64,000 nt of DNA from NCBI RefSeq assembly GCF_006716305.1, contig NZ_VFOU01000001.1, positions 186,001 to 250,000 of the forward strand, in the 5' to 3' direction. The position numbers were made by a program, and so were the translations under genes. Positions 1-64,000 of the stretch are shown piece by piece. Numbering within the stretch: position 1 is the first letter of the stretch; every line of letters starts with the position of its first letter. The notes beneath the pieces were generated by a model. That model worked only from the letters and a program-made list of their open reading frames with translations, ran no database searches and was not told where the DNA came from. The stretch is from Enteractinococcus coprophilus (GTDB lineage Bacteria; Actinomycetota; Actinomycetes; Actinomycetales; Micrococcaceae).

Positions 1-2
1 TC

Positions 3-398
3 CACTCCCCCGGCCGCGTGCTACTGCACAACCAACCGGATCCCAGCCACCCGGATCACGCCGTCAGCCAGCAGGTGCGCGAAATTCTCAGCTCCGCGCA
101 CGATGCGACCGGCCAGGGGTTTGACATCATTGACGTTCCAGCGCCCCAAACACATTCGGATCTTAGCGGTCCGGTCAACTGGTCCTACCTGGATTTTCTG
201 ATCCTCAATGACGTCATCGTGATGCCACGATTCATCGACCCCTTCGATGCTCAGGCCTATGAGCTGATGCAAAAGCTGTATCCCGAACACCGGATCATCC
301 AGTTCACCGCCCAGGCGCTATTTGATCACGGGGCCTCAATCCGGGCGATTACGCTGCCCCAACCGCGCGTTAGTCGACGTCGCGAAAGACTTAGCTGA
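3..398 (+). CDS. Agmatine deiminase family protein, C-terminal part (5' end outside window)
   Basis: The reading frame is open from the left edge, so only the last ~131 codons are present. The segment VNWSYLDFLILNDVIVMPRF, followed by a DPFDAQA stretch and a YPEHRIIQF strand, matches the C-terminal blades of agmatine deiminase / peptidyl-arginine deiminase-fold enzymes, which hydrolyse agmatine to N-carbamoylputrescine and ammonia. In active members this end carries GGGIHCITQQ with the nucleophilic cysteine. Here the equivalent reads HGASIRAITLPQP, so the cysteine position is alanine and the preceding histidine is arginine. The protein may therefore be a catalytically dead paralogue or have another role. 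The N-terminal substrate residues cannot be seen. The tail after LPQPR is short and basic. The family call is good; the activity is doubtful. Confidence 0.7.
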   Translation, partial: HSPGRVLLHNQPDPSHPDHAVSQQVREILSSAHDATGQGFDIIDVPAPQTHSDLSGPVNWSYLDFLILNDVIVMPRFIDPFDAQAYELMQKLYPEHRIIQFTAQALFDHGASIRAITLPQPRVSRRRERLS

Positions 399-449
399 CG
401 GGCACAAAAGCCTCGTAGGCCACAGCGGGACCCGGCCACAAACGATATC

Positions 450-1943
450 GTGAGCATAACGACGTCGATGAGGAGCCCAGTGACCAGACAGAAGATGACC
501 GGTGTGCAGCGAGCCATTTTGGCGGTTGTGTTAGTTCCCGTCTTCATGTCGTTACTATCGATCTCCTCGATCAACGTGATCCTGCCGTCGGTCAAAGAGT
601 CCCTGGACGCGTCCAATAGTGCCATCCAGTGGGTGTTATCCGGGTACACGCTGGCCTTCGGAGTCCTCCTGGTGGCCGGTGGTCGTGCCGGCGACACCTT
701 CGGGCGCGGCAGGCTTTTCGTTGCAGGTCTGACGCTATTTGGCTTGGGCTCGCTACTGGCCGGATTCGCACTCAACGGCCCGATGTTGGTCATCGCCCGG
801 CTGATTACCGGGTTTGGTTCCGGGCTACTCAACCCGCAAACCGTGGGCTTTATTCAACAGTTTTTCGACGGCCCACGCCGAGCGCGGGCGTTTGCATCAT
901 TTGGTTCAGTCGTCGGGGTGTCGGTGGCCATCGGTCCGGTCCTGGGCGGGGGGCTCATCGCCTTAGCCGGGCCGGATTGGGGTTGGCGTTGGACGTTTTT
1001 GGTCAACGTCCCCATCGCGATCGTGGCGATTATCGTCGCCTACCGGACGTTCCCGAAGGCGGCCTGGGTGCCGGATGCGCCGGAAGGTACTGCATCACAA
1101 CCCGGCAAACCAGACCTGGATCCCATTGGCACCGTGGCCTTTACGCTGGGCACTCTGTTGGTCATGTGGACGTTTTTAGAAATTGACAAGGGCGGGATCT
1201 ACTGGGCCATGCTGCCCGTGGGCATTGTCATGTTGGTGTGGTGGGTGTGGTGGGAGCGCCGTTATAAACGCCGCGGCGGCGCACCCATGGTCGATATGGC
1301 GCTGTTTCGTAACAGGTCGTATCGTAACGGCTCGCTGCTAATCAGCCTATTTTTCACCGGGTCTACGTCTGTGTGGGTGACCGTCGCAATCTTTTTACAA
1401 ACCGGGCACGGCATTTCGGCCCTGATCGCAGCTCTGGTCGGGATCCCCTCGGCCATTGCGACCTCGATCTCGTCGGTGATCGCCGGCCGGTATGTGTTAT
1501 CCGCCGGGCGCGCGATGGTCGCCTGGGGTATGAGCGTGACCATACTTGCACTGAGCACCTCAATCCTGGTGGTCGTTGGGGTGCAATTATGGGATTGGTC
1601 ACTGTGGTGGCTCATCGCAACCCTCTCCCTCTTGGGAGTCGCCCAAGGATTTATCGTCTCACCGAATCAAACCCTGTCGCTGATGGAAGTACCGGCGTAT
1701 GTCTCCGGAGTTGCCGGCGCCGTGATGCAAACCGGTCAGCGCGTAGGCACCTCGGTCGGGACCGCGATCATCACCTCGATACTGTTCGGTATTGCCGCAG
1801 CGTTCTCCTGGAACTGGGCATTCGTAGCTGCCTTCGGGACGATCCTGGCGTTAGTTTCCATCGCGCTGCTCGTGGCGATCGTCGACATCATCGGAACACG
1901 CCGCGCCCAAGCCGCCGTCCCGCAAGGGGATGAAGGTCGCTAA
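450..1943 (+). CDS. MFS transporter, DHA2 (EmrB/QacA-like) family
   Basis: The 497-residue protein has about 14 hydrophobic segments, the layout of the DHA2 drug:proton antiporters (QacA/EmrB type). Visible family features are the motif GGRAGDTFGRGRLFVAG after TM2 (residues ~71-87, the MFS motif A position), the SSINVILPSVKESL start of TM1, and the antiporter-type motif C region VVGVSVAIGPVLGGGL in TM5. It sits in the cytoplasmic membrane and probably exports a small hydrophobic or cationic compound by proton exchange; the substrate cannot be read from sequence. The GTG start at 450 was chosen because it directly precedes the basic N-terminus and TM1. It stands 51 bases after the deiminase-family gene on the same strand, so co-transcription is possible. 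Confidence 0.85.
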   Translation: MSITTSMRSPVTRQKMTGVQRAILAVVLVPVFMSLLSISSINVILPSVKESLDASNSAIQWVLSGYTLAFGVLLVAGGRAGDTFGRGRLFVAGLTLFGLGSLLAGFALNGPMLVIARLITGFGSGLLNPQTVGFIQQFFDGPRRARAFASFGSVVGVSVAIGPVLGGGLIALAGPDWGWRWTFLVNVPIAIVAIIVAYRTFPKAAWVPDAPEGTASQPGKPDLDPIGTVAFTLGTLLVMWTFLEIDKGGIYWAMLPVGIVMLVWWVWWERRYKRRGGAPMVDMALFRNRSYRNGSLLISLFFTGSTSVWVTVAIFLQTGHGISALIAALVGIPSAIATSISSVIAGRYVLSAGRAMVAWGMSVTILALSTSILVVVGVQLWDWSLWWLIATLSLLGVAQGFIVSPNQTLSLMEVPAYVSGVAGAVMQTGQRVGTSVGTAIITSILFGIAAAFSWNWAFVAAFGTILALVSIALLVAIVDIIGTRRAQAAVPQGDEGR

Positions 1944-2022
1944 CCTCCCCTGGTTTCCACGCCGTCACAGGCGTTAGCATACCTTTCAGGCCGTGTTCCA
2001 TACGGTAGGTTAAAGGCATCGA

Positions 2023-2106
2023 CAGGGGAGCAGCCACTACAGCTGCTGAGAGTGCTCCAGCAGACCCTCGAACCTGATTCCAGATCATACTGGCGGAGGA
2101 AGTCGT
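2023..2106 (+). ncRNA. TPP riboswitch (THI element)
   Basis: The conserved THI-box blocks are in order: AGGGGAGC at 2024-2031, GCTGAGAG at 2044-2051, ACCCTCGAACCTGAT at 2063-2077, and the pyrophosphate-sensor part CATACTGGCGGAGGAAGTC ending about 2105. This is the standard thiamine pyrophosphate aptamer. It lies 46 bases upstream of a thiamine ABC transporter operon, so TPP binding most likely represses that operon. The short distance to the first start codon favours control of translation initiation, though no mutually exclusive structures were computed. The consensus match is strong. Confidence 0.93.
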
Positions 2107-2151
2107 CAAACTCTCCACGCACTGCGTGCCCTCCTAACCACAGGAGGAACC

Positions 2152-3183
2152 ATGAAAAAATCTCTACCCTTTATTGTTGCCGTCGCGCTCGGACTCACCG
2201 GGTGCTCGGTCGCTGACCAAGCGCAAAATACCGACGACGGCGCCGCCGGCTCGGTCACGATCATGACCCACGACTCGTTCAACGTCCCCGAAGAACTCGT
2301 TGCAGCCTTCGAAGAAGACACTGGCTACACTGTGACCACTACCTCCCCCGGTGACGCCGGGGCCGTGTTGAACCAGCTGATCTTGCAAAAAGACAATCCC
2401 ACCGTCGACGCTGTCTACGGGATCGATAACTACTCGGCCGAAAGCCTGCTGGCCGAAGATATGCTCACGACTCACGACGCTGATCTCGGCTCAGCCGAAG
2501 CCTTTGCGCTGGCCTCCGACGACGACAACCACTTAGCGCCCATCGACCACGGCCAAGTCTGTATCAATATGGACAACGAATGGTTCGAGGCTGAAGACCT
2601 CACCCCGCCCGAGACCCTCGAAGACCTCACCGAACCAGACTATAAAGGGCTATTAGTGACCACTGACCCCACGACGTCGTCGCCGGGGCTGGCGTTTCTG
2701 ATAGCCACCATTGCTGGCACCGATGACTGGCAGGCCTACTGGCAAGACCTGTTAGACAACGGGACAAAAGTGGCCGGCGGCTGGTCCGATGCCTACTATT
2801 CGGATTTCACTGCAACCGGTGAGGGAGACTACCCGCTGGTGGTCAGTTACTCCTCGTCACCGTCCGCCGAGGAGGGCCGCACGTCGTCAATCTTGGGCAC
2901 CTGCACCGAGCAGGTCGAATATGCCGGAGTACTGGCCGCAGCAGAAAACCCCGACGGCGCTCAGGCGTTCATCGAATTCCTGCTGTCCGAAGACTTCCAA
3001 GAAACTCTGCCGACAGAAATGTACATGTATCCGGTCCGTGAAGAAGTCGAACTGCCTGAAGAATGGGCCTCCTACGCCGAACTCTCCGACGAGCCCATCA
3101 CCGCCGATCTCAACGAGGTTACCGAAAACCGTGACACCTGGTTGAACGAGTGGACCGAACTGACCGAAAACCACGCCGGCTAA
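2152..3183 (+). CDS. thiB: Thiamine ABC transporter substrate-binding lipoprotein
   Basis: The 343-residue protein starts with a lipoprotein signal peptide, MKKSLPFIVAVALGLTGCS, where LTGC is the lipobox and Cys18 the expected lipidation site. The mature part is a type-2 periplasmic-binding fold of the ThiB/TbpA family: VTIMTHDSFNVPEEL near the N-terminus, then DAVYGIDNY, and YSSSPSAEE in the second lobe. It would sit on the outer face of the membrane and deliver thiamine or its phosphates to ThiP. The start follows an AGGAGGAACC ribosome site. It is the first gene behind the TPP riboswitch, which is the main reason to assign thiamine rather than iron as the substrate. Confidence 0.9.
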   Translation: MKKSLPFIVAVALGLTGCSVADQAQNTDDGAAGSVTIMTHDSFNVPEELVAAFEEDTGYTVTTTSPGDAGAVLNQLILQKDNPTVDAVYGIDNYSAESLLAEDMLTTHDADLGSAEAFALASDDDNHLAPIDHGQVCINMDNEWFEAEDLTPPETLEDLTEPDYKGLLVTTDPTTSSPGLAFLIATIAGTDDWQAYWQDLLDNGTKVAGGWSDAYYSDFTATGEGDYPLVVSYSSSPSAEEGRTSSILGTCTEQVEYAGVLAAAENPDGAQAFIEFLLSEDFQETLPTEMYMYPVREEVELPEEWASYAELSDEPITADLNEVTENRDTWLNEWTELTENHAG

Positions 3184-3184
3184 T

Positions 3185-4831
3185 ATGCGCGCTCGTCTCG
3201 GATGGGGCGCCGCCGTTGCGGTCATCCTCATCTTCCTCACCATTTTCTTTGCATGGCCCGTCGGCGCAATGCTCATCCGCGGCATCACCGATGACGTCGG
3301 CGCGCTGGATTTCAGTGCATTCGGTGAGGTGTTGACGACGTCGCGCACCTGGGCCATCATCGGACACACGCTGGTGATGGCCCTGGGCGGCACGATCGGT
3401 TCCGTGGTCTTCGGAGTCCCTGCCGCCTATATTCTGTACCGCACAGATTTTCCTGGACGCACCGTGCTGCGCTCGATCACCCTGGTACCCTTCGTGCTGC
3501 CCACCGTCGTCGTGGGGGTGGCTTTCCGCGCAGTGTTCGGCGTCAACGGTCCCCTGGGCTTCCTCGGTCTCGACCAGACCACCTGGGCTGTGATCGCCGC
3601 GATGATCTTTTTCAACATCAGCCTCATCGCACGCCAGGTCGGCGGCCTGTGGCAAATGCTGGACCCGCGCACCGTGGAAGCCGCCCGCAGTCTCGGGGCC
3701 TCCCCCATCCGCGCGTTCTTCACGATCACCCTGCCGTCCCTAACCCCGGCCATCGGCGCCTCGGCCGGGCTGGTGTTTTTATACTGTTCCACTGCCTACT
3801 CGCTAGTCCGCACGCTGGGTACCCCCGGTGTTGGAACCTTAGAAACCGAAGTCTTCCGCCAGACCCAAACCTTCCTCGACCTGCGCACTGCTGCCGTCTT
3901 CTCGGCACTGCAGGTCGTGTTTGTGTTGGCCTCGGTGTGGGTGACCCAGCGCCTGTCTCATCGCGCCACCACCGCTCTGCGCCTACAACAACCGGTGCGC
4001 CAACCTTTAGCCCGCACCGACTGGCTGCCGTTGACCGTCACCCTGTTCGCCGTCGTCGTCATTATTTTGCTGCCCATGATCACGCTGGTTGAACGTTCCC
4101 TGGCTACCGAAACCGGCTACAGCCTGCACAACTATCGGCTGCTGATGACCTCATCGGGCAGCGGATTCGCCGGCGGAGCCACCGCCGCCCAAGCGCTGGA
4201 GCACTCGCTGAAAATCGCCCTGGATGCAACCATCATCTGCATGGTCATGGCGATACTGACCGCCCTGGTCATCACCCGCCACGTGCGCTCGCGCACCCTC
4301 GCCCGCGCCCAACGAGCCCTGGATACGTTTATTATGATGCCAATGGGCGTCTCCTCGGTCACCATCGGCTTCGGGTTCTTGGTCTCAATCCACGCATTCA
4401 ACCCCGGCCTGGGCCAATCCGGGGTGCTCGTCCCGCTGGCGCAAGCCGTCGTCGCCCTCCCGCTGGTCGTGCGTAGCCTCATCCCGATCCTCGCGGCCGT
4501 GGACCCACGGCAACGCCACGCCGCCGCCGTGCTGGGCGCCTCGCCCGCGCGCATCCTGGCCACGATCGACGGCCCGTATCTGCTGCGCGCCATTGGGCTT
4601 GCCGCCGGTCTGAGTTTCTCGGTATCGCTGGGTGAATTCGGTGCGACCAGCTTCCTAGCCTCCCCCGATTACCAAACCCTGCCCGTCTACATCGTGCGTT
4701 TACTCTCCCGCCCCGGCGCCGATAACTTCGGCATGGCACTGGCGGCCGCCGTCGTCCTCGGGGTCGTCGCTGCCGTCGCTTTGATACTGGGCGAACGCAT
4801 CCGCCCGCGCACCCTCAGGAGCACCTCATGA
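3185..4831 (+). CDS. thiP: Thiamine ABC transporter permease, fused double permease
   Basis: The 548-residue membrane protein consists of two BPD-type permease halves in one chain, as in ThiP and FbpB, with roughly 12 membrane segments. Each half carries an EAA coupling loop: EAARSLGASPIRAFFTITLP near residues 160-180 and AAAVLGASPARILATIDGP near residues 440-460. These loops dock on the ThiQ ATPase. The ATG at 3185 lies one base after the thiB stop, and the 3' end overlaps thiQ by four bases, so the three genes are translationally linked under the upstream TPP riboswitch. The size is typical for the family and no disruption is seen. Confidence 0.9.
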   Translation: MRARLGWGAAVAVILIFLTIFFAWPVGAMLIRGITDDVGALDFSAFGEVLTTSRTWAIIGHTLVMALGGTIGSVVFGVPAAYILYRTDFPGRTVLRSITLVPFVLPTVVVGVAFRAVFGVNGPLGFLGLDQTTWAVIAAMIFFNISLIARQVGGLWQMLDPRTVEAARSLGASPIRAFFTITLPSLTPAIGASAGLVFLYCSTAYSLVRTLGTPGVGTLETEVFRQTQTFLDLRTAAVFSALQVVFVLASVWVTQRLSHRATTALRLQQPVRQPLARTDWLPLTVTLFAVVVIILLPMITLVERSLATETGYSLHNYRLLMTSSGSGFAGGATAAQALEHSLKIALDATIICMVMAILTALVITRHVRSRTLARAQRALDTFIMMPMGVSSVTIGFGFLVSIHAFNPGLGQSGVLVPLAQAVVALPLVVRSLIPILAAVDPRQRHAAAVLGASPARILATIDGPYLLRAIGLAAGLSFSVSLGEFGATSFLASPDYQTLPVYIVRLLSRPGADNFGMALAAAVVLGVVAAVALILGERIRPRTLRSTS

Positions 4832-5685
4832 CCGCCATCAATGTCACCAACCTGCACCTGGCCTACCCCGGTGGAGCGCAGGTGCTCACCGGCGCGAATC
4901 TCACCCTTGCTGAAGGCGAGATCCTTGGGCTCCTCGGCGCCTCGGGATCCGGAAAGTCCACTCTGTTGCGCGTCATCGCCGGACTCCAGCACCCGCAGAC
5001 CGGCACCATTGAGGTCGCAGGCGTGATCACCGACGACGACGGCGAGCACGTCCCACCGCATCGTCGCAACTGCACCATGGTGTTCCAAGACGCACAGCTG
5101 TTTCCGCACCGTAGTGTCGCGGGCAACGTAGCCTATGGCCTGCAAGCCGCCAACGTCCCAAAGCCCGAACGGCGTCGTCGCGTAGCTGAAGTCCTCGAAA
5201 TGGTCGACATCGCAGAACTCGCCAACCGCGCCATCACCGAACTCTCGGGTGGACAAGCACAACGTGTGGCCCTCGCTCGCTGCTTGGTCATCCGTCCGGC
5301 CGTTATCTTATTCGACGAGCCGCTGTCTGCTCTCGACCGTGGTCTGAGACAGCGTCTTGCCGTCGAGATTCGAGAGTTGCTGAAACAAACCGGTACCTCG
5401 GCAATCTATGTCACCCACGACCCCGCCGAAGCCACCACCGTGGCCGACCGTATCGGTGTGGTCGAGCAGGGCAGCATCCTTGATCTCGGCCCGGTTTCAA
5501 CACTGAATATAGCTGACTTGTCAGACTCGGTGGCCAGCTTGCTCGGTGGACTCGGCGAAGTCACCGGAGTGATTACCGCGGTATCCGACGAATCCACCAC
5601 CGTGGAGGTCGTGGAAAAGATCGTTGTCCTGCCAGGACGCCAAGGCGGTCTCGGCGATACGATTTCCGTGAATCTCAGCCGCTAA
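4828..5685 (+). CDS. thiQ: Thiamine ABC transporter ATP-binding protein
   Basis: The 285-residue ABC ATPase has Walker A GASGSGKST (about residues 36-44), Q-loop MVFQDAQLFPHR, signature LSGGQAQRVALAR, Walker B VILFDEPLSALD and switch histidine in YVTHDPAEA. The first ~220 residues are the nucleotide-binding domain. The tail is a short extension of the kind seen in importers with double permeases, and it is not long enough for a full TOBE pair. It energises uptake through ThiP. The ATG overlaps the thiP stop (ATGA). No clear hairpin terminator follows the stop codon. Confidence 0.88.
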   Translation: MTAINVTNLHLAYPGGAQVLTGANLTLAEGEILGLLGASGSGKSTLLRVIAGLQHPQTGTIEVAGVITDDDGEHVPPHRRNCTMVFQDAQLFPHRSVAGNVAYGLQAANVPKPERRRRVAEVLEMVDIAELANRAITELSGGQAQRVALARCLVIRPAVILFDEPLSALDRGLRQRLAVEIRELLKQTGTSAIYVTHDPAEATTVADRIGVVEQGSILDLGPVSTLNIADLSDSVASLLGGLGEVTGVITAVSDESTTVEVVEKIVVLPGRQGGLGDTISVNLSR

Positions 5686-6078
5686 CGCCGTCGTGCACGA
5701 CATCCTCAGTTGAGGGATCAATCCCGTTTGAGGGTCCAATTGTCGTGTTCGAAAGATACCGGAGCGCTCACCGCGACGCCGGTCCCCTTGCCTGGCGGCG
5801 ATACGCAACCGTGTCGTACGGATTGTGGATAGCTCGAAACATACTAGTTAGATATACACAATACAAGTGACACGCATTTACCTAAATATAAAACAATGAT
5901 AAAGATCGCCTCTAATATGATAAAAGCGTTAAACAATGACTATAAAATTATTGATTGATTGCCCTATTCCAGGTAAAATAGTGCTACTAGTCGTTCATTG
6001 CTTCTCCTTCTCCCACCCAAAATCTTCGCTCGAGGTTCCCTGCACCCATTTCCCCTTTGCCGTTGAGAGGACACTGCC
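5686..6078. other. Intergenic region with AT-rich island; no gene seen
   Basis: This 393-base gap separates thiQ from the DUF222-HNH gene. From about 5820 to 5990 the composition becomes strikingly AT-rich compared with both neighbours, with A/T runs such as ATATACACAATACAAG and CTAATATGATAAAAG. No coding frame with family resemblance was found. TAAAAT near 5975 and other AT hexamers could act as -10 elements for the downstream gene. The ATG at 6079 is preceded by GAGAGGACACTGCC. Confidence 0.5.
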
Positions 6079-8109
6079 ATGGTCGCAACCAATGCATTCC
6101 CGGATATCGGTGTTGCGGTGCCCATGCCCGATGAACTCGACCTCAATGCGATCAGAAATCTCAGCCCCGGGCAATTGGCGTATCTGGACTTGGTGGTCAG
6201 TTCTGAAATGTCCCAACGGATGGCCGATCCCGCCACGACTTTCGCCCAGTACACCAGGGTGTCAGGGGCAGATTGGTCGGGGCACGAACCTCAGGTTGAA
6301 AATACCGGAATCTCTGCGACAGCATCGCAACACACTGCTAGCGGTGACGACCCTACGCACGCGGATGGAACACCAGTCATTCCAGCGAGACCCTTGCCAA
6401 CCGCCCCAGAATGTCGCTATGACACCGTGCCGATGATTGCCGAAATGATGCGGCGGAAGCAGCACCTGCAAGAGGCTACGATGACAAGCTTTGCGCGCCA
6501 TCTGCAGCCCATGTTTAATGCACAGCCGGAGTATTTCGGTTCCCCGGAAGGCGTCACAGCGTTCAAAGACAGCACTGCGTATTTCAAAGAAGTCCTAAGG
6601 TTTTCGGGACAACTGACCAAGAAGATTCACGATCGGCTGCCCTACGTCACATGGAACCCTGGCCAAGATCCCACCTTGGGCATGCATCAACCCAAACTCC
6701 TCAGATTGGCCGCAGTCTTTACCGAAGGAAATATCCCGGCAGAAAATCTTGATCGGATCATTTGGCTCGATCAAGATCTGAGCAAATACGTCCACAAAAC
6801 TAATGCCACCCCGGAGAAAAAAGATGCGATTTTGAAGGAGTTTGAACCGACCCTCATTGAGGCTGCTGAAGCTTCGAGCCCGGATGCTTTTAACGCTGCT
6901 CGACGCCGGTGGGCCGACAAGATCGCCCACGCTTTAGACGCTGATGGCCCTCCCGTTGCCCAAACGCTCCGCAAGAAAGCAGACAACGTGATCCATGATC
7001 AGGCCTATAGCGACGGTTCTGGCAAAATGTGGATGCATGCGACCCCAGATGTCTATGCTGAGTTCAAGAATTTTGCAGTCAATCAACTCAACAAAAGTGG
7101 CGCTCCGTTGAAGACGGATGAAAAATATACGGAGTGGCTCTTCGGTACCACCGCAGAATCACAAGACCCCAACGGTGCTAACGCAGAGGACAACAAAGTG
7201 TCTCCTGGTGACGATCACGGGCCGATGAACGACGCAGGCCTGTTTGATGATTTCGAAGCCGACCACCCTCTCAATACGGCCATGCTGGATGATCTCAGTA
7301 TTGATCGTGATCCAGAAACGGTCGTCGCGGAGGATGAACATGGCAACCCCACAATTCGAAAAGACCTCGACACTATCGAGCAACTCACACCGGGGCAACT
7401 GGTCACGGCTATCTTATTGGGCGCGTTCAAAGCCATCTTCAGTATGGATCCTGATGAATTGCAAGTGAAAAGATCTCACGGGGCAGATTCGACTCTGGTG
7501 ATCGTCCAAGATATTGAAACCGCATATAAGACATTGGACATCGGCGCCCTTCCTGCGGACGCCCGACGACCCAGAGACCCAGACGGGATTCTGCCCACTG
7601 TCCTAAAGCGCCCCAATCCAGACGACCCCAACACCTTGTGCAAGAATCCCGATCACGTATTCGGAGTGAGCCCGCCACCGTGGACCGGGTATATCTCTGA
7701 GGCACTCAACGTTGGTGCCCTGCATCCGGGAGATGCCCAAAAACTGGCCTGTGACAGTCAAATCGTCGGGCAAATCTGGAATAACCACCACAGCGTACTC
7801 AACCAACGTCGAACTTATCGGACCTTCACCCCGACCCAACGCCGCGCCATCCTGGCCCGCGACCGGGGCTGCCAAGCCCCCGGATGTACGATCATCGCCG
7901 CCTGGTGTCAGATCCACCACTTGCGCCCCTGGGAACTCGGCGGGACCACTGATATGGACAACGCCATTAGTCTGTGCGCTGTCCACCACGCCGCAGTGCA
8001 CAACGGCAAATGGACCATCCGTACCATCAACGGCGCTCATTTCTTCCAACCAGCACCCTGGTTAGACCCCAACCAACCGTTATTGCGCAACATGTATTGG
8101 GCAATATAG
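6079..8109 (+). CDS. DUF222 (13E12 repeat) protein with C-terminal HNH endonuclease domain
   Basis: The 676-residue protein has the actinobacterial DUF222/13E12 layout: a long helical N-terminal and central part and an HNH nuclease at the C-terminus. The HNH module is clear: zinc cysteines in RDRGCQAPGC (~594-603), the catalytic histidine pair in IHHLRPWELGGTTDMDN (~611-627), and LCAVHHAAVHNGKW (~633-646). The tail WLDPNQPLLRN is also typical. Members of this family are multi-copy and often associated with mobile DNA, but their biological role is not established. An acidic insert around residues 355-400 is notable. The gene has its own AT-rich upstream region and converges on the SNF2 gene, so it is probably a separate transcription unit. 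Confidence 0.87.
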   Translation: MVATNAFPDIGVAVPMPDELDLNAIRNLSPGQLAYLDLVVSSEMSQRMADPATTFAQYTRVSGADWSGHEPQVENTGISATASQHTASGDDPTHADGTPVIPARPLPTAPECRYDTVPMIAEMMRRKQHLQEATMTSFARHLQPMFNAQPEYFGSPEGVTAFKDSTAYFKEVLRFSGQLTKKIHDRLPYVTWNPGQDPTLGMHQPKLLRLAAVFTEGNIPAENLDRIIWLDQDLSKYVHKTNATPEKKDAILKEFEPTLIEAAEASSPDAFNAARRRWADKIAHALDADGPPVAQTLRKKADNVIHDQAYSDGSGKMWMHATPDVYAEFKNFAVNQLNKSGAPLKTDEKYTEWLFGTTAESQDPNGANAEDNKVSPGDDHGPMNDAGLFDDFEADHPLNTAMLDDLSIDRDPETVVAEDEHGNPTIRKDLDTIEQLTPGQLVTAILLGAFKAIFSMDPDELQVKRSHGADSTLVIVQDIETAYKTLDIGALPADARRPRDPDGILPTVLKRPNPDDPNTLCKNPDHVFGVSPPPWTGYISEALNVGALHPGDAQKLACDSQIVGQIWNNHHSVLNQRRTYRTFTPTQRRAILARDRGCQAPGCTIIAAWCQIHHLRPWELGGTTDMDNAISLCAVHHAAVHNGKWTIRTINGAHFFQPAPWLDPNQPLLRNMYWAI

Positions 8110-8143
8110 AAGCTGTTCCTAGCCTCAGCTCGATAGCGCGTAG

Positions 8144-11100
8144 CTACTCGCCCGTTCCTTGGACCACGTTCTCTGATATCTCCGAAAGATCTACTGGACT
8201 ATCGTCAAATAAAGCGCGAATGTCTTCTGCCGTCACACTGGAGGCAAACGCCGTATCGTCTTCTGTTAACGCAGCGAACATCTCGACTTTTTGCTGCTGG
8301 AGTGCCAGCACTTTTTCTTCAATCGAGCCTTTCGACACCATGCGGTACACCATGACGTTCTTTTCCTGACCAATACGATGGGCACGGTCAACAGCTTGGG
8401 CTTCTACCGCAGGGTTCCACCACGGATCCAACAGGAAGACATAGTCAGCTTCGGTCAGGGTCAACCCGAAGCCACCCGCACGAAGCGAAATAAGGAAAAC
8501 TGGTGTTTCCCCGGAGCGGAAGTCCTCCACCACAGCAGCACGATTACGAGTCGAACCATCCAGGTAGGCATAGTCAATGTCCTGTGCTTCCAATTGCTGC
8601 CCCAGACGTGCAAGGAATGACGTGAACTGCGAGAAGATCAACACGCGGTGACCCTCAGGCAAGATCTCGGATAATCGTGACATCAGCTCATTGAGCTTCG
8701 ACGACGGCACGTGCGCGTGCTCGTCATCAACAATGGCTGGATCCAGTGCCAACATTCGCATCAGTGTCAATGAACGGAAAATCGACATCCGGTTCGAATC
8801 CATATCGGTAACCAGATTCAACACATTCTTACGCTCACGCTGCAAGATCTGCTGGTACAACTTCTCGTGCTCTGGTTCCATTGGAACACGCAGCACCATT
8901 TCTTGCTTATCAGGCAGTTCAGCCGCAACCGATTCTTTCGTACGCCGCAGCATGAACGGCCGGATCTTCGTCCGCAATTTGGTCATGGCTTCGCGCGATC
9001 GAGTCTGTTGCTGTACTCGTTCCTCGACGTCGTCGTCCGAGGAAGGTTCAGTACGCGCCACACGTTGGCCTGCCTCAATCGGACGCAGGTAATCATCCCG
9101 GAACTTGGCGTACCGCGGCAACATGCCAGGCACGACCAGCCGGAAGATCGACCAGAGATCCGATAATGTGTTTTCCATCGGAGTACCGGTGATGGCCAGC
9201 TTGAAACCGGCCTTGAAACTGCGGATGGCGCGATGGGCTTTCGTCTGATGATTCTTGACGAATTGCGCCTCGTCCAGGATCAGCCCGGCCCATTGTTCTT
9301 CGGCAAGGAAATCTTCGTCCAGGCGCGCAATCGCATATGAGGTGACGACAATGTCTGCACGACCGCGGATCGAACCAATGGATTCAGCACGGCGCAGATT
9401 CGAAACATCAACTATCGCGACATCCAGGTCAGGTGCGAAGCGTTCAACTTCATCGCGCCAAACCGTCAACACGGACGATGGCGCAATCACTAAGAACGGA
9501 AGGTCCTCCCCCAGCGCTTTGGCACGGGCGATCATCGCAATGGTCTGCAGCGTTTTGCCCAGGCCCATGTCATCGGCGAGAATCCCACCTAGACCAAGGT
9601 CGTAAAGGTATGACAACCACTCGTAGCCTTCATGCTGGTAGTCGCGCAGCTCTGCATGAAGCATCGCTGGTTTTTCCAGTGTCGGAATGTCTTTGGCGTC
9701 GCGCAGTACGGCTAGCGCTTTTTGCCATTCCACGATGGTGGGGTCGGCTGTGAACGCGTCGGCAACTTCTTCGGCGTCTTCTAACAGACTGGCATTGAAG
9801 CGGGAGATTGAGGGGTTATCGGCGGCGAAATCGTCCAGCGCCGCTGCTTCTTCTAACAGTTTCCGCAGGGGCTCAAACGCTGCATGCTGCAGCGAGAAAT
9901 ACGTACCATCGGAGAGCAGCAGGCTGTCTTGGTTCCGCACCAGGGCAATGAACAGTTGGCGGAAGGGGATGGTACGGTCTTCGATCGTGATCTGGAAGCC
10001 CAGATCGAACCAGTCGTTCTTCTCCGACGGGGTGGCATTGATGGCGATGTGCGGGTCACCGGTCAACCGGGTATAGACCGGGCGGTCTTCAGTCTCAATG
10101 ATGCGCACGTGTTCTTGCTGTTGTAGCGCCGGCAGGGCTTCGTCCACGAAACGGGCAGCAGTAGCACCGATTAAGGTGGTCTTTCCGGGCACGGCGGCAA
10201 GTTCCACGTGCTGTTCGACGTCGTGGAGCACCTGATGGCGGTGTTCGGTTTGGTCTTCGGTGCCCAGGTAATCCCACTGAGCGGAAATCCGCACGTGGTC
10301 TTGGCGTTCGCCATGGTGGGTGGCCTGGTAGTACTCCAGGGTCAGTTCGAGGGTCGACGGCGGAATGTCGGGCAGTTCGACTGACTGGTCGTGACTGGCC
10401 AGGGGGATGACTCCGGCCAACAACGGATAGATATTTTCAAAGAACTCCTCGGTGTCATCGGCGGGAATGACCATCGGCTCGGGTGCTTCGATCAGGTCCA
10501 TGACGGTCCGAGTCAGTGGCTGTTTCAGCGGGATGACATTGATGTCCGCGGTGGCCGAGTCCGGATAGTAATCGATCGTGTAGAGGCCGATGGCGCCGAG
10601 CGCGCCGGAAGGTTTCAAAGCTTCGGAAGGCAGCTGCGCCTGGATGGTCAGGGCAATGTCGTCGTCGGCGGTTTGTGCGGCGTCAAAAATTATGCGTGCC
10701 GGTTCCGTAATGGTCACCCGGTTAATAATTTTCTGCAGCGGAACCAACGGAATGCCGGCGTTATCAATTTTGGCTAACACGTCCCACATTTGTGGCATGT
10801 TGATGGTGGCCAGGGTGATGACGTCAGTCGAGCCCAGCGACGACACCGATGTGGTGTAGAGCTGGTTGAGTTCGTGTAGCGCATCGTGTTGTTCGGGGAG
10901 GAACTGGAACTCTGCGTGGGAGGACTGGTGAAACGGCAGATCGAACAGGGTCCAGTTCATATTGCCTTTGATCCACCCGCCACGGGCGCCGATGCGTAAC
11001 GGACGCAGGCGGATGGTCAGGTCGTTTTGGTGTTCGAGGTCTGCGGCAGTGGCCTCACGCCAGGTAAAGCGGGTCCGATATCCAGATGGTTCGGTATGCA

Positions 11101-11587
11101 GCGCATCGATTTCGACCCCGAGGGCGACGTCGGTGAACTCTTGGGTCGAGTCAATGGTGGGCAGTAACTCGGTGACGACCTGGCGCCATGGGAGTCCGGG
11201 CACGGAGTGTTCGGGTTCTTCGGATTCGCGCGGACCGTCGAGGTCAGCGGCGGTGAGTACCGCCGAGTCGGCAACGGCACGCTGATTGGACTCAAAGATT
11301 AGGGCGGCGCCGTGTTTACAGTCCACGCCCACCGGGCAGCTGCAGGTGGCGTAGTCAACGTCCCACACGGACACCCCGCCCAGGGTGCGGTCGGTTTTGC
11401 GCAGGGTGACGGCGGCCCGATAGATCTTGTCTGCCGAGCCTTTAACCCGACCGACCAGCCGGCCGGATTCTTCGTTGAATTTCAGCGTCAGGACACGATC
11501 TTCTGCGGCGTAGTTGCGGCCGCGTTGGGTCATGGTGTCGCCGAATGCGACGACGACTGCTTGGATGTCAACGAAAGGGTAACTCAC
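8144..11587 (-). CDS. SNF2/RapA-type DNA translocase with SWIM zinc finger
   Basis: The 1147-residue protein has an N-terminal SWIM zinc-binding motif (C82-x-C84-x5-C90-x-H92, reading CSCPVGVDCKH), a long middle region of unknown fold, and a C-terminal Swi2/Snf2 ATPase. ATPase motifs visible are GGILADDMGLGKTLQT (~665-680, motif I), LILDEAQFVKN (~770, motif II), ITGTPMEN (motif III), and in the second RecA lobe VLIFSQFTSFL (~985) and AVDRAHRIGQ (~1065, motif VI). Such bacterial proteins are ATP-driven DNA translocases; the cellular role is not defined. Its ATG overlaps the mvaS stop by four bases (ATGA), so it is translationally coupled to the mevalonate operon, which is odd for a DNA-acting protein. 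Confidence 0.9.
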   Translation of the reverse strand: MSYPFVDIQAVVVAFGDTMTQRGRNYAAEDRVLTLKFNEESGRLVGRVKGSADKIYRAAVTLRKTDRTLGGVSVWDVDYATCSCPVGVDCKHGAALIFESNQRAVADSAVLTAADLDGPRESEEPEHSVPGLPWRQVVTELLPTIDSTQEFTDVALGVEIDALHTEPSGYRTRFTWREATAADLEHQNDLTIRLRPLRIGARGGWIKGNMNWTLFDLPFHQSSHAEFQFLPEQHDALHELNQLYTTSVSSLGSTDVITLATINMPQMWDVLAKIDNAGIPLVPLQKIINRVTITEPARIIFDAAQTADDDIALTIQAQLPSEALKPSGALGAIGLYTIDYYPDSATADINVIPLKQPLTRTVMDLIEAPEPMVIPADDTEEFFENIYPLLAGVIPLASHDQSVELPDIPPSTLELTLEYYQATHHGERQDHVRISAQWDYLGTEDQTEHRHQVLHDVEQHVELAAVPGKTTLIGATAARFVDEALPALQQQEHVRIIETEDRPVYTRLTGDPHIAINATPSEKNDWFDLGFQITIEDRTIPFRQLFIALVRNQDSLLLSDGTYFSLQHAAFEPLRKLLEEAAALDDFAADNPSISRFNASLLEDAEEVADAFTADPTIVEWQKALAVLRDAKDIPTLEKPAMLHAELRDYQHEGYEWLSYLYDLGLGGILADDMGLGKTLQTIAMIARAKALGEDLPFLVIAPSSVLTVWRDEVERFAPDLDVAIVDVSNLRRAESIGSIRGRADIVVTSYAIARLDEDFLAEEQWAGLILDEAQFVKNHQTKAHRAIRSFKAGFKLAITGTPMENTLSDLWSIFRLVVPGMLPRYAKFRDDYLRPIEAGQRVARTEPSSDDDVEERVQQQTRSREAMTKLRTKIRPFMLRRTKESVAAELPDKQEMVLRVPMEPEHEKLYQQILQRERKNVLNLVTDMDSNRMSIFRSLTLMRMLALDPAIVDDEHAHVPSSKLNELMSRLSEILPEGHRVLIFSQFTSFLARLGQQLEAQDIDYAYLDGSTRNRAAVVEDFRSGETPVFLISLRAGGFGLTLTEADYVFLLDPWWNPAVEAQAVDRAHRIGQEKNVMVYRMVSKGSIEEKVLALQQQKVEMFAALTEDDTAFASSVTAEDIRALFDDSPVDLSEISENVVQGTGE

Positions 11588-12732
11588 TGTGCCTCGTAGC
11601 GGCGTTGGTGTTCGGTGACGCCGCTCAACCGGAAGGGTGCATTGGTCGTTTTATCGGTGGTGAAGGTTTCCGAGGTGGCTGTAAAGTCGCTGTGGAGTTT
11701 GCGGTACTCGTCATAGGTCAGTTCAACACGGTTGTCGAGCTGCTTTGCCACGTTCTGCGGATAAATGTGGTCCTGATAGGTGTCCTGGACAATCCCGGTG
11801 AAGAATTCAGCCACCGCGCCGGAGCCATACGAGAAGAAGCCTAAACGTTTCCCGGCCAGGTCGGGGTTGTTGTGTAACTGGGCGGTCAGGGCGAAGTACA
11901 GCGATGACGTATAAGTATTGCCCAGCGCCCGGTTGTAGCCCATCGACTCTTCGATCAGGTCATCGGTCAGCTCGGTGCCGGTGTGTTCGGCCAGGGCGGC
12001 CAGCTGTTTGCGGGCCATTTTGGTAAACGGCTGGTGGTGCAGGAACCGATCGACGTCGTCAATAGCAAGCTCGCGGCGGGCCAGCAGGTCATCCCAAGCG
12101 GAGGTGGTGGCACCCAGGTAGGCGTCCAGGGAGAGCTGCCCGTCCACGAACGGGGTGGTCGAGTCGTTGGGGCGCCAGAAGTCATTGACGTCGGTGGTGT
12201 GCAAGCCCGATTCAGGTTCAATTTCTACCAGGTTGGGGGCAGCGCTGATCAGCATCGCCACGGATCCAGCACCCTGGGTGGGTTCGCCGCCCGAGTCCAG
12301 GGCGTAGCGTGCGACGTCGGAGGTAATGACTAACACTTGTTCTTCGGGGTTCCGTGCGACCGCGTTGACTGCCATCTGCAGGGCTGCGGTCCCGGAATAA
12401 CAGGCTTGTTTGAGTTCGACGGAGCGCACATTGGCGGGTAAGCCCAATAGTTCGTGCAGGTAGACGCCGGCGGCTTTGGACTGGTCGATCGAAGATTCGG
12501 TGGCAAATAGTACCTGGCGGATCTTGGACACATCGTGGCGTTCGAGCAAGGTTTGTGCTGCTTCGGCGGCCATGGTGACGATGTCTTCGTCGGGGGCCGG
12601 CATCGAGAACGCGTCCTGGCCTAAACCAATACGGAACTTATTCGGGTCGATGTCGTGGTGTTCGGCCAGCGTATCGAGGTCCAAAACGTAGTGGGAGGTG
12701 GCGACGTCCAGGTCGTGGATGCCTATTTTCAC
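11584..12732 (-). CDS. mvaS: Hydroxymethylglutaryl-CoA synthase
   Basis: The 382-residue thiolase-fold enzyme condenses acetyl-CoA with acetoacetyl-CoA to HMG-CoA, the first committed step of the mevalonate pathway. The catalytic triad sits at the positions known from bacterial MvaS: Glu79 in LFATES, Cys111 in LKQACYSGTA and His233 in FLHHQPFTKMA. The GTG start has an AAGGAG ribosome site seven bases ahead. It follows mvaA by 16 bases on the same strand and overlaps the SNF2 gene by four. Length and motifs are normal, so it is probably active. Confidence 0.95.
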   Translation of the reverse strand: MKIGIHDLDVATSHYVLDLDTLAEHHDIDPNKFRIGLGQDAFSMPAPDEDIVTMAAEAAQTLLERHDVSKIRQVLFATESSIDQSKAAGVYLHELLGLPANVRSVELKQACYSGTAALQMAVNAVARNPEEQVLVITSDVARYALDSGGEPTQGAGSVAMLISAAPNLVEIEPESGLHTTDVNDFWRPNDSTTPFVDGQLSLDAYLGATTSAWDDLLARRELAIDDVDRFLHHQPFTKMARKQLAALAEHTGTELTDDLIEESMGYNRALGNTYTSSLYFALTAQLHNNPDLAGKRLGFFSYGSGAVAEFFTGIVQDTYQDHIYPQNVAKQLDNRVELTYDEYRKLHSDFTATSETFTTDKTTNAPFRLSGVTEHQRRYEAQ

Positions 12733-12748
12733 GAATGACTCCTTGAGG

Positions 12749-13840
12749 TTATGCCTGTGTGCCGGGGCGTTCGTAGGCGACGTGCGCTTGCATCAGTTCG
12801 CCCGGATTGGTTTGGGCGGCCAGCAGGGACAACTCGCCTGCCAGCACACTTGCAGCAATCAAGCTAGCTAGTCTACGCGAATCTGCTCCGGGTTGACTAC
12901 TGTGTCCAATGCCCATGCGTGCCATGGCATCTTCAATATAGGGCAGATGTTTGCCGTTGCCCACGGTCCCAACGATGAGGTGCGGTAAGGTCACGGCAAA
13001 ATACAGTCCGTCTTCGCGGTTCTCGGCCCACACGAATCCCTGAGACCCTTCTACAATATTTGCTGCATCCTGGCCGGTGGCCAAATAGAACGCTAAGAGC
13101 ATATTGGCAAAGTGTGCGTTGGCCGAGCGGATGGCGCCGGCCACATTCGAGCCAACGTAGTTTTTGGTGACGACGAGCTGCACGATTTTGGCCGCAGTGG
13201 TGTGGAGGTTTTGCTCGACGATCTCGTGGGGAATGATGACCTCGGCGGTGACCTTTTTACCGCGGCCCAGAATCCCGTTGACGGCGGTGGCCTTTTTATC
13301 GGTGCAGAAGTTGCCCGAAATCGACCCGTAGGACAACCCAATGTTCCAGGACAGGATCGTGGACATCAGAGAATCCGAGGCGGCGGTGGCCATATTGTGG
13401 CCCGAGGCGTCGCCGGTCAGGTACGCAAAGCGCACGAATAACAGGTTGCCCACGATTTCCGGGTGGATCTCGATGAGTTTGGCGAACCGCGACCCCTGGG
13501 TCACAACGGCGGCGAGTTCATCAAAGCGTGCAGTAATGATATCGGCGGCGTGTTGGGCGGCCGCGGCGTCGTCGGCGGTGAATAACACGGACCGAGTCAT
13601 GCGCTCATCGTGGACGGTCGCGGTGATCCCGGAGGTGAGCATGCGCGAGATTTTGGCGCCGCGCCCAACCGAGGGCCACAGCGGAGTCTCGTAGGTGGCC
13701 AGCGGGACGTCGACTTCTTCGACGCCGGTAAAGGCGTCCCCGGTCATGCGCAACGGGCCGACCCAGCGGGTGGGCACGCCGGTGGTGAAGGTGTCGTCGT
13801 AGGTGGAGGCAGATGGCTCAATAGGTGTTGGATCGATCAC
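12749..13840 (-). CDS. mvaA: Hydroxymethylglutaryl-CoA reductase
   Basis: The 363-residue enzyme reduces HMG-CoA to mevalonate. Catalytic residues are identifiable: Glu51 in PLATYETPLWPSVGRGAKIS, Lys182/183 in NFCTDKKATAVN, Asp258 in ATGQDAANIVEG, and His353 near the C-terminus in QAHVAYER. The CTDKK and AGELSLLAA patterns and GTVGNGKHLP resemble class I (NADPH-type) catalytic domains without membrane segments, so it is a soluble enzyme. It is slightly short compared with class I catalytic domains (~400 residues). The GTG start is preceded by AAGGAACACC. It lies within the mevalonate operon. Confidence 0.92.
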   Translation of the reverse strand: MIDPTPIEPSASTYDDTFTTGVPTRWVGPLRMTGDAFTGVEEVDVPLATYETPLWPSVGRGAKISRMLTSGITATVHDERMTRSVLFTADDAAAAQHAADIITARFDELAAVVTQGSRFAKLIEIHPEIVGNLLFVRFAYLTGDASGHNMATAASDSLMSTILSWNIGLSYGSISGNFCTDKKATAVNGILGRGKKVTAEVIIPHEIVEQNLHTTAAKIVQLVVTKNYVGSNVAGAIRSANAHFANMLLAFYLATGQDAANIVEGSQGFVWAENREDGLYFAVTLPHLIVGTVGNGKHLPYIEDAMARMGIGHSSQPGADSRRLASLIAASVLAGELSLLAAQTNPGELMQAHVAYERPGTQA

Positions 13841-13895
13841 GGTGTTCCTTAGAGGCGGGCGTGTTCTTTATGGTGGACGGTGCGCAGGGTTTGGG

Positions 13896-14993
13896 TCAAA
13901 TTCTGAGCCGATCGGCGAACCGGGTGACGTCAATATTGCGCGCGCGGGCACGTTCGGCGCTGGACCCGGTGATCAGCAGATCGGTTTCATAGATCACCTG
14001 GTCGATGTTGGCGGCTCCGAGCAGTGCGTAGATCTGGCGGATACGGGTTTTGAAGAGCTCCAGGACTTCGGTGACGCCTTCGGCGCCGTCGGACATCGCG
14101 ACTTTGAGCATCGTACCGGCCAGGCCGACGGCTTTGGCACCCAGTGCCTGGGCGCGGACCACGTCCAACGGGTTACGTACCCCACCGGAGGCCATGATGG
14201 TGAGGTCTTCGGGTTGCGGCGTTTCAGCAAGGTCTACCAGACAATCGACGGCGGTCAGCCCCATGGCTTCCAGCCAGTCCCATTTCGCGTGGACGTCGAT
14301 GGCCCCCGACGGGTGCGCAGTCCGGTCGTTTTCGATGCGCGCAAAATTGGTGCCACCGCTGCCGGCCACATCCACGATGCGCACGCCCATGCCGGTGAGC
14401 TGGTGGACGGTTTTCGCGCTGAGTCCGAAACCTACTTCTTTAATAATGACCGGCACGTTGATGTGGGCCACGATGTCGTCGATCAGGCGCAGCCAGTCGG
14501 AGAAGTTCCGGGAACCCTCGGGCATCACCGTTTCTTGGATCGAGTTCAGGTGAATTTGCAGCCCGTCGGCGCCCAGCAGGTCGACGGCGGCTTTCGCGTG
14601 GTCCAGGTTGCGTCCGGCACCCAGGTTGGCCCAGACGATGCCATCGGGGTTGTGGTCGCGGATCACGGTAAAAGACTGTGCGGTCTCAGGGTATTCCAGC
14701 GCAACGGCTACCGACCCGGAGGCCATGGGTACCCCGGTTGCGGCGGCGGCTTGGGCCAGCGCGGTGTTAATCGGCAGCGCCATCTCGGTGCCGCCGGTCA
14801 TGCCGTTGATGTAAATCGGGGCGGTCAGTCGCCACGGCCCGACGCGAGTGGAAATATCCACGGCGTCGTCGTTGATTCCGGCCAGGGCGTGGTGGATGAA
14901 GTCGACGTCGTCGAAGGCATTTCTGGTGCCGGTGAGTTGGTCTTGTTGGGCTGCGGCGAGCCGAATGTGATCGTCTTTGCGGGATTGTGCCAT
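13896..14993 (-). CDS. fni: Isopentenyl-diphosphate delta-isomerase, type 2 (FMN-dependent)
   Basis: The 365-residue TIM-barrel flavoenzyme interconverts IPP and DMAPP. Family features are the N-terminal RKDDHIRLA, the INGMTGGTEMALPIN flavin-region segment, HLNSIQETVMPEGSRNF (the HxN...QE signature), VIIKEVGFG, DVAGSGGTNF and the phosphate-binding IMASGGVRNPLDV. The type 2 enzyme is unrelated to Idi1 and is common in Gram-positive bacteria that use mevalonate. The ATG lies two bases after the pmk stop and its AAGGAG site is inside the pmk end, showing tight operon packing. Confidence 0.95.
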   Translation of the reverse strand: MAQSRKDDHIRLAAAQQDQLTGTRNAFDDVDFIHHALAGINDDAVDISTRVGPWRLTAPIYINGMTGGTEMALPINTALAQAAAATGVPMASGSVAVALEYPETAQSFTVIRDHNPDGIVWANLGAGRNLDHAKAAVDLLGADGLQIHLNSIQETVMPEGSRNFSDWLRLIDDIVAHINVPVIIKEVGFGLSAKTVHQLTGMGVRIVDVAGSGGTNFARIENDRTAHPSGAIDVHAKWDWLEAMGLTAVDCLVDLAETPQPEDLTIMASGGVRNPLDVVRAQALGAKAVGLAGTMLKVAMSDGAEGVTEVLELFKTRIRQIYALLGAANIDQVIYETDLLITGSSAERARARNIDVTRFADRLRI

Positions 14994-14995
14994 GG

Positions 14996-16084
14996 TTACT
15001 CCTTGAGTCCGGCGCCCAGTTGCGTCACGGATAATTGCAGCGGGTGGATGCCGTGTGCGGACCAGGCCGTGTAGATGTCTACGGCGTTGACCCAGGGTTC
15101 GGCCAAGACGATACCGCAGTCGCCGCCGCCGGCACCCGAGGTTTTGGCTGAAGCACCGGCAAAGCCCTGCGCGGTTTCGATGAGGTCGGTCAGCGCGGGG
15201 GTTTCGACCAGTGTGGCGGTGTGTTCGGCCATGCGGGCCAACAGGGTGCGGGCGGTGCGGATGCCCGAGTGGATCAGCGCGAATTTCGCTTCGGCCAGCG
15301 CCAGCAGCAGGCTGGTGACGTTGGCGGCCGAGGGGCGCAGGAACGCGTCCTCCCAGTCAAAGCCGTTGCCGTTGGTCGTGGCCTGGGTGACGAGGTCATC
15401 GGTTTGGGCAGGGCTACCGGTCCAGCCGATCAGCACTTGGACGTCCTCCGGGGTCGGGATGCGGCGGGCGCGCAGCGGGATCCAGGCCGGGCCGGTCAGC
15501 GCTTGGGTCACCGAACCGTCGTCGGTGAGCACTCGGGGCAGCTTTTCGCGGTCGGGGGCCTGGTAGTAGACCCAGCCGCCTAGGGCCCCTGCGGCCAGAT
15601 CACCGCCCGAGGCGCGCGGGGAGATTTCGATCGAGGCTAAAATGCCCAGTTTGATGCGTTCGATCGCGGTCAGCCCGAGCCCGTAGAGCTCATTGACCGC
15701 GGTGATCACGGCCATCGTGGCCGCACCCGAGGAACCCAGCCCGTATTTTTCTCCAGCTTCGGAGCGCAGTGTTGAGCTGAAGTGAAAATCCACGGGCCGG
15801 CGTTCAAGGCCCCGTTCGGCGCGCAGTTTGTCCATGACCAGCCAAGCGGCCAGCGCATAATCGGTTCCGAACTCGTGGGTTTGGACCGCCGCGACGCAGT
15901 GGTCGTGGGCTAAGAGGTCGGCGGTGGGTGCGGGTGTGGCGGCAGGTTCGGCGTCGGTAACAGTCACGGTCATGTACCGGTCCACGGCGATTAAAATTGC
16001 GGGCTGGCCGGGCGTGACCACGGCGTATTCACCAGCCACATAGAGTTTTCCGGGGCCTGCCACGGCAAATGGCGTGGCCCTCAC
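14996..16084 (-). CDS. Phosphomevalonate kinase
   Basis: The 362-residue GHMP kinase phosphorylates 5-phosphomevalonate. The N-terminus, AVAGPGKLYVAGEYAVVTPG, and the ATP loop KYGLGSSGAATMAV (~105-118) are diagnostic of the bacterial type; a C-terminal GASAKTSGAGGGDCGIVL is the GHMP motif 3. I place the start at the GTG at 16084, which overlaps the mvaD stop as GTGA. A longer frame reaching 16186 would add an Arg/Cys-rich segment that lies inside mvaD and has no family resemblance. It is the middle gene of the operon. Confidence 0.92.
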   Translation of the reverse strand: MRATPFAVAGPGKLYVAGEYAVVTPGQPAILIAVDRYMTVTVTDAEPAATPAPTADLLAHDHCVAAVQTHEFGTDYALAAWLVMDKLRAERGLERRPVDFHFSSTLRSEAGEKYGLGSSGAATMAVITAVNELYGLGLTAIERIKLGILASIEISPRASGGDLAAGALGGWVYYQAPDREKLPRVLTDDGSVTQALTGPAWIPLRARRIPTPEDVQVLIGWTGSPAQTDDLVTQATTNGNGFDWEDAFLRPSAANVTSLLLALAEAKFALIHSGIRTARTLLARMAEHTATLVETPALTDLIETAQGFAGASAKTSGAGGGDCGIVLAEPWVNAVDIYTAWSAHGIHPLQLSVTQLGAGLKE

Positions 16085-17052
16085 GCAGCATCCAACAGGT
16101 GTGCGCCGGGACCGGGTGCAAAGGTTTCGATCGCACCAAAGCCTGCAACACGCTTGGCCACCGCGGTGGCGTCGTCGGGGCGACAAATAATGACGACGTT
16201 GGGCCCGGCGTCGGCGGTCGCGTAGGCTTCCAGGCCATCGTCGCGCATCGCGGCGACCTCGTCGAACACCTGCCAGGATACCGGTGCCAGATACCGGATC
16301 GGCGGTTCGGTAGCCTGGATGACGGCGTGCATGCGGTGGGCGTGGGTTTCGGTGATCTGCCCGACGCGGGCGAAGTCATCGTCCGCACAGGCCGCAATCA
16401 TCTCATCCAGGGTTTTATGCGTGACGTCGATCCAGGCCTGATAGTACGGGCTGGTGTCCCGGGTGGCGACCATGCCCTCGCGCGAGGAAACCTTTTTGGC
16501 CTTGGCGTCCACAGTCACCGAGACCATCGCCATCTCCGGGGCGTCGATAGCCTCGGCAAAGCTGGTTTCGTCGCTGGTCCCGGCGTGCCAGACGGCAAAC
16601 CGGTCGATCAGTGAGCGCGAGGCCGAGCCCGACCCTCGGCGGGCCAGCCGCGACAGGTCCTTGGTTGATAGCTTCAGCCCGTAGGCATCGGCTGCGGCCA
16701 CGGCCAGCGCGGCAAAGCCCGAGGCAGATGAGGCCATCCCGGCGGCGGTTGGGCCTTCGTTGACCGAGGTGACGTTGGCCGAGGCAGTGGCGGTTTCTAA
16801 TCCGGCGTCGGCGGCCAGGCGGCGCACCAGGTCAAGGAACACGGTGGTGCGCTGCGTGGCCTTGGCGTCGGCCAAGGTCCCGTTGAGCTCAAACGAATCG
16901 AGCCCGGTGGTCAACTCGACCGTCGTCGTCGTGGCGAATTTATCCAAGGTCATGGACATCGATCCGGCCACGGGGATGATCAGGTCGTCATCGGCTTTGC
17001 CCCAGTATTTGACCAGGGCGATATTGGGGTGGGCTCGAGCGATTGACGCCAA
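16081..17052 (-). CDS. mvaD: Diphosphomevalonate decarboxylase
   Basis: The 323-residue GHMP-fold enzyme converts mevalonate diphosphate to IPP. Visible motifs are ALVKYWGKADDDLIIPVAGS near the N-terminus (Lys and Tyr contact the substrate), the ATP-loop GMASSASGFAALAVAAADAY (~100-120), and the RRGSGSASRSLIDRFAVW segment, where Ser/Arg bind substrate. The catalytic Asp is expected in the C-terminal TADAGPNVVIICR. It overlaps the downstream pmk by four bases and directly abuts the mevalonate kinase gene. Confidence 0.95.
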   Translation of the reverse strand: MASIARAHPNIALVKYWGKADDDLIIPVAGSMSMTLDKFATTTTVELTTGLDSFELNGTLADAKATQRTTVFLDLVRRLAADAGLETATASANVTSVNEGPTAAGMASSASGFAALAVAAADAYGLKLSTKDLSRLARRGSGSASRSLIDRFAVWHAGTSDETSFAEAIDAPEMAMVSVTVDAKAKKVSSREGMVATRDTSPYYQAWIDVTHKTLDEMIAACADDDFARVGQITETHAHRMHAVIQATEPPIRYLAPVSWQVFDEVAAMRDDGLEAYATADAGPNVVIICRPDDATAVAKRVAGFGAIETFAPGPGAHLLDAA

Positions 17053-18174
17053 CTAGCGGTCCTCCTTGTGCACCCGAGCGGTCGGGGCGGTCATCAGGTC
17101 GAAATCATTGGGGACCAGCGTGGTGGTCCAGGTGCGGGTTGCCCCGACGGCGGTCATTGCGGCGGCGACATCACCGGCTTGTTCTTGGTCGGGCACCACG
17201 GCCAGCACACAACCGCCCAGTCCCGAACCGGTCAGTTTGGCTCCGTACGCGCCGGCTTCCAGGGCGGCAGCTACTACGGCGTCTAGCGCCGGGGACGATA
17301 CCCCGAGGTAGGCCAACAGCGAGTGGGCCTCGTGCATCGATTGGCCCACACGGATCGGGTCCCCGAGGCCGAGGGCGTAGACCACGTCATCGGTCAGGTT
17401 CGCCAGATCCTCAACCACCCGGTCCACGACACGGGGTTGGATATCGCGCAGCATCGCGACCCCGTCGACGGCGGCTGCGGTCGACCCCGAGGTCCCGGTG
17501 TCGGCGATGACAAACGTAAACTTATCGGCAACTTTTACGGTCGTGGGTTTCCCCTGCTGGAAGCGCAGCGGCGTCATCGACTGCACCGCGTGAGCATCTA
17601 GGCCCGACGACGTACCGTGGGCCACGTGTTCGGCCTCTTGGACCAGCGCGTGTGCTTGGGCTGCATCCAGGCGCACCCCGGCCAGGTTCGCCACGGCACG
17701 CACTACCGCAGCCGAGGTCGCCGCAGACGATCCCAGCCCGCGCTCAAACGGGATGGTTGAACGCAAGGTCAGCTCAACCCGATCCCCACGCACATCCAGT
17801 TGCTCGGCCGAAACCCGCAGCGCGGTCAGCACCGGATCCATGTGTTTGGGGGCCGCGGCCAGCGGACCGGTATATAAATCCGAGGTAATAAATCCGCGCC
17901 GGGCGCGTCGAATCGAAGCGGTGGCCTGTAAATCCAGCAGTGGCAGCACAATCGCCGGTGCCCCGTAAACGACCGAGTGCTCACCTAAGAGGATGGCTTT
18001 GCCGTGGGCCGAGCCCAGCCCGGTTTCCACCTGGTGCCCGGAGACTTTCCCAGTTGCTGCACCAGATAATGGGTCGGCGAACCGATCCCGGCCCGGACGT
18101 GGTGGTTCAAATACAGGTTCGGGCCGCTGGGGTGTTTTCCCGGTTGGCTCACCGTGGGGTGCACTGTGTCTCAT
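17053..18174 (-). CDS. mvk: Mevalonate kinase
   Basis: The 373-residue GHMP kinase makes 5-phosphomevalonate. Motifs are GSAHGKAILLGEHSVVYGAP (~54-73), the ATP loop PFERGLGSSAATSAAVVRAV (~135-155), GTSSGLDAHAVQS with the catalytic Asp, and KLTGSGLGGCVLAV near the C-terminus. About 50 residues rich in Pro, Arg and Gly precede the conserved start. The ATG at 18174 lacks an obvious Shine-Dalgarno, and a GTG at VETGLGSAHGK is a possible alternative start. It is the first gene of the mevalonate operon, transcribed divergently from the lipoprotein gene, so the operon promoter should lie in 18175-18335. Confidence 0.92.
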   Translation of the reverse strand: MRHSAPHGEPTGKTPQRPEPVFEPPRPGRDRFADPLSGAATGKVSGHQVETGLGSAHGKAILLGEHSVVYGAPAIVLPLLDLQATASIRRARRGFITSDLYTGPLAAAPKHMDPVLTALRVSAEQLDVRGDRVELTLRSTIPFERGLGSSAATSAAVVRAVANLAGVRLDAAQAHALVQEAEHVAHGTSSGLDAHAVQSMTPLRFQQGKPTTVKVADKFTFVIADTGTSGSTAAAVDGVAMLRDIQPRVVDRVVEDLANLTDDVVYALGLGDPIRVGQSMHEAHSLLAYLGVSSPALDAVVAAALEAGAYGAKLTGSGLGGCVLAVVPDQEQAGDVAAAMTAVGATRTWTTTLVPNDFDLMTAPTARVHKEDR

Positions 18175-18335
18175 CGGTATGGTGAAAACCTCAAGGTCAA
18201 AACAAATCTGAACTATTTATTCTAAGCCACGCGATCACCGGTACCGAATGTTTAACCGGTTTGGCGAACAATACGGGTTAGAATCACATTCGAAATCGTT
18301 CGCCGTTGAACCTCACGGCCTCAAGGAGACGCATC

Positions 18336-18959
18336 TTGAAGCACCTTCCCACCCTCGTAGCGCTGGCTGCCTGTACGACAGGGCTCCTCGCGGGTTGTGG
18401 AACCACTCAAGAACCCACTGATGCAGCCCAAACACCTCAGCCTGAGTCAGATCAAACCGAAGCCAGCCCCCAGGCGGATCCGGCCGATCCTTTTCAAGCA
18501 CTGCATGTCAATATGGTTGCGCAGTCCGGGACCTATTTTCCCGACGGCGTCGACGGCATTAGTTTCGGATGCTCTGACACCCTCGTGACGATCAGCACGG
18601 TGCCCGCCCACGCCGACTCCCCGCAGGAACATGTCGCTGCGGCCATCCAATTCTTGATCAACGACTCGCAGTACTATCACGGCTCCCCCGCCGTGACGAA
18701 TTCGCTGACCCTATCCGAGACCCTGGAGCTCGACGACGTCCAAGTCGGTCGCAACTCGGTTGATATCGCGTTATCGGGCGACGTCGTCGCACAAAGTCAG
18801 TGCGAGGCGCATCGCATCCAAGCCCAGCTGTACGGTACAGCCGCCTCGACCTCGGGTATTGAAGACATCAGCATCACCGTCAACGACGACGAGCTCAACA
18901 CCGTGTTAGGCCTTGAGCCATTCGATACCGCGCAGCTGCTCGCCGCAGACGGCTCCTAA
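18336..18959 (+). CDS. Putative lipoprotein, unknown function
   Basis: The ~207-residue protein begins with a hydrophobic signal peptide and lipobox LLAGC, followed by a low-complexity Thr/Gln/Pro/Glu linker typical of actinobacterial lipoproteins. I choose the TTG at 18336 (MKHLPTLVALAAC) because AAGGAG at 18323-18328 lies seven bases ahead; an upstream TTG at 18306 has no such site. The mature domain has FGCSDTLVTISTVPA, then a repeated-strand region ending ISITVNDDELNTVLGLEPFD. The pattern recalls small immunoglobulin-like or GerMN-like extracellular domains, but I cannot assign it. It would be anchored on the outer face of the membrane. It is monocistronic, followed by a long hairpin. Confidence 0.75.
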   Translation: MKHLPTLVALAACTTGLLAGCGTTQEPTDAAQTPQPESDQTEASPQADPADPFQALHVNMVAQSGTYFPDGVDGISFGCSDTLVTISTVPAHADSPQEHVAAAIQFLINDSQYYHGSPAVTNSLTLSETLELDDVQVGRNSVDIALSGDVVAQSQCEAHRIQAQLYGTAASTSGIEDISITVNDDELNTVLGLEPFDTAQLLAADGS

Positions 18960-18979
18960 ACCGCGATGACATTAAACAT

Positions 18980-19037
18980 GAAGACCTCCGGTTTGGGAAT
19001 GGAACGTGCAATACATTCCATTCGGCCGGAGGCCTTC
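18980..19037. terminator. Long imperfect hairpin between convergent genes
   Basis: The arms GAAGACCTCCGG (18980-18991) and CCGGAGGCCTTC (19026-19037) pair with one mismatch, and an inner pair GAATGGAA / TTCCATTC continues the stem around an ~11-base loop. The element lies between the lipoprotein gene (+) and the 27-residue protein (-), which face each other, so it could serve as a bidirectional terminator. There is no long T tract on either side. Confidence 0.6.
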
Positions 19038-19057
19038 ATTGGGTAAAGATCGGCTCT

Positions 19058-19141
19058 TTACAGTGCCGAGAAAATGAAAATTAACAACGCAACGATCGCT
19101 AGGATCCCAACGATCGTCCAAATCAAACCACTTCCGCGCAT
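19058..19141 (-). CDS. Small single-pass membrane protein, 27 residues
   Basis: This small gene encodes a basic start (MRGSG) followed by one membrane-spanning segment of I, V, L, A and F running to the C-terminus, with Trp at residue 8. The ATG at 19141 has a strong Shine-Dalgarno, GAAAGGAAGG, six bases ahead on the minus strand, which argues for real translation. A longer in-frame extension upstream to 19369 lacks family character and crosses that ribosome site. Tiny hydrophobic proteins of this shape occur in actinobacteria but are usually unannotated. Function is unknown; a membrane-complex accessory or stress peptide is possible. Confidence 0.6.
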   Translation of the reverse strand: MRGSGLIWTIVGILAIVALLIFIFSAL

Positions 19142-19449
19142 AATACCTTCCTTTCGTGAAACCTCGTTGGTTCCATTCAATCCATATTGGAACACCTCAT
19201 CTGGAATGCACCAGTCCTGAGATGCCCTGAGTTTCGTGCTGGTTTTATAAAGGCCAAGGCCCGGGCCCGATCTTAGAATAATCTCCTGAGGATGCGACAG
19301 GTCTGATAATCCACTGATCTTGTGTCCCCGGGCACGCTGCACCAGACCACCCGTCCAGGGTGCAGACAAACGTCAACTCATACCATCACCCCACCAGACG
19401 CCACTACTGCTCGACGAAGTAGTGCATTCTTTGAAGAGGACGAAAGTGA
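19142..19449. other. Intergenic stretch, no gene seen
   Basis: No supported coding frame was found between the small membrane gene and the ATP-grasp remnant. It should contain the promoter of the 27-residue gene on the minus strand. A weak inverted repeat, CTGCACC (19337-19343) with GGTGCAG (19359-19365), is present with a 15-base loop; its role is unknown. Confidence 0.4.
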
Positions 19450-20275
19450 CACCCCACGTACCTGAAAATCGTGATCGCTTCAGTCGGTCAACGTGCGCAT
19501 TATCTGAAATGGTTTAAGGAAGCGCTTCGAAAACAAGATCTTCCGGGGAAATCATCGCATTGGATTATCGTTCCATGAGCCCAACCCTCGGCTGAGCAGA
19601 TCGGGCATACGCCACCCCGGCCTACAACAGCCCCCGAGTATCACCACATGATCTGTGAGTGGTTTGCCGTTGAAAAACTGGACTTATTCCTGGTGATGAA
19701 TGACTACGAGATGCAAGCACTCTCCCAAGGTCTGGCAGATGAGCTGCGCACTATGGGCTGTGCTGTAGCGGTGCTAGATCGATCCATTCAACAAAGCGTC
19801 ATCGATAAATACCGAACCGCTGTCGAACTCGACAAACATGGTATCCCCACCCCTGCGGCTTTTCTGCGCTCCCAACATGCGCAGCTTGTCAGCACCTCGG
19901 CACCGATGGGCTCCCGCTAGAAGATAATCCAGACTCGGTCGTCATCCAGGACTATCTACCGGGCTCAGAATACGGCGTCGACGGTGTCTTCTCGGTTGAC
20001 GGGCGCTCGGAATTATTCGGGTTGGTCGCTCGATGCAAGGATCGGATGCGAGATCGGGATACCGACTTTGCTACCACAGTGTCGGCCGATCCGTTCCGCG
20101 AGCCAATCCGGCAACTCTGAAAGATGTTACGTCCCACCGGCAGCATCGACGTCGACTTCTGCGAAACTTCTAGCCGCAAGCCCCTGGTCATTGACATTAA
20201 CCCTCGAATGGGCGGGAGACGCCGCTACGCCGTCATTGAATTGACCATATGGATGTCTCGAATCGTGAGCTTCTG
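19450..20275 (+). pseudogene. ATP-grasp (carbamoyl-phosphate-synthase-like) protein, degenerate
   Basis: Pieces of one ATP-grasp protein can be followed in order through changing frames. KIVIASVGQRAHYLKWFKEA begins about 19465. GEIIALDYRSMSPTLG follows after a one-base loss in the G run near 19545. ADRAYATPAYNSPEY follows an in-frame TGA at 19593. ICEWFAVEKLDLFLVMNDYE (from 19651) follows an extra C near 19631. LGTDGLPLEDNPDSVVIQDY comes after another shift near 19890. FGLVARCKDRMRDRDTDF leads to a TGA at 20118. DINPRMGG, the metal/ATP-binding Asn-Pro-Arg motif, lies near 20195. At least three indels and two stops make a functional product very unlikely. Intact relatives are ~300-residue ligases of unassigned substrate. 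Confidence 0.8.
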
Positions 20276-20395
20276 ACATTCAGCCTTTTGGAAGCTGGCT
20301 GTCATCTGGCATTCACGTGACCCTACTACAGTCGCTGATGGCACGACGTGACATCACAAAGCTGAATTTCAGATATTAACTTCACAGATTCGGTA

Positions 20396-20411
20396 AGATC
20401 GTATACGATCT
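20396..20411. promoter_or_regulatory. Perfect palindrome, likely GntR/FCD operator for the hpa operon
   Basis: AGATCGTATACGATCT is a perfect 16-base palindrome 43 bases before the start of the first hpa gene. Its GTATAC centre matches the usual operator core of FadR/FCD-type GntR regulators, and the next-but-one gene is such a regulator. The same TCGTATACGA core recurs upstream of hpaH at 43664. Confidence 0.75.
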
Positions 20412-20454
20412 GTACTAAGAGATTTCCAGCAACCCCCATGGAGGTACGGTCTCG

Positions 20455-21933
20455 ATGACAGTCACTGCTTACGATTTTTCAATCAAGCAGAATCGGCCGG
20501 GCAAAATCGTTGCCCTGCACTTGAATTTCCCATCCCGCATCAACGAACGCGGGCGTAATCCAAAATTCCCTGGCTATTTCCTGAAGGCCACCTCTTCGAT
20601 CGCACCGAGTGGTGCAACCATTGAACGTCCAGCCGGCACCGAACTGCTGGCCTACGAGGGCGAAATTGCCCTGATCATCGGCAAAGACGCTCGCCGCGTC
20701 TCACCTGAAGACGGCTGGTCCTATGTTTCCGGTATCACCGCAGCAAATGACTGGGGCCTGTACGATCTGCGCCACGCAGATAAAGGTTCCAACGTCAAGA
20801 ACAAATCGGGTGACAACTACACGCCACTGGGGCCTGCGATTATCGACGCGGCAGGTATCGATCCGACACAGCTGCGCATCCGCACCTGGGTCAACGGCGA
20901 AGTCGTCCAAGACGACACCACCGAAGATCTCGTCTTCCCATTCGGACAGCTCATAGCCGACCTATCCCAGCTGATGACCCTGGAAGAAGGCGACGTCATC
21001 CTGACCGGTACCCCAGCCGGTTCCTCAGTTGCTCAGCCGGGCGACGTCGTCGAGGTGGAAGTTGATGCACCAAACGCTGCCGGCGCACCATCGACCGGCC
21101 GCTTGGTCTCCAACGTCAAAGAATCATCGTTTGCCATGGCCGACTACGGTCACGGGCCAAAGGTTGATGACCTGCAGCGCGAAGAAGCCTGGGGTTCAAA
21201 AGCTAAAGCCGGCCTGGAAGATCCACGCGCCATTCTGACTCCAGAACTGCGCGAGAAAATCTCCAAAACTGCGGTGGCAACCATCGTGGCCAACATGCGC
21301 AAGCGCGGCATCAATAACTGCACCATTGACGGTCCACGCCCAATGCACCCGGGCCAGCAGATTCTTGGTTTCGCCAAGACCCTGCGCTATGTGCCAAACC
21401 GTGAAGACTTGTTCAAGAAATACGGTGGCGGTTTCAATAAGCAGAAACAAGCCATGGACTCCGTGCAGCCAGACGACATCGTCGTCATGGAAGCACGCGG
21501 TGAAAAAGGCACCGGGACCCTCGGTGACGTCTTAGCCATGCGCGCTAAAGTGCGCGGCGCCAACGCTGTGATCACCGACGGCGGTGTCCGTGACGCTGCT
21601 GCCGTGGCCGAAGTAGGCATCCCGGTCTACTCGAACGGCTACCACCCTGCTGTACTGGGTCGTCGTCACGTCCCATGGGAAATGGACGCAACCATTGCTT
21701 GCGGTGGCACGACCGTGCAGCCAAACGACATCATCATTGGTGATGACGACGGCGTCGTGGTTGTTCCACCTGAACTTCTGGTCGAAGTGATTGAAGAATC
21801 CTACGAACAGGAAAAGCAGGACGAATGGGTGTACGAACAGGTCAAAAACGGTGCTGCCGTGGACGGTCTGTTCCCACCAACCGGTGAGTGGAAAGCCAAA
21901 TACGAGGCGTACCGCGCAGCCCAAAGCGAGTAA
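20455..21933 (+). CDS. Fusion of fumarylacetoacetate-hydrolase-family and RraA-family domains
   Basis: The 492-residue protein joins two enzymes. Residues ~1-240 are an FAH-family domain of the HpaG type, with the metal ligands in YEGEIALIIG (Glu68, Glu70) and ANDWGLYD (Asp99) and the ILTGTPAGSS loop. Residues ~265-490 are an RraA-like (HMG/CHA aldolase or decarboxylase) domain, with GTLGDVLAMRAKVRGANAVI followed by TDGGVRD, and the substrate-binding GVVVVPPE. In the homoprotocatechuate pathway the FAH protein isomerises and decarboxylates 5-carboxymethyl-2-hydroxymuconate. Here one half may isomerise and the RraA half decarboxylate; that split is inference. ATG 20455 has a GGAGG site. It is the first gene of the operon, and its codon use favours CCA for proline, as in hpaE and hpaD. 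Confidence 0.85.
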   Translation: MTVTAYDFSIKQNRPGKIVALHLNFPSRINERGRNPKFPGYFLKATSSIAPSGATIERPAGTELLAYEGEIALIIGKDARRVSPEDGWSYVSGITAANDWGLYDLRHADKGSNVKNKSGDNYTPLGPAIIDAAGIDPTQLRIRTWVNGEVVQDDTTEDLVFPFGQLIADLSQLMTLEEGDVILTGTPAGSSVAQPGDVVEVEVDAPNAAGAPSTGRLVSNVKESSFAMADYGHGPKVDDLQREEAWGSKAKAGLEDPRAILTPELREKISKTAVATIVANMRKRGINNCTIDGPRPMHPGQQILGFAKTLRYVPNREDLFKKYGGGFNKQKQAMDSVQPDDIVVMEARGEKGTGTLGDVLAMRAKVRGANAVITDGGVRDAAAVAEVGIPVYSNGYHPAVLGRRHVPWEMDATIACGGTTVQPNDIIIGDDDGVVVVPPELLVEVIEESYEQEKQDEWVYEQVKNGAAVDGLFPPTGEWKAKYEAYRAAQSE

Positions 21934-22608
21934 ATGACGTTGAATGGTCTCTCGAAAGCCGACCAGGCTCACCAGCATGTCCTGAAGGGAATCACTTCCG
22001 GTCAGTACAAGCCCGGTGACCGACTGGTCCTGTCGAGCATCGCCAATGAACTGGGGATGTCGGTGGTACCGGTGCGGGAAGCCATTCGACGCTTGCAAAC
22101 CGATAATCTCGTGACATTTGAACGCAACGTGGGTGCCACGGTGACCGGTATCGATCCCATCGAATACCAATACACCATGGAAACTCTGGCCCTGGTTGAG
22201 GGGTACTCCACGGCGCTGTGTGCGCCACTAGTCACAGCCCAGACCCTCACCAAGGCCCGCGGGATCAACCAGCAGATGCGCGAGCTGCTCAACGAAGAGT
22301 TCGCTCCGGAATTGTTCACCGAACTGAATGAAAAATTTCATTTGGCACTGTTTGAACACCACCCGAACCCGCACATCCTGGATCTGGTCCACCGCGGCTG
22401 GAACCGGTTGGCGGCACTGCGCTCGACAACCTTCACGTTCGTGCCATCGCGGGCCCCGGATTCGGTGGTCGAGCACGATGAATTGTTGGATCTGATTGCC
22501 GACGGGGCCGAGTTCTTGGTCATCGAAGCGGCAGCCCGCAACCATCGGCTCAACGCTATGCACGCCTATCTCGACCACCACGCCAAAGCCAATCCAAAAA
22601 GTTTTTGA
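21934..22608 (+). CDS. GntR family transcriptional regulator, FCD subfamily
   Basis: The 224-residue regulator has an N-terminal winged helix (residues ~8-70, with KPGDRLVLSSIANELGMSVV as the recognition region) and an all-helical FCD ligand domain. The FCD metal-site residues appear in ELNEKFHLALFEHH and EHDELLDLI. Such proteins usually repress a catabolic operon until an aromatic acid or its intermediate binds. The ATG directly follows the preceding stop codon, inside the operon it probably controls. The predicted operators are the GTATAC palindromes at 20396 and 43664. Its ordinary proline codon use, unlike its neighbours, fits low expression. Confidence 0.88.
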   Translation: MTLNGLSKADQAHQHVLKGITSGQYKPGDRLVLSSIANELGMSVVPVREAIRRLQTDNLVTFERNVGATVTGIDPIEYQYTMETLALVEGYSTALCAPLVTAQTLTKARGINQQMRELLNEEFAPELFTELNEKFHLALFEHHPNPHILDLVHRGWNRLAALRSTTFTFVPSRAPDSVVEHDELLDLIADGAEFLVIEAAARNHRLNAMHAYLDHHAKANPKSF

Positions 22609-22627
22609 AAATATTCGAAAGGACGAC

Positions 22628-24130
22628 ATGACAAACGGCAAACCAGCTAACCTGCCAGATCAAATCCGTCACTACATCAATGGTGAATTCGTCGACTCAA
22701 TCGACGGCGACACCTTCGATGTGCTCAATCCGGTCACCAACGAGGCCTACATCAAAGCGTCCTCGGGTAAAGTCGCCGACATCGATGCCGCCGTCGCTGC
22801 GGCAAAAGATGCCTTCGACAATGGCCCATGGCCACACATGCTGCCACGCGAACGCTCCCGCATTCTGCACAAGATTGCCGACGTCGTAGAAACCCGTCAG
22901 CAGGAACTGGCCGAAATGGAAACCTGGGACTCCGGTCTGCCAATCTCCCAGACCCTGGGTCAGGCACGCCGTGCAGCCGAGAACTTCCGCTTCTTCGCCG
23001 ACCTGATCGTTGCTCAGGAAGACAACGCCTTCAAGGTACCGGGCCGTCAGATCAACTACGTCAACCGCAAACCAATCGGTGTTGCCGGTCTGATCACCCC
23101 GTGGAACACCCCGTTCATGCTGGAATCCTGGAAACTCGGCCCAGCCTTGGCCACCGGTAACACCGTAGTCCTGAAGCCAGCCGAATTCACCCCGCTGTCG
23201 GCAGGTTTGTGGCCAGGCATCTTCGAAGAAGCCGGTCTGCCAGCTGGTGTATTCAACATGGTTCATGGTTACGGCGAAGAAGGCTACGCCGGTGACTCGC
23301 TGGTCAAGCACCCAGATGTCCCACTGATCTCGTTCACCGGTGAATCTCGCACCGGTCAGATCATCATGGGCAACGCTGCTCCATACCTCAAGGGCCTATC
23401 CATGGAGCTGGGCGGTAAATCCCCAGCCGTGGTCTTCGAAGACGCCGACCTAGAAACCGCCATTGATGCGACCATCTTCGGTGTGTTCTCCCTCAACGGT
23501 GAACGCTGCACCGCCGGTTCCCGTATCCTGGTCCAGCGCAGCATCTACGACGAATTCGTCGAGCGCTACGCAGCCCAGGCCGCCAACGTCAAAGTCGGCA
23601 TGCCAAACGATCCGAAGACCGAAGTCGGTGCGCTGGTTCACCCAGAGCACTTCGACAAGGTCTGGTCCTACGTCCAGATCGGTAAAGAAGAAGCCCGTCT
23701 GGTCGCCGGTGGTGACCGTCCGGAAGAATTCCCAGAAGGAAACTTCCTGCAGCCGACCGTCTTTGCCGACGTCGCCCCAGATGCTCGCATCTTCCAGGAA
23801 GAAATCTTCGGCCCAGTGGTCGCGATCACCCCGTTCGATACCGACGAAGAAGCACTCGAGCTGGCTAACAACACCACCTACGGTCTGGCCGCTTACATCT
23901 GGACCAACGATCTGCAGCGCTCACACAACTTCGCGCAGAAAGTTGAAGCCGGCATGGTCTGGCTCAACTCCAACAACGTGCGTGACCTCCGCACCCCATT
24001 CGGTGGCGTGAAAGCCTCCGGACTCGGTCAGGAAGGTGGCTACCGCTCGATCGACTTCTACACCGAGCAGCAGGCAGTCCACATCAACCTGGGTGAGGTT
24101 CACAACCCAGTTTTCGGAAAACAACAGTAA
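22628..24130 (+). CDS. hpaE: 5-carboxymethyl-2-hydroxymuconate semialdehyde dehydrogenase
   Basis: The 500-residue aldehyde dehydrogenase has the usual motifs: GLITPWNTPFMLESWKLGPA (cofactor-side Asn), FTGESRTGQIIM, catalytic Glu in MELGGKSPAV and catalytic Cys in NGERCTAGSR. It oxidises the ring-cleavage product of homoprotocatechuate to 5-carboxymethyl-2-hydroxymuconate with NAD. The substrate is assigned from position between the regulator and hpaD and from overall likeness to HpaE. ATG 22628 follows GAAAGGACGAC; an earlier in-frame ATG inside the regulator gene is not supported. Codon use is strongly biased, with CCA-rich proline codons and no CCC among those inspected, suggesting high expression. 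Confidence 0.92.
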   Translation: MTNGKPANLPDQIRHYINGEFVDSIDGDTFDVLNPVTNEAYIKASSGKVADIDAAVAAAKDAFDNGPWPHMLPRERSRILHKIADVVETRQQELAEMETWDSGLPISQTLGQARRAAENFRFFADLIVAQEDNAFKVPGRQINYVNRKPIGVAGLITPWNTPFMLESWKLGPALATGNTVVLKPAEFTPLSAGLWPGIFEEAGLPAGVFNMVHGYGEEGYAGDSLVKHPDVPLISFTGESRTGQIIMGNAAPYLKGLSMELGGKSPAVVFEDADLETAIDATIFGVFSLNGERCTAGSRILVQRSIYDEFVERYAAQAANVKVGMPNDPKTEVGALVHPEHFDKVWSYVQIGKEEARLVAGGDRPEEFPEGNFLQPTVFADVAPDARIFQEEIFGPVVAITPFDTDEEALELANNTTYGLAAYIWTNDLQRSHNFAQKVEAGMVWLNSNNVRDLRTPFGGVKASGLGQEGGYRSIDFYTEQQAVHINLGEVHNPVFGKQQ

Positions 24131-24163
24131 ATACTGTTTGGCATCAGTACCGAAGGATCACCA

Positions 24164-25330
24164 ATGAAAATTGATAAAAACAAACGCACCCTGACCAGCT
24201 CGGGTTTCCACGTGTCACAGGATGCACCGGTCAACACCGACAACCCCATCCCGACGCCAGAAGCACCGGCACCGGATGTACTACGCGTAGCGTACATGGA
24301 ACTCCAGGTCACCGACCTGGCAGCATCCCGCGAGTTCTACGTTGATGTCCTGGGTCTGCATGTCTCCCACGAAGACGACAACGAGATCTACCTGCGCTCG
24401 GCAGAAGAATTCATCCACCACAATCTAGTCCTGAAACAGGGCCCGATTGCTGCCGTTGGTGCGTTCTCCTACCGTGTGCGTTCCCCAGAAGACGTCGATG
24501 CAGCCGAAGCCTTCTACAAAGAACTCGGCTGCCGCACCGAACGTCGCAAAGACGGTTTCGTCCGCGGTATTGGCGATTCGGTTCGTGTCGAAGACCCACT
24601 GGGCTTCCCATACGAATTCTTCTACGAAGTCGACCACATGGAACGCCTTGCCTGGCGCTACGACCTGCAGATCCCAGGTGAACTGGTTCGCTTGGATCAC
24701 TTCAACCAGGTCACACCAGATGTGCCTCGCGCGGCCCGCTACATGCAGGACCTCGGATTCCGCATCACCGAAGAAATCTCGGACAAAGACGGTACCGTCT
24801 ACGCCGCCTGGATGCGTCGGAAACCAACCGTGCACGATACCGCGATGACCGGTGGCGACGGCCCACGCATGCACCACGTCGCGTTTGCTACCCACGAGAA
24901 GCACAACATCCTGGCGATCTGTGACCGCCTGGGTGCCCTGCGTCGCTCGGATGCGATCGAACGTGGCCCCGGCCGCCACGGTGTGTCCAATGCGTTCTAC
25001 CTCTACCTGCGCGACCCAGACGGTCACCGCGTCGAGATCTACACCCAGGACTACTGGACCGGCGACCCAGACAACCCAGTTGTCTCCTGGGACGTCCACG
25101 ACAACCAGCGTCGTGACTGGTGGGGCACCCCGGTTGTACCTTCCTGGTACACCGATGCCTCGACCGTGCTGGACCTCGACGGCAACCCCGTCGAAATCGT
25201 TGCTCGTGAAGCTGCCAAAGAAATGGACGTCACCATCGGTGCCGATGGTTTCTCCTACACTCGTGCAGACGATGACGAAGAAATGCCAGACTGGAAGAAG
25301 GGCGAGTTCAAACTCGGCAACCAGCTGTAA
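24164..25330 (+). CDS. hpaD: 3,4-dihydroxyphenylacetate (homoprotocatechuate) 2,3-dioxygenase
   Basis: The 388-residue extradiol dioxygenase of the vicinal-oxygen-chelate type cleaves the ring of homoprotocatechuate. It closely follows the Brevibacterium fuscum enzyme as I recall it. The metal ligands are His in LVRLDHFNQV, His in RMHHVAFATHEKHN and Glu in HRVEIYTQD. The second-sphere His that acts as acid/base is in KPTVHDTAM. Whether the metal is Fe(II) or Mn(II) cannot be told. The N-terminus is ~20 residues longer than in relatives and rich in Thr, Ser and Pro. It ends the operon, 39 bases before a strong hairpin. Confidence 0.95.
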   Translation: MKIDKNKRTLTSSGFHVSQDAPVNTDNPIPTPEAPAPDVLRVAYMELQVTDLAASREFYVDVLGLHVSHEDDNEIYLRSAEEFIHHNLVLKQGPIAAVGAFSYRVRSPEDVDAAEAFYKELGCRTERRKDGFVRGIGDSVRVEDPLGFPYEFFYEVDHMERLAWRYDLQIPGELVRLDHFNQVTPDVPRAARYMQDLGFRITEEISDKDGTVYAAWMRRKPTVHDTAMTGGDGPRMHHVAFATHEKHNILAICDRLGALRRSDAIERGPGRHGVSNAFYLYLRDPDGHRVEIYTQDYWTGDPDNPVVSWDVHDNQRRDWWGTPVVPSWYTDASTVLDLDGNPVEIVAREAAKEMDVTIGADGFSYTRADDDEEMPDWKKGEFKLGNQL

Positions 25331-25368
25331 AACCTATGACACACCTCGTGTGACATAACCTCCAGAAC

Positions 25369-25400
25369 TAGCGCCTGCGAACTCCGGTTCGCAGGCGCTA
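25369..25400 (+). terminator. Strong hairpin downstream of hpaD
   Basis: TAGCGCCTGCGAAC and GTTCGCAGGCGCTA form a perfect 14-base-pair stem with a TCCG loop. It follows the hpaD stop by 38 bases and probably ends the operon. Only a short AT-rich stretch, not a T run, follows. Confidence 0.8.
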
Positions 25401-25476
25401 GGCATTTAAAAGGCGACGGCCCGTACACCGATGACCCTGTAGGCTTTCGATAGATACCCCGAAAGGACACTTAGTC

Positions 25477-26265
25477 ATGCCAAAGTCGAACACCTCCGCT
25501 GATCAACAATCCGGTAACCACGCAGTCATGACCGACTACTCACCGGAGTTGTACGCTTTTCGTTTTCCAAACGCATTTGTCAACCACCTCTGGAGGGGAC
25601 GCGTGCCGCCGCTGATTGGTCGCAAGGTTGAGCTGACTTCCGCGGGCCGCTGTGGTGGGATGGCATTTGCTTCGTTGGATTTTTACCACCTGGGAACGCC
25701 GGTCCCATCATTTAGCACACAAGATTTCGCACCGTCTTGTGTCCCTGCCGATGGCTACCCGTTGGCCGATTACATTTATTGTCGCCAACTCCACAGCATG
25801 CTCACCACGGTCCGTGGGATACGCGATGGCATTCGGTACCTCCGCTGGAGCGGTTATTCAGCAACGACCATCGCTGCGACAACCAAAATCGAAGAGCAGA
25901 AGGTTATCGAATCGCTTGATCGAGGTCAGCCCGTGGTGTTGGGACTCATCAAAGCCACCAGCCGGAGACTGAAGGCACAGGGTGTGAACCATCAAGTCGT
26001 GTGCTACGGCTATCGTCTCGATTCCTCCGGCCGCCCAGAATTCCGGGTCTATGACCCCAATGATCCATTCCGCGAGTCCTCGAATGATTATCGGCCGGGG
26101 GTTCTTCGAAGAGTGGACGACGACGGCGAACAGTCAGGCTTTGTATATCAAGAACGCCTATCCCACCGGACCGACCGCTGGCGTGGCTTCTTTGTGGTTG
26201 ATTACCGCCCGCAACAGCCAGATGCAGCGCTTATATCAGTGGCCAAGGGAAGCGTCGCCCGGTAA
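25477..26265 (+). CDS. Uncharacterised protein with papain-like Cys-His-Asp pattern
   Basis: I do not recognise a named family for this 262-residue protein. The order Cys59 (GRCGGMAFAS), His172 (NHQVVCYGYR) and Asp193 (VYDPNDP) looks like the nucleophile, base and third residue of a papain/C39-like thiol peptidase or acyltransferase fold. The preceding strand PVVLGLIKAT also fits that fold. There is no signal peptide, so it would act in the cytoplasm. ATG 25477 has a GAAAGGAC site; a second ATG at residue 18 is possible. It lies just after the hpaD terminator, and its 3' end overlaps the convergent kinase-like gene by 35 bases. Confidence 0.65.
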   Translation: MPKSNTSADQQSGNHAVMTDYSPELYAFRFPNAFVNHLWRGRVPPLIGRKVELTSAGRCGGMAFASLDFYHLGTPVPSFSTQDFAPSCVPADGYPLADYIYCRQLHSMLTTVRGIRDGIRYLRWSGYSATTIAATTKIEEQKVIESLDRGQPVVLGLIKATSRRLKAQGVNHQVVCYGYRLDSSGRPEFRVYDPNDPFRESSNDYRPGVLRRVDDDGEQSGFVYQERLSHRTDRWRGFFVVDYRPQQPDAALISVAKGSVAR

Positions 26266-26968
26266 TGTCACGCGGATATTTTTGGGTATCCAGTACCTTT
26301 TGGACCCGGCTCTGCAACGCGGATGTTTCCAGTGAGCTCAGCTGTTGCGCGATAGTGGCCGGGATACGTTCTGCAAACGGTGCAATATCGTCGAGGAGCT
26401 CTTGGGCAATATCTTCGTCTGCAAACTCCCACATCACGGTGCGTAATTTCATTGGGGCGGCAAAACATAAACCATGATCGATCCCCCAGATCTTACCTTG
26501 ATCGTCATACAGGACATGGCCTGATTTGCGATCAGCGTTATTAGCGATTAGATCAAATAATGCCAGGCAGCGTAGCTGCTGATATGTCTCAGGTTTATGC
26601 TCGAGCAAGGTGAAATAGTGCTCGGCTGGATTATGGTCGATAAACAACTGAAGAGAGCCGACCCCCAGTGGGCCGTCATCTCGGATGACAGTGGCTGGGA
26701 CCAGACGCCAGCCCAGTGCTTCGCTGAGCAGATAGGCTGCGAATTCGCGGCGGTGTAAGCCGTGCTCAAAGTCCATGAGGGGACGCTCCCCGAGTTCGGG
26801 CTTATAAATTCCCCAGAGCTGCACATCGCCGTCAGTGACTTCAACTAAGAAGGTCTCATTGCTGCTGTTGGCCAGTTGACCCAGCAGTCTGAATTGCCCG
26901 CACCGCAGTACTTCAGCATCCACCAGCGAGTTGTCGTGGGGCGTTGGGACTTCTGATTCCTGCATCAT
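26231..26968 (-). CDS. SCO1664 family protein (phosphoinositide-kinase/HipA-like fold)
   Basis: The 245-residue protein matches the actinobacterial SCO1664 family, related to the PI3/4-kinase and HipA-like kinase fold. Visible parts are GIYKPELGERPLMDFEHGLH (Lys for ATP), LHRREFAAYLLSEALGW, LIANNADRKSGHVLYDD (the catalytic Asp-Arg-Lys-x-x-His stretch) and IWGIDHGLCF (metal-binding Asp). The physiological substrate is not known. It lies 13 bases after the MSMEG_4193-type phosphatase gene, so the two form an operon. In many actinobacteria a DUF3090 gene sits with this pair; none is seen here. Confidence 0.82.
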   Translation of the reverse strand: MMQESEVPTPHDNSLVDAEVLRCGQFRLLGQLANSSNETFLVEVTDGDVQLWGIYKPELGERPLMDFEHGLHRREFAAYLLSEALGWRLVPATVIRDDGPLGVGSLQLFIDHNPAEHYFTLLEHKPETYQQLRCLALFDLIANNADRKSGHVLYDDQGKIWGIDHGLCFAAPMKLRTVMWEFADEDIAQELLDDIAPFAERIPATIAQQLSSLETSALQSRVQKVLDTQKYPRDITGRRFPWPLI

Positions 26969-26981
26969 GTCGTCATCGTTT

Positions 26982-27638
26982 CTATGAAGGCCGGAGTCCT
27001 GCCAGCGATTCCAACGTGGAATTGACGGTCAGCACGCTCGGCTCACTGGCTGCAGCGTCCGCCTGGTATGCAATGGCCGATACGGAGCACGGGTTGATGC
27101 TAATCCGTTGGAATTTATTCAACGGCGTGCCCAAAGCATCCGCAACCGCAATGCGGATCGGGTCAGCATGAGAAAAACACACCACGGTTCCCCCGGGATG
27201 TGCTCCCCGTAGCTTCTCTAATGTGGTTGCCATCCGGTCGCGGATTTCGACAAAGCTCTCACCATTTGGGAAGCGGAACTGGTCGGGCTGGCATTGGACC
27301 GTTCGCCATTCGGGCAGCTTCATCAGGTCTGCGAGCTCGGCTCCGGTCCAGTCACCAAAGTCACCTTCCAGCAACCCAGGCTCTTCAACCACCGGTAAAC
27401 CGCAACGTTGAGCTGTGGGCTCCGCCGTTTGTTTTGTGCGTTCCATGGGCGATGAATAAATCGCAGTGACTGGTAAGGTTGCCAGCCGCTCGGCAACTCG
27501 CTGTGCCTGGTCAGTTCCTTGCTCGCTCAAGTACAGGCCGGGCGCGCGGCCGGGAAGGATCTTTCCGGTCGTAGGAGTCTGACCATGCCGGACCAGCAGG
27601 ATCAGCGTGGTCTGGGTCTCATTTTTAGCGTTCATCAC
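26982..27638 (-). CDS. MSMEG_4193-type histidine phosphatase/phosphomutase-like protein
   Basis: The 218-residue protein belongs to the histidine phosphatase superfamily. The phospho-accepting His is in LVRHGQTPTTG, and the other catalytic residues are in the SSPMERTKQTAEP arginine segment, LLEGDFGDWTG and VVCFSHADPIR. The subtype resembles the actinobacterial MSMEG_4193 group found with SCO1664 proteins; its substrate is unknown. Two adjacent starts (GTG then ATG) lie at its 5' end. It heads a two-gene minus-strand operon, transcribed divergently from the MoxR-type ATPase gene 62 bases away. Confidence 0.82.
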   Translation of the reverse strand: MMNAKNETQTTLILLVRHGQTPTTGKILPGRAPGLYLSEQGTDQAQRVAERLATLPVTAIYSSPMERTKQTAEPTAQRCGLPVVEEPGLLEGDFGDWTGAELADLMKLPEWRTVQCQPDQFRFPNGESFVEIRDRMATTLEKLRGAHPGGTVVCFSHADPIRIAVADALGTPLNKFQRISINPCSVSAIAYQADAAASEPSVLTVNSTLESLAGLRPS

Positions 27639-27700
27639 TGCTAGCTTACCGAACCGGTCCTAAGATCACCCCCTGTACACTTTGCCCGAACAGCACTAGC

Positions 27701-29098
27701 GTGATGACTGTGACTACCTCACCTGAAATCAATACGTTGGCTGAACTTCGAGCTTCTGGACATGTCCAGAAGTCTTTGCGCGAAGAATTGCGCGACAACC
27801 TTCTGACAAAGTTGGCAGCCGGGGAGGACCCATGGCCTGGGATGCACGGATTTGAGCACACCGTGCTCCCCCAGTTGGAGCGGGCGCTCATTGCCGGGCA
27901 CGACGTCGTTCTGCTCGGCGAGCGCGGCCAAGGTAAAACCCGACTCCTGCGCACATTGGCGAGCCTGTTGGATGAGTGGACGCCGGTCATTGAGGGTTCC
28001 GAGCTGCATGAACACCCGTACGATCCCATCACTGTTGAATCGCAGCGCCGTGCTGCAACCGAAGGAGATAATCTGCCCGTGGCGTGGCTGCATCGCGACG
28101 AACGCTACGTGGAAAAGCTCTCCACGCCGGACACTTCGGTTGCGGACTTGATTGGTGATGTGGACCCTATGCGGGTCGCTGAGGGACGGCGTCTGGGTGA
28201 TCCAGAGACCATCCACTTCGGACTGGTCCCGCGAGCAAACCGCGGGATCGTAGCACTTAACGAGCTGCCGGATCTGGCTGAGCGTATTCAGGTTGCACTG
28301 TTGAATGTCATGGAAGAACGTGACATCCAAGTGCGCGGGTACGTATTGCGTCTTCCATTAGACGTGTTGATGGTAGCTAGCGCCAACCCAGAGGATTACA
28401 CCAACCGTGGTCGCATCATTACCCCGCTCAAGGACCGCTTTGGTGCCGAGATTCGCACCCACTACCCGGTCGAATTAGAAGACGAGATCGCGGTAATCCA
28501 GCAAGAAGCCCAACTCAGCGCCGTCGTCCCAGATGTGCTGTTGGAAATTCTGGCGCGCTTTACCCGAGCACTGCGCAATTCGCCTGCGGTCAACCAGTCG
28601 TCTGGGGTTTCGGCGCGCTTTTCGATCGCCGGGGCAGAAACCATTGCTGCTGCAGCCCGGCACCGTGCCACGGTGTGCGGTGAGGAAGCAATCGCTCGGT
28701 TGGTAGATGCCCAGACCGCAACCGATGTGCTGCGCGGTAAGGTCGAATTCGAACCCGGCGAAGAGGGTCGCGAAAACCAAATCTTAGAACACCTGCTGCG
28801 CACGTCGATCGCACAGGCTGCGAGGGCACATTTTGGTGGCCTGAATTTCAGCCCACTGGTTGAAGCTTTCGACGGCTCCACCACCATTACCACCGGCGAA
28901 CACGTCACAGCCGAACACTTCTTGGCCGAGCTGCCAGAGCTTGAAGACTCGAATCTCTACGACGAGCTCGTTGAGCGCCTAGACGCTGGCGTCTCTGCAG
29001 GACATCGCGCCGGGGCTATCGAGCTGGCTTTAGAGGGACTGTATCTGGCTCAAGAATTATCCAAAGAAACCGCAGACGGGCAAACCATCTACGGCTAA
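27701..29098 (+). CDS. MoxR/magnesium-chelatase-like AAA+ ATPase
   Basis: The 465-residue protein is an AAA+ ATPase: Walker A is GERGQGKTRLLRTLA (~70-85), a sensor-type segment RGIVALNELPDLAERIQVAL has the Walker B position, and VASANPEDYTNRGRIITPL is the sensor 1 region. The C-terminal third is helical. Such ATPases work with a VWA-domain partner to remodel or insert metal into a target. The next gene, 9 bases on, encodes that partner. It is not chlorophyll-type Mg chelatase by context; the target is unknown. The first codons overlap GTG and ATG starts at 27701 and 27704. Confidence 0.85.
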   Translation: MMTVTTSPEINTLAELRASGHVQKSLREELRDNLLTKLAAGEDPWPGMHGFEHTVLPQLERALIAGHDVVLLGERGQGKTRLLRTLASLLDEWTPVIEGSELHEHPYDPITVESQRRAATEGDNLPVAWLHRDERYVEKLSTPDTSVADLIGDVDPMRVAEGRRLGDPETIHFGLVPRANRGIVALNELPDLAERIQVALLNVMEERDIQVRGYVLRLPLDVLMVASANPEDYTNRGRIITPLKDRFGAEIRTHYPVELEDEIAVIQQEAQLSAVVPDVLLEILARFTRALRNSPAVNQSSGVSARFSIAGAETIAAAARHRATVCGEEAIARLVDAQTATDVLRGKVEFEPGEEGRENQILEHLLRTSIAQAARAHFGGLNFSPLVEAFDGSTTITTGEHVTAEHFLAELPELEDSNLYDELVERLDAGVSAGHRAGAIELALEGLYLAQELSKETADGQTIYG

Positions 29099-29107
29099 GG
29101 AGGCGTC

Positions 29108-31090
29108 ATGCGCCACGGCAAAGCGTCACGCTACGGCCGCTATACCGGCGGCCCCGATCCGTTGGCTCCACCCATTGATCTCACCGAAGCGCTCGAAGAG
29201 ATCGCCGACGACGTGATGGCCGGATACTCGCCGGAACGTGCCATGCGCGAGTACTTGCGGCGCGGTTCACGGGATATGACCGGCCTGGATGAGTTGTCCA
29301 GGCGCGTGCAACAACGTCGTCGTGACTTACTCAAACGTCACAGTCTGGATGGCACCCTCGACCAGGTTCGTGAGCTGCTTGATGAAGCCGTGTTAGAAGA
29401 ACGCAAACAGCTGGCCCGGGACATCACCATGGACGACATGGACCGGGATTTTCGTGAAATGCAGCTGATGAACCTGCCCGAAGCCACCGCGGCGGCAGTA
29501 ACCGAGCTGTCGGATTATGACTGGCAGTCAACCACCGCCCGCGAAAAATACGAGCAAATCAAAGATCTGCTCGGCCGGGAAATGTTAGACCAGCGGTTTG
29601 CGGGGATGAAACAAGCGCTCGAAGGTGCCACCGAGGAAGACCGGGCGGCCATCTCAGAAATGCTCAACGACCTGAACGACCTGCTGGATAAGCATGCCCG
29701 CGGCGAAGATACGCAACAAGATTTTGATGACTTCATGGCTAAACACGGTGATCAGTTCCCCGAAAATCCCCAGAATATTGACGAGCTGATCGACACCTTA
29801 GCCCAGCGATCGGCAGCAGCCCAACGAATGCTGGCCTCCATGACCCCGGAACAGCGTGCTGAGTTGATGGAACTGTCGATGCAGGCCTTCGGGTCACCGG
29901 AGCTGATGGATCAGCTGAGTCGACTGGATGCCAATTTACAGGCCCTCCGCCCCGGCGAAGACTGGGCCGGTTCCGAAGAATTTGAGGGGGACCAAGGCCT
30001 CGGGCTGGGAGATGGTACCGGGGTGCTCCAGGACCTAGCCGAACTGGACGCGCTGGCCGAACAACTCTCCCAGTCCTATGCCGGCTCGACTCTGTCGGAT
30101 CTGGATATCGAAAAACTCAGTCGTCAGCTGGGTGACGACGCTGCCGTCTCCGCGAAGACACTGGCCGAGCTTGAGAAGGCCTTACGTGACTCGGATATGC
30201 TGCGCCGCAGTTCCGACGGTGACCTGCGGCTTTCCCCGCAGGCTATCCGTCGCCTGGGCAAGAGCTTACTGAAAGACACCGGGTATCTGTCGGACCGTCA
30301 AGGTCAGCGCGATACTCGCCATGCCGGGGCCGCAGGTGAACTCACCGGGTCCAGCCGCAGTTGGCATTTTGGTGACACCGAACCCTGGAATGTCACCCGG
30401 ACGATCACCAATGCCATCACCCGTACCGTTTCCGAGGGCAATGATCCAGGCACCGGACTACGCCTTGAAGTCGGTGACGTCGAAATTCAAGAAACCGAAG
30501 CCCGCACCCAGGCTGCCGTCGTACTATTGGTCGACACGTCGTTTTCGATGGCTGCCGAGGGGCGCTGGGTGCCCATGAAGCGCATGGCTCTGGCGCTGCA
30601 TCAGCTGATCTCCACCCGTTTCCGGGGCGATGAGTTAGAACTGATCAACTTTGGCCGCTACGCCAACCAGATCCAACTCGACGAACTCACCGCTATGCCT
30701 CCGGCCTATGAACAAGGGACCAACTTACACCACGGACTGTTGTTGGCTGCTCGCTTCTTTCGACGCCATCCCACCATGCGCCCAGTGCTCCTCGTGGTGA
30801 CCGACGGTGAACCAACGGCCCACCTCACGACCCGTGGTGAAGCCCTCTTCTGGTATCCACCGCGGTCCGAGACACTGGAACTGACCGTCACCGAGCTTGA
30901 TCGCATCCAACGTCTCAACGCCGCCATCACGTTTTTCCGACTTGGTGACGACCCCGGGCTGAAGCGGTTCTTGGAGGCCATGGCGTCTCGTGTCGAGGGC
31001 AAAGTCGTTGCCCCAAGTGCCCAAGACCTGGGAGCCGCAGTCGTCAACGAATTTTTACACGTCCGCACGCCGCGGACGCCAAACTGGTAA
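29108..31090 (+). CDS. VWA domain protein, partner of the upstream AAA+ ATPase
   Basis: The 660-residue protein has a long charged helical N-terminal region (~residues 1-420, rich in Glu, Asp, Leu and Gln, probably coiled coils) and a C-terminal von Willebrand A domain. The metal-ion-dependent adhesion site reads DTSFSMAAEG (~474-483), followed by the Thr of EQGTNLHHGL and the Asp of VVTDGEPTAH. There is no signal peptide, so it is cytoplasmic. This pair recalls the BchI/BchD or MoxR/VWA modules. The ATG lies 9 bases after the ATPase stop with an AAGGAGGCG ribosome site. Confidence 0.85.
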   Translation: MRHGKASRYGRYTGGPDPLAPPIDLTEALEEIADDVMAGYSPERAMREYLRRGSRDMTGLDELSRRVQQRRRDLLKRHSLDGTLDQVRELLDEAVLEERKQLARDITMDDMDRDFREMQLMNLPEATAAAVTELSDYDWQSTTAREKYEQIKDLLGREMLDQRFAGMKQALEGATEEDRAAISEMLNDLNDLLDKHARGEDTQQDFDDFMAKHGDQFPENPQNIDELIDTLAQRSAAAQRMLASMTPEQRAELMELSMQAFGSPELMDQLSRLDANLQALRPGEDWAGSEEFEGDQGLGLGDGTGVLQDLAELDALAEQLSQSYAGSTLSDLDIEKLSRQLGDDAAVSAKTLAELEKALRDSDMLRRSSDGDLRLSPQAIRRLGKSLLKDTGYLSDRQGQRDTRHAGAAGELTGSSRSWHFGDTEPWNVTRTITNAITRTVSEGNDPGTGLRLEVGDVEIQETEARTQAAVVLLVDTSFSMAAEGRWVPMKRMALALHQLISTRFRGDELELINFGRYANQIQLDELTAMPPAYEQGTNLHHGLLLAARFFRRHPTMRPVLLVVTDGEPTAHLTTRGEALFWYPPRSETLELTVTELDRIQRLNAAITFFRLGDDPGLKRFLEAMASRVEGKVVAPSAQDLGAAVVNEFLHVRTPRTPNW

Positions 31091-31171
31091 GATCCTCCAA
31101 ATCACCCGCGACTGCGGTCAACTTGTTCGGATGAGCCTTATGCTTGAACCAACAAGTATTTGGAGGAGACC

Positions 31172-31873
31172 ATGGCAACGCCTATCCCACCACCCGCCGT
31201 TACTGTCGAAGAGATTCTCGCGGAGCTTGACGCGCTTGATGATCCTAAAATGCGTGCAGTCAATGAACGGCACGGCAACGACATCGGTGTCAATCTCTCC
31301 CAGCTGCGTGCCATCGCCAAACGGCTGAAAACTCAACTCGAGTTCGCCCAGCAGCTCTGGGCCACCGGTGACTCCCAAGCTCGGCTGGTGGCCATTTTGA
31401 TCAGCAGTCCGAAGAAATACACCGCCGAACAACTCGATACGATGCTCCGAGAAACACGGGTACCCAAAGTTCACGACTGGTTCATCAACTACATTTTGAA
31501 AAAGAACCCCGAATCCGAGTCCCGACGGATTCCCTGGATGGACGACGTCGACGAATTCGTCGCCAGCGCCGGGTGGGCTTTGACCAGCCACGCCGTGGCC
31601 CAACGAGTAGAAAACCTCAAGATCGCGGAACTGCTCGACGCTATTGAAGCTGAAATGAAACTCGCACCGGATCGACTGCAGTGGTTCATGAACGAATGTT
31701 TGGCCAGCATTGGTATTCACTACCCGAAATACCGTGCCCGAGCCATTGAAATCGGCGAACGCTTGGAAGTGCTCAAGGACTATCCCACTCCCCCGAACTG
31801 CACCTCCCCGTATGCACCGATCTGGATTCACGAGATGGTCACACGCAACGAAGGCGCCAGCGAGGTCACGTAG
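31172..31873 (+). CDS. DNA alkylation repair protein (AlkD-like HEAT-repeat)
   Basis: The ~233-residue all-helical protein fits the AlkC/AlkD-like alkylation repair family: NERHGNDIGVNLSQLRAIAK near the N-terminus, RLVAILISSPKKY, WFINYILKKN, and the tail segment GIHYPKYRARAIEIGERLEV. Related enzymes excise bulky or cationic N-alkyl bases with a HEAT-repeat scaffold that does not flip the base. I place the start at ATG 31172, after GGAGGAGAC; a TTG twelve bases earlier would lie within that site. It is probably a single gene, 81 bases after the VWA gene. Confidence 0.82.
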   Translation: MATPIPPPAVTVEEILAELDALDDPKMRAVNERHGNDIGVNLSQLRAIAKRLKTQLEFAQQLWATGDSQARLVAILISSPKKYTAEQLDTMLRETRVPKVHDWFINYILKKNPESESRRIPWMDDVDEFVASAGWALTSHAVAQRVENLKIAELLDAIEAEMKLAPDRLQWFMNECLASIGIHYPKYRARAIEIGERLEVLKDYPTPPNCTSPYAPIWIHEMVTRNEGASEVT

Positions 31874-31940
31874 TCAGCCAACAACTCCTATCATCTACCA
31901 CCTCTCGCATTCTGTAGAACTGCCATCTATCGTGGTGGCT

Positions 31941-33116
31941 ATGACGGATACAGCGCACCCAACAGCCGCCCATCTCTTCGACTTATCAGATAATCAACTG
32001 CGCGCTCGCGCAAGTCTCAAGTGGTCTACCGTCGAGCCCGACGTCTTACCGGCCTGGGTCGCCGAAATGGATGTGATGCTTGCGTCGCCGATCATCGACA
32101 CCCTGCAGAACGCCCTGCTACGCCACGATGCCGGCTACCCCGGTGAGTCAGACGACGTCGTGCAAGCTTTCACCAGTTTCGCTCATGACCGCTGGGATTG
32201 GCATATCGAACCGGATCACATCAGTTTCCATGTCGACGCCGCCACTGCCGCGTCAAAACTGATGCGCCACTACGCCGGACCAGACCGTTCAGTACTCATC
32301 ATGCCACCCGTCTACAACCGGTTTTATGATTGGCTTGCCGGCAGCGGGGTCAAACCGGTGGAAGTACCTTTGACTGATGTCCCCAACGGCGGCTTCTTTG
32401 ATTTGGACGGTATTGAGGCCGGACTCAACGCTGGGACCAAAGTCATTTTATTGTGCAACCCACACAACCCGCTGGGCAGGGTCTTTTCACAACACGAGCT
32501 CAGCGAATTAGCAGAGCTCGCCCATCGATATGACGCCGTGGTGCTGTCTGATGAAATCCACGCGCCCATGGTGTATCAGGGAGTGGAATTCACACCGTGG
32601 CTCACTGTATCTGATGCGGCACGGAACACAGGCATCGCACTGCACACTGCAACTAAGTCCTGGAATTTTGCTGGCCTCAAATGCGGTATCGCCATTCGAT
32701 CAGCAACCGGTCCGTGGCCTGCTGAACTTGACCCTACGATGACGCGTACCGACACCGGCTTCTGGGGACTTTTAGCCACCGAAGCCTCATTCAGAGATTC
32801 CCGCCCCTGGATCGATACCGTCCGTGCCCACTTCCAAGAGCAAACCCAGCACCTCACGAAGTTGGTAGCCGAACACCTTCCCGGCGTCACGTTCCACCCG
32901 CCACAAGCCAGTTTCTTGGCGTGGCTGAATTTCCGCGACACTGAGCTCACCGAGGAACCTGCTGACTACTTCTTACGCGAGGCCCGCGTTGCGCTGAGCC
33001 CCGGTGTGAACTTTGGAGACGCCGGACGTGGCTATGCACGACTAAATATGGGCACCTCCACGGAGCGGCTGGAACGCATTATTGCAGCGATGGGCGTAGC
33101 CTGGCCACCACGCTAA
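31941..33116 (+). CDS. MalY/PatB-type aminotransferase (C-S lyase)
   Basis: The 391-residue PLP enzyme of aminotransferase fold type I matches the MalY/PatB cystathionine beta-lyase group. The opening RASLKWSTVEPDVLPAWVAE with the later MDV is diagnostic. The PLP-binding lysine is in TATKSWNFAGLKCGI, the ring-stacking Asn-Pro-x-Asn-Pro in LCNPHNPLGRVF, and the phosphate/PLP Asp in VVLSDEIHAPM. Likely reaction: cleavage of cystathionine or other S-conjugates to a thiol, pyruvate and ammonia. ATG 31941 is chosen because upstream frame sequence lies in the previous gene and lacks family likeness. Confidence 0.87.
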   Translation: MTDTAHPTAAHLFDLSDNQLRARASLKWSTVEPDVLPAWVAEMDVMLASPIIDTLQNALLRHDAGYPGESDDVVQAFTSFAHDRWDWHIEPDHISFHVDAATAASKLMRHYAGPDRSVLIMPPVYNRFYDWLAGSGVKPVEVPLTDVPNGGFFDLDGIEAGLNAGTKVILLCNPHNPLGRVFSQHELSELAELAHRYDAVVLSDEIHAPMVYQGVEFTPWLTVSDAARNTGIALHTATKSWNFAGLKCGIAIRSATGPWPAELDPTMTRTDTGFWGLLATEASFRDSRPWIDTVRAHFQEQTQHLTKLVAEHLPGVTFHPPQASFLAWLNFRDTELTEEPADYFLREARVALSPGVNFGDAGRGYARLNMGTSTERLERIIAAMGVAWPPR

Positions 33117-33265
33117 GCCCCGCTGCAGCGTTCGATTGTAGTGCCGACATGCAGGATGGACCGTTTCTTCGAGGACTACGGGTGTAGCGCCACCGTGCAG
33201 CTGGTCAGATCATACATATCCCACAAGGAGTTATCGTCTTATAGGAACGGTGTCAGACTTCGTAT

Positions 33266-33712
33266 TTAGTCTGGGGAGTGACTAAACGCCGGTCCGGCAT
33301 GAACTTCGAGTATTTGGCGATATGCGGCATCGTGTGGTTTCGGTCGACCCGTATCTGCATCGGTAACTACCATGGTGATTTCCAGGTAGACGCAGGGATG
33401 ATCGTTTTGTGATAGGAGGTGTGCGAATACAAATGATGTGCGCCCGATCTTTGGGACCCACACCCAGACCGTGGTTTCTTTACCATAATGCACTTCGCGG
33501 TCAAAGCTGGTGTTGAGCGCTCGTACCACCCGTCGAAGCCCGCTGGAGCCAGGGACGGCATCCATCCATTGCTTGGTCGCCCTGATCCGTGCTTCCTCTA
33601 ACAGGGTCAAGATCCGCGCGTTATTCACGTGCCCGTTAACATCTTGGTCAGACCACCGCAGCTGCACGTCGATCGGGGTCGCAAGGGTCTTGATGTGGTC
33701 GAAGTTCGACAC
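33266..33712 (-). CDS. Acyl-CoA thioesterase, 4-hydroxybenzoyl-CoA thioesterase type
   Basis: The 148-residue hotdog-fold protein begins VQLRWSDQDVNGHVNNARIL, with the catalytic Asp of the 4HBT (D-x-x-x-H-V-N-N) type. A C-terminal strand pair HPCVYLEITMVVTDADTGRP completes the fold. It hydrolyses acyl- or aryl-CoA thioesters; the substrate is unknown. It is transcribed divergently from fdhA. The 186 bases between the two genes hold an inverted repeat. Before its 3' end (33117-33265) no gene is seen. Confidence 0.83.
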   Translation of the reverse strand: MSNFDHIKTLATPIDVQLRWSDQDVNGHVNNARILTLLEEARIRATKQWMDAVPGSSGLRRVVRALNTSFDREVHYGKETTVWVWVPKIGRTSFVFAHLLSQNDHPCVYLEITMVVTDADTGRPKPHDAAYRQILEVHAGPAFSHSPD

Positions 33713-33790
33713 TAGTTGTTACTCCTGCCTGTCTCATATTTTGCTTTGGACACCGGGTGCGTCCCGTCTTCGGCCATCTGGACTAGGAAG

Positions 33791-33813
33791 GTGACGTCAA
33801 AGCATGACGTCAC
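33791..33813. promoter_or_regulatory. Perfect inverted repeat in the fdhA upstream region
   Basis: GTGACGTCA (33791-33799) and TGACGTCAC (33805-33813) are perfect inverted copies separated by AAGCA. The element lies 85 bases before fdhA in a divergent promoter region, the usual setting for a dimeric regulator's operator. The regulator is not known. Confidence 0.6.
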
Positions 33814-33898
33814 GGATAGCATATGAAAATACTGACACGTAGCCGATCGATAGCAATACCCCTCCCAACTTGGGAAAAGCTCTGTTAGTGTTATCCTC

Positions 33899-36800
33899 AT
33901 GGCACGGTTCTCAGTTCTCGGTTGGCCGGTGTTCCGCCAGGCCAAGTCTAAAGACAAACTGGGGCGCGGTCCGGCGGTTGAATCGCCGAAATATGCAAAT
34001 ATGCGCCCTCGCACGGAAGACGCTGACAAAGTCGTTCAAAGCGTTTGTCCGTACTGTGCGGTGGGCTGCGGTCAGCGCATCTATGTCAAAGACGATGAGG
34101 TCATCCACATCGAAGGTGACCCCGACTCGCCGATCTCGCGCGGCCGGTTGTGTCCGAAGGGTGCTGCATCTGAGCAGCTTGTCAACACCCCGGTTCGACA
34201 GAAAACAATCCTCTACCGCCGGCCCTATGGCACGGATTGGGAAGAGCTTGATCTCGAGACCGCAATGGAAATGATCACGGAGCGCTTCTTAGAAGCTCGC
34301 CGGAATCACTGGGAAGATTTTGATGAACATGGTTCGCCAGTTAACCGCACGATGGGGATTGCTTCCCTTGGCGGGGCAACCATCGATAACGAAGAAAACT
34401 ACCTGATCAAGAAATTGTTTTCGGCTGCCGGTGCGGTGCAGATCGAGAACCAAGCCAGGATTTGACACTCTTCCACAGTTCCTAGTTTAGGAGCTTCCTT
34501 TGGGCGTGGCGGTGCCACCCAGCCATTGCAAGATATGGCGAATGCAGACCTGGTATGGATTCAGGGTTCAAACATGGCTGAAGCACACCCCGTTGGGTTC
34601 CAGTGGGTTGCTGAAGCCAAGGCTCGCGGAGCCAAACTTGTCCACGTTGACCCACGTTTCACCAGAACATCGGCCATGGCGGATAAACACGTCCACATTC
34701 GTGCTGGTACCGACATCGCGCTGCTCGGTGGACTGATCCGCCACGTGATCGAAAACGACATGTGGTTCAAGGAATACGTCACCCACTACACCAACGCGGC
34801 ACATCTGGTCGACGAAGGTTACCAAGACACCGAAGACCTCGATGGTCTGTTCTCTGGGTTCGACAAAGATACCGGCGGGTACGACAACGCCACGTGGCAA
34901 TACGAAAAGGACCCCTATGAGGCCGACGGTATTGCCAAGGACATGACCTTGCAGCACCCGCGCTCGGTCTTTCAGATCCTGCGTCGCCACTACTCGCGCT
35001 ACACCCCTGAGATGGTTGGCAACGTCACCGGTATCAAGACGGAAGACTTCCTGGAGCTCGCCGAGCTGATAGGCAAGAATTCGGGTCGCGAACGTACGAC
35101 CGTGATGGCCTATGCGCTGGGGTGGACCCAGCACTCGATGGGCTCGCAGTTCATTCGCACTGCCGCGATCCTGCAGTTACTGTTAGGAAATATGGGTCGT
35201 CCTGGTGGCGGTATTATGGCGCTGCGTGGTCACGCGACCATCCAGGGTTCTTCGGATATCCCAACACTGTTCAACCTGCTGCCGGGCTACCTACCATTCC
35301 CGGTTGCCGGCAAGCATGACACGTTGCGCGATTACCTTGATGATGCCGTCCCCAAGGACCAGAAGGGTTTCTGGTCCAATGGCGACGCCTACATGGTCTC
35401 GTTGCTCAAAGCATGGTTCGGCGACGACGCGACTGAAGAAAACGACTTCGGATATCAGTACCTGCCGCGTCTGACCGGTGCCCACGGCACGTATCAGACC
35501 CTGATGCGGATGTTTGATAAGAGTGTCGACGGCTATTTCGTCCTTGGTCAAAACCCTGCGGTCGGCTCAGCCAACGGGCGCATGCAGCGCCTGGGGATGT
35601 CGAATCTGAAATGGATGGTCGTTCGCGACTTCCAGCTCATCGAGACGGCAACCTGGTGGAAAGAAGGACCCGAGATTGCCACCGGTGAGTTGAAGACCGA
35701 AGACATCGCGACCGAGGTCTTCTTCATGCCGGCTGCCAACCACACGGAAAAAGCCGGGACTTTCACGCAGACCCAGCGGCTGGTCCAGTGGCGCCACCAG
35801 GCGATCACACCTCCTGGGGATGCGCGCTCAGAACTCGAGTTCTTCTACGACCTTGGCGTCAGGCTCAAAGAAAAGCTCAAAGACTCGACCGATCCACGCG
35901 ACAAACCGCTGCAGGCCATGACCTGGGATTACCCGGTCGATGAGCACGGTGAACCATCCGCCGAAGCCGTCCTGAAAGAAATCAACGGTTACTACACGAC
36001 CGGACCGAATGCCGGCAAGCCGGTAGATAACTTCAACCAGTACAAGGCCGACGGTTCAACCGCCGGAGGTTGCTGGATATACGCCGGCGTCTACGCCGGT
36101 GGCATTAACCATGCAGCCAACCGCGTGCCGGGTAAAGATCAAGACGAGATGGCACACCAGTGGGCCTGGGCGTGGCCGGCCAACCGTCGCATCCTCTACA
36201 ACCGAGCCTCAGCGGACCTGGATGGCAACCCGTGGTCCGAGCGCAAGAAGCTCGTGTGGTGGGATGAAGAACAAGAAGTTTGGACCGGGAAAGACGTGCC
36301 CGACTTCCCGATCAAACGCCCACCATCGACCAAGACCGCTCACGACACCCATGGTCCGGATGCGCTGGCCGGTGACGATCCGTTCATCATGCAGTCCGAC
36401 GGTAAGGGTTGGTTGTTCGCGCCCAAGGGCATGAACGATGGACCAATGCCGACGCACTTCGAACCGGCCGAGTCACCAGTGACAAACCCGTTATATCCGC
36501 AGCAGGAATCGCCATCGCGAGTACTGATTACCTCGCGTGGCAACCAGTTGGCACCGGCAGGTGATCAACCCGGCGCTGAGGTCTTCCCGCACGTGTTTAC
36601 CACCTACCGTCTGACCGAACATCAAACGGCCGGTGGCATGAGCCGGTTCTTGCCCTACCTCTCAGAACTCCAACCAGAAATGTTCGTGGAGGTCTCCCAA
36701 GAACTCGCGGCTGAAGCCGGGCTGGAGCCCTACGGTTGGGCGACGATCGCGTCGCCACGCGGTGCGATCGAAGCCAAAGTCTTGGTAACTCAGCGGATGC

Positions 36801-37147
36801 AACCGGTAGTCGCCGGGGGCAAGACCGTCCACCAGATCGGTATGCCGTTCCACTTCGGCGTCGGGAACCAAGCCTTGGTGACTGGTGACAGCGTCAACGA
36901 CCTGCTAGGGATGACCCTGGATCCGAACGTGTATATCCAATCGGCCAAGGCGGTAGCGTGTACGATCATGCCGGGCCGCCGTCCGCGAGGCCCTGCCCTC
37001 GTGAAATTCGTGGAAGATCTTCGAGAACAGGCCGGTATCACGGTGCTGACCGGACATCGACGGCTGACGTTTGAACGCGATGCTGAGACCATGGAAGTAT
37101 CCGATCCACCAACACTGACCGATCCCGAGCCTCACACAGGAGAATAA
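33899..37147 (+). CDS. fdhA: Formate dehydrogenase catalytic subunit, selenocysteine-containing
   Basis: One 1082-residue molybdopterin enzyme is encoded, read through an in-frame TGA at 34463-34465 (codon 189). The [4Fe-4S] cluster is C50-x2-C53-x3-C57-x27-C85. After ENQARI comes the TGA, then HSSTVPSLGASFGRGGAT, exactly where formate dehydrogenases carry catalytic Sec followed by His. QGSNMAEAHPVGFQW and later Moco motifs follow. The enzyme oxidises formate to CO2. No twin-arginine signal is seen, so it should face the cytoplasm. A -10-like TATCCT (33889-33894) directly before the ATG, and no Shine-Dalgarno, suggest a leaderless mRNA. Conventional gene calling would split it in two at the TGA. 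Confidence 0.95.
34463..34495 (+). promoter_or_regulatory. Selenocysteine UGA codon and SECIS-like hairpin
   Basis: The TGA at 34463-34465 is followed eleven bases on by AGTTCCT (34477-34483), a loop AGTTT, and AGGAGCT (34489-34495). This makes a 7-base-pair stem with one G-U pair and a GU in the apical loop. Position and form fit a bacterial SECIS element recognised by SelB. Confidence 0.85.
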
Positions 37148-37148
37148 C

Positions 37149-38201
37149 GTGGTTGATTTCCTCGAGCGTCCCGGCGAGCTGATGGAAGCCTACGGGCAAG
37201 ATACCGAGCGCAAGGGCTTCTTTACTGACACGTCGATCTGTATCGGGTGTAAAGCGTGCGAGGTGGCCTGTAAGGAGTGGAACCAGAACCCGATGAAGGG
37301 TGATCTGGAAATTCTGGGGTCCTCCTATGACAACACCGGAAGCCTGGGGGCGAATACCTGGCGCCACGTTGCGTTCATCGAACAGGGCCAAGAACAAATC
37401 GACAAGGCCCGTGAATCTGGCGCGCGATTGGTTGGTCTCGGGATGCCAGCCTTTGGCGCTCCGGAAACGCGCGAACCGAATACCACCGAGGATCTAGGCA
37501 TGCCAGAATTCGGCTCGCCCGGGGTCCGCATCAAAAACAAGGTCGACAACCCGCCGAATCCTGATACCCCGGAATTCCGGTGGCTGATGAGTTCGGATGT
37601 GTGCAAGCACTGTACATATGCCGGGTGCCTGGATGTGTGCCCGACCGGCGCGCTGTACCGGACCGAGTATGGCACCGTCGTGGTCCAGGACGATATCTGC
37701 AATGGCTGCGGAACCTGTGTGGCTGGTTGCCCGTTTGGGGTTATCGAACGTCGCGATACCGGCACAATTCACACCAAGCCAGATCGCGTCGACTCGCGGT
37801 ATTCAATGGACGTCAAACACAAGGGCACAGCCAAGAAGTGCACCTTCTGCTTTGATCGCATGGTCGATGGACAGACTCCTGCGTGTGCCCAGACCTGTCC
37901 AACACAGTCGATCCAGTACGGTGGCCGCGAAGAAATGGTTGACAACGCCAAGAAACGCGTCACGGCCATGCACGAAAAAGGCCTCACCGAAGCGCGTCTC
38001 TATGGTGCCAATCCTAACGACGGCGTCGGCGGTATCGGATCGGTCTTCCTCCTGCTGGATGAACCCGAAGTCTATGGTCTGCCACCGGATCCTCAGGTGC
38101 CTACCAAAGACCTGCCGAAGATGTATAAGAAGGTCGGTATCGCTGCCGCTGGTATGTTAGCCGCTGCTGCGACCGCATTTCTAGGAGCCCGCAAGAAGTG
38201 A
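37149..38201 (+). CDS. fdhB: Formate dehydrogenase iron-sulfur subunit
   Basis: The 350-residue ferredoxin-type subunit carries four [4Fe-4S] binding sets: CIGCKACEVACKEWN (~32-46), CKHCTYAGCLDVCPTGA (~155-171), CNGCGTCVAGCPFG (~184-197) and CTFCFDRMVDGQTPACAQTC (~230-249). The C-terminus ends with one hydrophobic segment, VGIAAAGMLAAAATAFLG, and basic ARKK, a membrane anchor. It passes electrons from FdhA to the membrane subunit. An inserted loop near residues 95-125 contains two similar blocks, GMPAFGAPE and GMPEFGSPG. GTG 37149 follows the fdhA stop by one base. Confidence 0.92.
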   Translation: MVDFLERPGELMEAYGQDTERKGFFTDTSICIGCKACEVACKEWNQNPMKGDLEILGSSYDNTGSLGANTWRHVAFIEQGQEQIDKARESGARLVGLGMPAFGAPETREPNTTEDLGMPEFGSPGVRIKNKVDNPPNPDTPEFRWLMSSDVCKHCTYAGCLDVCPTGALYRTEYGTVVVQDDICNGCGTCVAGCPFGVIERRDTGTIHTKPDRVDSRYSMDVKHKGTAKKCTFCFDRMVDGQTPACAQTCPTQSIQYGGREEMVDNAKKRVTAMHEKGLTEARLYGANPNDGVGGIGSVFLLLDEPEVYGLPPDPQVPTKDLPKMYKKVGIAAAGMLAAAATAFLGARKK

Positions 38202-39295
38202 CCCTGTCTGAATTTGACGCCTATCGGCCCGAAAACGAACCGCGTCGCAAAAGGCGCCGCAATCGCCCACCCGGCAAACGCCGTGGGGGCGGTAACGGCG
38301 ACGGTGCGCGCGAAATGCCGATGGTCGAAGACGTTGAATTCGCAGACTCGTACTACGGTCGTCCCATTGTCAAAGCCCCACCCTGGGACGATAAAATCTC
38401 CGCTTACCTATTTTTAGGTGGCGTGGCAGGCGGTTCGGCGATGTTAGCGGTCGGTGCCGACCGTATCGGTTTCGACAAGCTGCGGCGCAACACTCGACTG
38501 ACCGCGCTGGGGGCCACTATTGGCGGGACCGTATTTTTGATCCTGGACCTGGGGCGGCCCGAACGTTTCCACCACATGCTACGCACCTTCAAACCTGCCT
38601 CCCCGATGAACATGGGAACCTGGATCTTGAGCTCTTTCGGGATGGGTGCAGGCGTGGTCGCGGCCATCGAAGTCGACCAGTTGACAGGTCAGAAGATCCC
38701 ATTGGGTGTGCTGCGTAAAGTTGTCTACGCGTTCGAAAAACCAGCAGCATTATTAGCCGCCGTCATGGGGGCGCCCCTGGCCTCATATACCGGGGCTTTG
38801 CTGGCCGATACCTCGGTTCCGACCTGGAACGGCGGTAAAGATAATCTGTCGTACCTTTTCGTTTCTTCCGCAGCGATGGCATCCTCTGGGTTCGCGCTCA
38901 TAACCACACCAACATCCCAAACCCGCCCCGCCCGGACGTTTGCGACTCTTGGCGCCGTCGCTGAGCTCTTCTTTTCTGAAAAGCTCACCGCCGATATGCA
39001 CCCGGTCGAAGCCGAGCCGCTCCAGACCGGGCGTCCGGCACGCAAACTGCGCTGGGCCCAAGCACTCACCATCGCAGGCGGAGTTGGTGCAGCGCTTCTG
39101 AGTCGCAACCGCATTGCAGCCATCGCATCAGGAACCGCCCTCGCCACGGCATCGATGCTGACCCGTTCGGCCATCATGGAAGCCGGGATCAACTCGACCA
39201 AGGACCCACGCCACGTTGTGGAACCGCAACGCGACCGGCTGGCCGCCCGCCGCGCTAAGGGTATTGTAGACGACTCGATTACGACGGTCGGTTAG
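38198..39295 (+). CDS. Formate dehydrogenase membrane subunit, NrfD/PsrC type
   Basis: The 365-residue protein starts with a ~50-residue Arg/Gly/Pro-rich cytoplasmic stretch, then several membrane helices beginning ISAYLFLGGVAGGSAMLAVG, the signature of NrfD/PsrC quinone-reacting subunits. LDLGRPERFHHMLRTFKP in the first third is also typical. It would pass electrons to menaquinone. It replaces the cytochrome b (FdnI-type) subunit of enterobacterial enzymes. GTG 38198 overlaps the fdhB stop, and the 3' end overlaps the convergent selD stop by four bases. Proton translocation is possible but not readable here. Confidence 0.88.
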   Translation: MTLSEFDAYRPENEPRRKRRRNRPPGKRRGGGNGDGAREMPMVEDVEFADSYYGRPIVKAPPWDDKISAYLFLGGVAGGSAMLAVGADRIGFDKLRRNTRLTALGATIGGTVFLILDLGRPERFHHMLRTFKPASPMNMGTWILSSFGMGAGVVAAIEVDQLTGQKIPLGVLRKVVYAFEKPAALLAAVMGAPLASYTGALLADTSVPTWNGGKDNLSYLFVSSAAMASSGFALITTPTSQTRPARTFATLGAVAELFFSEKLTADMHPVEAEPLQTGRPARKLRWAQALTIAGGVGAALLSRNRIAAIASGTALATASMLTRSAIMEAGINSTKDPRHVVEPQRDRLAARRAKGIVDDSITTVG

Positions 39296-40296
39296 CGAAC
39301 TTCAACCACACCAGCGCGATCTGTGGTGTACCCGATGACTGGATAGCCTGGTAATTCACCAACAACTAACAGACCACCAGATGTTTGAGCATCAGCCAGG
39401 ACCAACAGGTCATCTTCCGTAACGGCCTCGCCTGTTTCAACGTTTGGAGACACCCACTCCAGGTTGCGTCGGGAGCCACCCGAGACAAAGCCGTCGCGTA
39501 GCGCTTCGGCAGCGCCGTCGACCAGCGGGACAGCACTGCGATCAATAACTGCACCGGTGCCGGAAGCACGCATCATCTTGTACAGGTGGCCCAGCAGACC
39601 GAATCCGGTCACGTCAGTTGCGGCCTTGATTCCCGCAGCAACCGCTTGCTCTGCAGCAGCCTTATTCAGCGTGGTCATGGTCGCGATTGCTTCTTCAAAG
39701 ACCTCACCGGTAGCTTTATGACGGTTATTCAACAATCCCAAACCGATCGGCTTGGTCAAGGTCAACGGAAGCCCAGCTGTGGCACCATCGTTGCGCATCA
39801 GCTGATCGACTTTCGCCACGCCGGTAACGGCCATGCCGTATTTGGGCTCGGGATCGTCGACGGTGTGGCCACCGATCACCGGGCATCCAGCTTCCTTACC
39901 CACAGCCAGTCCACCGGCGAGCACCTCGGACATCAGCTCAGCCGGCAGAACACCTCGCGGCCAGCCCATTAGGTTGATGGCAACGATCGGGCTGCCGCCC
40001 ATTGCATAAATATCGCTCATCGCATTCGCTGCGGCAATTCGACCCCAGTCATAGCCTGAGTCGACCACTGGCGTGAAAAAGTCCGCCGTCGACAAGATCG
40101 CGGTATCGCCATCCAATCGGACAGCTGCGGCATCGTCGCCGTCGTCAACGCCGACAATCACGTGGTCATAGTCTTGACCGGCGAGCTGCGCCACGGCCTC
40201 CTCGAGTTCACCGGGTGGGATCTTGCAGGCGCACCCGCCGCCGGACGCAGTTGTGGTTAGTCGCGGAAGTGTGGTCTGTTCAAATGTTTCAGTCAT
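39292..40296 (-). CDS. selD: Selenide, water dikinase (selenophosphate synthetase)
   Basis: The 334-residue enzyme makes monoselenophosphate from selenide and ATP, the selenium donor for Sec-tRNA. The Gly-rich active-site loop reads GGGCACK with Cys22 in the position that is Sec or Cys in the family, so this copy is a cysteine form. Other marks are GVDDGDDAAAVRL, ILSTADFFTPVVD (metal Asp), ANAMSDIYAMGG and GGHTVDDPEPKYG. It faces the fdh operon tail-to-tail and lies divergent to tRNA-Sec, selA and selB. Confidence 0.95.
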   Translation of the reverse strand: MTETFEQTTLPRLTTTASGGGCACKIPPGELEEAVAQLAGQDYDHVIVGVDDGDDAAAVRLDGDTAILSTADFFTPVVDSGYDWGRIAAANAMSDIYAMGGSPIVAINLMGWPRGVLPAELMSEVLAGGLAVGKEAGCPVIGGHTVDDPEPKYGMAVTGVAKVDQLMRNDGATAGLPLTLTKPIGLGLLNNRHKATGEVFEEAIATMTTLNKAAAEQAVAAGIKAATDVTGFGLLGHLYKMMRASGTGAVIDRSAVPLVDGAAEALRDGFVSGGSRRNLEWVSPNVETGEAVTEDDLLVLADAQTSGGLLVVGELPGYPVIGYTTDRAGVVEVR

Positions 40297-40338
40297 GCCA
40301 CCCAGTATAGGAACGGGCCAGCTTCTGTGACAGGAACC

Positions 40339-40355
40339 TTGATCTATGGGATCAA
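40339..40355. promoter_or_regulatory. Inverted repeat between selD and tRNA-Sec
   Basis: TTGATC and GATCAA are inverted copies separated by TATGG, in the 88-base divergent region that must hold the promoters of selD and of the tRNA-Sec-selAB unit. It could be an operator; it is short, so chance is possible. Confidence 0.3.
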
Positions 40356-40384
40356 ACAGAATAAACGTGATAGTTTGAAGTTTT

Positions 40385-40480
40385 GGAGGCGTCAGGGTTC
40401 CTGGTGGTCCCCGCGGTCTTCAAAACCGACGAGACCAAGTAGCTTGGTCTGGCGGGTTCGATTCCCGTCCGCCTCCGCCA
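40385..40480 (+). tRNA. selC: tRNA-Sec (anticodon TCA)
   Basis: The 96-base tRNA has anticodon TCA at 40420-40422 in the loop CTTCAAA, a GGAGGCG/CGCCTCC acceptor, T-loop GGTTCGATTCC, and encoded CCA. The extra arm is long: AGACCAAG (40432-40439) pairs with CTTGGTCT (40443-40450) around TAG, as in selenocysteine tRNAs. It is charged with Ser, then converted by SelA. It lies 30 bases before selA. Confidence 0.96.
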
Positions 40481-40510
40481 GAACCGGTTGATGTGCGATG
40501 AAAGGACCGT

Positions 40511-41830
40511 TTGTTGGCTGCAGATCCGCGCCGCGCGATTCCCTCGACCGACCGACTGCTAGCTCTGCCTGAAGTGCAAGCCGCAAGCACCCGGCTGGCA
40601 CCACACGTCATTCGACGCATCATCACAGATGTGCAAAACGATGCCCGGCACGGTGAACTGGCTCCCGACGACGTCGCCACAATCATTACCACCAGGCTTG
40701 AGGCTACGCACCCAACCCGGTTATCTCCGGTACTCAATGCCACCGGCGTCATCATCCACACCAATCTCGGGCGGGCTCCTCTATCGAAGGCTGCACGCGA
40801 AGCCCTGATAACTGCGGCGGGATACGTGGATTTGGAACTTGACCTGCGCGATGGAAAACGCTCCAAACGTGGCATGTGGGCCAAGGCCGCGTTACTCTCT
40901 GCGGTGCCAGAAGCCGAAGATGCGCTCGTGGTCAATAATGGGGCTGCCGCGCTCTCGCTGGCAACGACGACCTTATCTGTTGCCCAGCACCTACCAGAGG
41001 TGGTGATTAGTCGCGGTGAGCTGGTAGAGATCGGTGCGGGATTCCGCTTACCGGATCTGATTGTCTCGGCTGGCGTAGAGCTGGCTGAAGTCGGCATGAC
41101 GAATCGGACCAATATCAATGACTACCGGTCGGCAATTACCGAACGCACCGGCGCGATGCTGAAGGTGCATCCGTCCAATTACTGGATCGGTGGGTTCAAC
41201 GCATCGGTTGAAATCAAAGAGCTTGCGCAGCTGGCCCGCGAGCACAACCTGCCGCTAATCGTGGATGTCGGCTCCGGGCTGGTCGAATCCGATGAAGTAC
41301 TCACCGATGAACCGACCATGTCAGCAGCGTTGCGCGACGGCGCCGACGTCGTGATTGCTAGCGGCGACAAACTCCTCGGCGGACCGCAGGCCGGGATTCT
41401 GTTGGGTAAGACAGAGATCATCGAACAGCTGGCGAAACACCCGTTGGCCCGAGCATTCAGAGCCGATAAGTTCACCCTGGCGGCTCTGGAAGCAACCCTG
41501 AATTCGCCATCGACGCCCATACACGACGCGCTGCATGCGGACTCCGATACACTCCGCGAGCGCAGTCAAAGCATCGCCAGTCAGCTGGGCGTCGATGTGG
41601 TGGCGCACGATGGTCGAGTCGGTGGTGGTGGCGGCGCCGGCGTTCCGCTGCCCGGCTGGGCGATTCGTCTGCCCGAGTCTTATGCATATCCGCTTCGCAA
41701 CGGCACCCCGGCAATTTTGCCCCGGGTCGCAGACGGTCAGTGTCTGGTCGACCTGCGCTGCGTGCCCGCGGATCAAGATGAGGCTCTGCTGACCCGGCTA
41801 CGTGAGGCCGCCGATGAGGTAGCACTGTGA
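40511..41830 (+). CDS. selA: L-seryl-tRNA(Sec) selenium transferase
   Basis: The 439-residue PLP enzyme converts Ser-tRNA(Sec) to Sec-tRNA(Sec) with selenophosphate. Family marks are LNATGVIIHTNLGRAPLS, the central KRSKRGMWAKAALL segment, RGELVEIGAGFRLPDLI, VHPSNYWIGGF and the PLP-lysine in IASGDKLLGGPQAGIL. The start is one of two adjacent TTG codons (40511 or 40514) after GAAAGGACC. It is slightly shorter than the ~460-residue E. coli protein. It overlaps selB by four bases. Confidence 0.95.
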   Translation: MLAADPRRAIPSTDRLLALPEVQAASTRLAPHVIRRIITDVQNDARHGELAPDDVATIITTRLEATHPTRLSPVLNATGVIIHTNLGRAPLSKAAREALITAAGYVDLELDLRDGKRSKRGMWAKAALLSAVPEAEDALVVNNGAAALSLATTTLSVAQHLPEVVISRGELVEIGAGFRLPDLIVSAGVELAEVGMTNRTNINDYRSAITERTGAMLKVHPSNYWIGGFNASVEIKELAQLAREHNLPLIVDVGSGLVESDEVLTDEPTMSAALRDGADVVIASGDKLLGGPQAGILLGKTEIIEQLAKHPLARAFRADKFTLAALEATLNSPSTPIHDALHADSDTLRERSQSIASQLGVDVVAHDGRVGGGGGAGVPLPGWAIRLPESYAYPLRNGTPAILPRVADGQCLVDLRCVPADQDEALLTRLREAADEVAL

Positions 41831-43620
41831 CCCAGCGGTTCGTGATTGCTACCGCGGGCCACGTGGATCACGGCAAATCTGCACTGGTTCGCGCGCTGAC
41901 CGGCACAGAGCCCGACCGGTGGGACGAGGAACGCGAGCGCGGACTCACCATCGATTTAGGTTTTGCCGAAATGACACTGGACTCTGGGCGCTCGGTGTCC
42001 TTTGTTGATGTGCCCGGCCACGAACGCTTCTTGGGCAATATGCTGGCCGGACTCGGCCCAGCGCCGATTGTGTGCCTGGTCGTGTCCGCGGATGACGGTT
42101 GGTCTGCCCAGACCTCCGAACACCGCGACGCCATAGCGGCCCTGGGGATTGACACCGGGCTGGTCGTTATTTCAAAGCTTGATCTAGCACCGGATAACGT
42201 TGAGATCGTGACCCAGCAAATCCGCGAGGAACTCGCGGACACTGCGCTGGCTGAGGCTCCGATCGTGGCCGTTTCAGCGCTCGCTGGCACCGGTTTGGAT
42301 ACCTTCCCGCAGGAGCTCGACGGAATACTCAACGGTATTGACTCCCCCGATACCTCGGCGCCCATCAGGTACTGGGTGGATCGCAGCTTTGCGGTCAAGG
42401 GCGCGGGCACTGTGGTCACTGGCACGCTGGCGGCCGGGACCCTTCGAATCAATGACGTGCTGCAGCTGTCGGGAACTGATACCCAGGCGACGGTTCGCAA
42501 CCTACAAAGCCACGGCAGTTCAGCGAATGAACTCACCCCGGTAACTCGAGCAGCGGTCAATCTGCGCGGTGTCGACGCCGAGAACATCACTCGTGGCGAC
42601 GTCCTGGTCACCCCGGGCGCGTGGTTTCACACGGAGGTCGTCGACGTCGTCGGCACACCGGGGGTCGATTTCACTGACCTGGCCCAAGAGTTCTCCGTCC
42701 ATATTGGGACGGCAACGGCCTACGTTCACTGTCGACCGCTCGGAACGAATTTTGCGCGGCTCACTTTGGATCGCGCGCTGCCTCTCCACGTGGGCGACCG
42801 CCTCATCCTGCGCGGGACCGGCCAACGGCTCATCACCGGTGGAGCAACTGTGTTGGACGTCGACCCACCAACGCTCCGTCGTCGTGGGGCGGCCAAACGG
42901 CGAGCCGAAACTCTTGGCCAGCTTGGTGCCGCTAACCATCTCGAAGTCGAAATCACCCGGCGTGGTGCGATCGAACAGGCGAGCCTCGATGCAATGGGCA
43001 TTCCGGTCCCCGATCCTCTTCCGGAAACCGTCCTGAACCATGACGAATGGTTTATTCACCGCGAGCGTTTGGCCGCCTGGGCGCGGCAGCTTCGTGACGC
43101 TGTGGCGGCACAATACGAGCGCGATCCTGCGGCCGGTGGGATCAGCCAGCAGGCCGCCGTCCATCTGCTGGAACTCCCACATAGAAATCTGCTACAGCTG
43201 GTCGTAGAGCATGCCGAACTGGCGGAGCGCAGTGGCCGCGTGACCGACCCAGGGCTAAAACCGACGCTAGGCGCAGCCGAAGCGGCGGTTGTCCAACTTG
43301 AGCGCCGACTCCTGGCTGACCCCTTCACCGCTCCAACCGCCGATGAACTCGCCGAGCTGGGCCTGAGCGATAAAGAACTGGCCGCCGCAGCCCACCAACA
43401 GCGGCTGCTCCGTCTGCCTGACAATATTGTGCTGCACCCCAAAACCCCCGCGATGGCGATGCGTAAACTGGTCCGCCTGGAGCAACCCTTTACCGCAGCC
43501 GATGCCCGGCAGGCTCTGGGCACGACCCGACGCACGCTCATCCCGCTGCTGGAACATTTAGATGCCCGCGGCTGGACGCAACGCTTGGACGGCAACCTGC
43601 GCAAAGTCAGTGGCCGATAG
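41827..43620 (+). CDS. selB: Selenocysteine-specific elongation factor
   Basis: The 597-residue factor delivers Sec-tRNA(Sec) to the ribosome at UGA codons marked by a SECIS hairpin. The GTPase domain has G1 AGHVDHGKS (10-18), G3 DVPGHERF and G4 region VVISKLDLA. Domains II and III follow with YWVDRSFAVKGAGTVVTGTL. The C-terminal ~250 residues form the winged-helix repeats that bind SECIS RNA. Its GTG start overlaps the selA stop. Size and order are normal. Confidence 0.95.
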   Translation: MTQRFVIATAGHVDHGKSALVRALTGTEPDRWDEERERGLTIDLGFAEMTLDSGRSVSFVDVPGHERFLGNMLAGLGPAPIVCLVVSADDGWSAQTSEHRDAIAALGIDTGLVVISKLDLAPDNVEIVTQQIREELADTALAEAPIVAVSALAGTGLDTFPQELDGILNGIDSPDTSAPIRYWVDRSFAVKGAGTVVTGTLAAGTLRINDVLQLSGTDTQATVRNLQSHGSSANELTPVTRAAVNLRGVDAENITRGDVLVTPGAWFHTEVVDVVGTPGVDFTDLAQEFSVHIGTATAYVHCRPLGTNFARLTLDRALPLHVGDRLILRGTGQRLITGGATVLDVDPPTLRRRGAAKRRAETLGQLGAANHLEVEITRRGAIEQASLDAMGIPVPDPLPETVLNHDEWFIHRERLAAWARQLRDAVAAQYERDPAAGGISQQAAVHLLELPHRNLLQLVVEHAELAERSGRVTDPGLKPTLGAAEAAVVQLERRLLADPFTAPTADELAELGLSDKELAAAAHQQRLLRLPDNIVLHPKTPAMAMRKLVRLEQPFTAADARQALGTTRRTLIPLLEHLDARGWTQRLDGNLRKVSGR

Positions 43621-43663
43621 CCTCACTGAACAAAACGATGTCTTTGCCCACCCGAAACTCGTT

Positions 43664-43673
43664 TCGTATACGA
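43664..43673. promoter_or_regulatory. Second GntR/FCD-type palindrome, upstream of hpaH
   Basis: TCGTATACGA, a perfect 10-base palindrome, lies 36 bases before hpaH. It equals the core of the operator-like palindrome at 20396 upstream of the first hpa operon, which links the two loci as one regulon. Confidence 0.7.
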
Positions 43674-43708
43674 TTAACCCCAGGCTTTTCTATCTCATAA
43701 GGAGTCCG

Positions 43709-44494
43709 ATGTTAGACCACGAAACCCACGTCAAAATCGCTGACGAACTACACCAGGCCAACATTGACCGCACCCCGGTCCCGCTGCTGACCAAGCGCTA
43801 CCCCGAGATGGTCATCGAAGATTCCTACGCCATCCAGAAAATTTGGGCCGACCGCCAGATTGAAGCTGGGCGCCGCAAAGTCGGCCACAAAATTGGGCTG
43901 ACCTCCAAGGCCATGCAGGCCGCAACCGGCATTGATGAACCCGACTACGGCGTCATCTTTGACGACCAGGTGTTTGAATCCGGACATGTGTTCGAGTGGA
44001 AGAAATACACCCACCCGCGCATCGAAATCGAATTAGCCTTCGTACTAAAAGACGACCTGCGCGGCCCCAACGTCAACATCTTCGACGTGCTGCGCGCAAC
44101 CGAATACGTCACCCCCGCGCTGGAGGTCCTGGACGCACATATCGAGATGGAAGGCCGTACGATTACCGACACCATCTCGGACAATGCAGCCTTAGGCGCC
44201 ATGGTATTGGGTGGCACCCCGGTCAAACCGGAAGATATCGATCTGCGTTGGATTGGTGGAGCCCTGTGGCGCAATAATGAAATCATGGAAACCGGCCTAT
44301 CCGCCGGCATTCTGGGTCACCCAGCCAACGGCGTGCACTGGCTCGCCAACCGCCTGGCCGGTCACGACGATTATCTAGAAGCCGGCGAAATCATCCTGGC
44401 CGGTTCCTTCACCCGCTACATGTGGGTCTATGAAGGCGATACGGTCTTCGCCGAATTCGGTCCGCTGGGCAGCATCGGCATCCAGTTCGAATAA
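43709..44494 (+). CDS. hpaH: 2-oxo-hept-3-ene-1,7-dioate hydratase
   Basis: The 261-residue FAH-superfamily hydratase is of the HpaH/MhpD type. It adds water to the linear dienol product of the homoprotocatechuate route, giving 4-hydroxy-2-oxoheptanedioate. Metal-site residues are Glu in HPRIEIELAFVL and in the EYVTPALEVLD segment. The N-terminal KVGHKIGLTSKAMQ is typical. ATG 43709 has a strong AAGGAG site; a longer frame into selB is not supported. It is 30 bases ahead of hpaI and behind the GTATAC palindrome. Confidence 0.92.
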   Translation: MLDHETHVKIADELHQANIDRTPVPLLTKRYPEMVIEDSYAIQKIWADRQIEAGRRKVGHKIGLTSKAMQAATGIDEPDYGVIFDDQVFESGHVFEWKKYTHPRIEIELAFVLKDDLRGPNVNIFDVLRATEYVTPALEVLDAHIEMEGRTITDTISDNAALGAMVLGGTPVKPEDIDLRWIGGALWRNNEIMETGLSAGILGHPANGVHWLANRLAGHDDYLEAGEIILAGSFTRYMWVYEGDTVFAEFGPLGSIGIQFE

Positions 44495-44523
44495 CACTTC
44501 ACGACGACGAAGGAGACTCGCCC

Positions 44524-45336
44524 ATGGCTTTGACCCCGCGCCCCTCTTTGAAAACCCTGTTCACCGACGAAGCCAAGGCCCAGCGTAATCGTGCAGCCGC
44601 CGGCATATTCCTGTCCTCCGGGGATGCTGGCATCGCCGAGATCGTCGCCGGTGCCGGGATGGACTACTTGCTGATCGACGCCGAGCACTCTCCGCTGAGC
44701 CTGGAATCCGTCCAATCCCAGCTGCGTGCTCTTGCCGCCTATGATTCGATCCCGGTCGTGCGCATCCCGGAAAATAACACCACGTTGATCAAGCAGTACC
44801 TCGACTTGGGCGCCCAGTCGCTGATCATCCCGATGATCTTCACCCCCGACGACGCCCGCAAGGCCGCGGCTGCGGTCGCCTACCCGCCCGAAGGTGTACG
44901 TGGCATCGGCTCGGCGCTAGCCCGCTCAGGTGCTTGGGGTCGCTATCCGGACTACCTGACCACCGCGCGAGAAACCATCACCCTGACCATCCAGATCGAA
45001 ACCGCCGAGGCCCTCGAACACCTCGACGAGATCCTGGCGGTCAAGGGCATTGACGGGATCTTCATTGGCCCCTCCGACCTATCCGCCTCGATGGGTTACA
45101 CCGGGCAGCAAAACCACCCGGACGTTGTAGCCGCCGCTAAGAACGTCATCGCCAAGGCCAAAGCCGCCGGGCTGTTCGCCGGGGTCAACGCGTTCAACCC
45201 CGATCAGGCCCAGGACTACGTCGATGCCGGAGCCGACTTCGTCAACGTTGGTGCCGACGTCGCCTTGTTGGCACGTGCAACCGAACAGCTTGCTGCCAAG
45301 TGGACCACCGTAGAAACGGCCACCACCAGCTACTAG
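44524..45336 (+). CDS. hpaI: 4-hydroxy-2-oxo-heptanedioate aldolase
   Basis: The 270-residue class II aldolase of the HpcH/HpaI family splits 4-hydroxy-2-oxoheptanedioate into pyruvate and succinate semialdehyde. Marks are DYLLIDAEHSPLSLESVQ (catalytic His), the Arg of ALARSGAWGRYPDYL, and the metal Glu and Asp in IQIETAEALEHLDEI and IFIGPSDLSASMGY. The ATG has a GAAGGAGACTCGCCC leader. It ends the second hpa operon, followed by a hairpin. Confidence 0.93.
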   Translation: MALTPRPSLKTLFTDEAKAQRNRAAAGIFLSSGDAGIAEIVAGAGMDYLLIDAEHSPLSLESVQSQLRALAAYDSIPVVRIPENNTTLIKQYLDLGAQSLIIPMIFTPDDARKAAAAVAYPPEGVRGIGSALARSGAWGRYPDYLTTARETITLTIQIETAEALEHLDEILAVKGIDGIFIGPSDLSASMGYTGQQNHPDVVAAAKNVIAKAKAAGLFAGVNAFNPDQAQDYVDAGADFVNVGADVALLARATEQLAAKWTTVETATTSY

Positions 45337-45353
45337 CTCGATTCATTTCATAC

Positions 45354-45394
45354 CGACGACGCCCAGTAACCATGATGGTTGCTGGGCGTTGTCG
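45354..45394 (+). terminator. Hairpin downstream of hpaI
   Basis: CGACGACGCCCAG (from 45354) pairs with CTGGGCGTTGTCG (to 45394), extended inward by AACC/GGTT around a short loop. It follows the hpaI stop by 17 bases. A short T-rich stretch occurs some bases later. Confidence 0.75.
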
Positions 45395-45495
45395 TTAGCT
45401 CGTGTTTTCCACAGGTGGTCGTTGAGGCCCTTGGTTATCCACAAATCGCACAGATTCGCTGACCTGCTGCTCAGGTCAGCACTACTGTTGCGGAT

Positions 45496-45834
45496 ATGAA
45501 TCCACCTGACCCATTTTTTGACAAGATGCAGCAGTTGCTGAGACATGTAGAGTCGCTGCCACCTGTTACAACCGAGCTCGAAGCTCTTCAGCGGATCAGA
45601 CGGATAGAACAATACCAACGGGCAGTGAGTGTTGTCCTACTCAGTCTTGTCCTGGAAAAATACGTGCCCTTAACCTCGAGATCACGTGAGCGTGCCGGCA
45701 GACTGATCACGTCATTCCTTCGGCCGCTATCAGACAAGCACTATGGACTCACACCGTTGAGCGCCTACCCGACGGCACACCTATCTCGGGGGCACTCACG
45801 TTGGCTAAGCTTGTCCTATGGGCAATCGATATGA
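45496..45834 (+). CDS. Hypothetical protein, possibly a remnant
   Basis: A 112-residue frame starts with MNPPDPFFDKMQQLL and has TELEALQRIRRIEQYQRA, weakly like the helical opening of DUF222/13E12 proteins. The second half looks out of register and has low coding character. Its end overlaps the next gene's start by 17 bases. It may be a decayed gene fragment rather than a working gene. No good Shine-Dalgarno is visible. Confidence 0.25.
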   Translation: MNPPDPFFDKMQQLLRHVESLPPVTTELEALQRIRRIEQYQRAVSVVLLSLVLEKYVPLTSRSRERAGRLITSFLRPLSDKHYGLTPLSAYPTAHLSRGHSRWLSLSYGQSI

Positions 45835-46132
45835 CATTTCGAAGTTCGACGAACTGACCGCTTGGGCCCAGCACGCGGCCGAGCAACTCCGGCTGAAACC
45901 GCTAACACAAAACGACGTCGATGCCGTGCTCACTGCCGCATCCCAAGCTTCAACCGGACTGGTGCGATCCGCCGGGCCCGTTGCCATGTATCTGGCCGGA
46001 TTACTGGTCAGTACCGGACAAGCTCCCGACGTCGCCACCGCCTGCCAGATGGTCGGCAGACTCATGGATATCCCCAACCTGATGGTCGCCACCGACGACG
46101 GCAAGCACACGGTCCAGGGCCTCTCCGACTAA
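45818..46132 (+). CDS. Small DUF6457-like protein
   Basis: The 104-residue helical protein has FDELTAWAQHAAEQL, NDVDAVLTAASQASTGLVRS and AGPVAMYLAGLLVSTG, in the order seen in DUF6457 proteins, which in actinobacteria are often found with or fused to MobA. Function is unknown; a role in molybdenum-cofactor nucleotide transfer is only suggested by context. Its last 132 bases overlap the 3' end of the convergent mobA-type gene. No clear ribosome site precedes ATG 45818. Confidence 0.55.
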   Translation: MGNRYDISKFDELTAWAQHAAEQLRLKPLTQNDVDAVLTAASQASTGLVRSAGPVAMYLAGLLVSTGQAPDVATACQMVGRLMDIPNLMVATDDGKHTVQGLSD

Positions 46133-46933
46133 TAACCCTTCTTGGCCACCCGCTAATTGACCGGCGAGAAACGCTGCGACCGCGGGGTTTGCTGCGGATG
46201 GTGCATACTTCACCTTGCGCGCGAAATCTAAAATCTCAGCCGTCTGACTAGGGCTCAATCCTGCCACGTTCTGACCGTGTTCGTCTTCAAATCGATCAAC
46301 GGTGGTCAGTAGCGATTCTGGCACCGGGCGACCATCTGTGGTCGTGACTGCTCGGGCAAGATCATAGGGTGTATCGATATCGCGTAGCTCATCCGGATCA
46401 CACTCGATCAATTCCGGGATCAGCCCCGAAAAGAGCGCACGCAGCGGCACCCCAGCAGGATCCTCCACACGTGCTGACTGAGCGCGCAACACCTCTTGTG
46501 GCCAGGCCGCACACAAATACTGCAGATGTCCGGTGGCATCCAGACAGCTGGTCACTTCGGCCCCGGCAACCGCACTGTCTACAAGCTTCCTCATCGTCGT
46601 TGCGGACAGGAAAGGCAGATCCCCGCCCAACAGAACTACGACATCTTCCGTCTGCGGGATCGTCTCCAATGCTGCAGCTACACCGGCCAGTGGACCAGAA
46701 AATGGCGGGTCTTCCCGCACAACCGTGACTTTATGTCGCAGATTTGGTGACAAACCATCATCCGTCCCAGCAATGACCACTTCGGCTTCAGGCACAGCAG
46801 CCCACAGGGTGGAAACTGTTCGGTCAATGACGCTACGACCATCAATAAGGATTCCCGGCTTGTGTCGTCCGCCCATCCGCGACGATCGACCCCCGGTCAA
46901 AATGACAGCGTGGACGGTGTGCTGTACGAACAT
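46001..46933 (-). CDS. mobA: MobA-type molybdenum cofactor guanylyltransferase fused to DUF6457-like tail
   Basis: The N-terminal ~200 residues are a MobA nucleotidyltransferase: AVILTGGRSSRMGGRHKPG (nucleotide loop with catalytic Lys), VVREDPPFSGPLAG and VVVLLGGDLPFLS (metal Asp). It attaches GMP to molybdopterin, as needed by NarG and FdhA. After DIDTPYDLARA comes a DUF6457-like helical part, ILDFARKVKYAPSAANPAV then FLAGQLAGG. The frame continues ~55 residues across the end of the opposite-strand gene; this tail has no family likeness and may result from a lost stop. ATG 46933 is preferred, with GGGGG ten bases ahead; 46942 is an alternative. Confidence 0.8.
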   Translation of the reverse strand: MFVQHTVHAVILTGGRSSRMGGRHKPGILIDGRSVIDRTVSTLWAAVPEAEVVIAGTDDGLSPNLRHKVTVVREDPPFSGPLAGVAAALETIPQTEDVVVLLGGDLPFLSATTMRKLVDSAVAGAEVTSCLDATGHLQYLCAAWPQEVLRAQSARVEDPAGVPLRALFSGLIPELIECDPDELRDIDTPYDLARAVTTTDGRPVPESLLTTVDRFEDEHGQNVAGLSPSQTAEILDFARKVKYAPSAANPAVAAFLAGQLAGGQEGLLVGEALDRVLAVVGGDHQVGDIHESADHLAGGGDVGSLSGTDQ

Positions 46934-47025
46934 GTTGAACATACCCCCGGGGATCAGCAAAGCATTAGGCCATTCAGGCCCCTACAGCCACCTCTGGCTG
47001 ACCTGCGATTGCGTCAAATAGAACC

Positions 47026-47041
47026 TGTGAACTGATTCACA
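47026..47041. promoter_or_regulatory. CRP/GlxR-type box upstream of narK
   Basis: TGTGA-ACTGAT-TCACA is a perfect match to the TGTGA-N6-TCACA site of CRP-family regulators (GlxR in actinobacteria, and close to FNR-type sites). It lies 67 bases before narK, and TATGTT just after could be a -10. It probably activates or represses the nitrate operon. Confidence 0.75.
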
Positions 47042-47070
47042 ACTATGTTAGCGTAACCCCATAACCGCGT

Positions 47071-47100
47071 GCATAGGCAGGACCGAACTGCATAGGCAGG
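47071..47100 (+). repeat. Direct repeat in the narK leader
   Basis: GCATAGGCAGG occurs twice, at 47071-47081 and 47090-47100, with a 19-base period, immediately before narK. The two copies could be binding sites for a second regulator or the trace of a small duplication. Confidence 0.5.
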
Positions 47101-47108
47101 GATGATCC

Positions 47109-48332
47109 ATGAGCAACCCCGCACCTACACCGACCAAAGTCCAGCGAACTACAGCGTTGGTTATGGCCACGCTGGGCTTTGCCGTGAACTTCTGGGCCTG
47201 GTCATTACTGAGCCCGCTAGGACCTGTCTTCGTAGAGCAAGGCATTGTGGTCGATGCTTCACTGCTAGTTGCCATCCCGGTGCTGGTCGGATCCCTGGGT
47301 CGTATCATCGTCGGAGCACTCACGGACCGCTTCGGTGGCCGACTCATGATGCCCACGATCTCCTTACTGACCATCATCCCGGTGCTCTTTTTAGGCTTCG
47401 TCGGCCAATACACCTACAGCACGTTACTGGTTGGCGGCTTCGTGCTAGGCATTGCCGGCACCTCATTTGCCATCGGTGTCCCCTACGTCAACTCCTGGTT
47501 TCCGAAGGAGCGTCGCGGAACAGCCACTGGCATCTACGGCATCGGCATGGGTGGAACAGCTATTGCCGCGTTCACCACGGTGCCATTATTCGAACAAGGC
47601 AACGTCGTACCGTTCATTGTGACCGCTGCTGCCCTGCTGGCCTATGCACTCGCCGCATTGGCGTTGATGAAGAACCACCCCGACTGGCAGCCCAGCGAAC
47701 AGAACATCGGGCGCCAGATGGCCGCCGTGATGAAACTGCCCTTCACCTGGCAGGCATGCTATCTCTATGCGCTCTCCTTCGGCGGGTACGTGGCCTTCTC
47801 CGTGTATCTGCCCATGTATCTCATGGACGCCTACGGACTAGAAGCCGGCGATGCTTCCTTGCGCATGGCAGGCTTTGTTGTAGCAGCAGTCATTTTGCGT
47901 CCGATCGGCGGGATGCTCTCGGACAAAATCGGCGCCATCATCACCCTGCTGTCCAGTTACACCATCGTGTTGTTGTGTGCTCTGGCGCTAGCCACCAACC
48001 CCCGATTAGAAGGTCTGGGCACGGTGGCTTTCTTATTGATGGCGATTGGGCTCGGGCTGGGGTCCGGCGCCGTCTTCGCCCTGGTTGCTCAAGTGTCTGA
48101 TCCACATCAGGTCGGCTCGATCACCGGATTCGTGGGTGCAGCCGGTGGACTGGGCGGCTTCGTACCACCGTTGCTACTGGGCGGCTTGTGGATAGCAACC
48201 CAAGAGTACCGCTGGGGCCTGCTACTGCTTGCCCTAGCCACCGTCCTTGCTGGACTCATTACCTTATTGACCGCCCGCGGAATGCGGACGAAGAACGCAG
48301 CTGATACCGAAGAACAAAGGAGTATGGGATGA
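47109..48332 (+). CDS. narK: Nitrate/nitrite MFS transporter, NarK family
   Basis: The 407-residue transporter has ~12 membrane segments. NarK-type features are LGFAVNFWAWSLLSPLGPVF in TM1, GALTDRFGGRLMM after TM2, GTSFAIGVPYVNSWFPKERR (a Gly-rich nitrate-signature region with the conserved Arg) and GAAGGLGGFVPP in TM11. It imports nitrate or exchanges it for nitrite at the cytoplasmic membrane. It is the first gene of the nar operon and overlaps narG by four bases (ATGA). Confidence 0.92.
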   Translation: MSNPAPTPTKVQRTTALVMATLGFAVNFWAWSLLSPLGPVFVEQGIVVDASLLVAIPVLVGSLGRIIVGALTDRFGGRLMMPTISLLTIIPVLFLGFVGQYTYSTLLVGGFVLGIAGTSFAIGVPYVNSWFPKERRGTATGIYGIGMGGTAIAAFTTVPLFEQGNVVPFIVTAAALLAYALAALALMKNHPDWQPSEQNIGRQMAAVMKLPFTWQACYLYALSFGGYVAFSVYLPMYLMDAYGLEAGDASLRMAGFVVAAVILRPIGGMLSDKIGAIITLLSSYTIVLLCALALATNPRLEGLGTVAFLLMAIGLGLGSGAVFALVAQVSDPHQVGSITGFVGAAGGLGGFVPPLLLGGLWIATQEYRWGLLLLALATVLAGLITLLTARGMRTKNAADTEEQRSMG

Positions 48333-51300
48333 CCATCGACGACCGGGCTACCTCCCGAGACAAAGCTGCTGGCATCGATAATGCAGCCATGGATGCACTG
48401 GTCGGGGTGCGCAAAATCTTCTCCCGCAAGGCCGCCATTAGCCCGGACAACCGCGAAGTCCACTACGACGGCGGACGACACGGCGACTCTTTCTATCGCA
48501 ACCGCTGGGCCCACGACAAAGTCGTTCGCTCTACCCACGGAGTCAACTGCACCGGCTCATGTTCCTGGAATGTCTACGTCAAAGACGGCCTGATCACCTG
48601 GGAAGCCCAAGCCACCGACTATCCATCAGCTGGGCCCGATATGCCCGAATACGAACCCCGCGGCTGTCCGCGTGGTGCGTCGTTCAGTTGGTATACCTAT
48701 TCCCCCACCCGTGTGCGTTATCCCTATGTTCGTGCGGTGTTGATGCAGATGTTCCGGCAGGCCAAAGCTGAACACCACGATCCGGTCGAAGCCTGGAAAT
48801 CCATCGTCGAAGACCCAGAAAAAGCTCGCCGCTACAAATCTGCGCGTGGCAAAGGTGGTCTTGTCAGAGCAACGTGGGACGAAGTGGTAGAGCTGGTCGC
48901 TGCCGCTTACGTGTACACGGTGAAGTATCTCGGCCCAGACCGCACCACCGGGTTCTCCCCGATCCCAGCCATGAGTCCGGTCTCGTTCTCCTCGGGCGCA
49001 CGCTTCCACCAGCTCATTGGCGGCAGCATGCTGTCCTTCTACGACTGGTATGCGGACCTCCCACCAGCATCACCCCAAGTATTCGGTGACCAGACTGATG
49101 TCCCAGAATCCGGTGACTGGTTCAACGCCAGCTACCTGATGATGTGGGGCTCAAACGTACCGCTCACCAGAACGCCCGATGCTCACTGGATGGCGGAAGC
49201 ACGCTACCGCGGCCAAAAGGTTATCGCGGTCAGCCCCGACTATGCCGAGAACGTGAAGTTCGCTGATGAATGGCTAGCACCGGCCACCGGCACCGACGGC
49301 GCGCTGGCTATGGCCATGGGGCACGTCATCCTCAAAGAATTCTTCGTCGAAAACACCACCGAATACTTCGACGGTTACGTCAAGAAATACACCGACCTCC
49401 CCTTCCTGGTCGAACTCAGCTCAAACGAGTCGGGTCAGTACACCCCCGGTAAGTTCATCGTGGCCACCGATCTTGCTGAGGGTACTTCCGAGGAGTCGAC
49501 CACCGAACACGCAGTATTCAAACCAGTCATGTGGGACACCGCCACCGATGCACCGGCAGTGCCCAACGGCACCCTAGGCCACCGCTTCAGTGACGACGGC
49601 GAAGGCCGCTGGAATCTTGATCTGGGTGACATCCAACCCGCCATGACGCTGCTGGGTGCAGCTGAGGGTACCGCAGAAATTGTGCTTCCCCGTTTTGATA
49701 CCGCCGACCAGGGCGACATCGATACCATCATGCGCGGGGTGCCCTACCGGACGCTGGCCGACGGTCGGAAGGTCACCACAGTCTTTGACCTACTGCTAGC
49801 AGAATACGGCGTCGGACGAGACGGTCTGCCCGGCCACTGGCCGACCGGCCTGGACGATGCCGAGAGCCCCAACACCCCGGCTTGGCAGGAACGCATCACC
49901 GGTGTCCCTGGCGAGGCCGCTGCTCGGATTGCCCGCGAATTTGCCCAAAACGCGCGAGATTCCAAGGGTCGGTCCATGATCATCATGGGGGCTGGCACCA
50001 ACCACTGGTTCCATTCGGACCAGACCTACCGGACATTTTTGACCCTGACCAACCTGTGCGGTACCCAAGGTGTCAACGGTGGCGGCTGGGCGCACTACGT
50101 CGGACAGGAAAAGATCCGACCCTTCACCGGTTGGATCCACCTGGCCAATGCCCTGGACTGGGCCCAGCCTCCACGGCAAATGACTCAAACCACGTACTGG
50201 TATATGCACACCAGCCAGTGGCGCTATGACCAATTCGGTGCGGATAAGTTGGCAGCTCGCGCGGGTAAGGGCAAATTCGCCGGTATGACGACCGCCGATG
50301 CTGTGGCACTATCGACCCGTTTGGGTTGGCAACCGTTCTACCCATCCTTTGATCGCAACCCGTTAGACATTGCTGATGAGGCTCACGCCGCAGGCAAGAC
50401 AGCTGCTGACCACATCGTCGATGAGCTGAAGGCCGACCGGTTGCGTTTCGCTGCCGAAGATCCAGACGCGGAGAATAATTATCCGCGCATCTGGTCCATG
50501 TGGCGTGCCAATACCTTGGCCTCGTCGGCCAAGGGGGAACAGTACTTTTTCAAACACCTGCTGGGCGTGGATAACACGGTCAGCGCCGAAGAGACTCCGG
50601 AGCATCTGCGTCCCCGAGATGTGGAATGGCGCGAGGATGCACCCATTGGCAAGATCGATTTGATGTTGACCTTAGATTTCCGGATGACGACCTCAACCCT
50701 GCACAGTGACGTCGTGCTGCCAGCAGCAACTTGGTATGAGAAACACGACCTGTCGACCACTGATATGCACCCGTTCGTCAACACCTTCAATCCGGCGATC
50801 TCTACCCCTTGGCAGTCCCGCAACGACTGGGATATTTGGGCGACCATTGCCGAGAAATTCTCGGATTTAGCTAAAACACACTTGGGTACCCGGACCGACG
50901 TCGTTGCCCAACCGCTCCAGCATGACACCCCGGATGCGCTGAACACGCCCCACGGGAAAGTGCTGGACTGGAAATTCGGTGAATGTGAACCGATCCCCGG
51001 CCAGACCATGCCCAAACTGGTTGAGGTGGAACGGGATTACACCGCAATCTATGACAAATACACCACCATCGGTCCGCTGCTTGAAGAAAAAGGGATGACG
51101 ACGCGCGGCATTAACTACGACGTCAAACACCACGTGGAACGCCTCCGGTCCATCAACGGCACCGCAAGGACCGGGGTCGGGGCCGGCCAACCGCTGATCA
51201 AAACCGATTTGCAGGCAGCCGATTACATTCTGGGCTTGTCCGGTACGACCAACGGTCTGATGGCCACCGAGGGATTCGCCCATCTGGAACGTCGCACCGG

Positions 51301-52069
51301 GCAGCAACTCCAGGATCTCTCTGCTGAGCATGAAGGCAAGCTGGTTTCTTTCGAAGATGCTAAAGCCGCCCCCGTGCCGGTGATCACCTCACCGGAATGG
51401 TCCGGATCAGAGACCGGTGGGCGACGGTACTCACCGTTTACCATCAACGTCGAACGGCTGAAACCATGGCACACGCTGACCGGTCGGATGCATTTCTATA
51501 TCGATCATGACTGGTTCATTGAAATGGGCGACGCGCTGCCAACATTTAGGCCACCGTTGGATATGAATGCCTTATTCAACGAACCGGCAATCGGTGAAAC
51601 CGATGGCACAAACATCACCGTGCGTTACCTGACCCCGCATAATAAGTGGGCCATCCACACGATGTACCAGGAAAACTTCTTCATGATGACCCTGGGACGC
51701 GGCGGTCAGACCATTTGGATGAGTGTTGAAGATGCCGAAGCCGTTGGCATCAAAGACAACGACTGGATCGAAGCGGTCAACCGCAATGGCGTGGTCGCAG
51801 CCCGGGCAATCGTCTCCCACCGCATGCCCAAGGGCACCGCTTTTATGCACCACGCCCAGGAGCGCACCGTCAATACGCCAATCTCGGAAACCTCCGGGCA
51901 ACGCGGCGGTGTCCATAACTCGTTGACCAGGATCATGATCAAACCAACCCACCTGGTCGGTGGGTATGCGAACATGTCGTTTGCTTTCAACTATTACGGT
52001 CCGACCGGGAATCAACGTGATGAGATCACGGTGATTCGTCGTCGGAAAAACCAGAACGTCGAGTACTGA
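48329..52069 (+). CDS. narG: Respiratory nitrate reductase alpha subunit
   Basis: The 1246-residue molybdenum enzyme reduces nitrate to nitrite. The FS0 cluster ligands are His70, Cys74, Cys78 (STHGVNCTGSCSWNVYV) and Cys113 (EPRGCPRGASFSWY). The Mo ligand Asp should be among YADLPPASPQVFGDQTDVPE or the following MMWGSN segment. PAATWYEKHDLSTTDMHPF is the typical central block. No twin-arginine signal is seen, so it faces the cytoplasm as in other NarG. Overlaps narK and is followed by narH after 12 bases. Confidence 0.96.
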   Translation: MTIDDRATSRDKAAGIDNAAMDALVGVRKIFSRKAAISPDNREVHYDGGRHGDSFYRNRWAHDKVVRSTHGVNCTGSCSWNVYVKDGLITWEAQATDYPSAGPDMPEYEPRGCPRGASFSWYTYSPTRVRYPYVRAVLMQMFRQAKAEHHDPVEAWKSIVEDPEKARRYKSARGKGGLVRATWDEVVELVAAAYVYTVKYLGPDRTTGFSPIPAMSPVSFSSGARFHQLIGGSMLSFYDWYADLPPASPQVFGDQTDVPESGDWFNASYLMMWGSNVPLTRTPDAHWMAEARYRGQKVIAVSPDYAENVKFADEWLAPATGTDGALAMAMGHVILKEFFVENTTEYFDGYVKKYTDLPFLVELSSNESGQYTPGKFIVATDLAEGTSEESTTEHAVFKPVMWDTATDAPAVPNGTLGHRFSDDGEGRWNLDLGDIQPAMTLLGAAEGTAEIVLPRFDTADQGDIDTIMRGVPYRTLADGRKVTTVFDLLLAEYGVGRDGLPGHWPTGLDDAESPNTPAWQERITGVPGEAAARIAREFAQNARDSKGRSMIIMGAGTNHWFHSDQTYRTFLTLTNLCGTQGVNGGGWAHYVGQEKIRPFTGWIHLANALDWAQPPRQMTQTTYWYMHTSQWRYDQFGADKLAARAGKGKFAGMTTADAVALSTRLGWQPFYPSFDRNPLDIADEAHAAGKTAADHIVDELKADRLRFAAEDPDAENNYPRIWSMWRANTLASSAKGEQYFFKHLLGVDNTVSAEETPEHLRPRDVEWREDAPIGKIDLMLTLDFRMTTSTLHSDVVLPAATWYEKHDLSTTDMHPFVNTFNPAISTPWQSRNDWDIWATIAEKFSDLAKTHLGTRTDVVAQPLQHDTPDALNTPHGKVLDWKFGECEPIPGQTMPKLVEVERDYTAIYDKYTTIGPLLEEKGMTTRGINYDVKHHVERLRSINGTARTGVGAGQPLIKTDLQAADYILGLSGTTNGLMATEGFAHLERRTGQQLQDLSAEHEGKLVSFEDAKAAPVPVITSPEWSGSETGGRRYSPFTINVERLKPWHTLTGRMHFYIDHDWFIEMGDALPTFRPPLDMNALFNEPAIGETDGTNITVRYLTPHNKWAIHTMYQENFFMMTLGRGGQTIWMSVEDAEAVGIKDNDWIEAVNRNGVVAARAIVSHRMPKGTAFMHHAQERTVNTPISETSGQRGGVHNSLTRIMIKPTHLVGGYANMSFAFNYYGPTGNQRDEITVIRRRKNQNVEY

Positions 52070-52081
52070 GAGGGAATCGCA

Positions 52082-53686
52082 ATGAGGGTAATGGCGCAGA
52101 TGGCAATGGTGATGAATCTCGACAAGTGCATCGGGTGTCACACCTGTTCGGTGACCTGTAAGCAGGCCTGGACCAACCGCAAAGGTACCGAGTACGTCTG
52201 GTTTAACAACGTTGAGACGCGGCCAGGTCAGGGCTATCCCCGGGGCTATGAGGACCAAGAAAAGTGGCAGGGCGGTTGGGCGCTGTCCAAACGCGGCAAA
52301 CTCAAACTAAAATCCGGTGGCAAATGGGCAAAGCTAGCCAGCATCTTCTCCAACCCGAAGCTTCCAGGGATCGAGGACTACTACGAACCCTGGTCCTATG
52401 AATACGAGAACCTGCTCAATGCCCCCGCACAGAAACACATCCCGACCGCCCCACCAAAATCCCTGTTGACCGGGGAACGGATGAATATCGAATGGTCCGC
52501 CAACTGGGATGATGACCTGGGCGGAACCTATGCTAATAAAGACAAAGACCCGATGCTCAAGGGCATCGAAGACAAGGTGAAGTTGGAATTTGAAGATACC
52601 TTCATGTTCTATCTGCCCCGCATCTGCGAACACTGTCTGAACCCTTCGTGTGCTGCCTCGTGTCCCTCGGGCGCGATCTATAAGCGCAGCGAAGACGGCA
52701 TCGTCTTGGTGGATCAGGAACGCTGCCGCGGCTGGCGATTCTGTGTCTCAGGTTGCCCGTATAAGAAAATCTATTTCAACCACAAAACCGGTAAAGCCGA
52801 GAAATGTACGTTCTGCTACCCACGCATCGAACACGGCGAACCGACCGTGTGTGCCGAGACCTGTGTAGGACGTCTGCGTTACATCGGCCTGGTCTTCTAC
52901 GACGCCGATCGAGTCACCGAAGCCGCAGCAACCCCCAATGATCAGGACCTCTACGAAGCACAAAAAGACCTGATCCTGGATCCATTCGACCCAGAGGTCA
53001 TGGAAAACGCCGAAGCCTCGGGTATTCCATACGACTGGATCGTGGGCGCTCAAAACTCACCAATCTATAAACTCATCAAAGAATACGAAGTCGCCCTCCC
53101 ATTGCATCCGGAATACCGCACGATGCCCATGGTCTGGTACATCCCGCCGCTGTCCCCCATCGTGGATATCGTTGCCGACACCGGATACGACGCCGAAGAT
53201 GCTGGCAACCTGTTTGGTGCCATCGACGAGCTGCGCATCCCCATCGAATACTTAGCCAATCTGTTCACCGCAGGTGATGTCGATATCGTGGCTGATGTGC
53301 TGCGCAAAATGGCGGCCATGCGCTCCTATATGCGCGATATCAACCTAGACAATGCCCCCGACGAGTCCATCGCCCATGCTGTGGGCATGGACGGTCAGAC
53401 CATGCAAGACATGTATAGACTGCTGGCCTTAGCTAAATACGATGAGCGCTACGTCATTCCCGCCGGACACTCCGAATCGGCTCACGATCTGGAAGCCATT
53501 GGCAGCGATTGTCCGCTGAACTTTGACGGCGGACCCGGTATGGAAGACATTCCCGGTGCTGCTGGTAATGCTGACAAATTTGTTGGTCCCGGCGATAAGG
53601 AGCACCTGAAAGGTCGCTTCAACCTATTCAACTGGGACGGCAAAGGCAGACCCCCGGGCCTGTTCCCAGAGCCGAGGGGAGCGTAA
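52082..53686 (+). CDS. narH: Respiratory nitrate reductase beta subunit
   Basis: The 534-residue iron-sulfur subunit has four cysteine sets: CIGCHTCSVTCKQAW (~17-31), CEHCLNPSCAASCPSGA, CRGWRFCVSGCPYKK (the Trp marks the [3Fe-4S] cluster) and CTFCYPRIEHGEPTVCAETC. It carries electrons from NarI to NarG on the cytoplasmic side. The C-terminal ~200 residues contain the typical VWYIPPLSPIVD segment. ATG 52082 is used; a second ATG three codons on is also possible. Confidence 0.95.
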   Translation: MRVMAQMAMVMNLDKCIGCHTCSVTCKQAWTNRKGTEYVWFNNVETRPGQGYPRGYEDQEKWQGGWALSKRGKLKLKSGGKWAKLASIFSNPKLPGIEDYYEPWSYEYENLLNAPAQKHIPTAPPKSLLTGERMNIEWSANWDDDLGGTYANKDKDPMLKGIEDKVKLEFEDTFMFYLPRICEHCLNPSCAASCPSGAIYKRSEDGIVLVDQERCRGWRFCVSGCPYKKIYFNHKTGKAEKCTFCYPRIEHGEPTVCAETCVGRLRYIGLVFYDADRVTEAAATPNDQDLYEAQKDLILDPFDPEVMENAEASGIPYDWIVGAQNSPIYKLIKEYEVALPLHPEYRTMPMVWYIPPLSPIVDIVADTGYDAEDAGNLFGAIDELRIPIEYLANLFTAGDVDIVADVLRKMAAMRSYMRDINLDNAPDESIAHAVGMDGQTMQDMYRLLALAKYDERYVIPAGHSESAHDLEAIGSDCPLNFDGGPGMEDIPGAAGNADKFVGPGDKEHLKGRFNLFNWDGKGRPPGLFPEPRGA

Positions 53687-53692
53687 GCAGCC

Positions 53693-54487
53693 ATGGTTTC
53701 CCCACTCAACCTCCTTGGCCTGAAAAAGAAAAAGCGCACTAAGACGCAAGGCACCCTGGATACTCAGGTGCCGCTGACCGATGATCAGGTCCGTGCTGCA
53801 TGGACTGCCGCCTCCTGGCTGATCGATTACCCCGGCGACGAGCTGGTGGAGCGGTTGCCCCTCCTAGAACGGGTGATCGCAGGCCTGCCGGATCGACCTC
53901 GGCAAGGGCTCCAGGACTTGATTACGGCCCTGGACACCGGCGATATCATTGATCTACGCAGTGACTATGTCGAGACTTTCGACACCCGGCGTCGCGGATG
54001 TTTATATCTGACGTACTTTTCCAACGGCGACACTCGCCGTCGAGGCATGGCACTGCTAAAAATTAAAGAGCAGTATCGCAACGCTGGTTTGGAAGTCTCC
54101 GACGACGAACTGCCCGACCATCTGACCTATGTCTTGGAATTTGGTGCAGGCCACAGCCTGGTAGAAGCAGCAAACATCCTCACGACCAACCGTGCTGGTC
54201 TAGAACTACTGCGGCTTCACCTAGAAGAGCAGGAATCCGTCTGGCACGGTGCCATCGATGCCGTGTGCGCCACACTGCCCGCCCTGCAGGGGCCCGATAT
54301 CGAAGCGGTTCAAAAGCTCGCCGCCGAAGGGCCCGAGGATGAACTGGTGGGACTGGGTGGTTACGGTGACGGTTCCGAAGACATGCCGCCCATGGATATG
54401 ACCCCGTATGCGACCTCACCACCGCCACAATCGCCCGCCGGCAAAACCTTTATACCGCTGGACAGTCTGAAGGGACGAAGCTCATGA
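53693..54487 (+). CDS. narJ: Nitrate reductase assembly chaperone
   Basis: The 264-residue protein is the NarJ chaperone needed to insert the cofactor into NarG before membrane docking. It is helical, with YVETFDTRRRGCLYLTYFSN as the conserved core (NarJ typically has Y-V-x-x-F-D-x-x-x-x-x-x-L-Y-L-x-Y). The first 20 residues are Lys-rich and the last ~60 are a Pro/Met-rich tail. It overlaps narI by four bases. Confidence 0.92.
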   Translation: MVSPLNLLGLKKKKRTKTQGTLDTQVPLTDDQVRAAWTAASWLIDYPGDELVERLPLLERVIAGLPDRPRQGLQDLITALDTGDIIDLRSDYVETFDTRRRGCLYLTYFSNGDTRRRGMALLKIKEQYRNAGLEVSDDELPDHLTYVLEFGAGHSLVEAANILTTNRAGLELLRLHLEEQESVWHGAIDAVCATLPALQGPDIEAVQKLAAEGPEDELVGLGGYGDGSEDMPPMDMTPYATSPPPQSPAGKTFIPLDSLKGRSS

Positions 54488-55215
54488 CCTCACCAACTGC
54501 GTGGCACACCTTTTTGTGGGTGATCATCCCCTATCTGGCTCTGGCCAGTTTTATTCTCGGGCACATCTGGCGGTACCGCTATGACAAATTCGGTTGGACG
54601 ACGCGCTCATCCCAGATTTATGAATCCAAATTGCTGCGGATCGGCTCGCCAATGTTCCACTACGGCATCATCTTCGTGTTCCTTGGACATGTGATCGGCC
54701 TTGGGGTCCCCAAATCCTGGACCGAAGCAGTAGGCCTCACCGATGCCTGGTACCACCTGATGGCAATCACCGTCGGGCTGGCAGCAGCCATCGCAACGGT
54801 CGGTGGGCTGGCGATCCTGATCTACCGGCGACGCAGCAATAATCGCGTCTTCGGGGAGACCACCAAACTGGATAAGCTGATGTACCTGATGTTGGCCATC
54901 ACTATTCTGGCCGGCACTTATGCAACCATCTTCGAAAGCGCCCTGGGCCACTATGACTACCGCGAAGGCATCTCTATTTGGTTCCGCCAGTTCTGGACAC
55001 TGCAACCCGATGTCATGCTGATGGCCACAGCGCCCCCGGGCTTCCAGATCCACGTCATCTCGGCAATCCTGCTGTTTGCTGTCTGGCCGTTTACCCGCCT
55101 CGTCCACGTGTTCACGGTGCCGCTGGGCTATATCACCCGGCCCTACATCGTCTACCGCAGCAAGGACCAGCTGCGTCAACCCCAGCGCCGCGGATGGGAA
55201 CAGATCGACTTCTGA
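54484..55215 (+). CDS. narI: Respiratory nitrate reductase gamma subunit (cytochrome b)
   Basis: The 243-residue membrane protein has five helices and binds two b hemes. It oxidises menaquinol and passes electrons to NarH. Marks are the N-terminal GHIWRYRYDKFGWTTRSSQI, the His in FHYGIIFVFLGHVIGLG, and the His pair region IHVISAILLFAVWPFTRLVH. It ends the nar operon. No clear terminator hairpin was identified before the next gene 90 bases away. Confidence 0.95.
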   Translation: MTSPTAWHTFLWVIIPYLALASFILGHIWRYRYDKFGWTTRSSQIYESKLLRIGSPMFHYGIIFVFLGHVIGLGVPKSWTEAVGLTDAWYHLMAITVGLAAAIATVGGLAILIYRRRSNNRVFGETTKLDKLMYLMLAITILAGTYATIFESALGHYDYREGISIWFRQFWTLQPDVMLMATAPPGFQIHVISAILLFAVWPFTRLVHVFTVPLGYITRPYIVYRSKDQLRQPQRRGWEQIDF

Positions 55216-55305
55216 TGTGCAGCATGCAACTGCCTATACCAAACCGCATTCGCCATGCCATACACTGTCCAACAGTGCCCTTTTAGCATTGGAAAGTAGC
55301 GTGAC

Positions 55306-55737
55306 ATGAGCATTTGGTTTGGTAACCCGACCATCGACGAACTCTCTCAGTACCGTGCCGATACGGTTATCGAGGTCCTGGATATTGAGTTTTCTGAGAT
55401 CGGTGACGACTATCTGGAACTGACCATGCCAGTGACCCAGAGGACCTTACAGAACGCCGGAATTCTCCACGGTGGCGTGTCCGTTGTGTTGGCCGAAACC
55501 GCCTGCTCGGTAGGTGCGACCATGACGGTTGATCGGGACAAACAATACGTCGTCGGCCAAGAAATCAACGCCAACCACATTCGCCCGGGTATTCCCGGTG
55601 ACGTCATCACCGCCCGTGCGACACCTGTTTCGCGCGGCCGCCGTTCCCAGGTCTGGGACATCCGGCTGCACAACCAAAATGACAAGCTCGTGTGCATCTC
55701 TCGGTGCACCATGGCGGTGCTGGACCACGCCGACTAG
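55306..55737 (+). CDS. Hotdog-fold thioesterase, PaaI/YdiI-like
   Basis: The 143-residue protein matches the YdiI/EntH/PaaI group. GILHGGVSVVLAETACSVGA holds the catalytic Glu of the HGG-x7-E motif, and the strands GDVITARATPVSRGRRSQVW and the rest of the second half complete the fold. It may hydrolyse 1,4-dihydroxy-2-naphthoyl-CoA in menaquinone synthesis (fitting the menaquinone-linked nar and fdh systems) or phenylacetyl-CoA-type esters. The substrate is inference. Confidence 0.82.
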   Translation: MSIWFGNPTIDELSQYRADTVIEVLDIEFSEIGDDYLELTMPVTQRTLQNAGILHGGVSVVLAETACSVGATMTVDRDKQYVVGQEINANHIRPGIPGDVITARATPVSRGRRSQVWDIRLHNQNDKLVCISRCTMAVLDHAD

Positions 55738-55771
55738 TGGCGACTTCACGATCCAGTGAGACAATGGGACT

Positions 55772-56833
55772 ATGACGACCACGCCAGCTCGCCGTTTCCG
55801 TACACCCGGTGCCGACCCGCACTTCGCCTCCGATAATATCGCCGGGGCACACCCCGAGATCTTGGAAGCCATCACCGCGGTCAATGACGACGCCGCGGCC
55901 TACGGTGCCGATGCAGCCAGCGAGGCGTTTGGCGAAACGATTGACGACATCTTTGGCACCGGAGCCTACAGCTTCCCGGTCTTCAACGGGACCGGCGCCA
56001 ACATCGTGTCCCTACAGGCCATCTCGCACCCGCACAGCTCGGTGATTTGTGCCGATACCGCCCACGTCTACACCTCGGAATCTTCGGCCCCGGTGCGTGC
56101 CGGCATCACGCTAAAACCGCAGCCGCACCATCGGGGCAAACTGCGTCCCGAAGACGTCGTGAAGGTGTTGGCCTCCGACGTCGGCAATCCGCAGGCCACC
56201 CAGCCGACCGCGGTAAGTATTTCTCAGGTCACCGAAATGGGCACCGTGTACACGCCGGAGGAGCTAACCGACCTGTGCAATGTGGTCCATGAAGCCGGCC
56301 TGGCCATCCATATGGACGGGGCACGCTTGTCGCAAGCGGCCGCGGCACTGGGGTTGGATCTGCATGGCGCGACGACAGCGTTGGGCGTGGATATCCTATC
56401 GCTGGGTGCAACCAAGAACGGGGCGATGGGAGCAGAGGCCGTCGTCGTCCTGTCTAATCGGGTGCCGGAAGATGTGCTGGCACCGATCATCAAGTACACC
56501 ACCCAGTTGGCGTCCAAGACGCGGTTTTTATCGGCCCAGCTCAATGCGATGTTTGGCACTTCGCTGTGGCATCGCAACGCAAGTGCGGCCAATACTGCGG
56601 CCATCTACTTGGCAGAGGGGTTGGCTGCGATTCCTGGTGTTGAGGTGCAGACTCCGGATGCCAATACCGTGCTGGCCGCGATGCCCGAGGCACTGGTGAA
56701 CACCCTGCGTGAGCACTATATTGCCCATTTGTGGGGCAATAATGATGCCGGACTGCCGATTGTGCGCCTGGTGTGTTCGTGGGCAACCACCACCGCCAAG
56801 GTCGAAGAACTGTTGCAGGTACTGCGTGCATAA
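55772..56833 (+). CDS. Low-specificity L-threonine aldolase family enzyme
   Basis: The 353-residue PLP enzyme of the beta-eliminating lyase / GLY1 group cleaves threonine or allo-threonine to glycine and acetaldehyde. Marks are FASDNIAGAHPEIL at the N-terminus, VFNGTGANIVSLQA, AIHMDGARLSQAAAALG (PLP Asp) and LSLGATKNGAMGAEAVV with the PLP lysine. GTVYTPEELTDL is also typical. It is 34 bases after the thioesterase gene, possibly co-transcribed. Confidence 0.88.
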   Translation: MTTTPARRFRTPGADPHFASDNIAGAHPEILEAITAVNDDAAAYGADAASEAFGETIDDIFGTGAYSFPVFNGTGANIVSLQAISHPHSSVICADTAHVYTSESSAPVRAGITLKPQPHHRGKLRPEDVVKVLASDVGNPQATQPTAVSISQVTEMGTVYTPEELTDLCNVVHEAGLAIHMDGARLSQAAAALGLDLHGATTALGVDILSLGATKNGAMGAEAVVVLSNRVPEDVLAPIIKYTTQLASKTRFLSAQLNAMFGTSLWHRNASAANTAAIYLAEGLAAIPGVEVQTPDANTVLAAMPEALVNTLREHYIAHLWGNNDAGLPIVRLVCSWATTTAKVEELLQVLRA

Positions 56834-56922
56834 CGCCGCAGCATTGCGCCACAGATCACCCGTATGAGCTGGCCCACACTATATTTGATCTCGGACACCT
56901 CTTCACGCCTGATAGGAATAAC

Positions 56923-57717
56923 ATGACCGTGACCAGCAATAGCACCTCGACGCTGAGCCAATTCGCCAGCGCTCTGGCAAAACAACAGATCCAGATCTTG
57001 GACCTGACGAATAAACTTTCCGCTGATACCCCGGCCTTGCGACTGCCCGATCCGTTTCCGAACCTGGTGGATTTTAGCCTGGAAAATGTTGCGCACTTCA
57101 ACGACGAGGGCCCGTTCTGGTCGCACAACAACATTGCCACCGGTGAGCACATCGGCACCCACCTGGATGCACCGATCCACTGGATCAGCGGTAAGGACGG
57201 TAAAGACGTCGCCTCGATTGAGCCAGAACGCCTGATCGGCGACGCCGTCGTCCTGGACTTCTCGGCTGAGTCGGCCCAGAACCCCGACTTCCTGTTGGAA
57301 ATTGAACACGTCAAAGCTTGGGAAGCCGAGCACGGCCCGCTGCCAGAAAACGGGTGGTTGCTGTTCCGAACTGGGTGGGATCAGTACGCCCAGGATCAAG
57401 AAGCGTTTTTGAACGAAGACGAAACCGGCTCGCACACCCCGGGCATCTCGGCTGGGTGCGCCAAATGGCTGGCCGAAGAGACCAGAATTTCAGGTATCGG
57501 TGTGGAAACCGTGGGCATCGATGCGGGCCGGGGCGCTGAACTCGACCCGCCGTTTCCAATCCACTACCACTTGCTGGGTAACGATAAATACGGTGTCACC
57601 TCGTTGCAGAACCTGACCAACCTGCCCACCCGCGGTGCCGTCATCATTATCGCCCCGCTGCCAATCGTCAACGGCACGGCCTCTCCGTGCCGCGTTTATG
57701 CGCTGGTGGAGGGCTAA
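56923..57717 (+). CDS. Cyclase family protein (kynurenine formamidase-like metal hydrolase)
   Basis: The 264-residue protein has the cyclase-family metal motif HIGTHLDAPIHW (H-x-G-T-H-x-D) near residue 73, and GIDAGRGAEL with FPIHYHLLGNDKYGV further on. Relatives hydrolyse N-formylkynurenine, isatin or similar amides, or act in polyketide cyclisation. ATG 56923 is chosen because the longer frame starts inside the previous gene. It lies five bases before a ThDP-dependent enzyme gene, so the two form one operon of unknown substrate. Confidence 0.85.
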   Translation: MTVTSNSTSTLSQFASALAKQQIQILDLTNKLSADTPALRLPDPFPNLVDFSLENVAHFNDEGPFWSHNNIATGEHIGTHLDAPIHWISGKDGKDVASIEPERLIGDAVVLDFSAESAQNPDFLLEIEHVKAWEAEHGPLPENGWLLFRTGWDQYAQDQEAFLNEDETGSHTPGISAGCAKWLAEETRISGIGVETVGIDAGRGAELDPPFPIHYHLLGNDKYGVTSLQNLTNLPTRGAVIIIAPLPIVNGTASPCRVYALVEG

Positions 57718-57722
57718 GACTG

Positions 57723-59360
57723 ATGACGACGGTTGCGGATCAAATTGGCGCGCTGCTGGGTCAGCTGGGCATTGGCCACTGCTTTGGCGTGGTGGGCTCC
57801 GGCAACTTCCACGTCACCAATGCGCTGCGCGGTGCCGGTGTGCCCTTTACCGCAACCCGCCACGAAGGTGGGGCCTCAACCATGGCCGATGCGTATGCGC
57901 GGATGTCGGGTGCCGTCGTTGCGGTATCACTGCATCAGGGGTGCGGGCTGACCAATGCAGCCACTGGAATCGGTGAGGCCGCCAAGTCGGATTCGCCGGT
58001 GCTCGTACTGGCCGCCGAGGCCTCACGCGGAGCACTGCATTCCAACTTTGCGATGGACCAGGACGGTTTTGCGACCAGTCTGGGTGCTGAGGCTCACCGG
58101 GTGCACACCCCGGACACCGCCGTCGCCGACGTGGTTCGCGCCTATCGCACCGCGCTGCGCGAGCGGCGCACGGTTGTGTTGAATCTGCCCCTGGATGTCC
58201 AAGCCGCACCCGCGGTTGGCAGCATCGAGGGGATTACGGTGGAGCCCGCCCAGGCGCAGCGCCCCGATCGCCAAGCACTGGCGCAATTCGTGGACCTCCT
58301 CGAGGGTTCCGAACGCCCGGTGTTCATCGCCGGACGCGGGGGCCGCTGCGCCAAGTCCGAGATCACCGCCCTAGCACAACAAACCGGTGCGTTGCTGGCA
58401 ACCAGCGCGGTTGCCAAGGGCCTGTTTAACGACGACGCCTATAACCTCGGGATCTCCGGTGGCTTCTCTTCCCCGCTCACCGCAGAGCTCATCACCGGTG
58501 CCGATCTGATCGTCGCCTTTGGTACCGCCTTGAACATGTGGACCATGCGCGGCGGCAAACTCATCGGCACCGACACCAACATCGTCCAGATCGATGCCGA
58601 CGACGCCGCTATCGGAGCTCATCGACCGGTCACGCTCGGTGTCGTAGCTGATGCCGCGGCCACCGCAACCGACGCGATGGCTTTGCTGTCGAATAAGCAG
58701 CCGGTCCGCTATCGCACGGAGGCCATCCGCGAGCGCATCGCCACGGGTGCCCGCTGGGATCAGACCGAAACCGAGGACCTATCGGTACCCGGTCAGATGG
58801 TCGACCCTCGTGCCGTCACCAAACGCCTCAACGAGCTGCTGCCCACCGAACGCGTCGTCTCCATCGACTCGGGCAACTTCATGGGTTATCCCTCCCAGTA
58901 CCTGGATGTACCCGATGAGTTCGGGTTTTGTTTCACTCAGGCCTTCCAGGCCATCGGCCTAGGGCTCTATACGGCCATCGGATCCGCACTGGCCCAACCA
59001 CACCGCCTGCCCGTGCTGGGGACCGGCGACGGTGGCTTCCTCATGGCCGTCCAAGAACTCGAAACCGCTGTCCGCTACCGGATCCCGCTGGTGGTATTGC
59101 TCTATAACGACGCCGCCTACGGTGCCGAAATCCACCACTTCACCGGTGAAGACCACGACACCGTGACCTTCCCCGATACCGATATCGCAGCGATTGCCCG
59201 CGGCTTCGGCGCCAGCGGTATTACCGTATGCGACCTTGAGGACTTGGATGCGGTCACCGACTGGCTGGGTACCTCCCCCACCGCTCCCTTGGTCATTGAT
59301 GCAAAGATCGCTAACGATGGCGGCTCCTGGTGGTTGGCCGAAGCTTTCTCAGGGCACTGA
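57723..59360 (+). CDS. Thiamine-diphosphate-dependent enzyme, acetolactate synthase-like
   Basis: The 545-residue ThDP enzyme has the three usual domains. Catalytic Glu is in TRHEGGASTMADAYAR (~47), the central domain includes RPVFIAGRGGRCAKSEI, and the ThDP/Mg motif is GTGDGGFLMAVQELETA followed by VLLYNDAAYGAE (GDG-x~25-NN type). Closest general relatives are acetolactate synthases, benzoylformate and phenylpyruvate decarboxylases. Coupling to a cyclase-family hydrolase suggests catabolism of an amide or keto acid; the substrate is unknown. ATG 57723 is preferred over an upstream start inside the cyclase gene. Confidence 0.85.
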   Translation: MTTVADQIGALLGQLGIGHCFGVVGSGNFHVTNALRGAGVPFTATRHEGGASTMADAYARMSGAVVAVSLHQGCGLTNAATGIGEAAKSDSPVLVLAAEASRGALHSNFAMDQDGFATSLGAEAHRVHTPDTAVADVVRAYRTALRERRTVVLNLPLDVQAAPAVGSIEGITVEPAQAQRPDRQALAQFVDLLEGSERPVFIAGRGGRCAKSEITALAQQTGALLATSAVAKGLFNDDAYNLGISGGFSSPLTAELITGADLIVAFGTALNMWTMRGGKLIGTDTNIVQIDADDAAIGAHRPVTLGVVADAAATATDAMALLSNKQPVRYRTEAIRERIATGARWDQTETEDLSVPGQMVDPRAVTKRLNELLPTERVVSIDSGNFMGYPSQYLDVPDEFGFCFTQAFQAIGLGLYTAIGSALAQPHRLPVLGTGDGGFLMAVQELETAVRYRIPLVVLLYNDAAYGAEIHHFTGEDHDTVTFPDTDIAAIARGFGASGITVCDLEDLDAVTDWLGTSPTAPLVIDAKIANDGGSWWLAEAFSGH

Positions 59361-59452
59361 ACACCTGCAGATGTTCACCGTGAACGCATACCCTATCGGC
59401 AACAGCCCTGCGCCGACTACTGTGTGAGGCAACGGAATTTTTAGGAGCGGAT

Positions 59453-60904
59453 ATGAGCCTGCCGAATCTGACCTCGCAATACGCTACGGCCTTTCCCGAA
59501 CTTGTCCGGCCAGCAACCCCTGCTGAAACCCCCGACCCCAAGCTCGTGGTCCTGAACCGTGACTTGGCAGCCGAACTTGGCTTGGACGCCGACTGGCTCA
59601 CCACCCACGAGGGCATCAATTTCTTGTTGGGCCATACCCTGCCCGAGACCGCAACCGCGGTGGCACAAGGATACTCAGGCCACCAGTTTGGCAACTACGT
59701 GCCCGTGTTAGGAGACGGTCGCGCTATTCTCACCGGCGAGCTGACCCTCAATGGTCAGCTGGTGGACATTCATCTCAAAGGCACCGGGCCAACCCCGTAC
59801 TCGCGTCCTGGATCAGACGGGTATGCTGCCCTGGGCCCCATGCTGCGGGAGTATCTGGTTTCTGAAGCCGTTCACGCCCTGGGCATTCCCACCACACGGG
59901 CGCTGGCTGTCATCACCACCGGTAAGACGATTCTGCGCGAAACCCAACAACCAGCCGCCGTGTTAGTTCGCACCGGACCATCCCATATCCGCGTCGGCAC
60001 GTTCCAATACGCCCGAGCGCATAACGACCTCGAATTGCTCATCCGGCTGACCAGCTACAGCCTGGATCGTCACTACCCCGAACTTGCCACCGAAAACGCC
60101 GGGCTGGGTCTACTGAACCAGGTCGTACTACGGCAGGCCGAGCTGATCGCCGATTGGATGCACGCCGGGATGATTCACGGCGTCATGAACACCGACAACA
60201 TGACTATTGCGGGTCACTCCATTGATTTCGGTCCGGTGGCTTTCCTCGATGGTTTTGACCCGGGCGCTGTATTTTCCTCGATCGACTATTCCGGACGCTA
60301 CGCCTACCGCAACCAACCCATCGTCGCTGAATGGAACCTGGCACGTTTTGCGGAGGCGCTCTTGCCGGTCATCATGCACCCCGGTGATAAACAGGTGATG
60401 GACCAGGACGAGGCCGTCACCGCGGCAACCGAGGTGGTTACAGGATTTCAGACTGCCTACTCTCAAGCCTGGGGCGAGCGTTTCCGCAAGCGTTTGGGAC
60501 TGAGTGCCGGTGACGACGCCGCAACCCTGGGCACGCAGCTGTTGGAACACCTGAAGGCAAGCGCAACAGATTACACCTCATTTTTCGCCAATCTCCGCAA
60601 TGTCGCATCCTCGGGACTTATTCCCGCCGATGTGGCTCCGGAGTTGATGTCCTGGTATGAATCATGGCTGGCGCTCAAACCTGATACACAAGCCGTAGCG
60701 GAACATAACCCCGTCTATGTGCCACGGAATCATCTGGTCGAAGCGGCCATCCAAAATGCCGTAACCGCCGAGGATCTCACCGCGTTCAATACCTTGTTCG
60801 CAGCCGTCACGGACCCCTATACTCGTCGCGACAAATTCGTAAACTTGGAACAACCGGCGTCCCTGGCGTTCGCCCAGACTTACCAGACCTTCTGTGGCAC
60901 TTAA
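59453..60904 (+). CDS. selO: SelO/YdiU family protein adenylyltransferase
   Basis: The 483-residue pseudokinase-fold enzyme transfers AMP to protein side chains. Family marks are YSGHQFGNYVPVLGDGRAIL (~75-94), DIHLKGTGPTPYSRPGSDG (nucleotide Lys), RVGTFQYARAHNDLE and GVMNTDNMTIAGHSIDFGP (metal-binding Asn and Asp). The third residue from the C-terminus is Cys (TFCGT), the spot that is Sec in animal SelO and Cys in bacteria. ATG has a TAGGAGCGGAT leader. Confidence 0.93.
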   Translation: MSLPNLTSQYATAFPELVRPATPAETPDPKLVVLNRDLAAELGLDADWLTTHEGINFLLGHTLPETATAVAQGYSGHQFGNYVPVLGDGRAILTGELTLNGQLVDIHLKGTGPTPYSRPGSDGYAALGPMLREYLVSEAVHALGIPTTRALAVITTGKTILRETQQPAAVLVRTGPSHIRVGTFQYARAHNDLELLIRLTSYSLDRHYPELATENAGLGLLNQVVLRQAELIADWMHAGMIHGVMNTDNMTIAGHSIDFGPVAFLDGFDPGAVFSSIDYSGRYAYRNQPIVAEWNLARFAEALLPVIMHPGDKQVMDQDEAVTAATEVVTGFQTAYSQAWGERFRKRLGLSAGDDAATLGTQLLEHLKASATDYTSFFANLRNVASSGLIPADVAPELMSWYESWLALKPDTQAVAEHNPVYVPRNHLVEAAIQNAVTAEDLTAFNTLFAAVTDPYTRRDKFVNLEQPASLAFAQTYQTFCGT

Positions 60905-60923
60905 AAAGGTAGTTAAATGCCGA

Positions 60924-61709
60924 TCAAACAGCGTGGCGAAGGATCGCATTTTTGACCTCAGCGATGGCTTTGGTGACTTGAATACCACGTGGACAGGCAT
61001 TCGTGCAGTTGAATATGGTGCGACACCGCCACACGCCTTCTTGATCATTAAGCACCTCTAAACGCAGATCGCCGGCGTCATCCCGTGAATCGAAAATAAA
61101 CCGGTGAGCGTTTACGATTGCGGCCGGACCAAAGTATTGTCCGTCTGTCCAGAACACCGGGCATGAGGCTGTGCATGCGGCACACAGGATGCATTTGGTG
61201 GTGTCATCGTAGCGTTGCCGGTCTTCTGGAGACTGGTATCGTTCACGGGTCGGATCGCGATGATTGTTGATCAAAAACGGCATGATTTCATGGTAGGACT
61301 GGAAAAACGGCTCCATATCAACGATGAGATCTTTTTCTACCGGAAGGGCTTTGAGCGGTTCCACAATGATGGGCTTAGAAATGTCGAGGTCCTTCAGTAG
61401 GACCTTACATGCCAGACGATTGAAGCCATTGATGCGCATTGCATCGGAACCACAGATCCCGTGAGCGCAAGAACGACGAAATGTCAGGGAACCATCGAGC
61501 TCCCACTTAATTCTGTGTAGTGCGTCAAGCACCCGGTCAGTTCCGGACATTTCGATGGTCCAACTATCCCAATATGGCGCTTTATGGAATTCAGGAACAT
61601 ACCGCTGCACTCGAAGGGTCACGAGAAATGACTCATTTTGAGCTACATCACTGTTCTGCCTCACGTCCGTGATTGAAGAAGGCTCATCAGATCCGAAAGT
61701 AGTGGTCAT
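60924..61709 (-). CDS. sdhB: Succinate dehydrogenase/fumarate reductase iron-sulfur subunit-like protein
   Basis: The 261-residue protein matches SdhB: the [2Fe-2S] set is in SCAHGICGSDAMRINGFNRLAC, the [4Fe-4S] set CILCAACTASCP, and the [3Fe-4S] set CRTIFNCTNACPRGIQVTKA. In a normal complex it links SdhA to the quinone site. No sdhA, sdhC or sdhD gene flanks it here; its neighbours on this strand are a ferredoxin and a glutamate-synthase-like gene. It could be an isolated spare subunit or an electron carrier for another enzyme. A GAAAGGAGATATCACG leader precedes the ATG. Confidence 0.88.
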   Translation of the reverse strand: MTTTFGSDEPSSITDVRQNSDVAQNESFLVTLRVQRYVPEFHKAPYWDSWTIEMSGTDRVLDALHRIKWELDGSLTFRRSCAHGICGSDAMRINGFNRLACKVLLKDLDISKPIIVEPLKALPVEKDLIVDMEPFFQSYHEIMPFLINNHRDPTRERYQSPEDRQRYDDTTKCILCAACTASCPVFWTDGQYFGPAAIVNAHRFIFDSRDDAGDLRLEVLNDQEGVWRCRTIFNCTNACPRGIQVTKAIAEVKNAILRHAV

Positions 61710-61736
61710 CGTGATATCTCCTTTCGATGTGGTGCC

Positions 61737-62054
61737 CTAATGCTGTCGAGTAAGCCGGGCTACTATGCTGTGGTCTTTAGGTATCAGCCCAAGCTTTGCA
61801 GCACCGCCCGGGGCACCGATATCATCGAAAAACTCAACGTTGGCTAGGTAATACTCGGACCACTCTGCGGGCAGATCGTCCTCGTAGTAAATGGCTTCCA
61901 CAGGGCAGACGGGTTCGCAAGCCCCACAATCGACGCATTCATCAGGATGAATGTATAGGCATCGTCGGCCTTCATAAATGCAGTCCACTGGGCATTCATC
62001 GACGCACGCGAAGTCTTTTACGTCAACGCACGGTAACGCGATAATGTATGTCAT
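61737..62054 (-). CDS. fdxA: 7Fe-type ferredoxin
   Basis: The 105-residue ferredoxin has CVDVKDFACVDECPVDCIYE for the first cluster region and CVDCGACEPVCPVEAIYYED for the [4Fe-4S] cluster, with the C-terminal extension found in actinobacterial FdxA proteins. It carries low-potential electrons in the cytoplasm. It lies 27 bases ahead of the SdhB-like gene on the same strand, so they are probably co-transcribed, which suggests a shared redox partner. Confidence 0.92.
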   Translation of the reverse strand: MTYIIALPCVDVKDFACVDECPVDCIYEGRRCLYIHPDECVDCGACEPVCPVEAIYYEDDLPAEWSEYYLANVEFFDDIGAPGGAAKLGLIPKDHSIVARLTRQH

Positions 62055-62485
62055 CAGTCATCCTCGTGCTCGGCAGCTGATGCACTACGACACCGGGCAA
62101 TTTCTGGGGCGACTTTCGACACCGAGCGCGGTGTTGTGGTGTAGATCACGATAGCATTTTTGCTCTGCGGTGTGATAGATCAACATGGCGAACACCATCC
62201 TCGCCGCTCACTGTCTCTGCAGCTTCGACGTAGCCTGCACTCGGACTTTCAATGCCATGATGTGCTAGATACCGTCAGTTGCGTTTGTTCCGCTTAACAG
62301 CCCGGTTATCACTGGACCAGCAACCATGATCGAGGAACAAAAAGATCACCTCAGCTGGTCATTTCACAATGTCGTACGTGGAGTGGGGATCAGCACGTTC
62401 GCAGGCCACGGCGACTGGCACGTTGGGCGTACCCGCTTTGGTGGGCTAGCTGCTACGAATGAGGAGCCATCGAGTTAGGGGTTTC
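62055..62485. other. Low-coding gap with one short frame (62326-62478)
   Basis: Between the ferredoxin and the glutamate-synthase-like gene no recognisable gene was found. One plus-strand frame of 50 codons (62326-62478) reads well at its centre (FHNVVRGVGISTFAGHGDW, then HVGRTRFGG), but no ribosome site or known family was identified, and the frame is open upstream only to 62269. It could be a fragment of a lost gene. The promoter of the ferredoxin gene on the minus strand should also lie here. Confidence 0.35.
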
Positions 62486-64000
62486 TCAGCGGCTTTCAGG
62501 CTCATGATCTGTTGTGGTGCGGCCTGGTTGAGCTTCTGGACGGTTTCCGGAAGATTGTACTGGCTTTGTCACCCGTCCCCGGGGAGTCTTAATGTCTTTT
62601 CGGATCGCGCGATGCTCAGCAGCTGGTGCTTGGTGGGTCGACGTGCGATGTGGGGTTTTGGAAGTAGTTGTTGGGACGCCGAAGGAGTCAGAGTCTGCGA
62701 TCTTCCAATCTTCGGCCCAGTCAATAGGTGGGTCTTCAAGGAGTTGGTGAGACTTCAGACCGGGAAACAACTCTGCATAACTACGTGTTGATAGCTCATC
62801 GATTCGGCGGTGCAGCATCTGCGGAGTGAGCTGGTCAGGATGTGATACGCCCATTGACGCCATGAATTGCCCCGCTTCGGCTACTGTGAGCTTGTGATAA
62901 TTATGAACACGGTTTCCTTTATCTTCTACATCGATAGCTCGCATGAGTCGCGGGTTTTGAGTGGTAACTCCTACCGGGCAGCGGTTAGTGTGACAGATTT
63001 GGGCTTGGATGCATCCGGTAGCCATCATCATCGCTCGAGCGCTCATAACAAAATCAGCTCCTTGGATCAGCCGCTTGACTATGTCATTACCGGAAGCCAC
63101 CTTGCCGGCAGCGCCCAGACGGATACGGCTTCTGAGACCGGTGCCTACGAGCGCGTTATGAACGATTCTGAGTCCTTCGGTCAGGGGCAGACCGATATGG
63201 TCTTGGTACTCTAATGGGGCTGCTCCGGTTCCGCCTTCGGCGCCATCAATGATGATGTAGTCGGGACTGATACCGGTTTCTAACATCGCTTTGCACATTG
63301 CTAGTACATCAACACGGGAGCCGACACACAGTTTGTAGCCGATAGGTTTACCGTGGGCTAGTTGACGAAGTCTGGCGACAAATTGCATCAGCTCGCGAGG
63401 GGTGCGGAATGCTGAATGTGACGCAGGTGAGATACAGTCTTGGTCTTCCGGTACTCCCCGTGCTTCAGCAATCTCGGGAGTAATCTTCTCTACTGGAAGG
63501 ACCCCACCCAGGCCTGGTTTGGCACCTTGGCTAAGTTTAAGGGTAATCGCTTTGACTTGTTCAGTAGCTGCTTTGGTCTCAAAGACGTCTGGGGCAAAAT
63601 TTCCGCGCTCATCTCGACAGCCGAAGTAGCCTGATCCGACTTCCCAGATCACATCTGCGCCGTAGGCGAGATGGTACTTGGTCAGGCCACCTTCTCCTGT
63701 TTCTTGAGCGAATCCCCCCAGAGCTGCACCTTTGTTCATTGCTAATACCGCATTTTTTGATAACGCACCGAAGCTCATCGAGGAAATATTCATCAATGAC
63801 ATGTCATAGGGTTGTTGGCAGTCCGGGCCGCCGATCCGTACTCGATGTGGGTCTTCTGGAGGAGGCAGCGGCATACTGGAGTGCAACAGGAACTCATGGC
63901 CTTGAGCACTGACATCGAGTTCGGTCCCAAACGATGTATGACTATCCATGCCTTTTGCTCGAGCGTAAATCAGTCCTCGAATGTCACGGTCAAAGGGGCG
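62486..64000 (-). CDS. FMN-binding glutamate synthase-like protein (5' end outside window)
   Basis: The frame stays open to the right edge (IRGLIYARAKGMDSHTSFG), so the N-terminus is missing; about 504 residues are visible. It is the glutamate-synthase central/FMN domain found as a stand-alone protein: MSFGALSKNAVLAMNKGA, GEGGLTKYHLAYGADVIWEV, GAKPGLGGVLP, the DGAEGGTGAAPLEYQDHIG phosphate loop, and the Fe-S cysteines in CIQAQICHTNRCPVGV. The usual glutaminase domain is not seen, so it is not ordinary GltB; its reaction is unknown. The last ~65 residues are a Thr/Pro/Arg-rich tail. Confidence 0.88.
   Translation of the reverse strand, partial: RPFDRDIRGLIYARAKGMDSHTSFGTELDVSAQGHEFLLHSSMPLPPPEDPHRVRIGGPDCQQPYDMSLMNISSMSFGALSKNAVLAMNKGAALGGFAQETGEGGLTKYHLAYGADVIWEVGSGYFGCRDERGNFAPDVFETKAATEQVKAITLKLSQGAKPGLGGVLPVEKITPEIAEARGVPEDQDCISPASHSAFRTPRELMQFVARLRQLAHGKPIGYKLCVGSRVDVLAMCKAMLETGISPDYIIIDGAEGGTGAAPLEYQDHIGLPLTEGLRIVHNALVGTGLRSRIRLGAAGKVASGNDIVKRLIQGADFVMSARAMMMATGCIQAQICHTNRCPVGVTTQNPRLMRAIDVEDKGNRVHNYHKLTVAEAGQFMASMGVSHPDQLTPQMLHRRIDELSTRSYAELFPGLKSHQLLEDPPIDWAEDWKIADSDSFGVPTTTSKTPHRTSTHQAPAAEHRAIRKDIKTPRGRVTKPVQSSGNRPEAQPGRTTTDHEPESR

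Follow-up and report, generated by a model that had tools for sequence, protein, structure and literature searches.

A formate dehydrogenase gene of Enteractinococcus coprophilus predicted to be read through an in-frame UGA as selenocysteine

Is the TGA codon that interrupts a long reading frame in Enteractinococcus coprophilus a stop signal or a translated codon? The frame occupies 33899-37147 on the plus strand of the window, as the 64,000-nucleotide stretch of DNA analyzed is called here, and encodes 1082 residues ending at TAA with a sole interruption, TGA at 34463-34465, which corresponds to residue 189. Under translation table 11, a mechanical ORF finder reports two genes, 33899-34465 (188 aa) and 34526-37147 (873 aa from a TTG start), just as the initial annotation of this DNA had expected when it proposed a single formate dehydrogenase (FDH) gene read through UGA as selenocysteine (Sec). 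The coordinates given there were exact and the frame is the same on both sides of the TGA. The proposal of read-through is supported by the codons that homologues carry at this site, by a covarying hairpin and by purifying selection downstream of the TGA. The codon is almost certainly decoded as Sec in a membrane-anchored FdhABC formate dehydrogenase, with SelA, SelB, SelD, tRNA-Sec and a SECIS element predicted to carry out the insertion. The two broken genes of an ordinary ORF finder are thereby corrected to one fdhA.

The read-through protein scores 1817 bits against NF041513 (formate dehydrogenase, actinobacterial; cut-off 1400) and 957 bits against TIGR01553 (FDH-N alpha; cut-off 814). 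Fe4S4, molybdopterin and dinucleotide-binding domains lie in the single FdhA chain above curated cut-offs; three Pfam molybdopterin oxidoreductase domains exceed theirs, and PF00384 at residues 152-579 spans the TGA. Among solved structures, the best relatives are E. coli FDH-N (1kqf), aligned as 1kqf_A over residues 43-992, and the FDH alpha subunit 1h0h, and the X printed opposite the TGA in both alignments is taken to stand for selenocysteine. The peptide around the codon, NQARI-U-HSSTVPSLG, had been recognized at the outset as an FDH Sec site; it reads as described, and its TGA falls on the X of 1kqf, that is, at the active-site Sec/Cys position where Sec-type FDH alpha subunits have an in-frame UGA. 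From what is generally known of the family, U189 would be a ligand of the active-site metal (Mo). The genome holds one full-length FdhA match and, elsewhere, one match to the accessory protein FdhD (G000:C2:185643-186485, 237.9 bits, cut-off 27.2).

A total of 77 homologous loci were collected, 71 of which cover the Sec codon, and removal of two duplicates left 69 distinct rows. The column contains TGA in 59 rows, TGC in 8 and TGT in 2. An alignment lacking Sec or Cys here, named in the initial annotation as the finding that would speak against read-through, did not emerge: all 69 rows have TGA or a Cys codon. The TGA rows come from Actinomycetota, Chloroflexota and one Acidobacteria genome, and the remaining rows are Cys. 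A general reassignment of TGA in this organism, e.g. to Trp, is the least probable of the alternatives considered, and is close to inconceivable, since the column is otherwise Cys and never Trp, and since 7 of the 23 listed genes end in TGA, including narG, which is followed in the same frame by narH. A nonsense mutation or sequencing error that leaves fdhA as a pseudogene would account for the two truncated ORFs of the mechanical ORF finder, but is highly improbable for a codon found in so many rows from three phyla.

Selection on the downstream half also bears on the pseudogene explanation. Against the five closest relatives, dN/dS is 0.011-0.068 upstream of the TGA and 0.035-0.099 downstream, and against three more distant rows it is 0.056-0.091 upstream, with downstream values of 0.200 (L011), 0.201 (L068) and not computable (L012), all of these being rough because synonymous sites are near saturation. 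The low values indicate that in close relatives purifying selection acts on both halves of fdhA, contrary to what a decaying gene would suggest. Two separate proteins, an N-terminal fragment of 188 residues and a product of 873 residues starting at TTG 34526, could in principle be made, and the downstream ORF is indeed open from that TTG. A start there, however, would omit residues 190-205, a segment strongly conserved whether a row has TGA or Cys; the Cys homologues are continuous through it, and PF00384 crosses the TGA, so a pair of proteins has only a very slight chance of being correct. Decoding of the TGA as Sec is the reading carried forward below.

A bacterial SECIS element is a stem-loop that directly follows the UGA and has GU in its apical loop. 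Such a structure is present at 34477-34495 on the plus strand and is not retained in the Cys copies. With the T of the TGA as position 1, its eight-pair stem joins positions 15-22 to 26-33 (34477-34484 to 34488-34495) around a loop of G23-U24-U25, and 11 bases separate the TGA from the stem, in agreement with the earlier description of a hairpin with a GU apical loop starting at that distance. The fold check that had been proposed for it gave -8.5 kcal/mol at 34463-34500; 15 of 200 shuffled sequences were as stable or more so (43, 49, 74 and 57 of 200 for the other four stretches folded), and the fold energy by itself is unexceptional and weak as evidence.

It is the comparative evidence, not the fold energy, that makes the predicted hairpin convincing. 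In 44 distinct TGA rows, 96.3% of 352 stem cells are paired, compared with 25.0-65.1% in six slid controls in which one side was moved by 1-3 columns. Cells changed on both sides of the stem number 17 versus a shuffled mean of 2.8, and the covariation score is 0.294 versus 0.202 (sd 0.010), higher than all 500 shuffles, which ignore the relatedness of the rows, and than all slides (at most 0.139). Two further counts were not above shuffles: double-sided change occurs at 3 pairs (96 of 500 shuffles as high, and the +3 slide also gives 3), and further pair types number 9 (118 of 500 as high). One double change replaces C21-G27 with U-A in six distinct Enteractinococcus/Yaniella rows, the window included. 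In 9 distinct Cys rows those columns pair in 50.0% of 72 cells, and a double change never occurs. Every one of the 59 TGA rows keeps G23 and U24 in the loop; the Cys rows, too, show no variation at U17 and G23 but do vary at U24, so that U24 and the pairing are what separate the two sets. We take U17, G23 and U24 to be the positions known from the E. coli fdhF SECIS. Across residues 190-200, 56 actinobacterial TGA rows have a synonymous-codon identity of 0.725, versus a mean of 0.552 (sd 0.073) for 11-codon windows (rank 10 of 1048), and 10 Cys rows have one of 0.645 (rank 661); windows starting at residues 278-284 are at least as conserved as the SECIS segment.

The genes that insertion of Sec would require lie directly downstream. 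On the plus strand, fdhA is followed by fdhB (37149-38201), a 4Fe-4S electron-transfer subunit (Fer4_11, 71 bits; the best NCBIfam model, TIGR01582 FDH-beta, at 159 bits is below its cut-off of 334.7), and by fdhC (38198-39295), an NrfD-type membrane anchor (PF03916, 78 bits, cut-off 25.8). A selenide, water dikinase gene of Cys type, selD, occupies 39292-40296 on the minus strand (TIGR00476, 369 bits, cut-off 125; motif GGGCACK) and has no in-frame TGA. Back on the plus strand are selC, encoding tRNA-Sec with anticodon TCA (40385-40480; ARAGORN; RF01852, 72.4 bits, gathering 47), selA for L-seryl-tRNA(Sec) selenium transferase (40511-41830; TIGR00474, 407.6 bits, cut-off 267.9) and selB for the Sec-specific elongation factor (41827-43620; TIGR00475, 305.8 bits, cut-off 242.25), whose C-terminal winged-helix is matched by SelB-wing_3 at residues 552-588. 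The tRNA-Sec, selA, selB and selD genes are thus 2-7 kb downstream of fdhA, and the genome contains the full set that defines the Sec-decoding trait. The initial annotation had placed all Sec-insertion genes within 9 kb; their adjacency holds, and the distance is about right, with the end of selB at 9.2 kb from the Sec codon.

Taken together, these genes would work as follows. SelD would supply selenophosphate, SelA would convert Ser-tRNA-Sec to Sec-tRNA-Sec, and SelB would bring the charged tRNA and bind the hairpin 3' of the UGA, whereby Sec is inserted at codon 189 and termination is avoided. The product of 33899-37147 would be the catalytic subunit of a molybdopterin- and 4Fe-4S-dependent FDH with an NrfD-type anchor, in which, by analogy with the family, formate may be oxidized and the electrons passed to the quinone pool.

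The association of FDH with the Sec machinery was examined across 149 genomes of the family, using an FDH match threshold of E up to 1e-100. FDH is found in 43 of them: 41 with TGA, one (G104) with a Cys copy only, and one (G110) cut off before the codon. With a line of 70 bits, which was our own choice, tRNA-Sec is present in 40 of the 43 genomes with FDH and in none of the 106 without (Fisher p 3.8e-33). Both are on one contig in all 40, the tRNA lying a median of about 3.3 kb and at most 14.7 kb from the C-terminal FDH match, and SelB exceeds its cut-off in exactly those 40 genomes and in none of the 106 without FDH. Looser limits let the tRNA-Sec model match 149 of 149 genomes (E up to 0.001) and SelB 148 (E up to 1e-40), matches that are read as other tRNAs and EF-Tu. 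The tRNA-Sec model's own cut-off is passed by 43 genomes, and the extra three (G004, G035, G081), at 47.5-48.5 bits, are read as tRNA-Ser. Two exceptions, G021 and G148, have a TGA-bearing FDH yet no tRNA-Sec above 70 bits and no SelB above its cut-off, and in each the FDH lies on a short contig (20.8 and 8.5 kb). G104 likewise has neither. Four extra Cys-type FDH copies without the hairpin were found in family genomes (L078, L079, L080, L081): G018, G084 and G121 have one alongside a TGA copy, and G104 has the Cys copy alone.

The order fdhA-fdhB-fdhC-selD(minus strand)-selA-selB recurs in 14 of 20 loci examined. Among the six that deviate, L041 is cut by a contig end, L066 is without selD and selA matches, and three Cys-type loci and L071 show no sel genes in the DNA covered. 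ARAGORN reports tRNA-Sec in 23 of 33 loci scanned; it is missing from eight loci of Cys type, from L041 and from the acidobacterial L071, which bears TGA and shows neither tRNA-Sec nor sel matches across its 23 kb. The nearest named relative is Enteractinococcus helveticum (Micrococcaceae), whose FdhA is 95% identical. Synonymous divergence of fdhA between the two is 0.52-0.61, and the window is therefore taken to come from a species other than E. helveticum. A tree of 73 FDH rows, made by a quick method with no bootstrap and with a long-branch warning for L071, needs two Sec/Cys changes; the window's clade joins Brevibacterium, away from other Micrococcaceae, on forks that are not firm nearby. 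This placement would fit transfer. The FDH of a same-genus genome (L012, G021:C3) groups outside the genus clade, and may represent either a transfer or a foreign contig within the assembly.

Arthrobacter is listed among the recipients of a transferred Sec trait, FDH alpha comes first in the table of bacterial selenoproteins, and in most transfer cases the sel genes are close to a single selenoprotein gene, that for FDH alpha (PMC5029168). For the present family, it is about an even bet that the entire Sec machinery serves FdhA alone and moves between species as an fdhABC-selD-selC-selA-selB module; the genomes with both Sec and Cys copies (G018, G084, G121) would then offer natural tests of the reason for retaining Sec.

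Comparable islands have been published for Corynebacterium aurimucosum and Actinomycetospora chiangmaiensis, so the arrangement is already known in actinobacteria; the window extends it to one more species and adds no new mechanism. A literature search for a selenocysteine formate dehydrogenase in Micrococcaceae returned no paper. For A. chiangmaiensis DSM 45062, selenium-dependent formate removal and detection of FdhA1 by proteomics are reported (PMC7176365). Its FDH1 cluster comprises a Sec-containing FdhA1 of 1078 aa, FdhB1 of 362, FdhC1 of 366, SelA of 459 and SelB of 597 (PMC7176365), and the counterparts in the window are 1082, 350, 365, 439 and 597 aa. SelD of A. chiangmaiensis has 334 aa, the same length as in the window, but the cluster as given there lists a permease and not SelD (PMC7176365), whereas selD of the window lies between fdhC and tRNA-Sec. 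Three Sec-FDH systems are described there (PMC7176365), in contrast to the one full-length match here. The fdnG-fdxH-sel region of C. aurimucosum ATCC 700975 is alike by gene content, having a UGA-containing FDH alpha with selABD and tRNA-Sec, and differs in that a standard thiol FDH gene is also in the genome (PMC2830990).

Cys-type actinobacterial FDHs (Streptomyces, Actinomyces and four family genomes) belong to the same protein family, with 61-66% identity to FdhA over the N-terminal 345 residues in 10 named Cys rows. They differ in having TGC or TGT at the Sec codon and in loss of the hairpin, and tRNA-Sec is absent from the DNA covered in all 8 loci scanned of the 10. E. coli FDH-N (FdnG) shares the alpha subunit with Sec at the same site. 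The E. coli enzyme has a cytochrome b anchor and a Tat signal, whereas the third subunit of the window is of the NrfD family and not an FdnI-type cytochrome b gamma subunit, and no twin-arginine motif was seen by eye in the first 45 residues of FdhA. Because of the NrfD subunit, the complex is classed as an NrfD-anchored FdhABC rather than as FdnGHI, despite its alpha subunit passing TIGR01553.

Other selenoproteins were sought with a SECIS model (R1) built from FDH rows including the fdhA of the window; its match to that gene is therefore built in, and divergent SECIS elements could escape it. In the window, with filters off, R1 gives 59.9 bits at the fdhA site and 7.3 at the next, with no other site above that value; in the whole genome, where scoring covered 150 of the 2026 first-look candidates, the next sites reach 20.3, 16.4, 15.5 and 13.1 bits. 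A degenerate pattern written from the alignment finds one site, that of fdhA. No internal stops were seen in AhpC-TSA (6 matches) or OsmC (2 matches) genes, and a GRDB search gave no match in this genome and none in its control genomes either. A TGA read-through scan of the window returned 21 pairs of open frames of at least 80 codons, 10 on the plus strand (including fdhA) and 11 on the minus strand. The largest, narG-TGA-narH, was rejected as two separate known genes in one frame. A YdiU-family gene is located at 59453-60904 (NF000658, 460.5 bits, cut-off 431), and two SelO models match it below their cut-offs.

Downstream of the island, 47109-55215 contains a NarK-like transporter, below the cut-off of its model, and narGHJI, above theirs; narG ends in TGA with narH next in the same frame. 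This proximity makes formate-to-nitrate respiration plausible. Selenium-dependent formate oxidation is predicted for this Enteractinococcus, perhaps coupled to narGHJI (48329-55215), some 9 kb downstream. According to PMC4966478, the genus is aerobic.

The island itself is embedded in genes for 4-HPA (homoprotocatechuate) degradation, which are split around it at 20455-25330 and 43562-45336. The hpaG-like, hpaE and hpaD genes are upstream, and hpaH- and hpaI-like genes, both below model cut-offs, directly follow selB, an order (selB-hpaH-hpaI) common to L035 and L036. A PatB-like gene is 0.8 kb from fdhA in the window versus about 5.8 kb in E. helveticum (L035:4153-10001). No ribosome-binding site is evident by eye before fdhA, and the six Enteractinococcus/Yaniella rows compared all have a TANNNT hexamer 7 bases upstream of its ATG (33886-33899), which together suggests that the fdhA mRNA may be leaderless. 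Two TGACGTCA palindromes, 13 bases apart, lie further upstream at 33791-33813; the five relatives compared lack them in the 150 bases that precede the fdhA start. Elsewhere in the window, a TPP riboswitch is found at 2014-2118 (RF00059, 56.7 bits, gathering 54.3).
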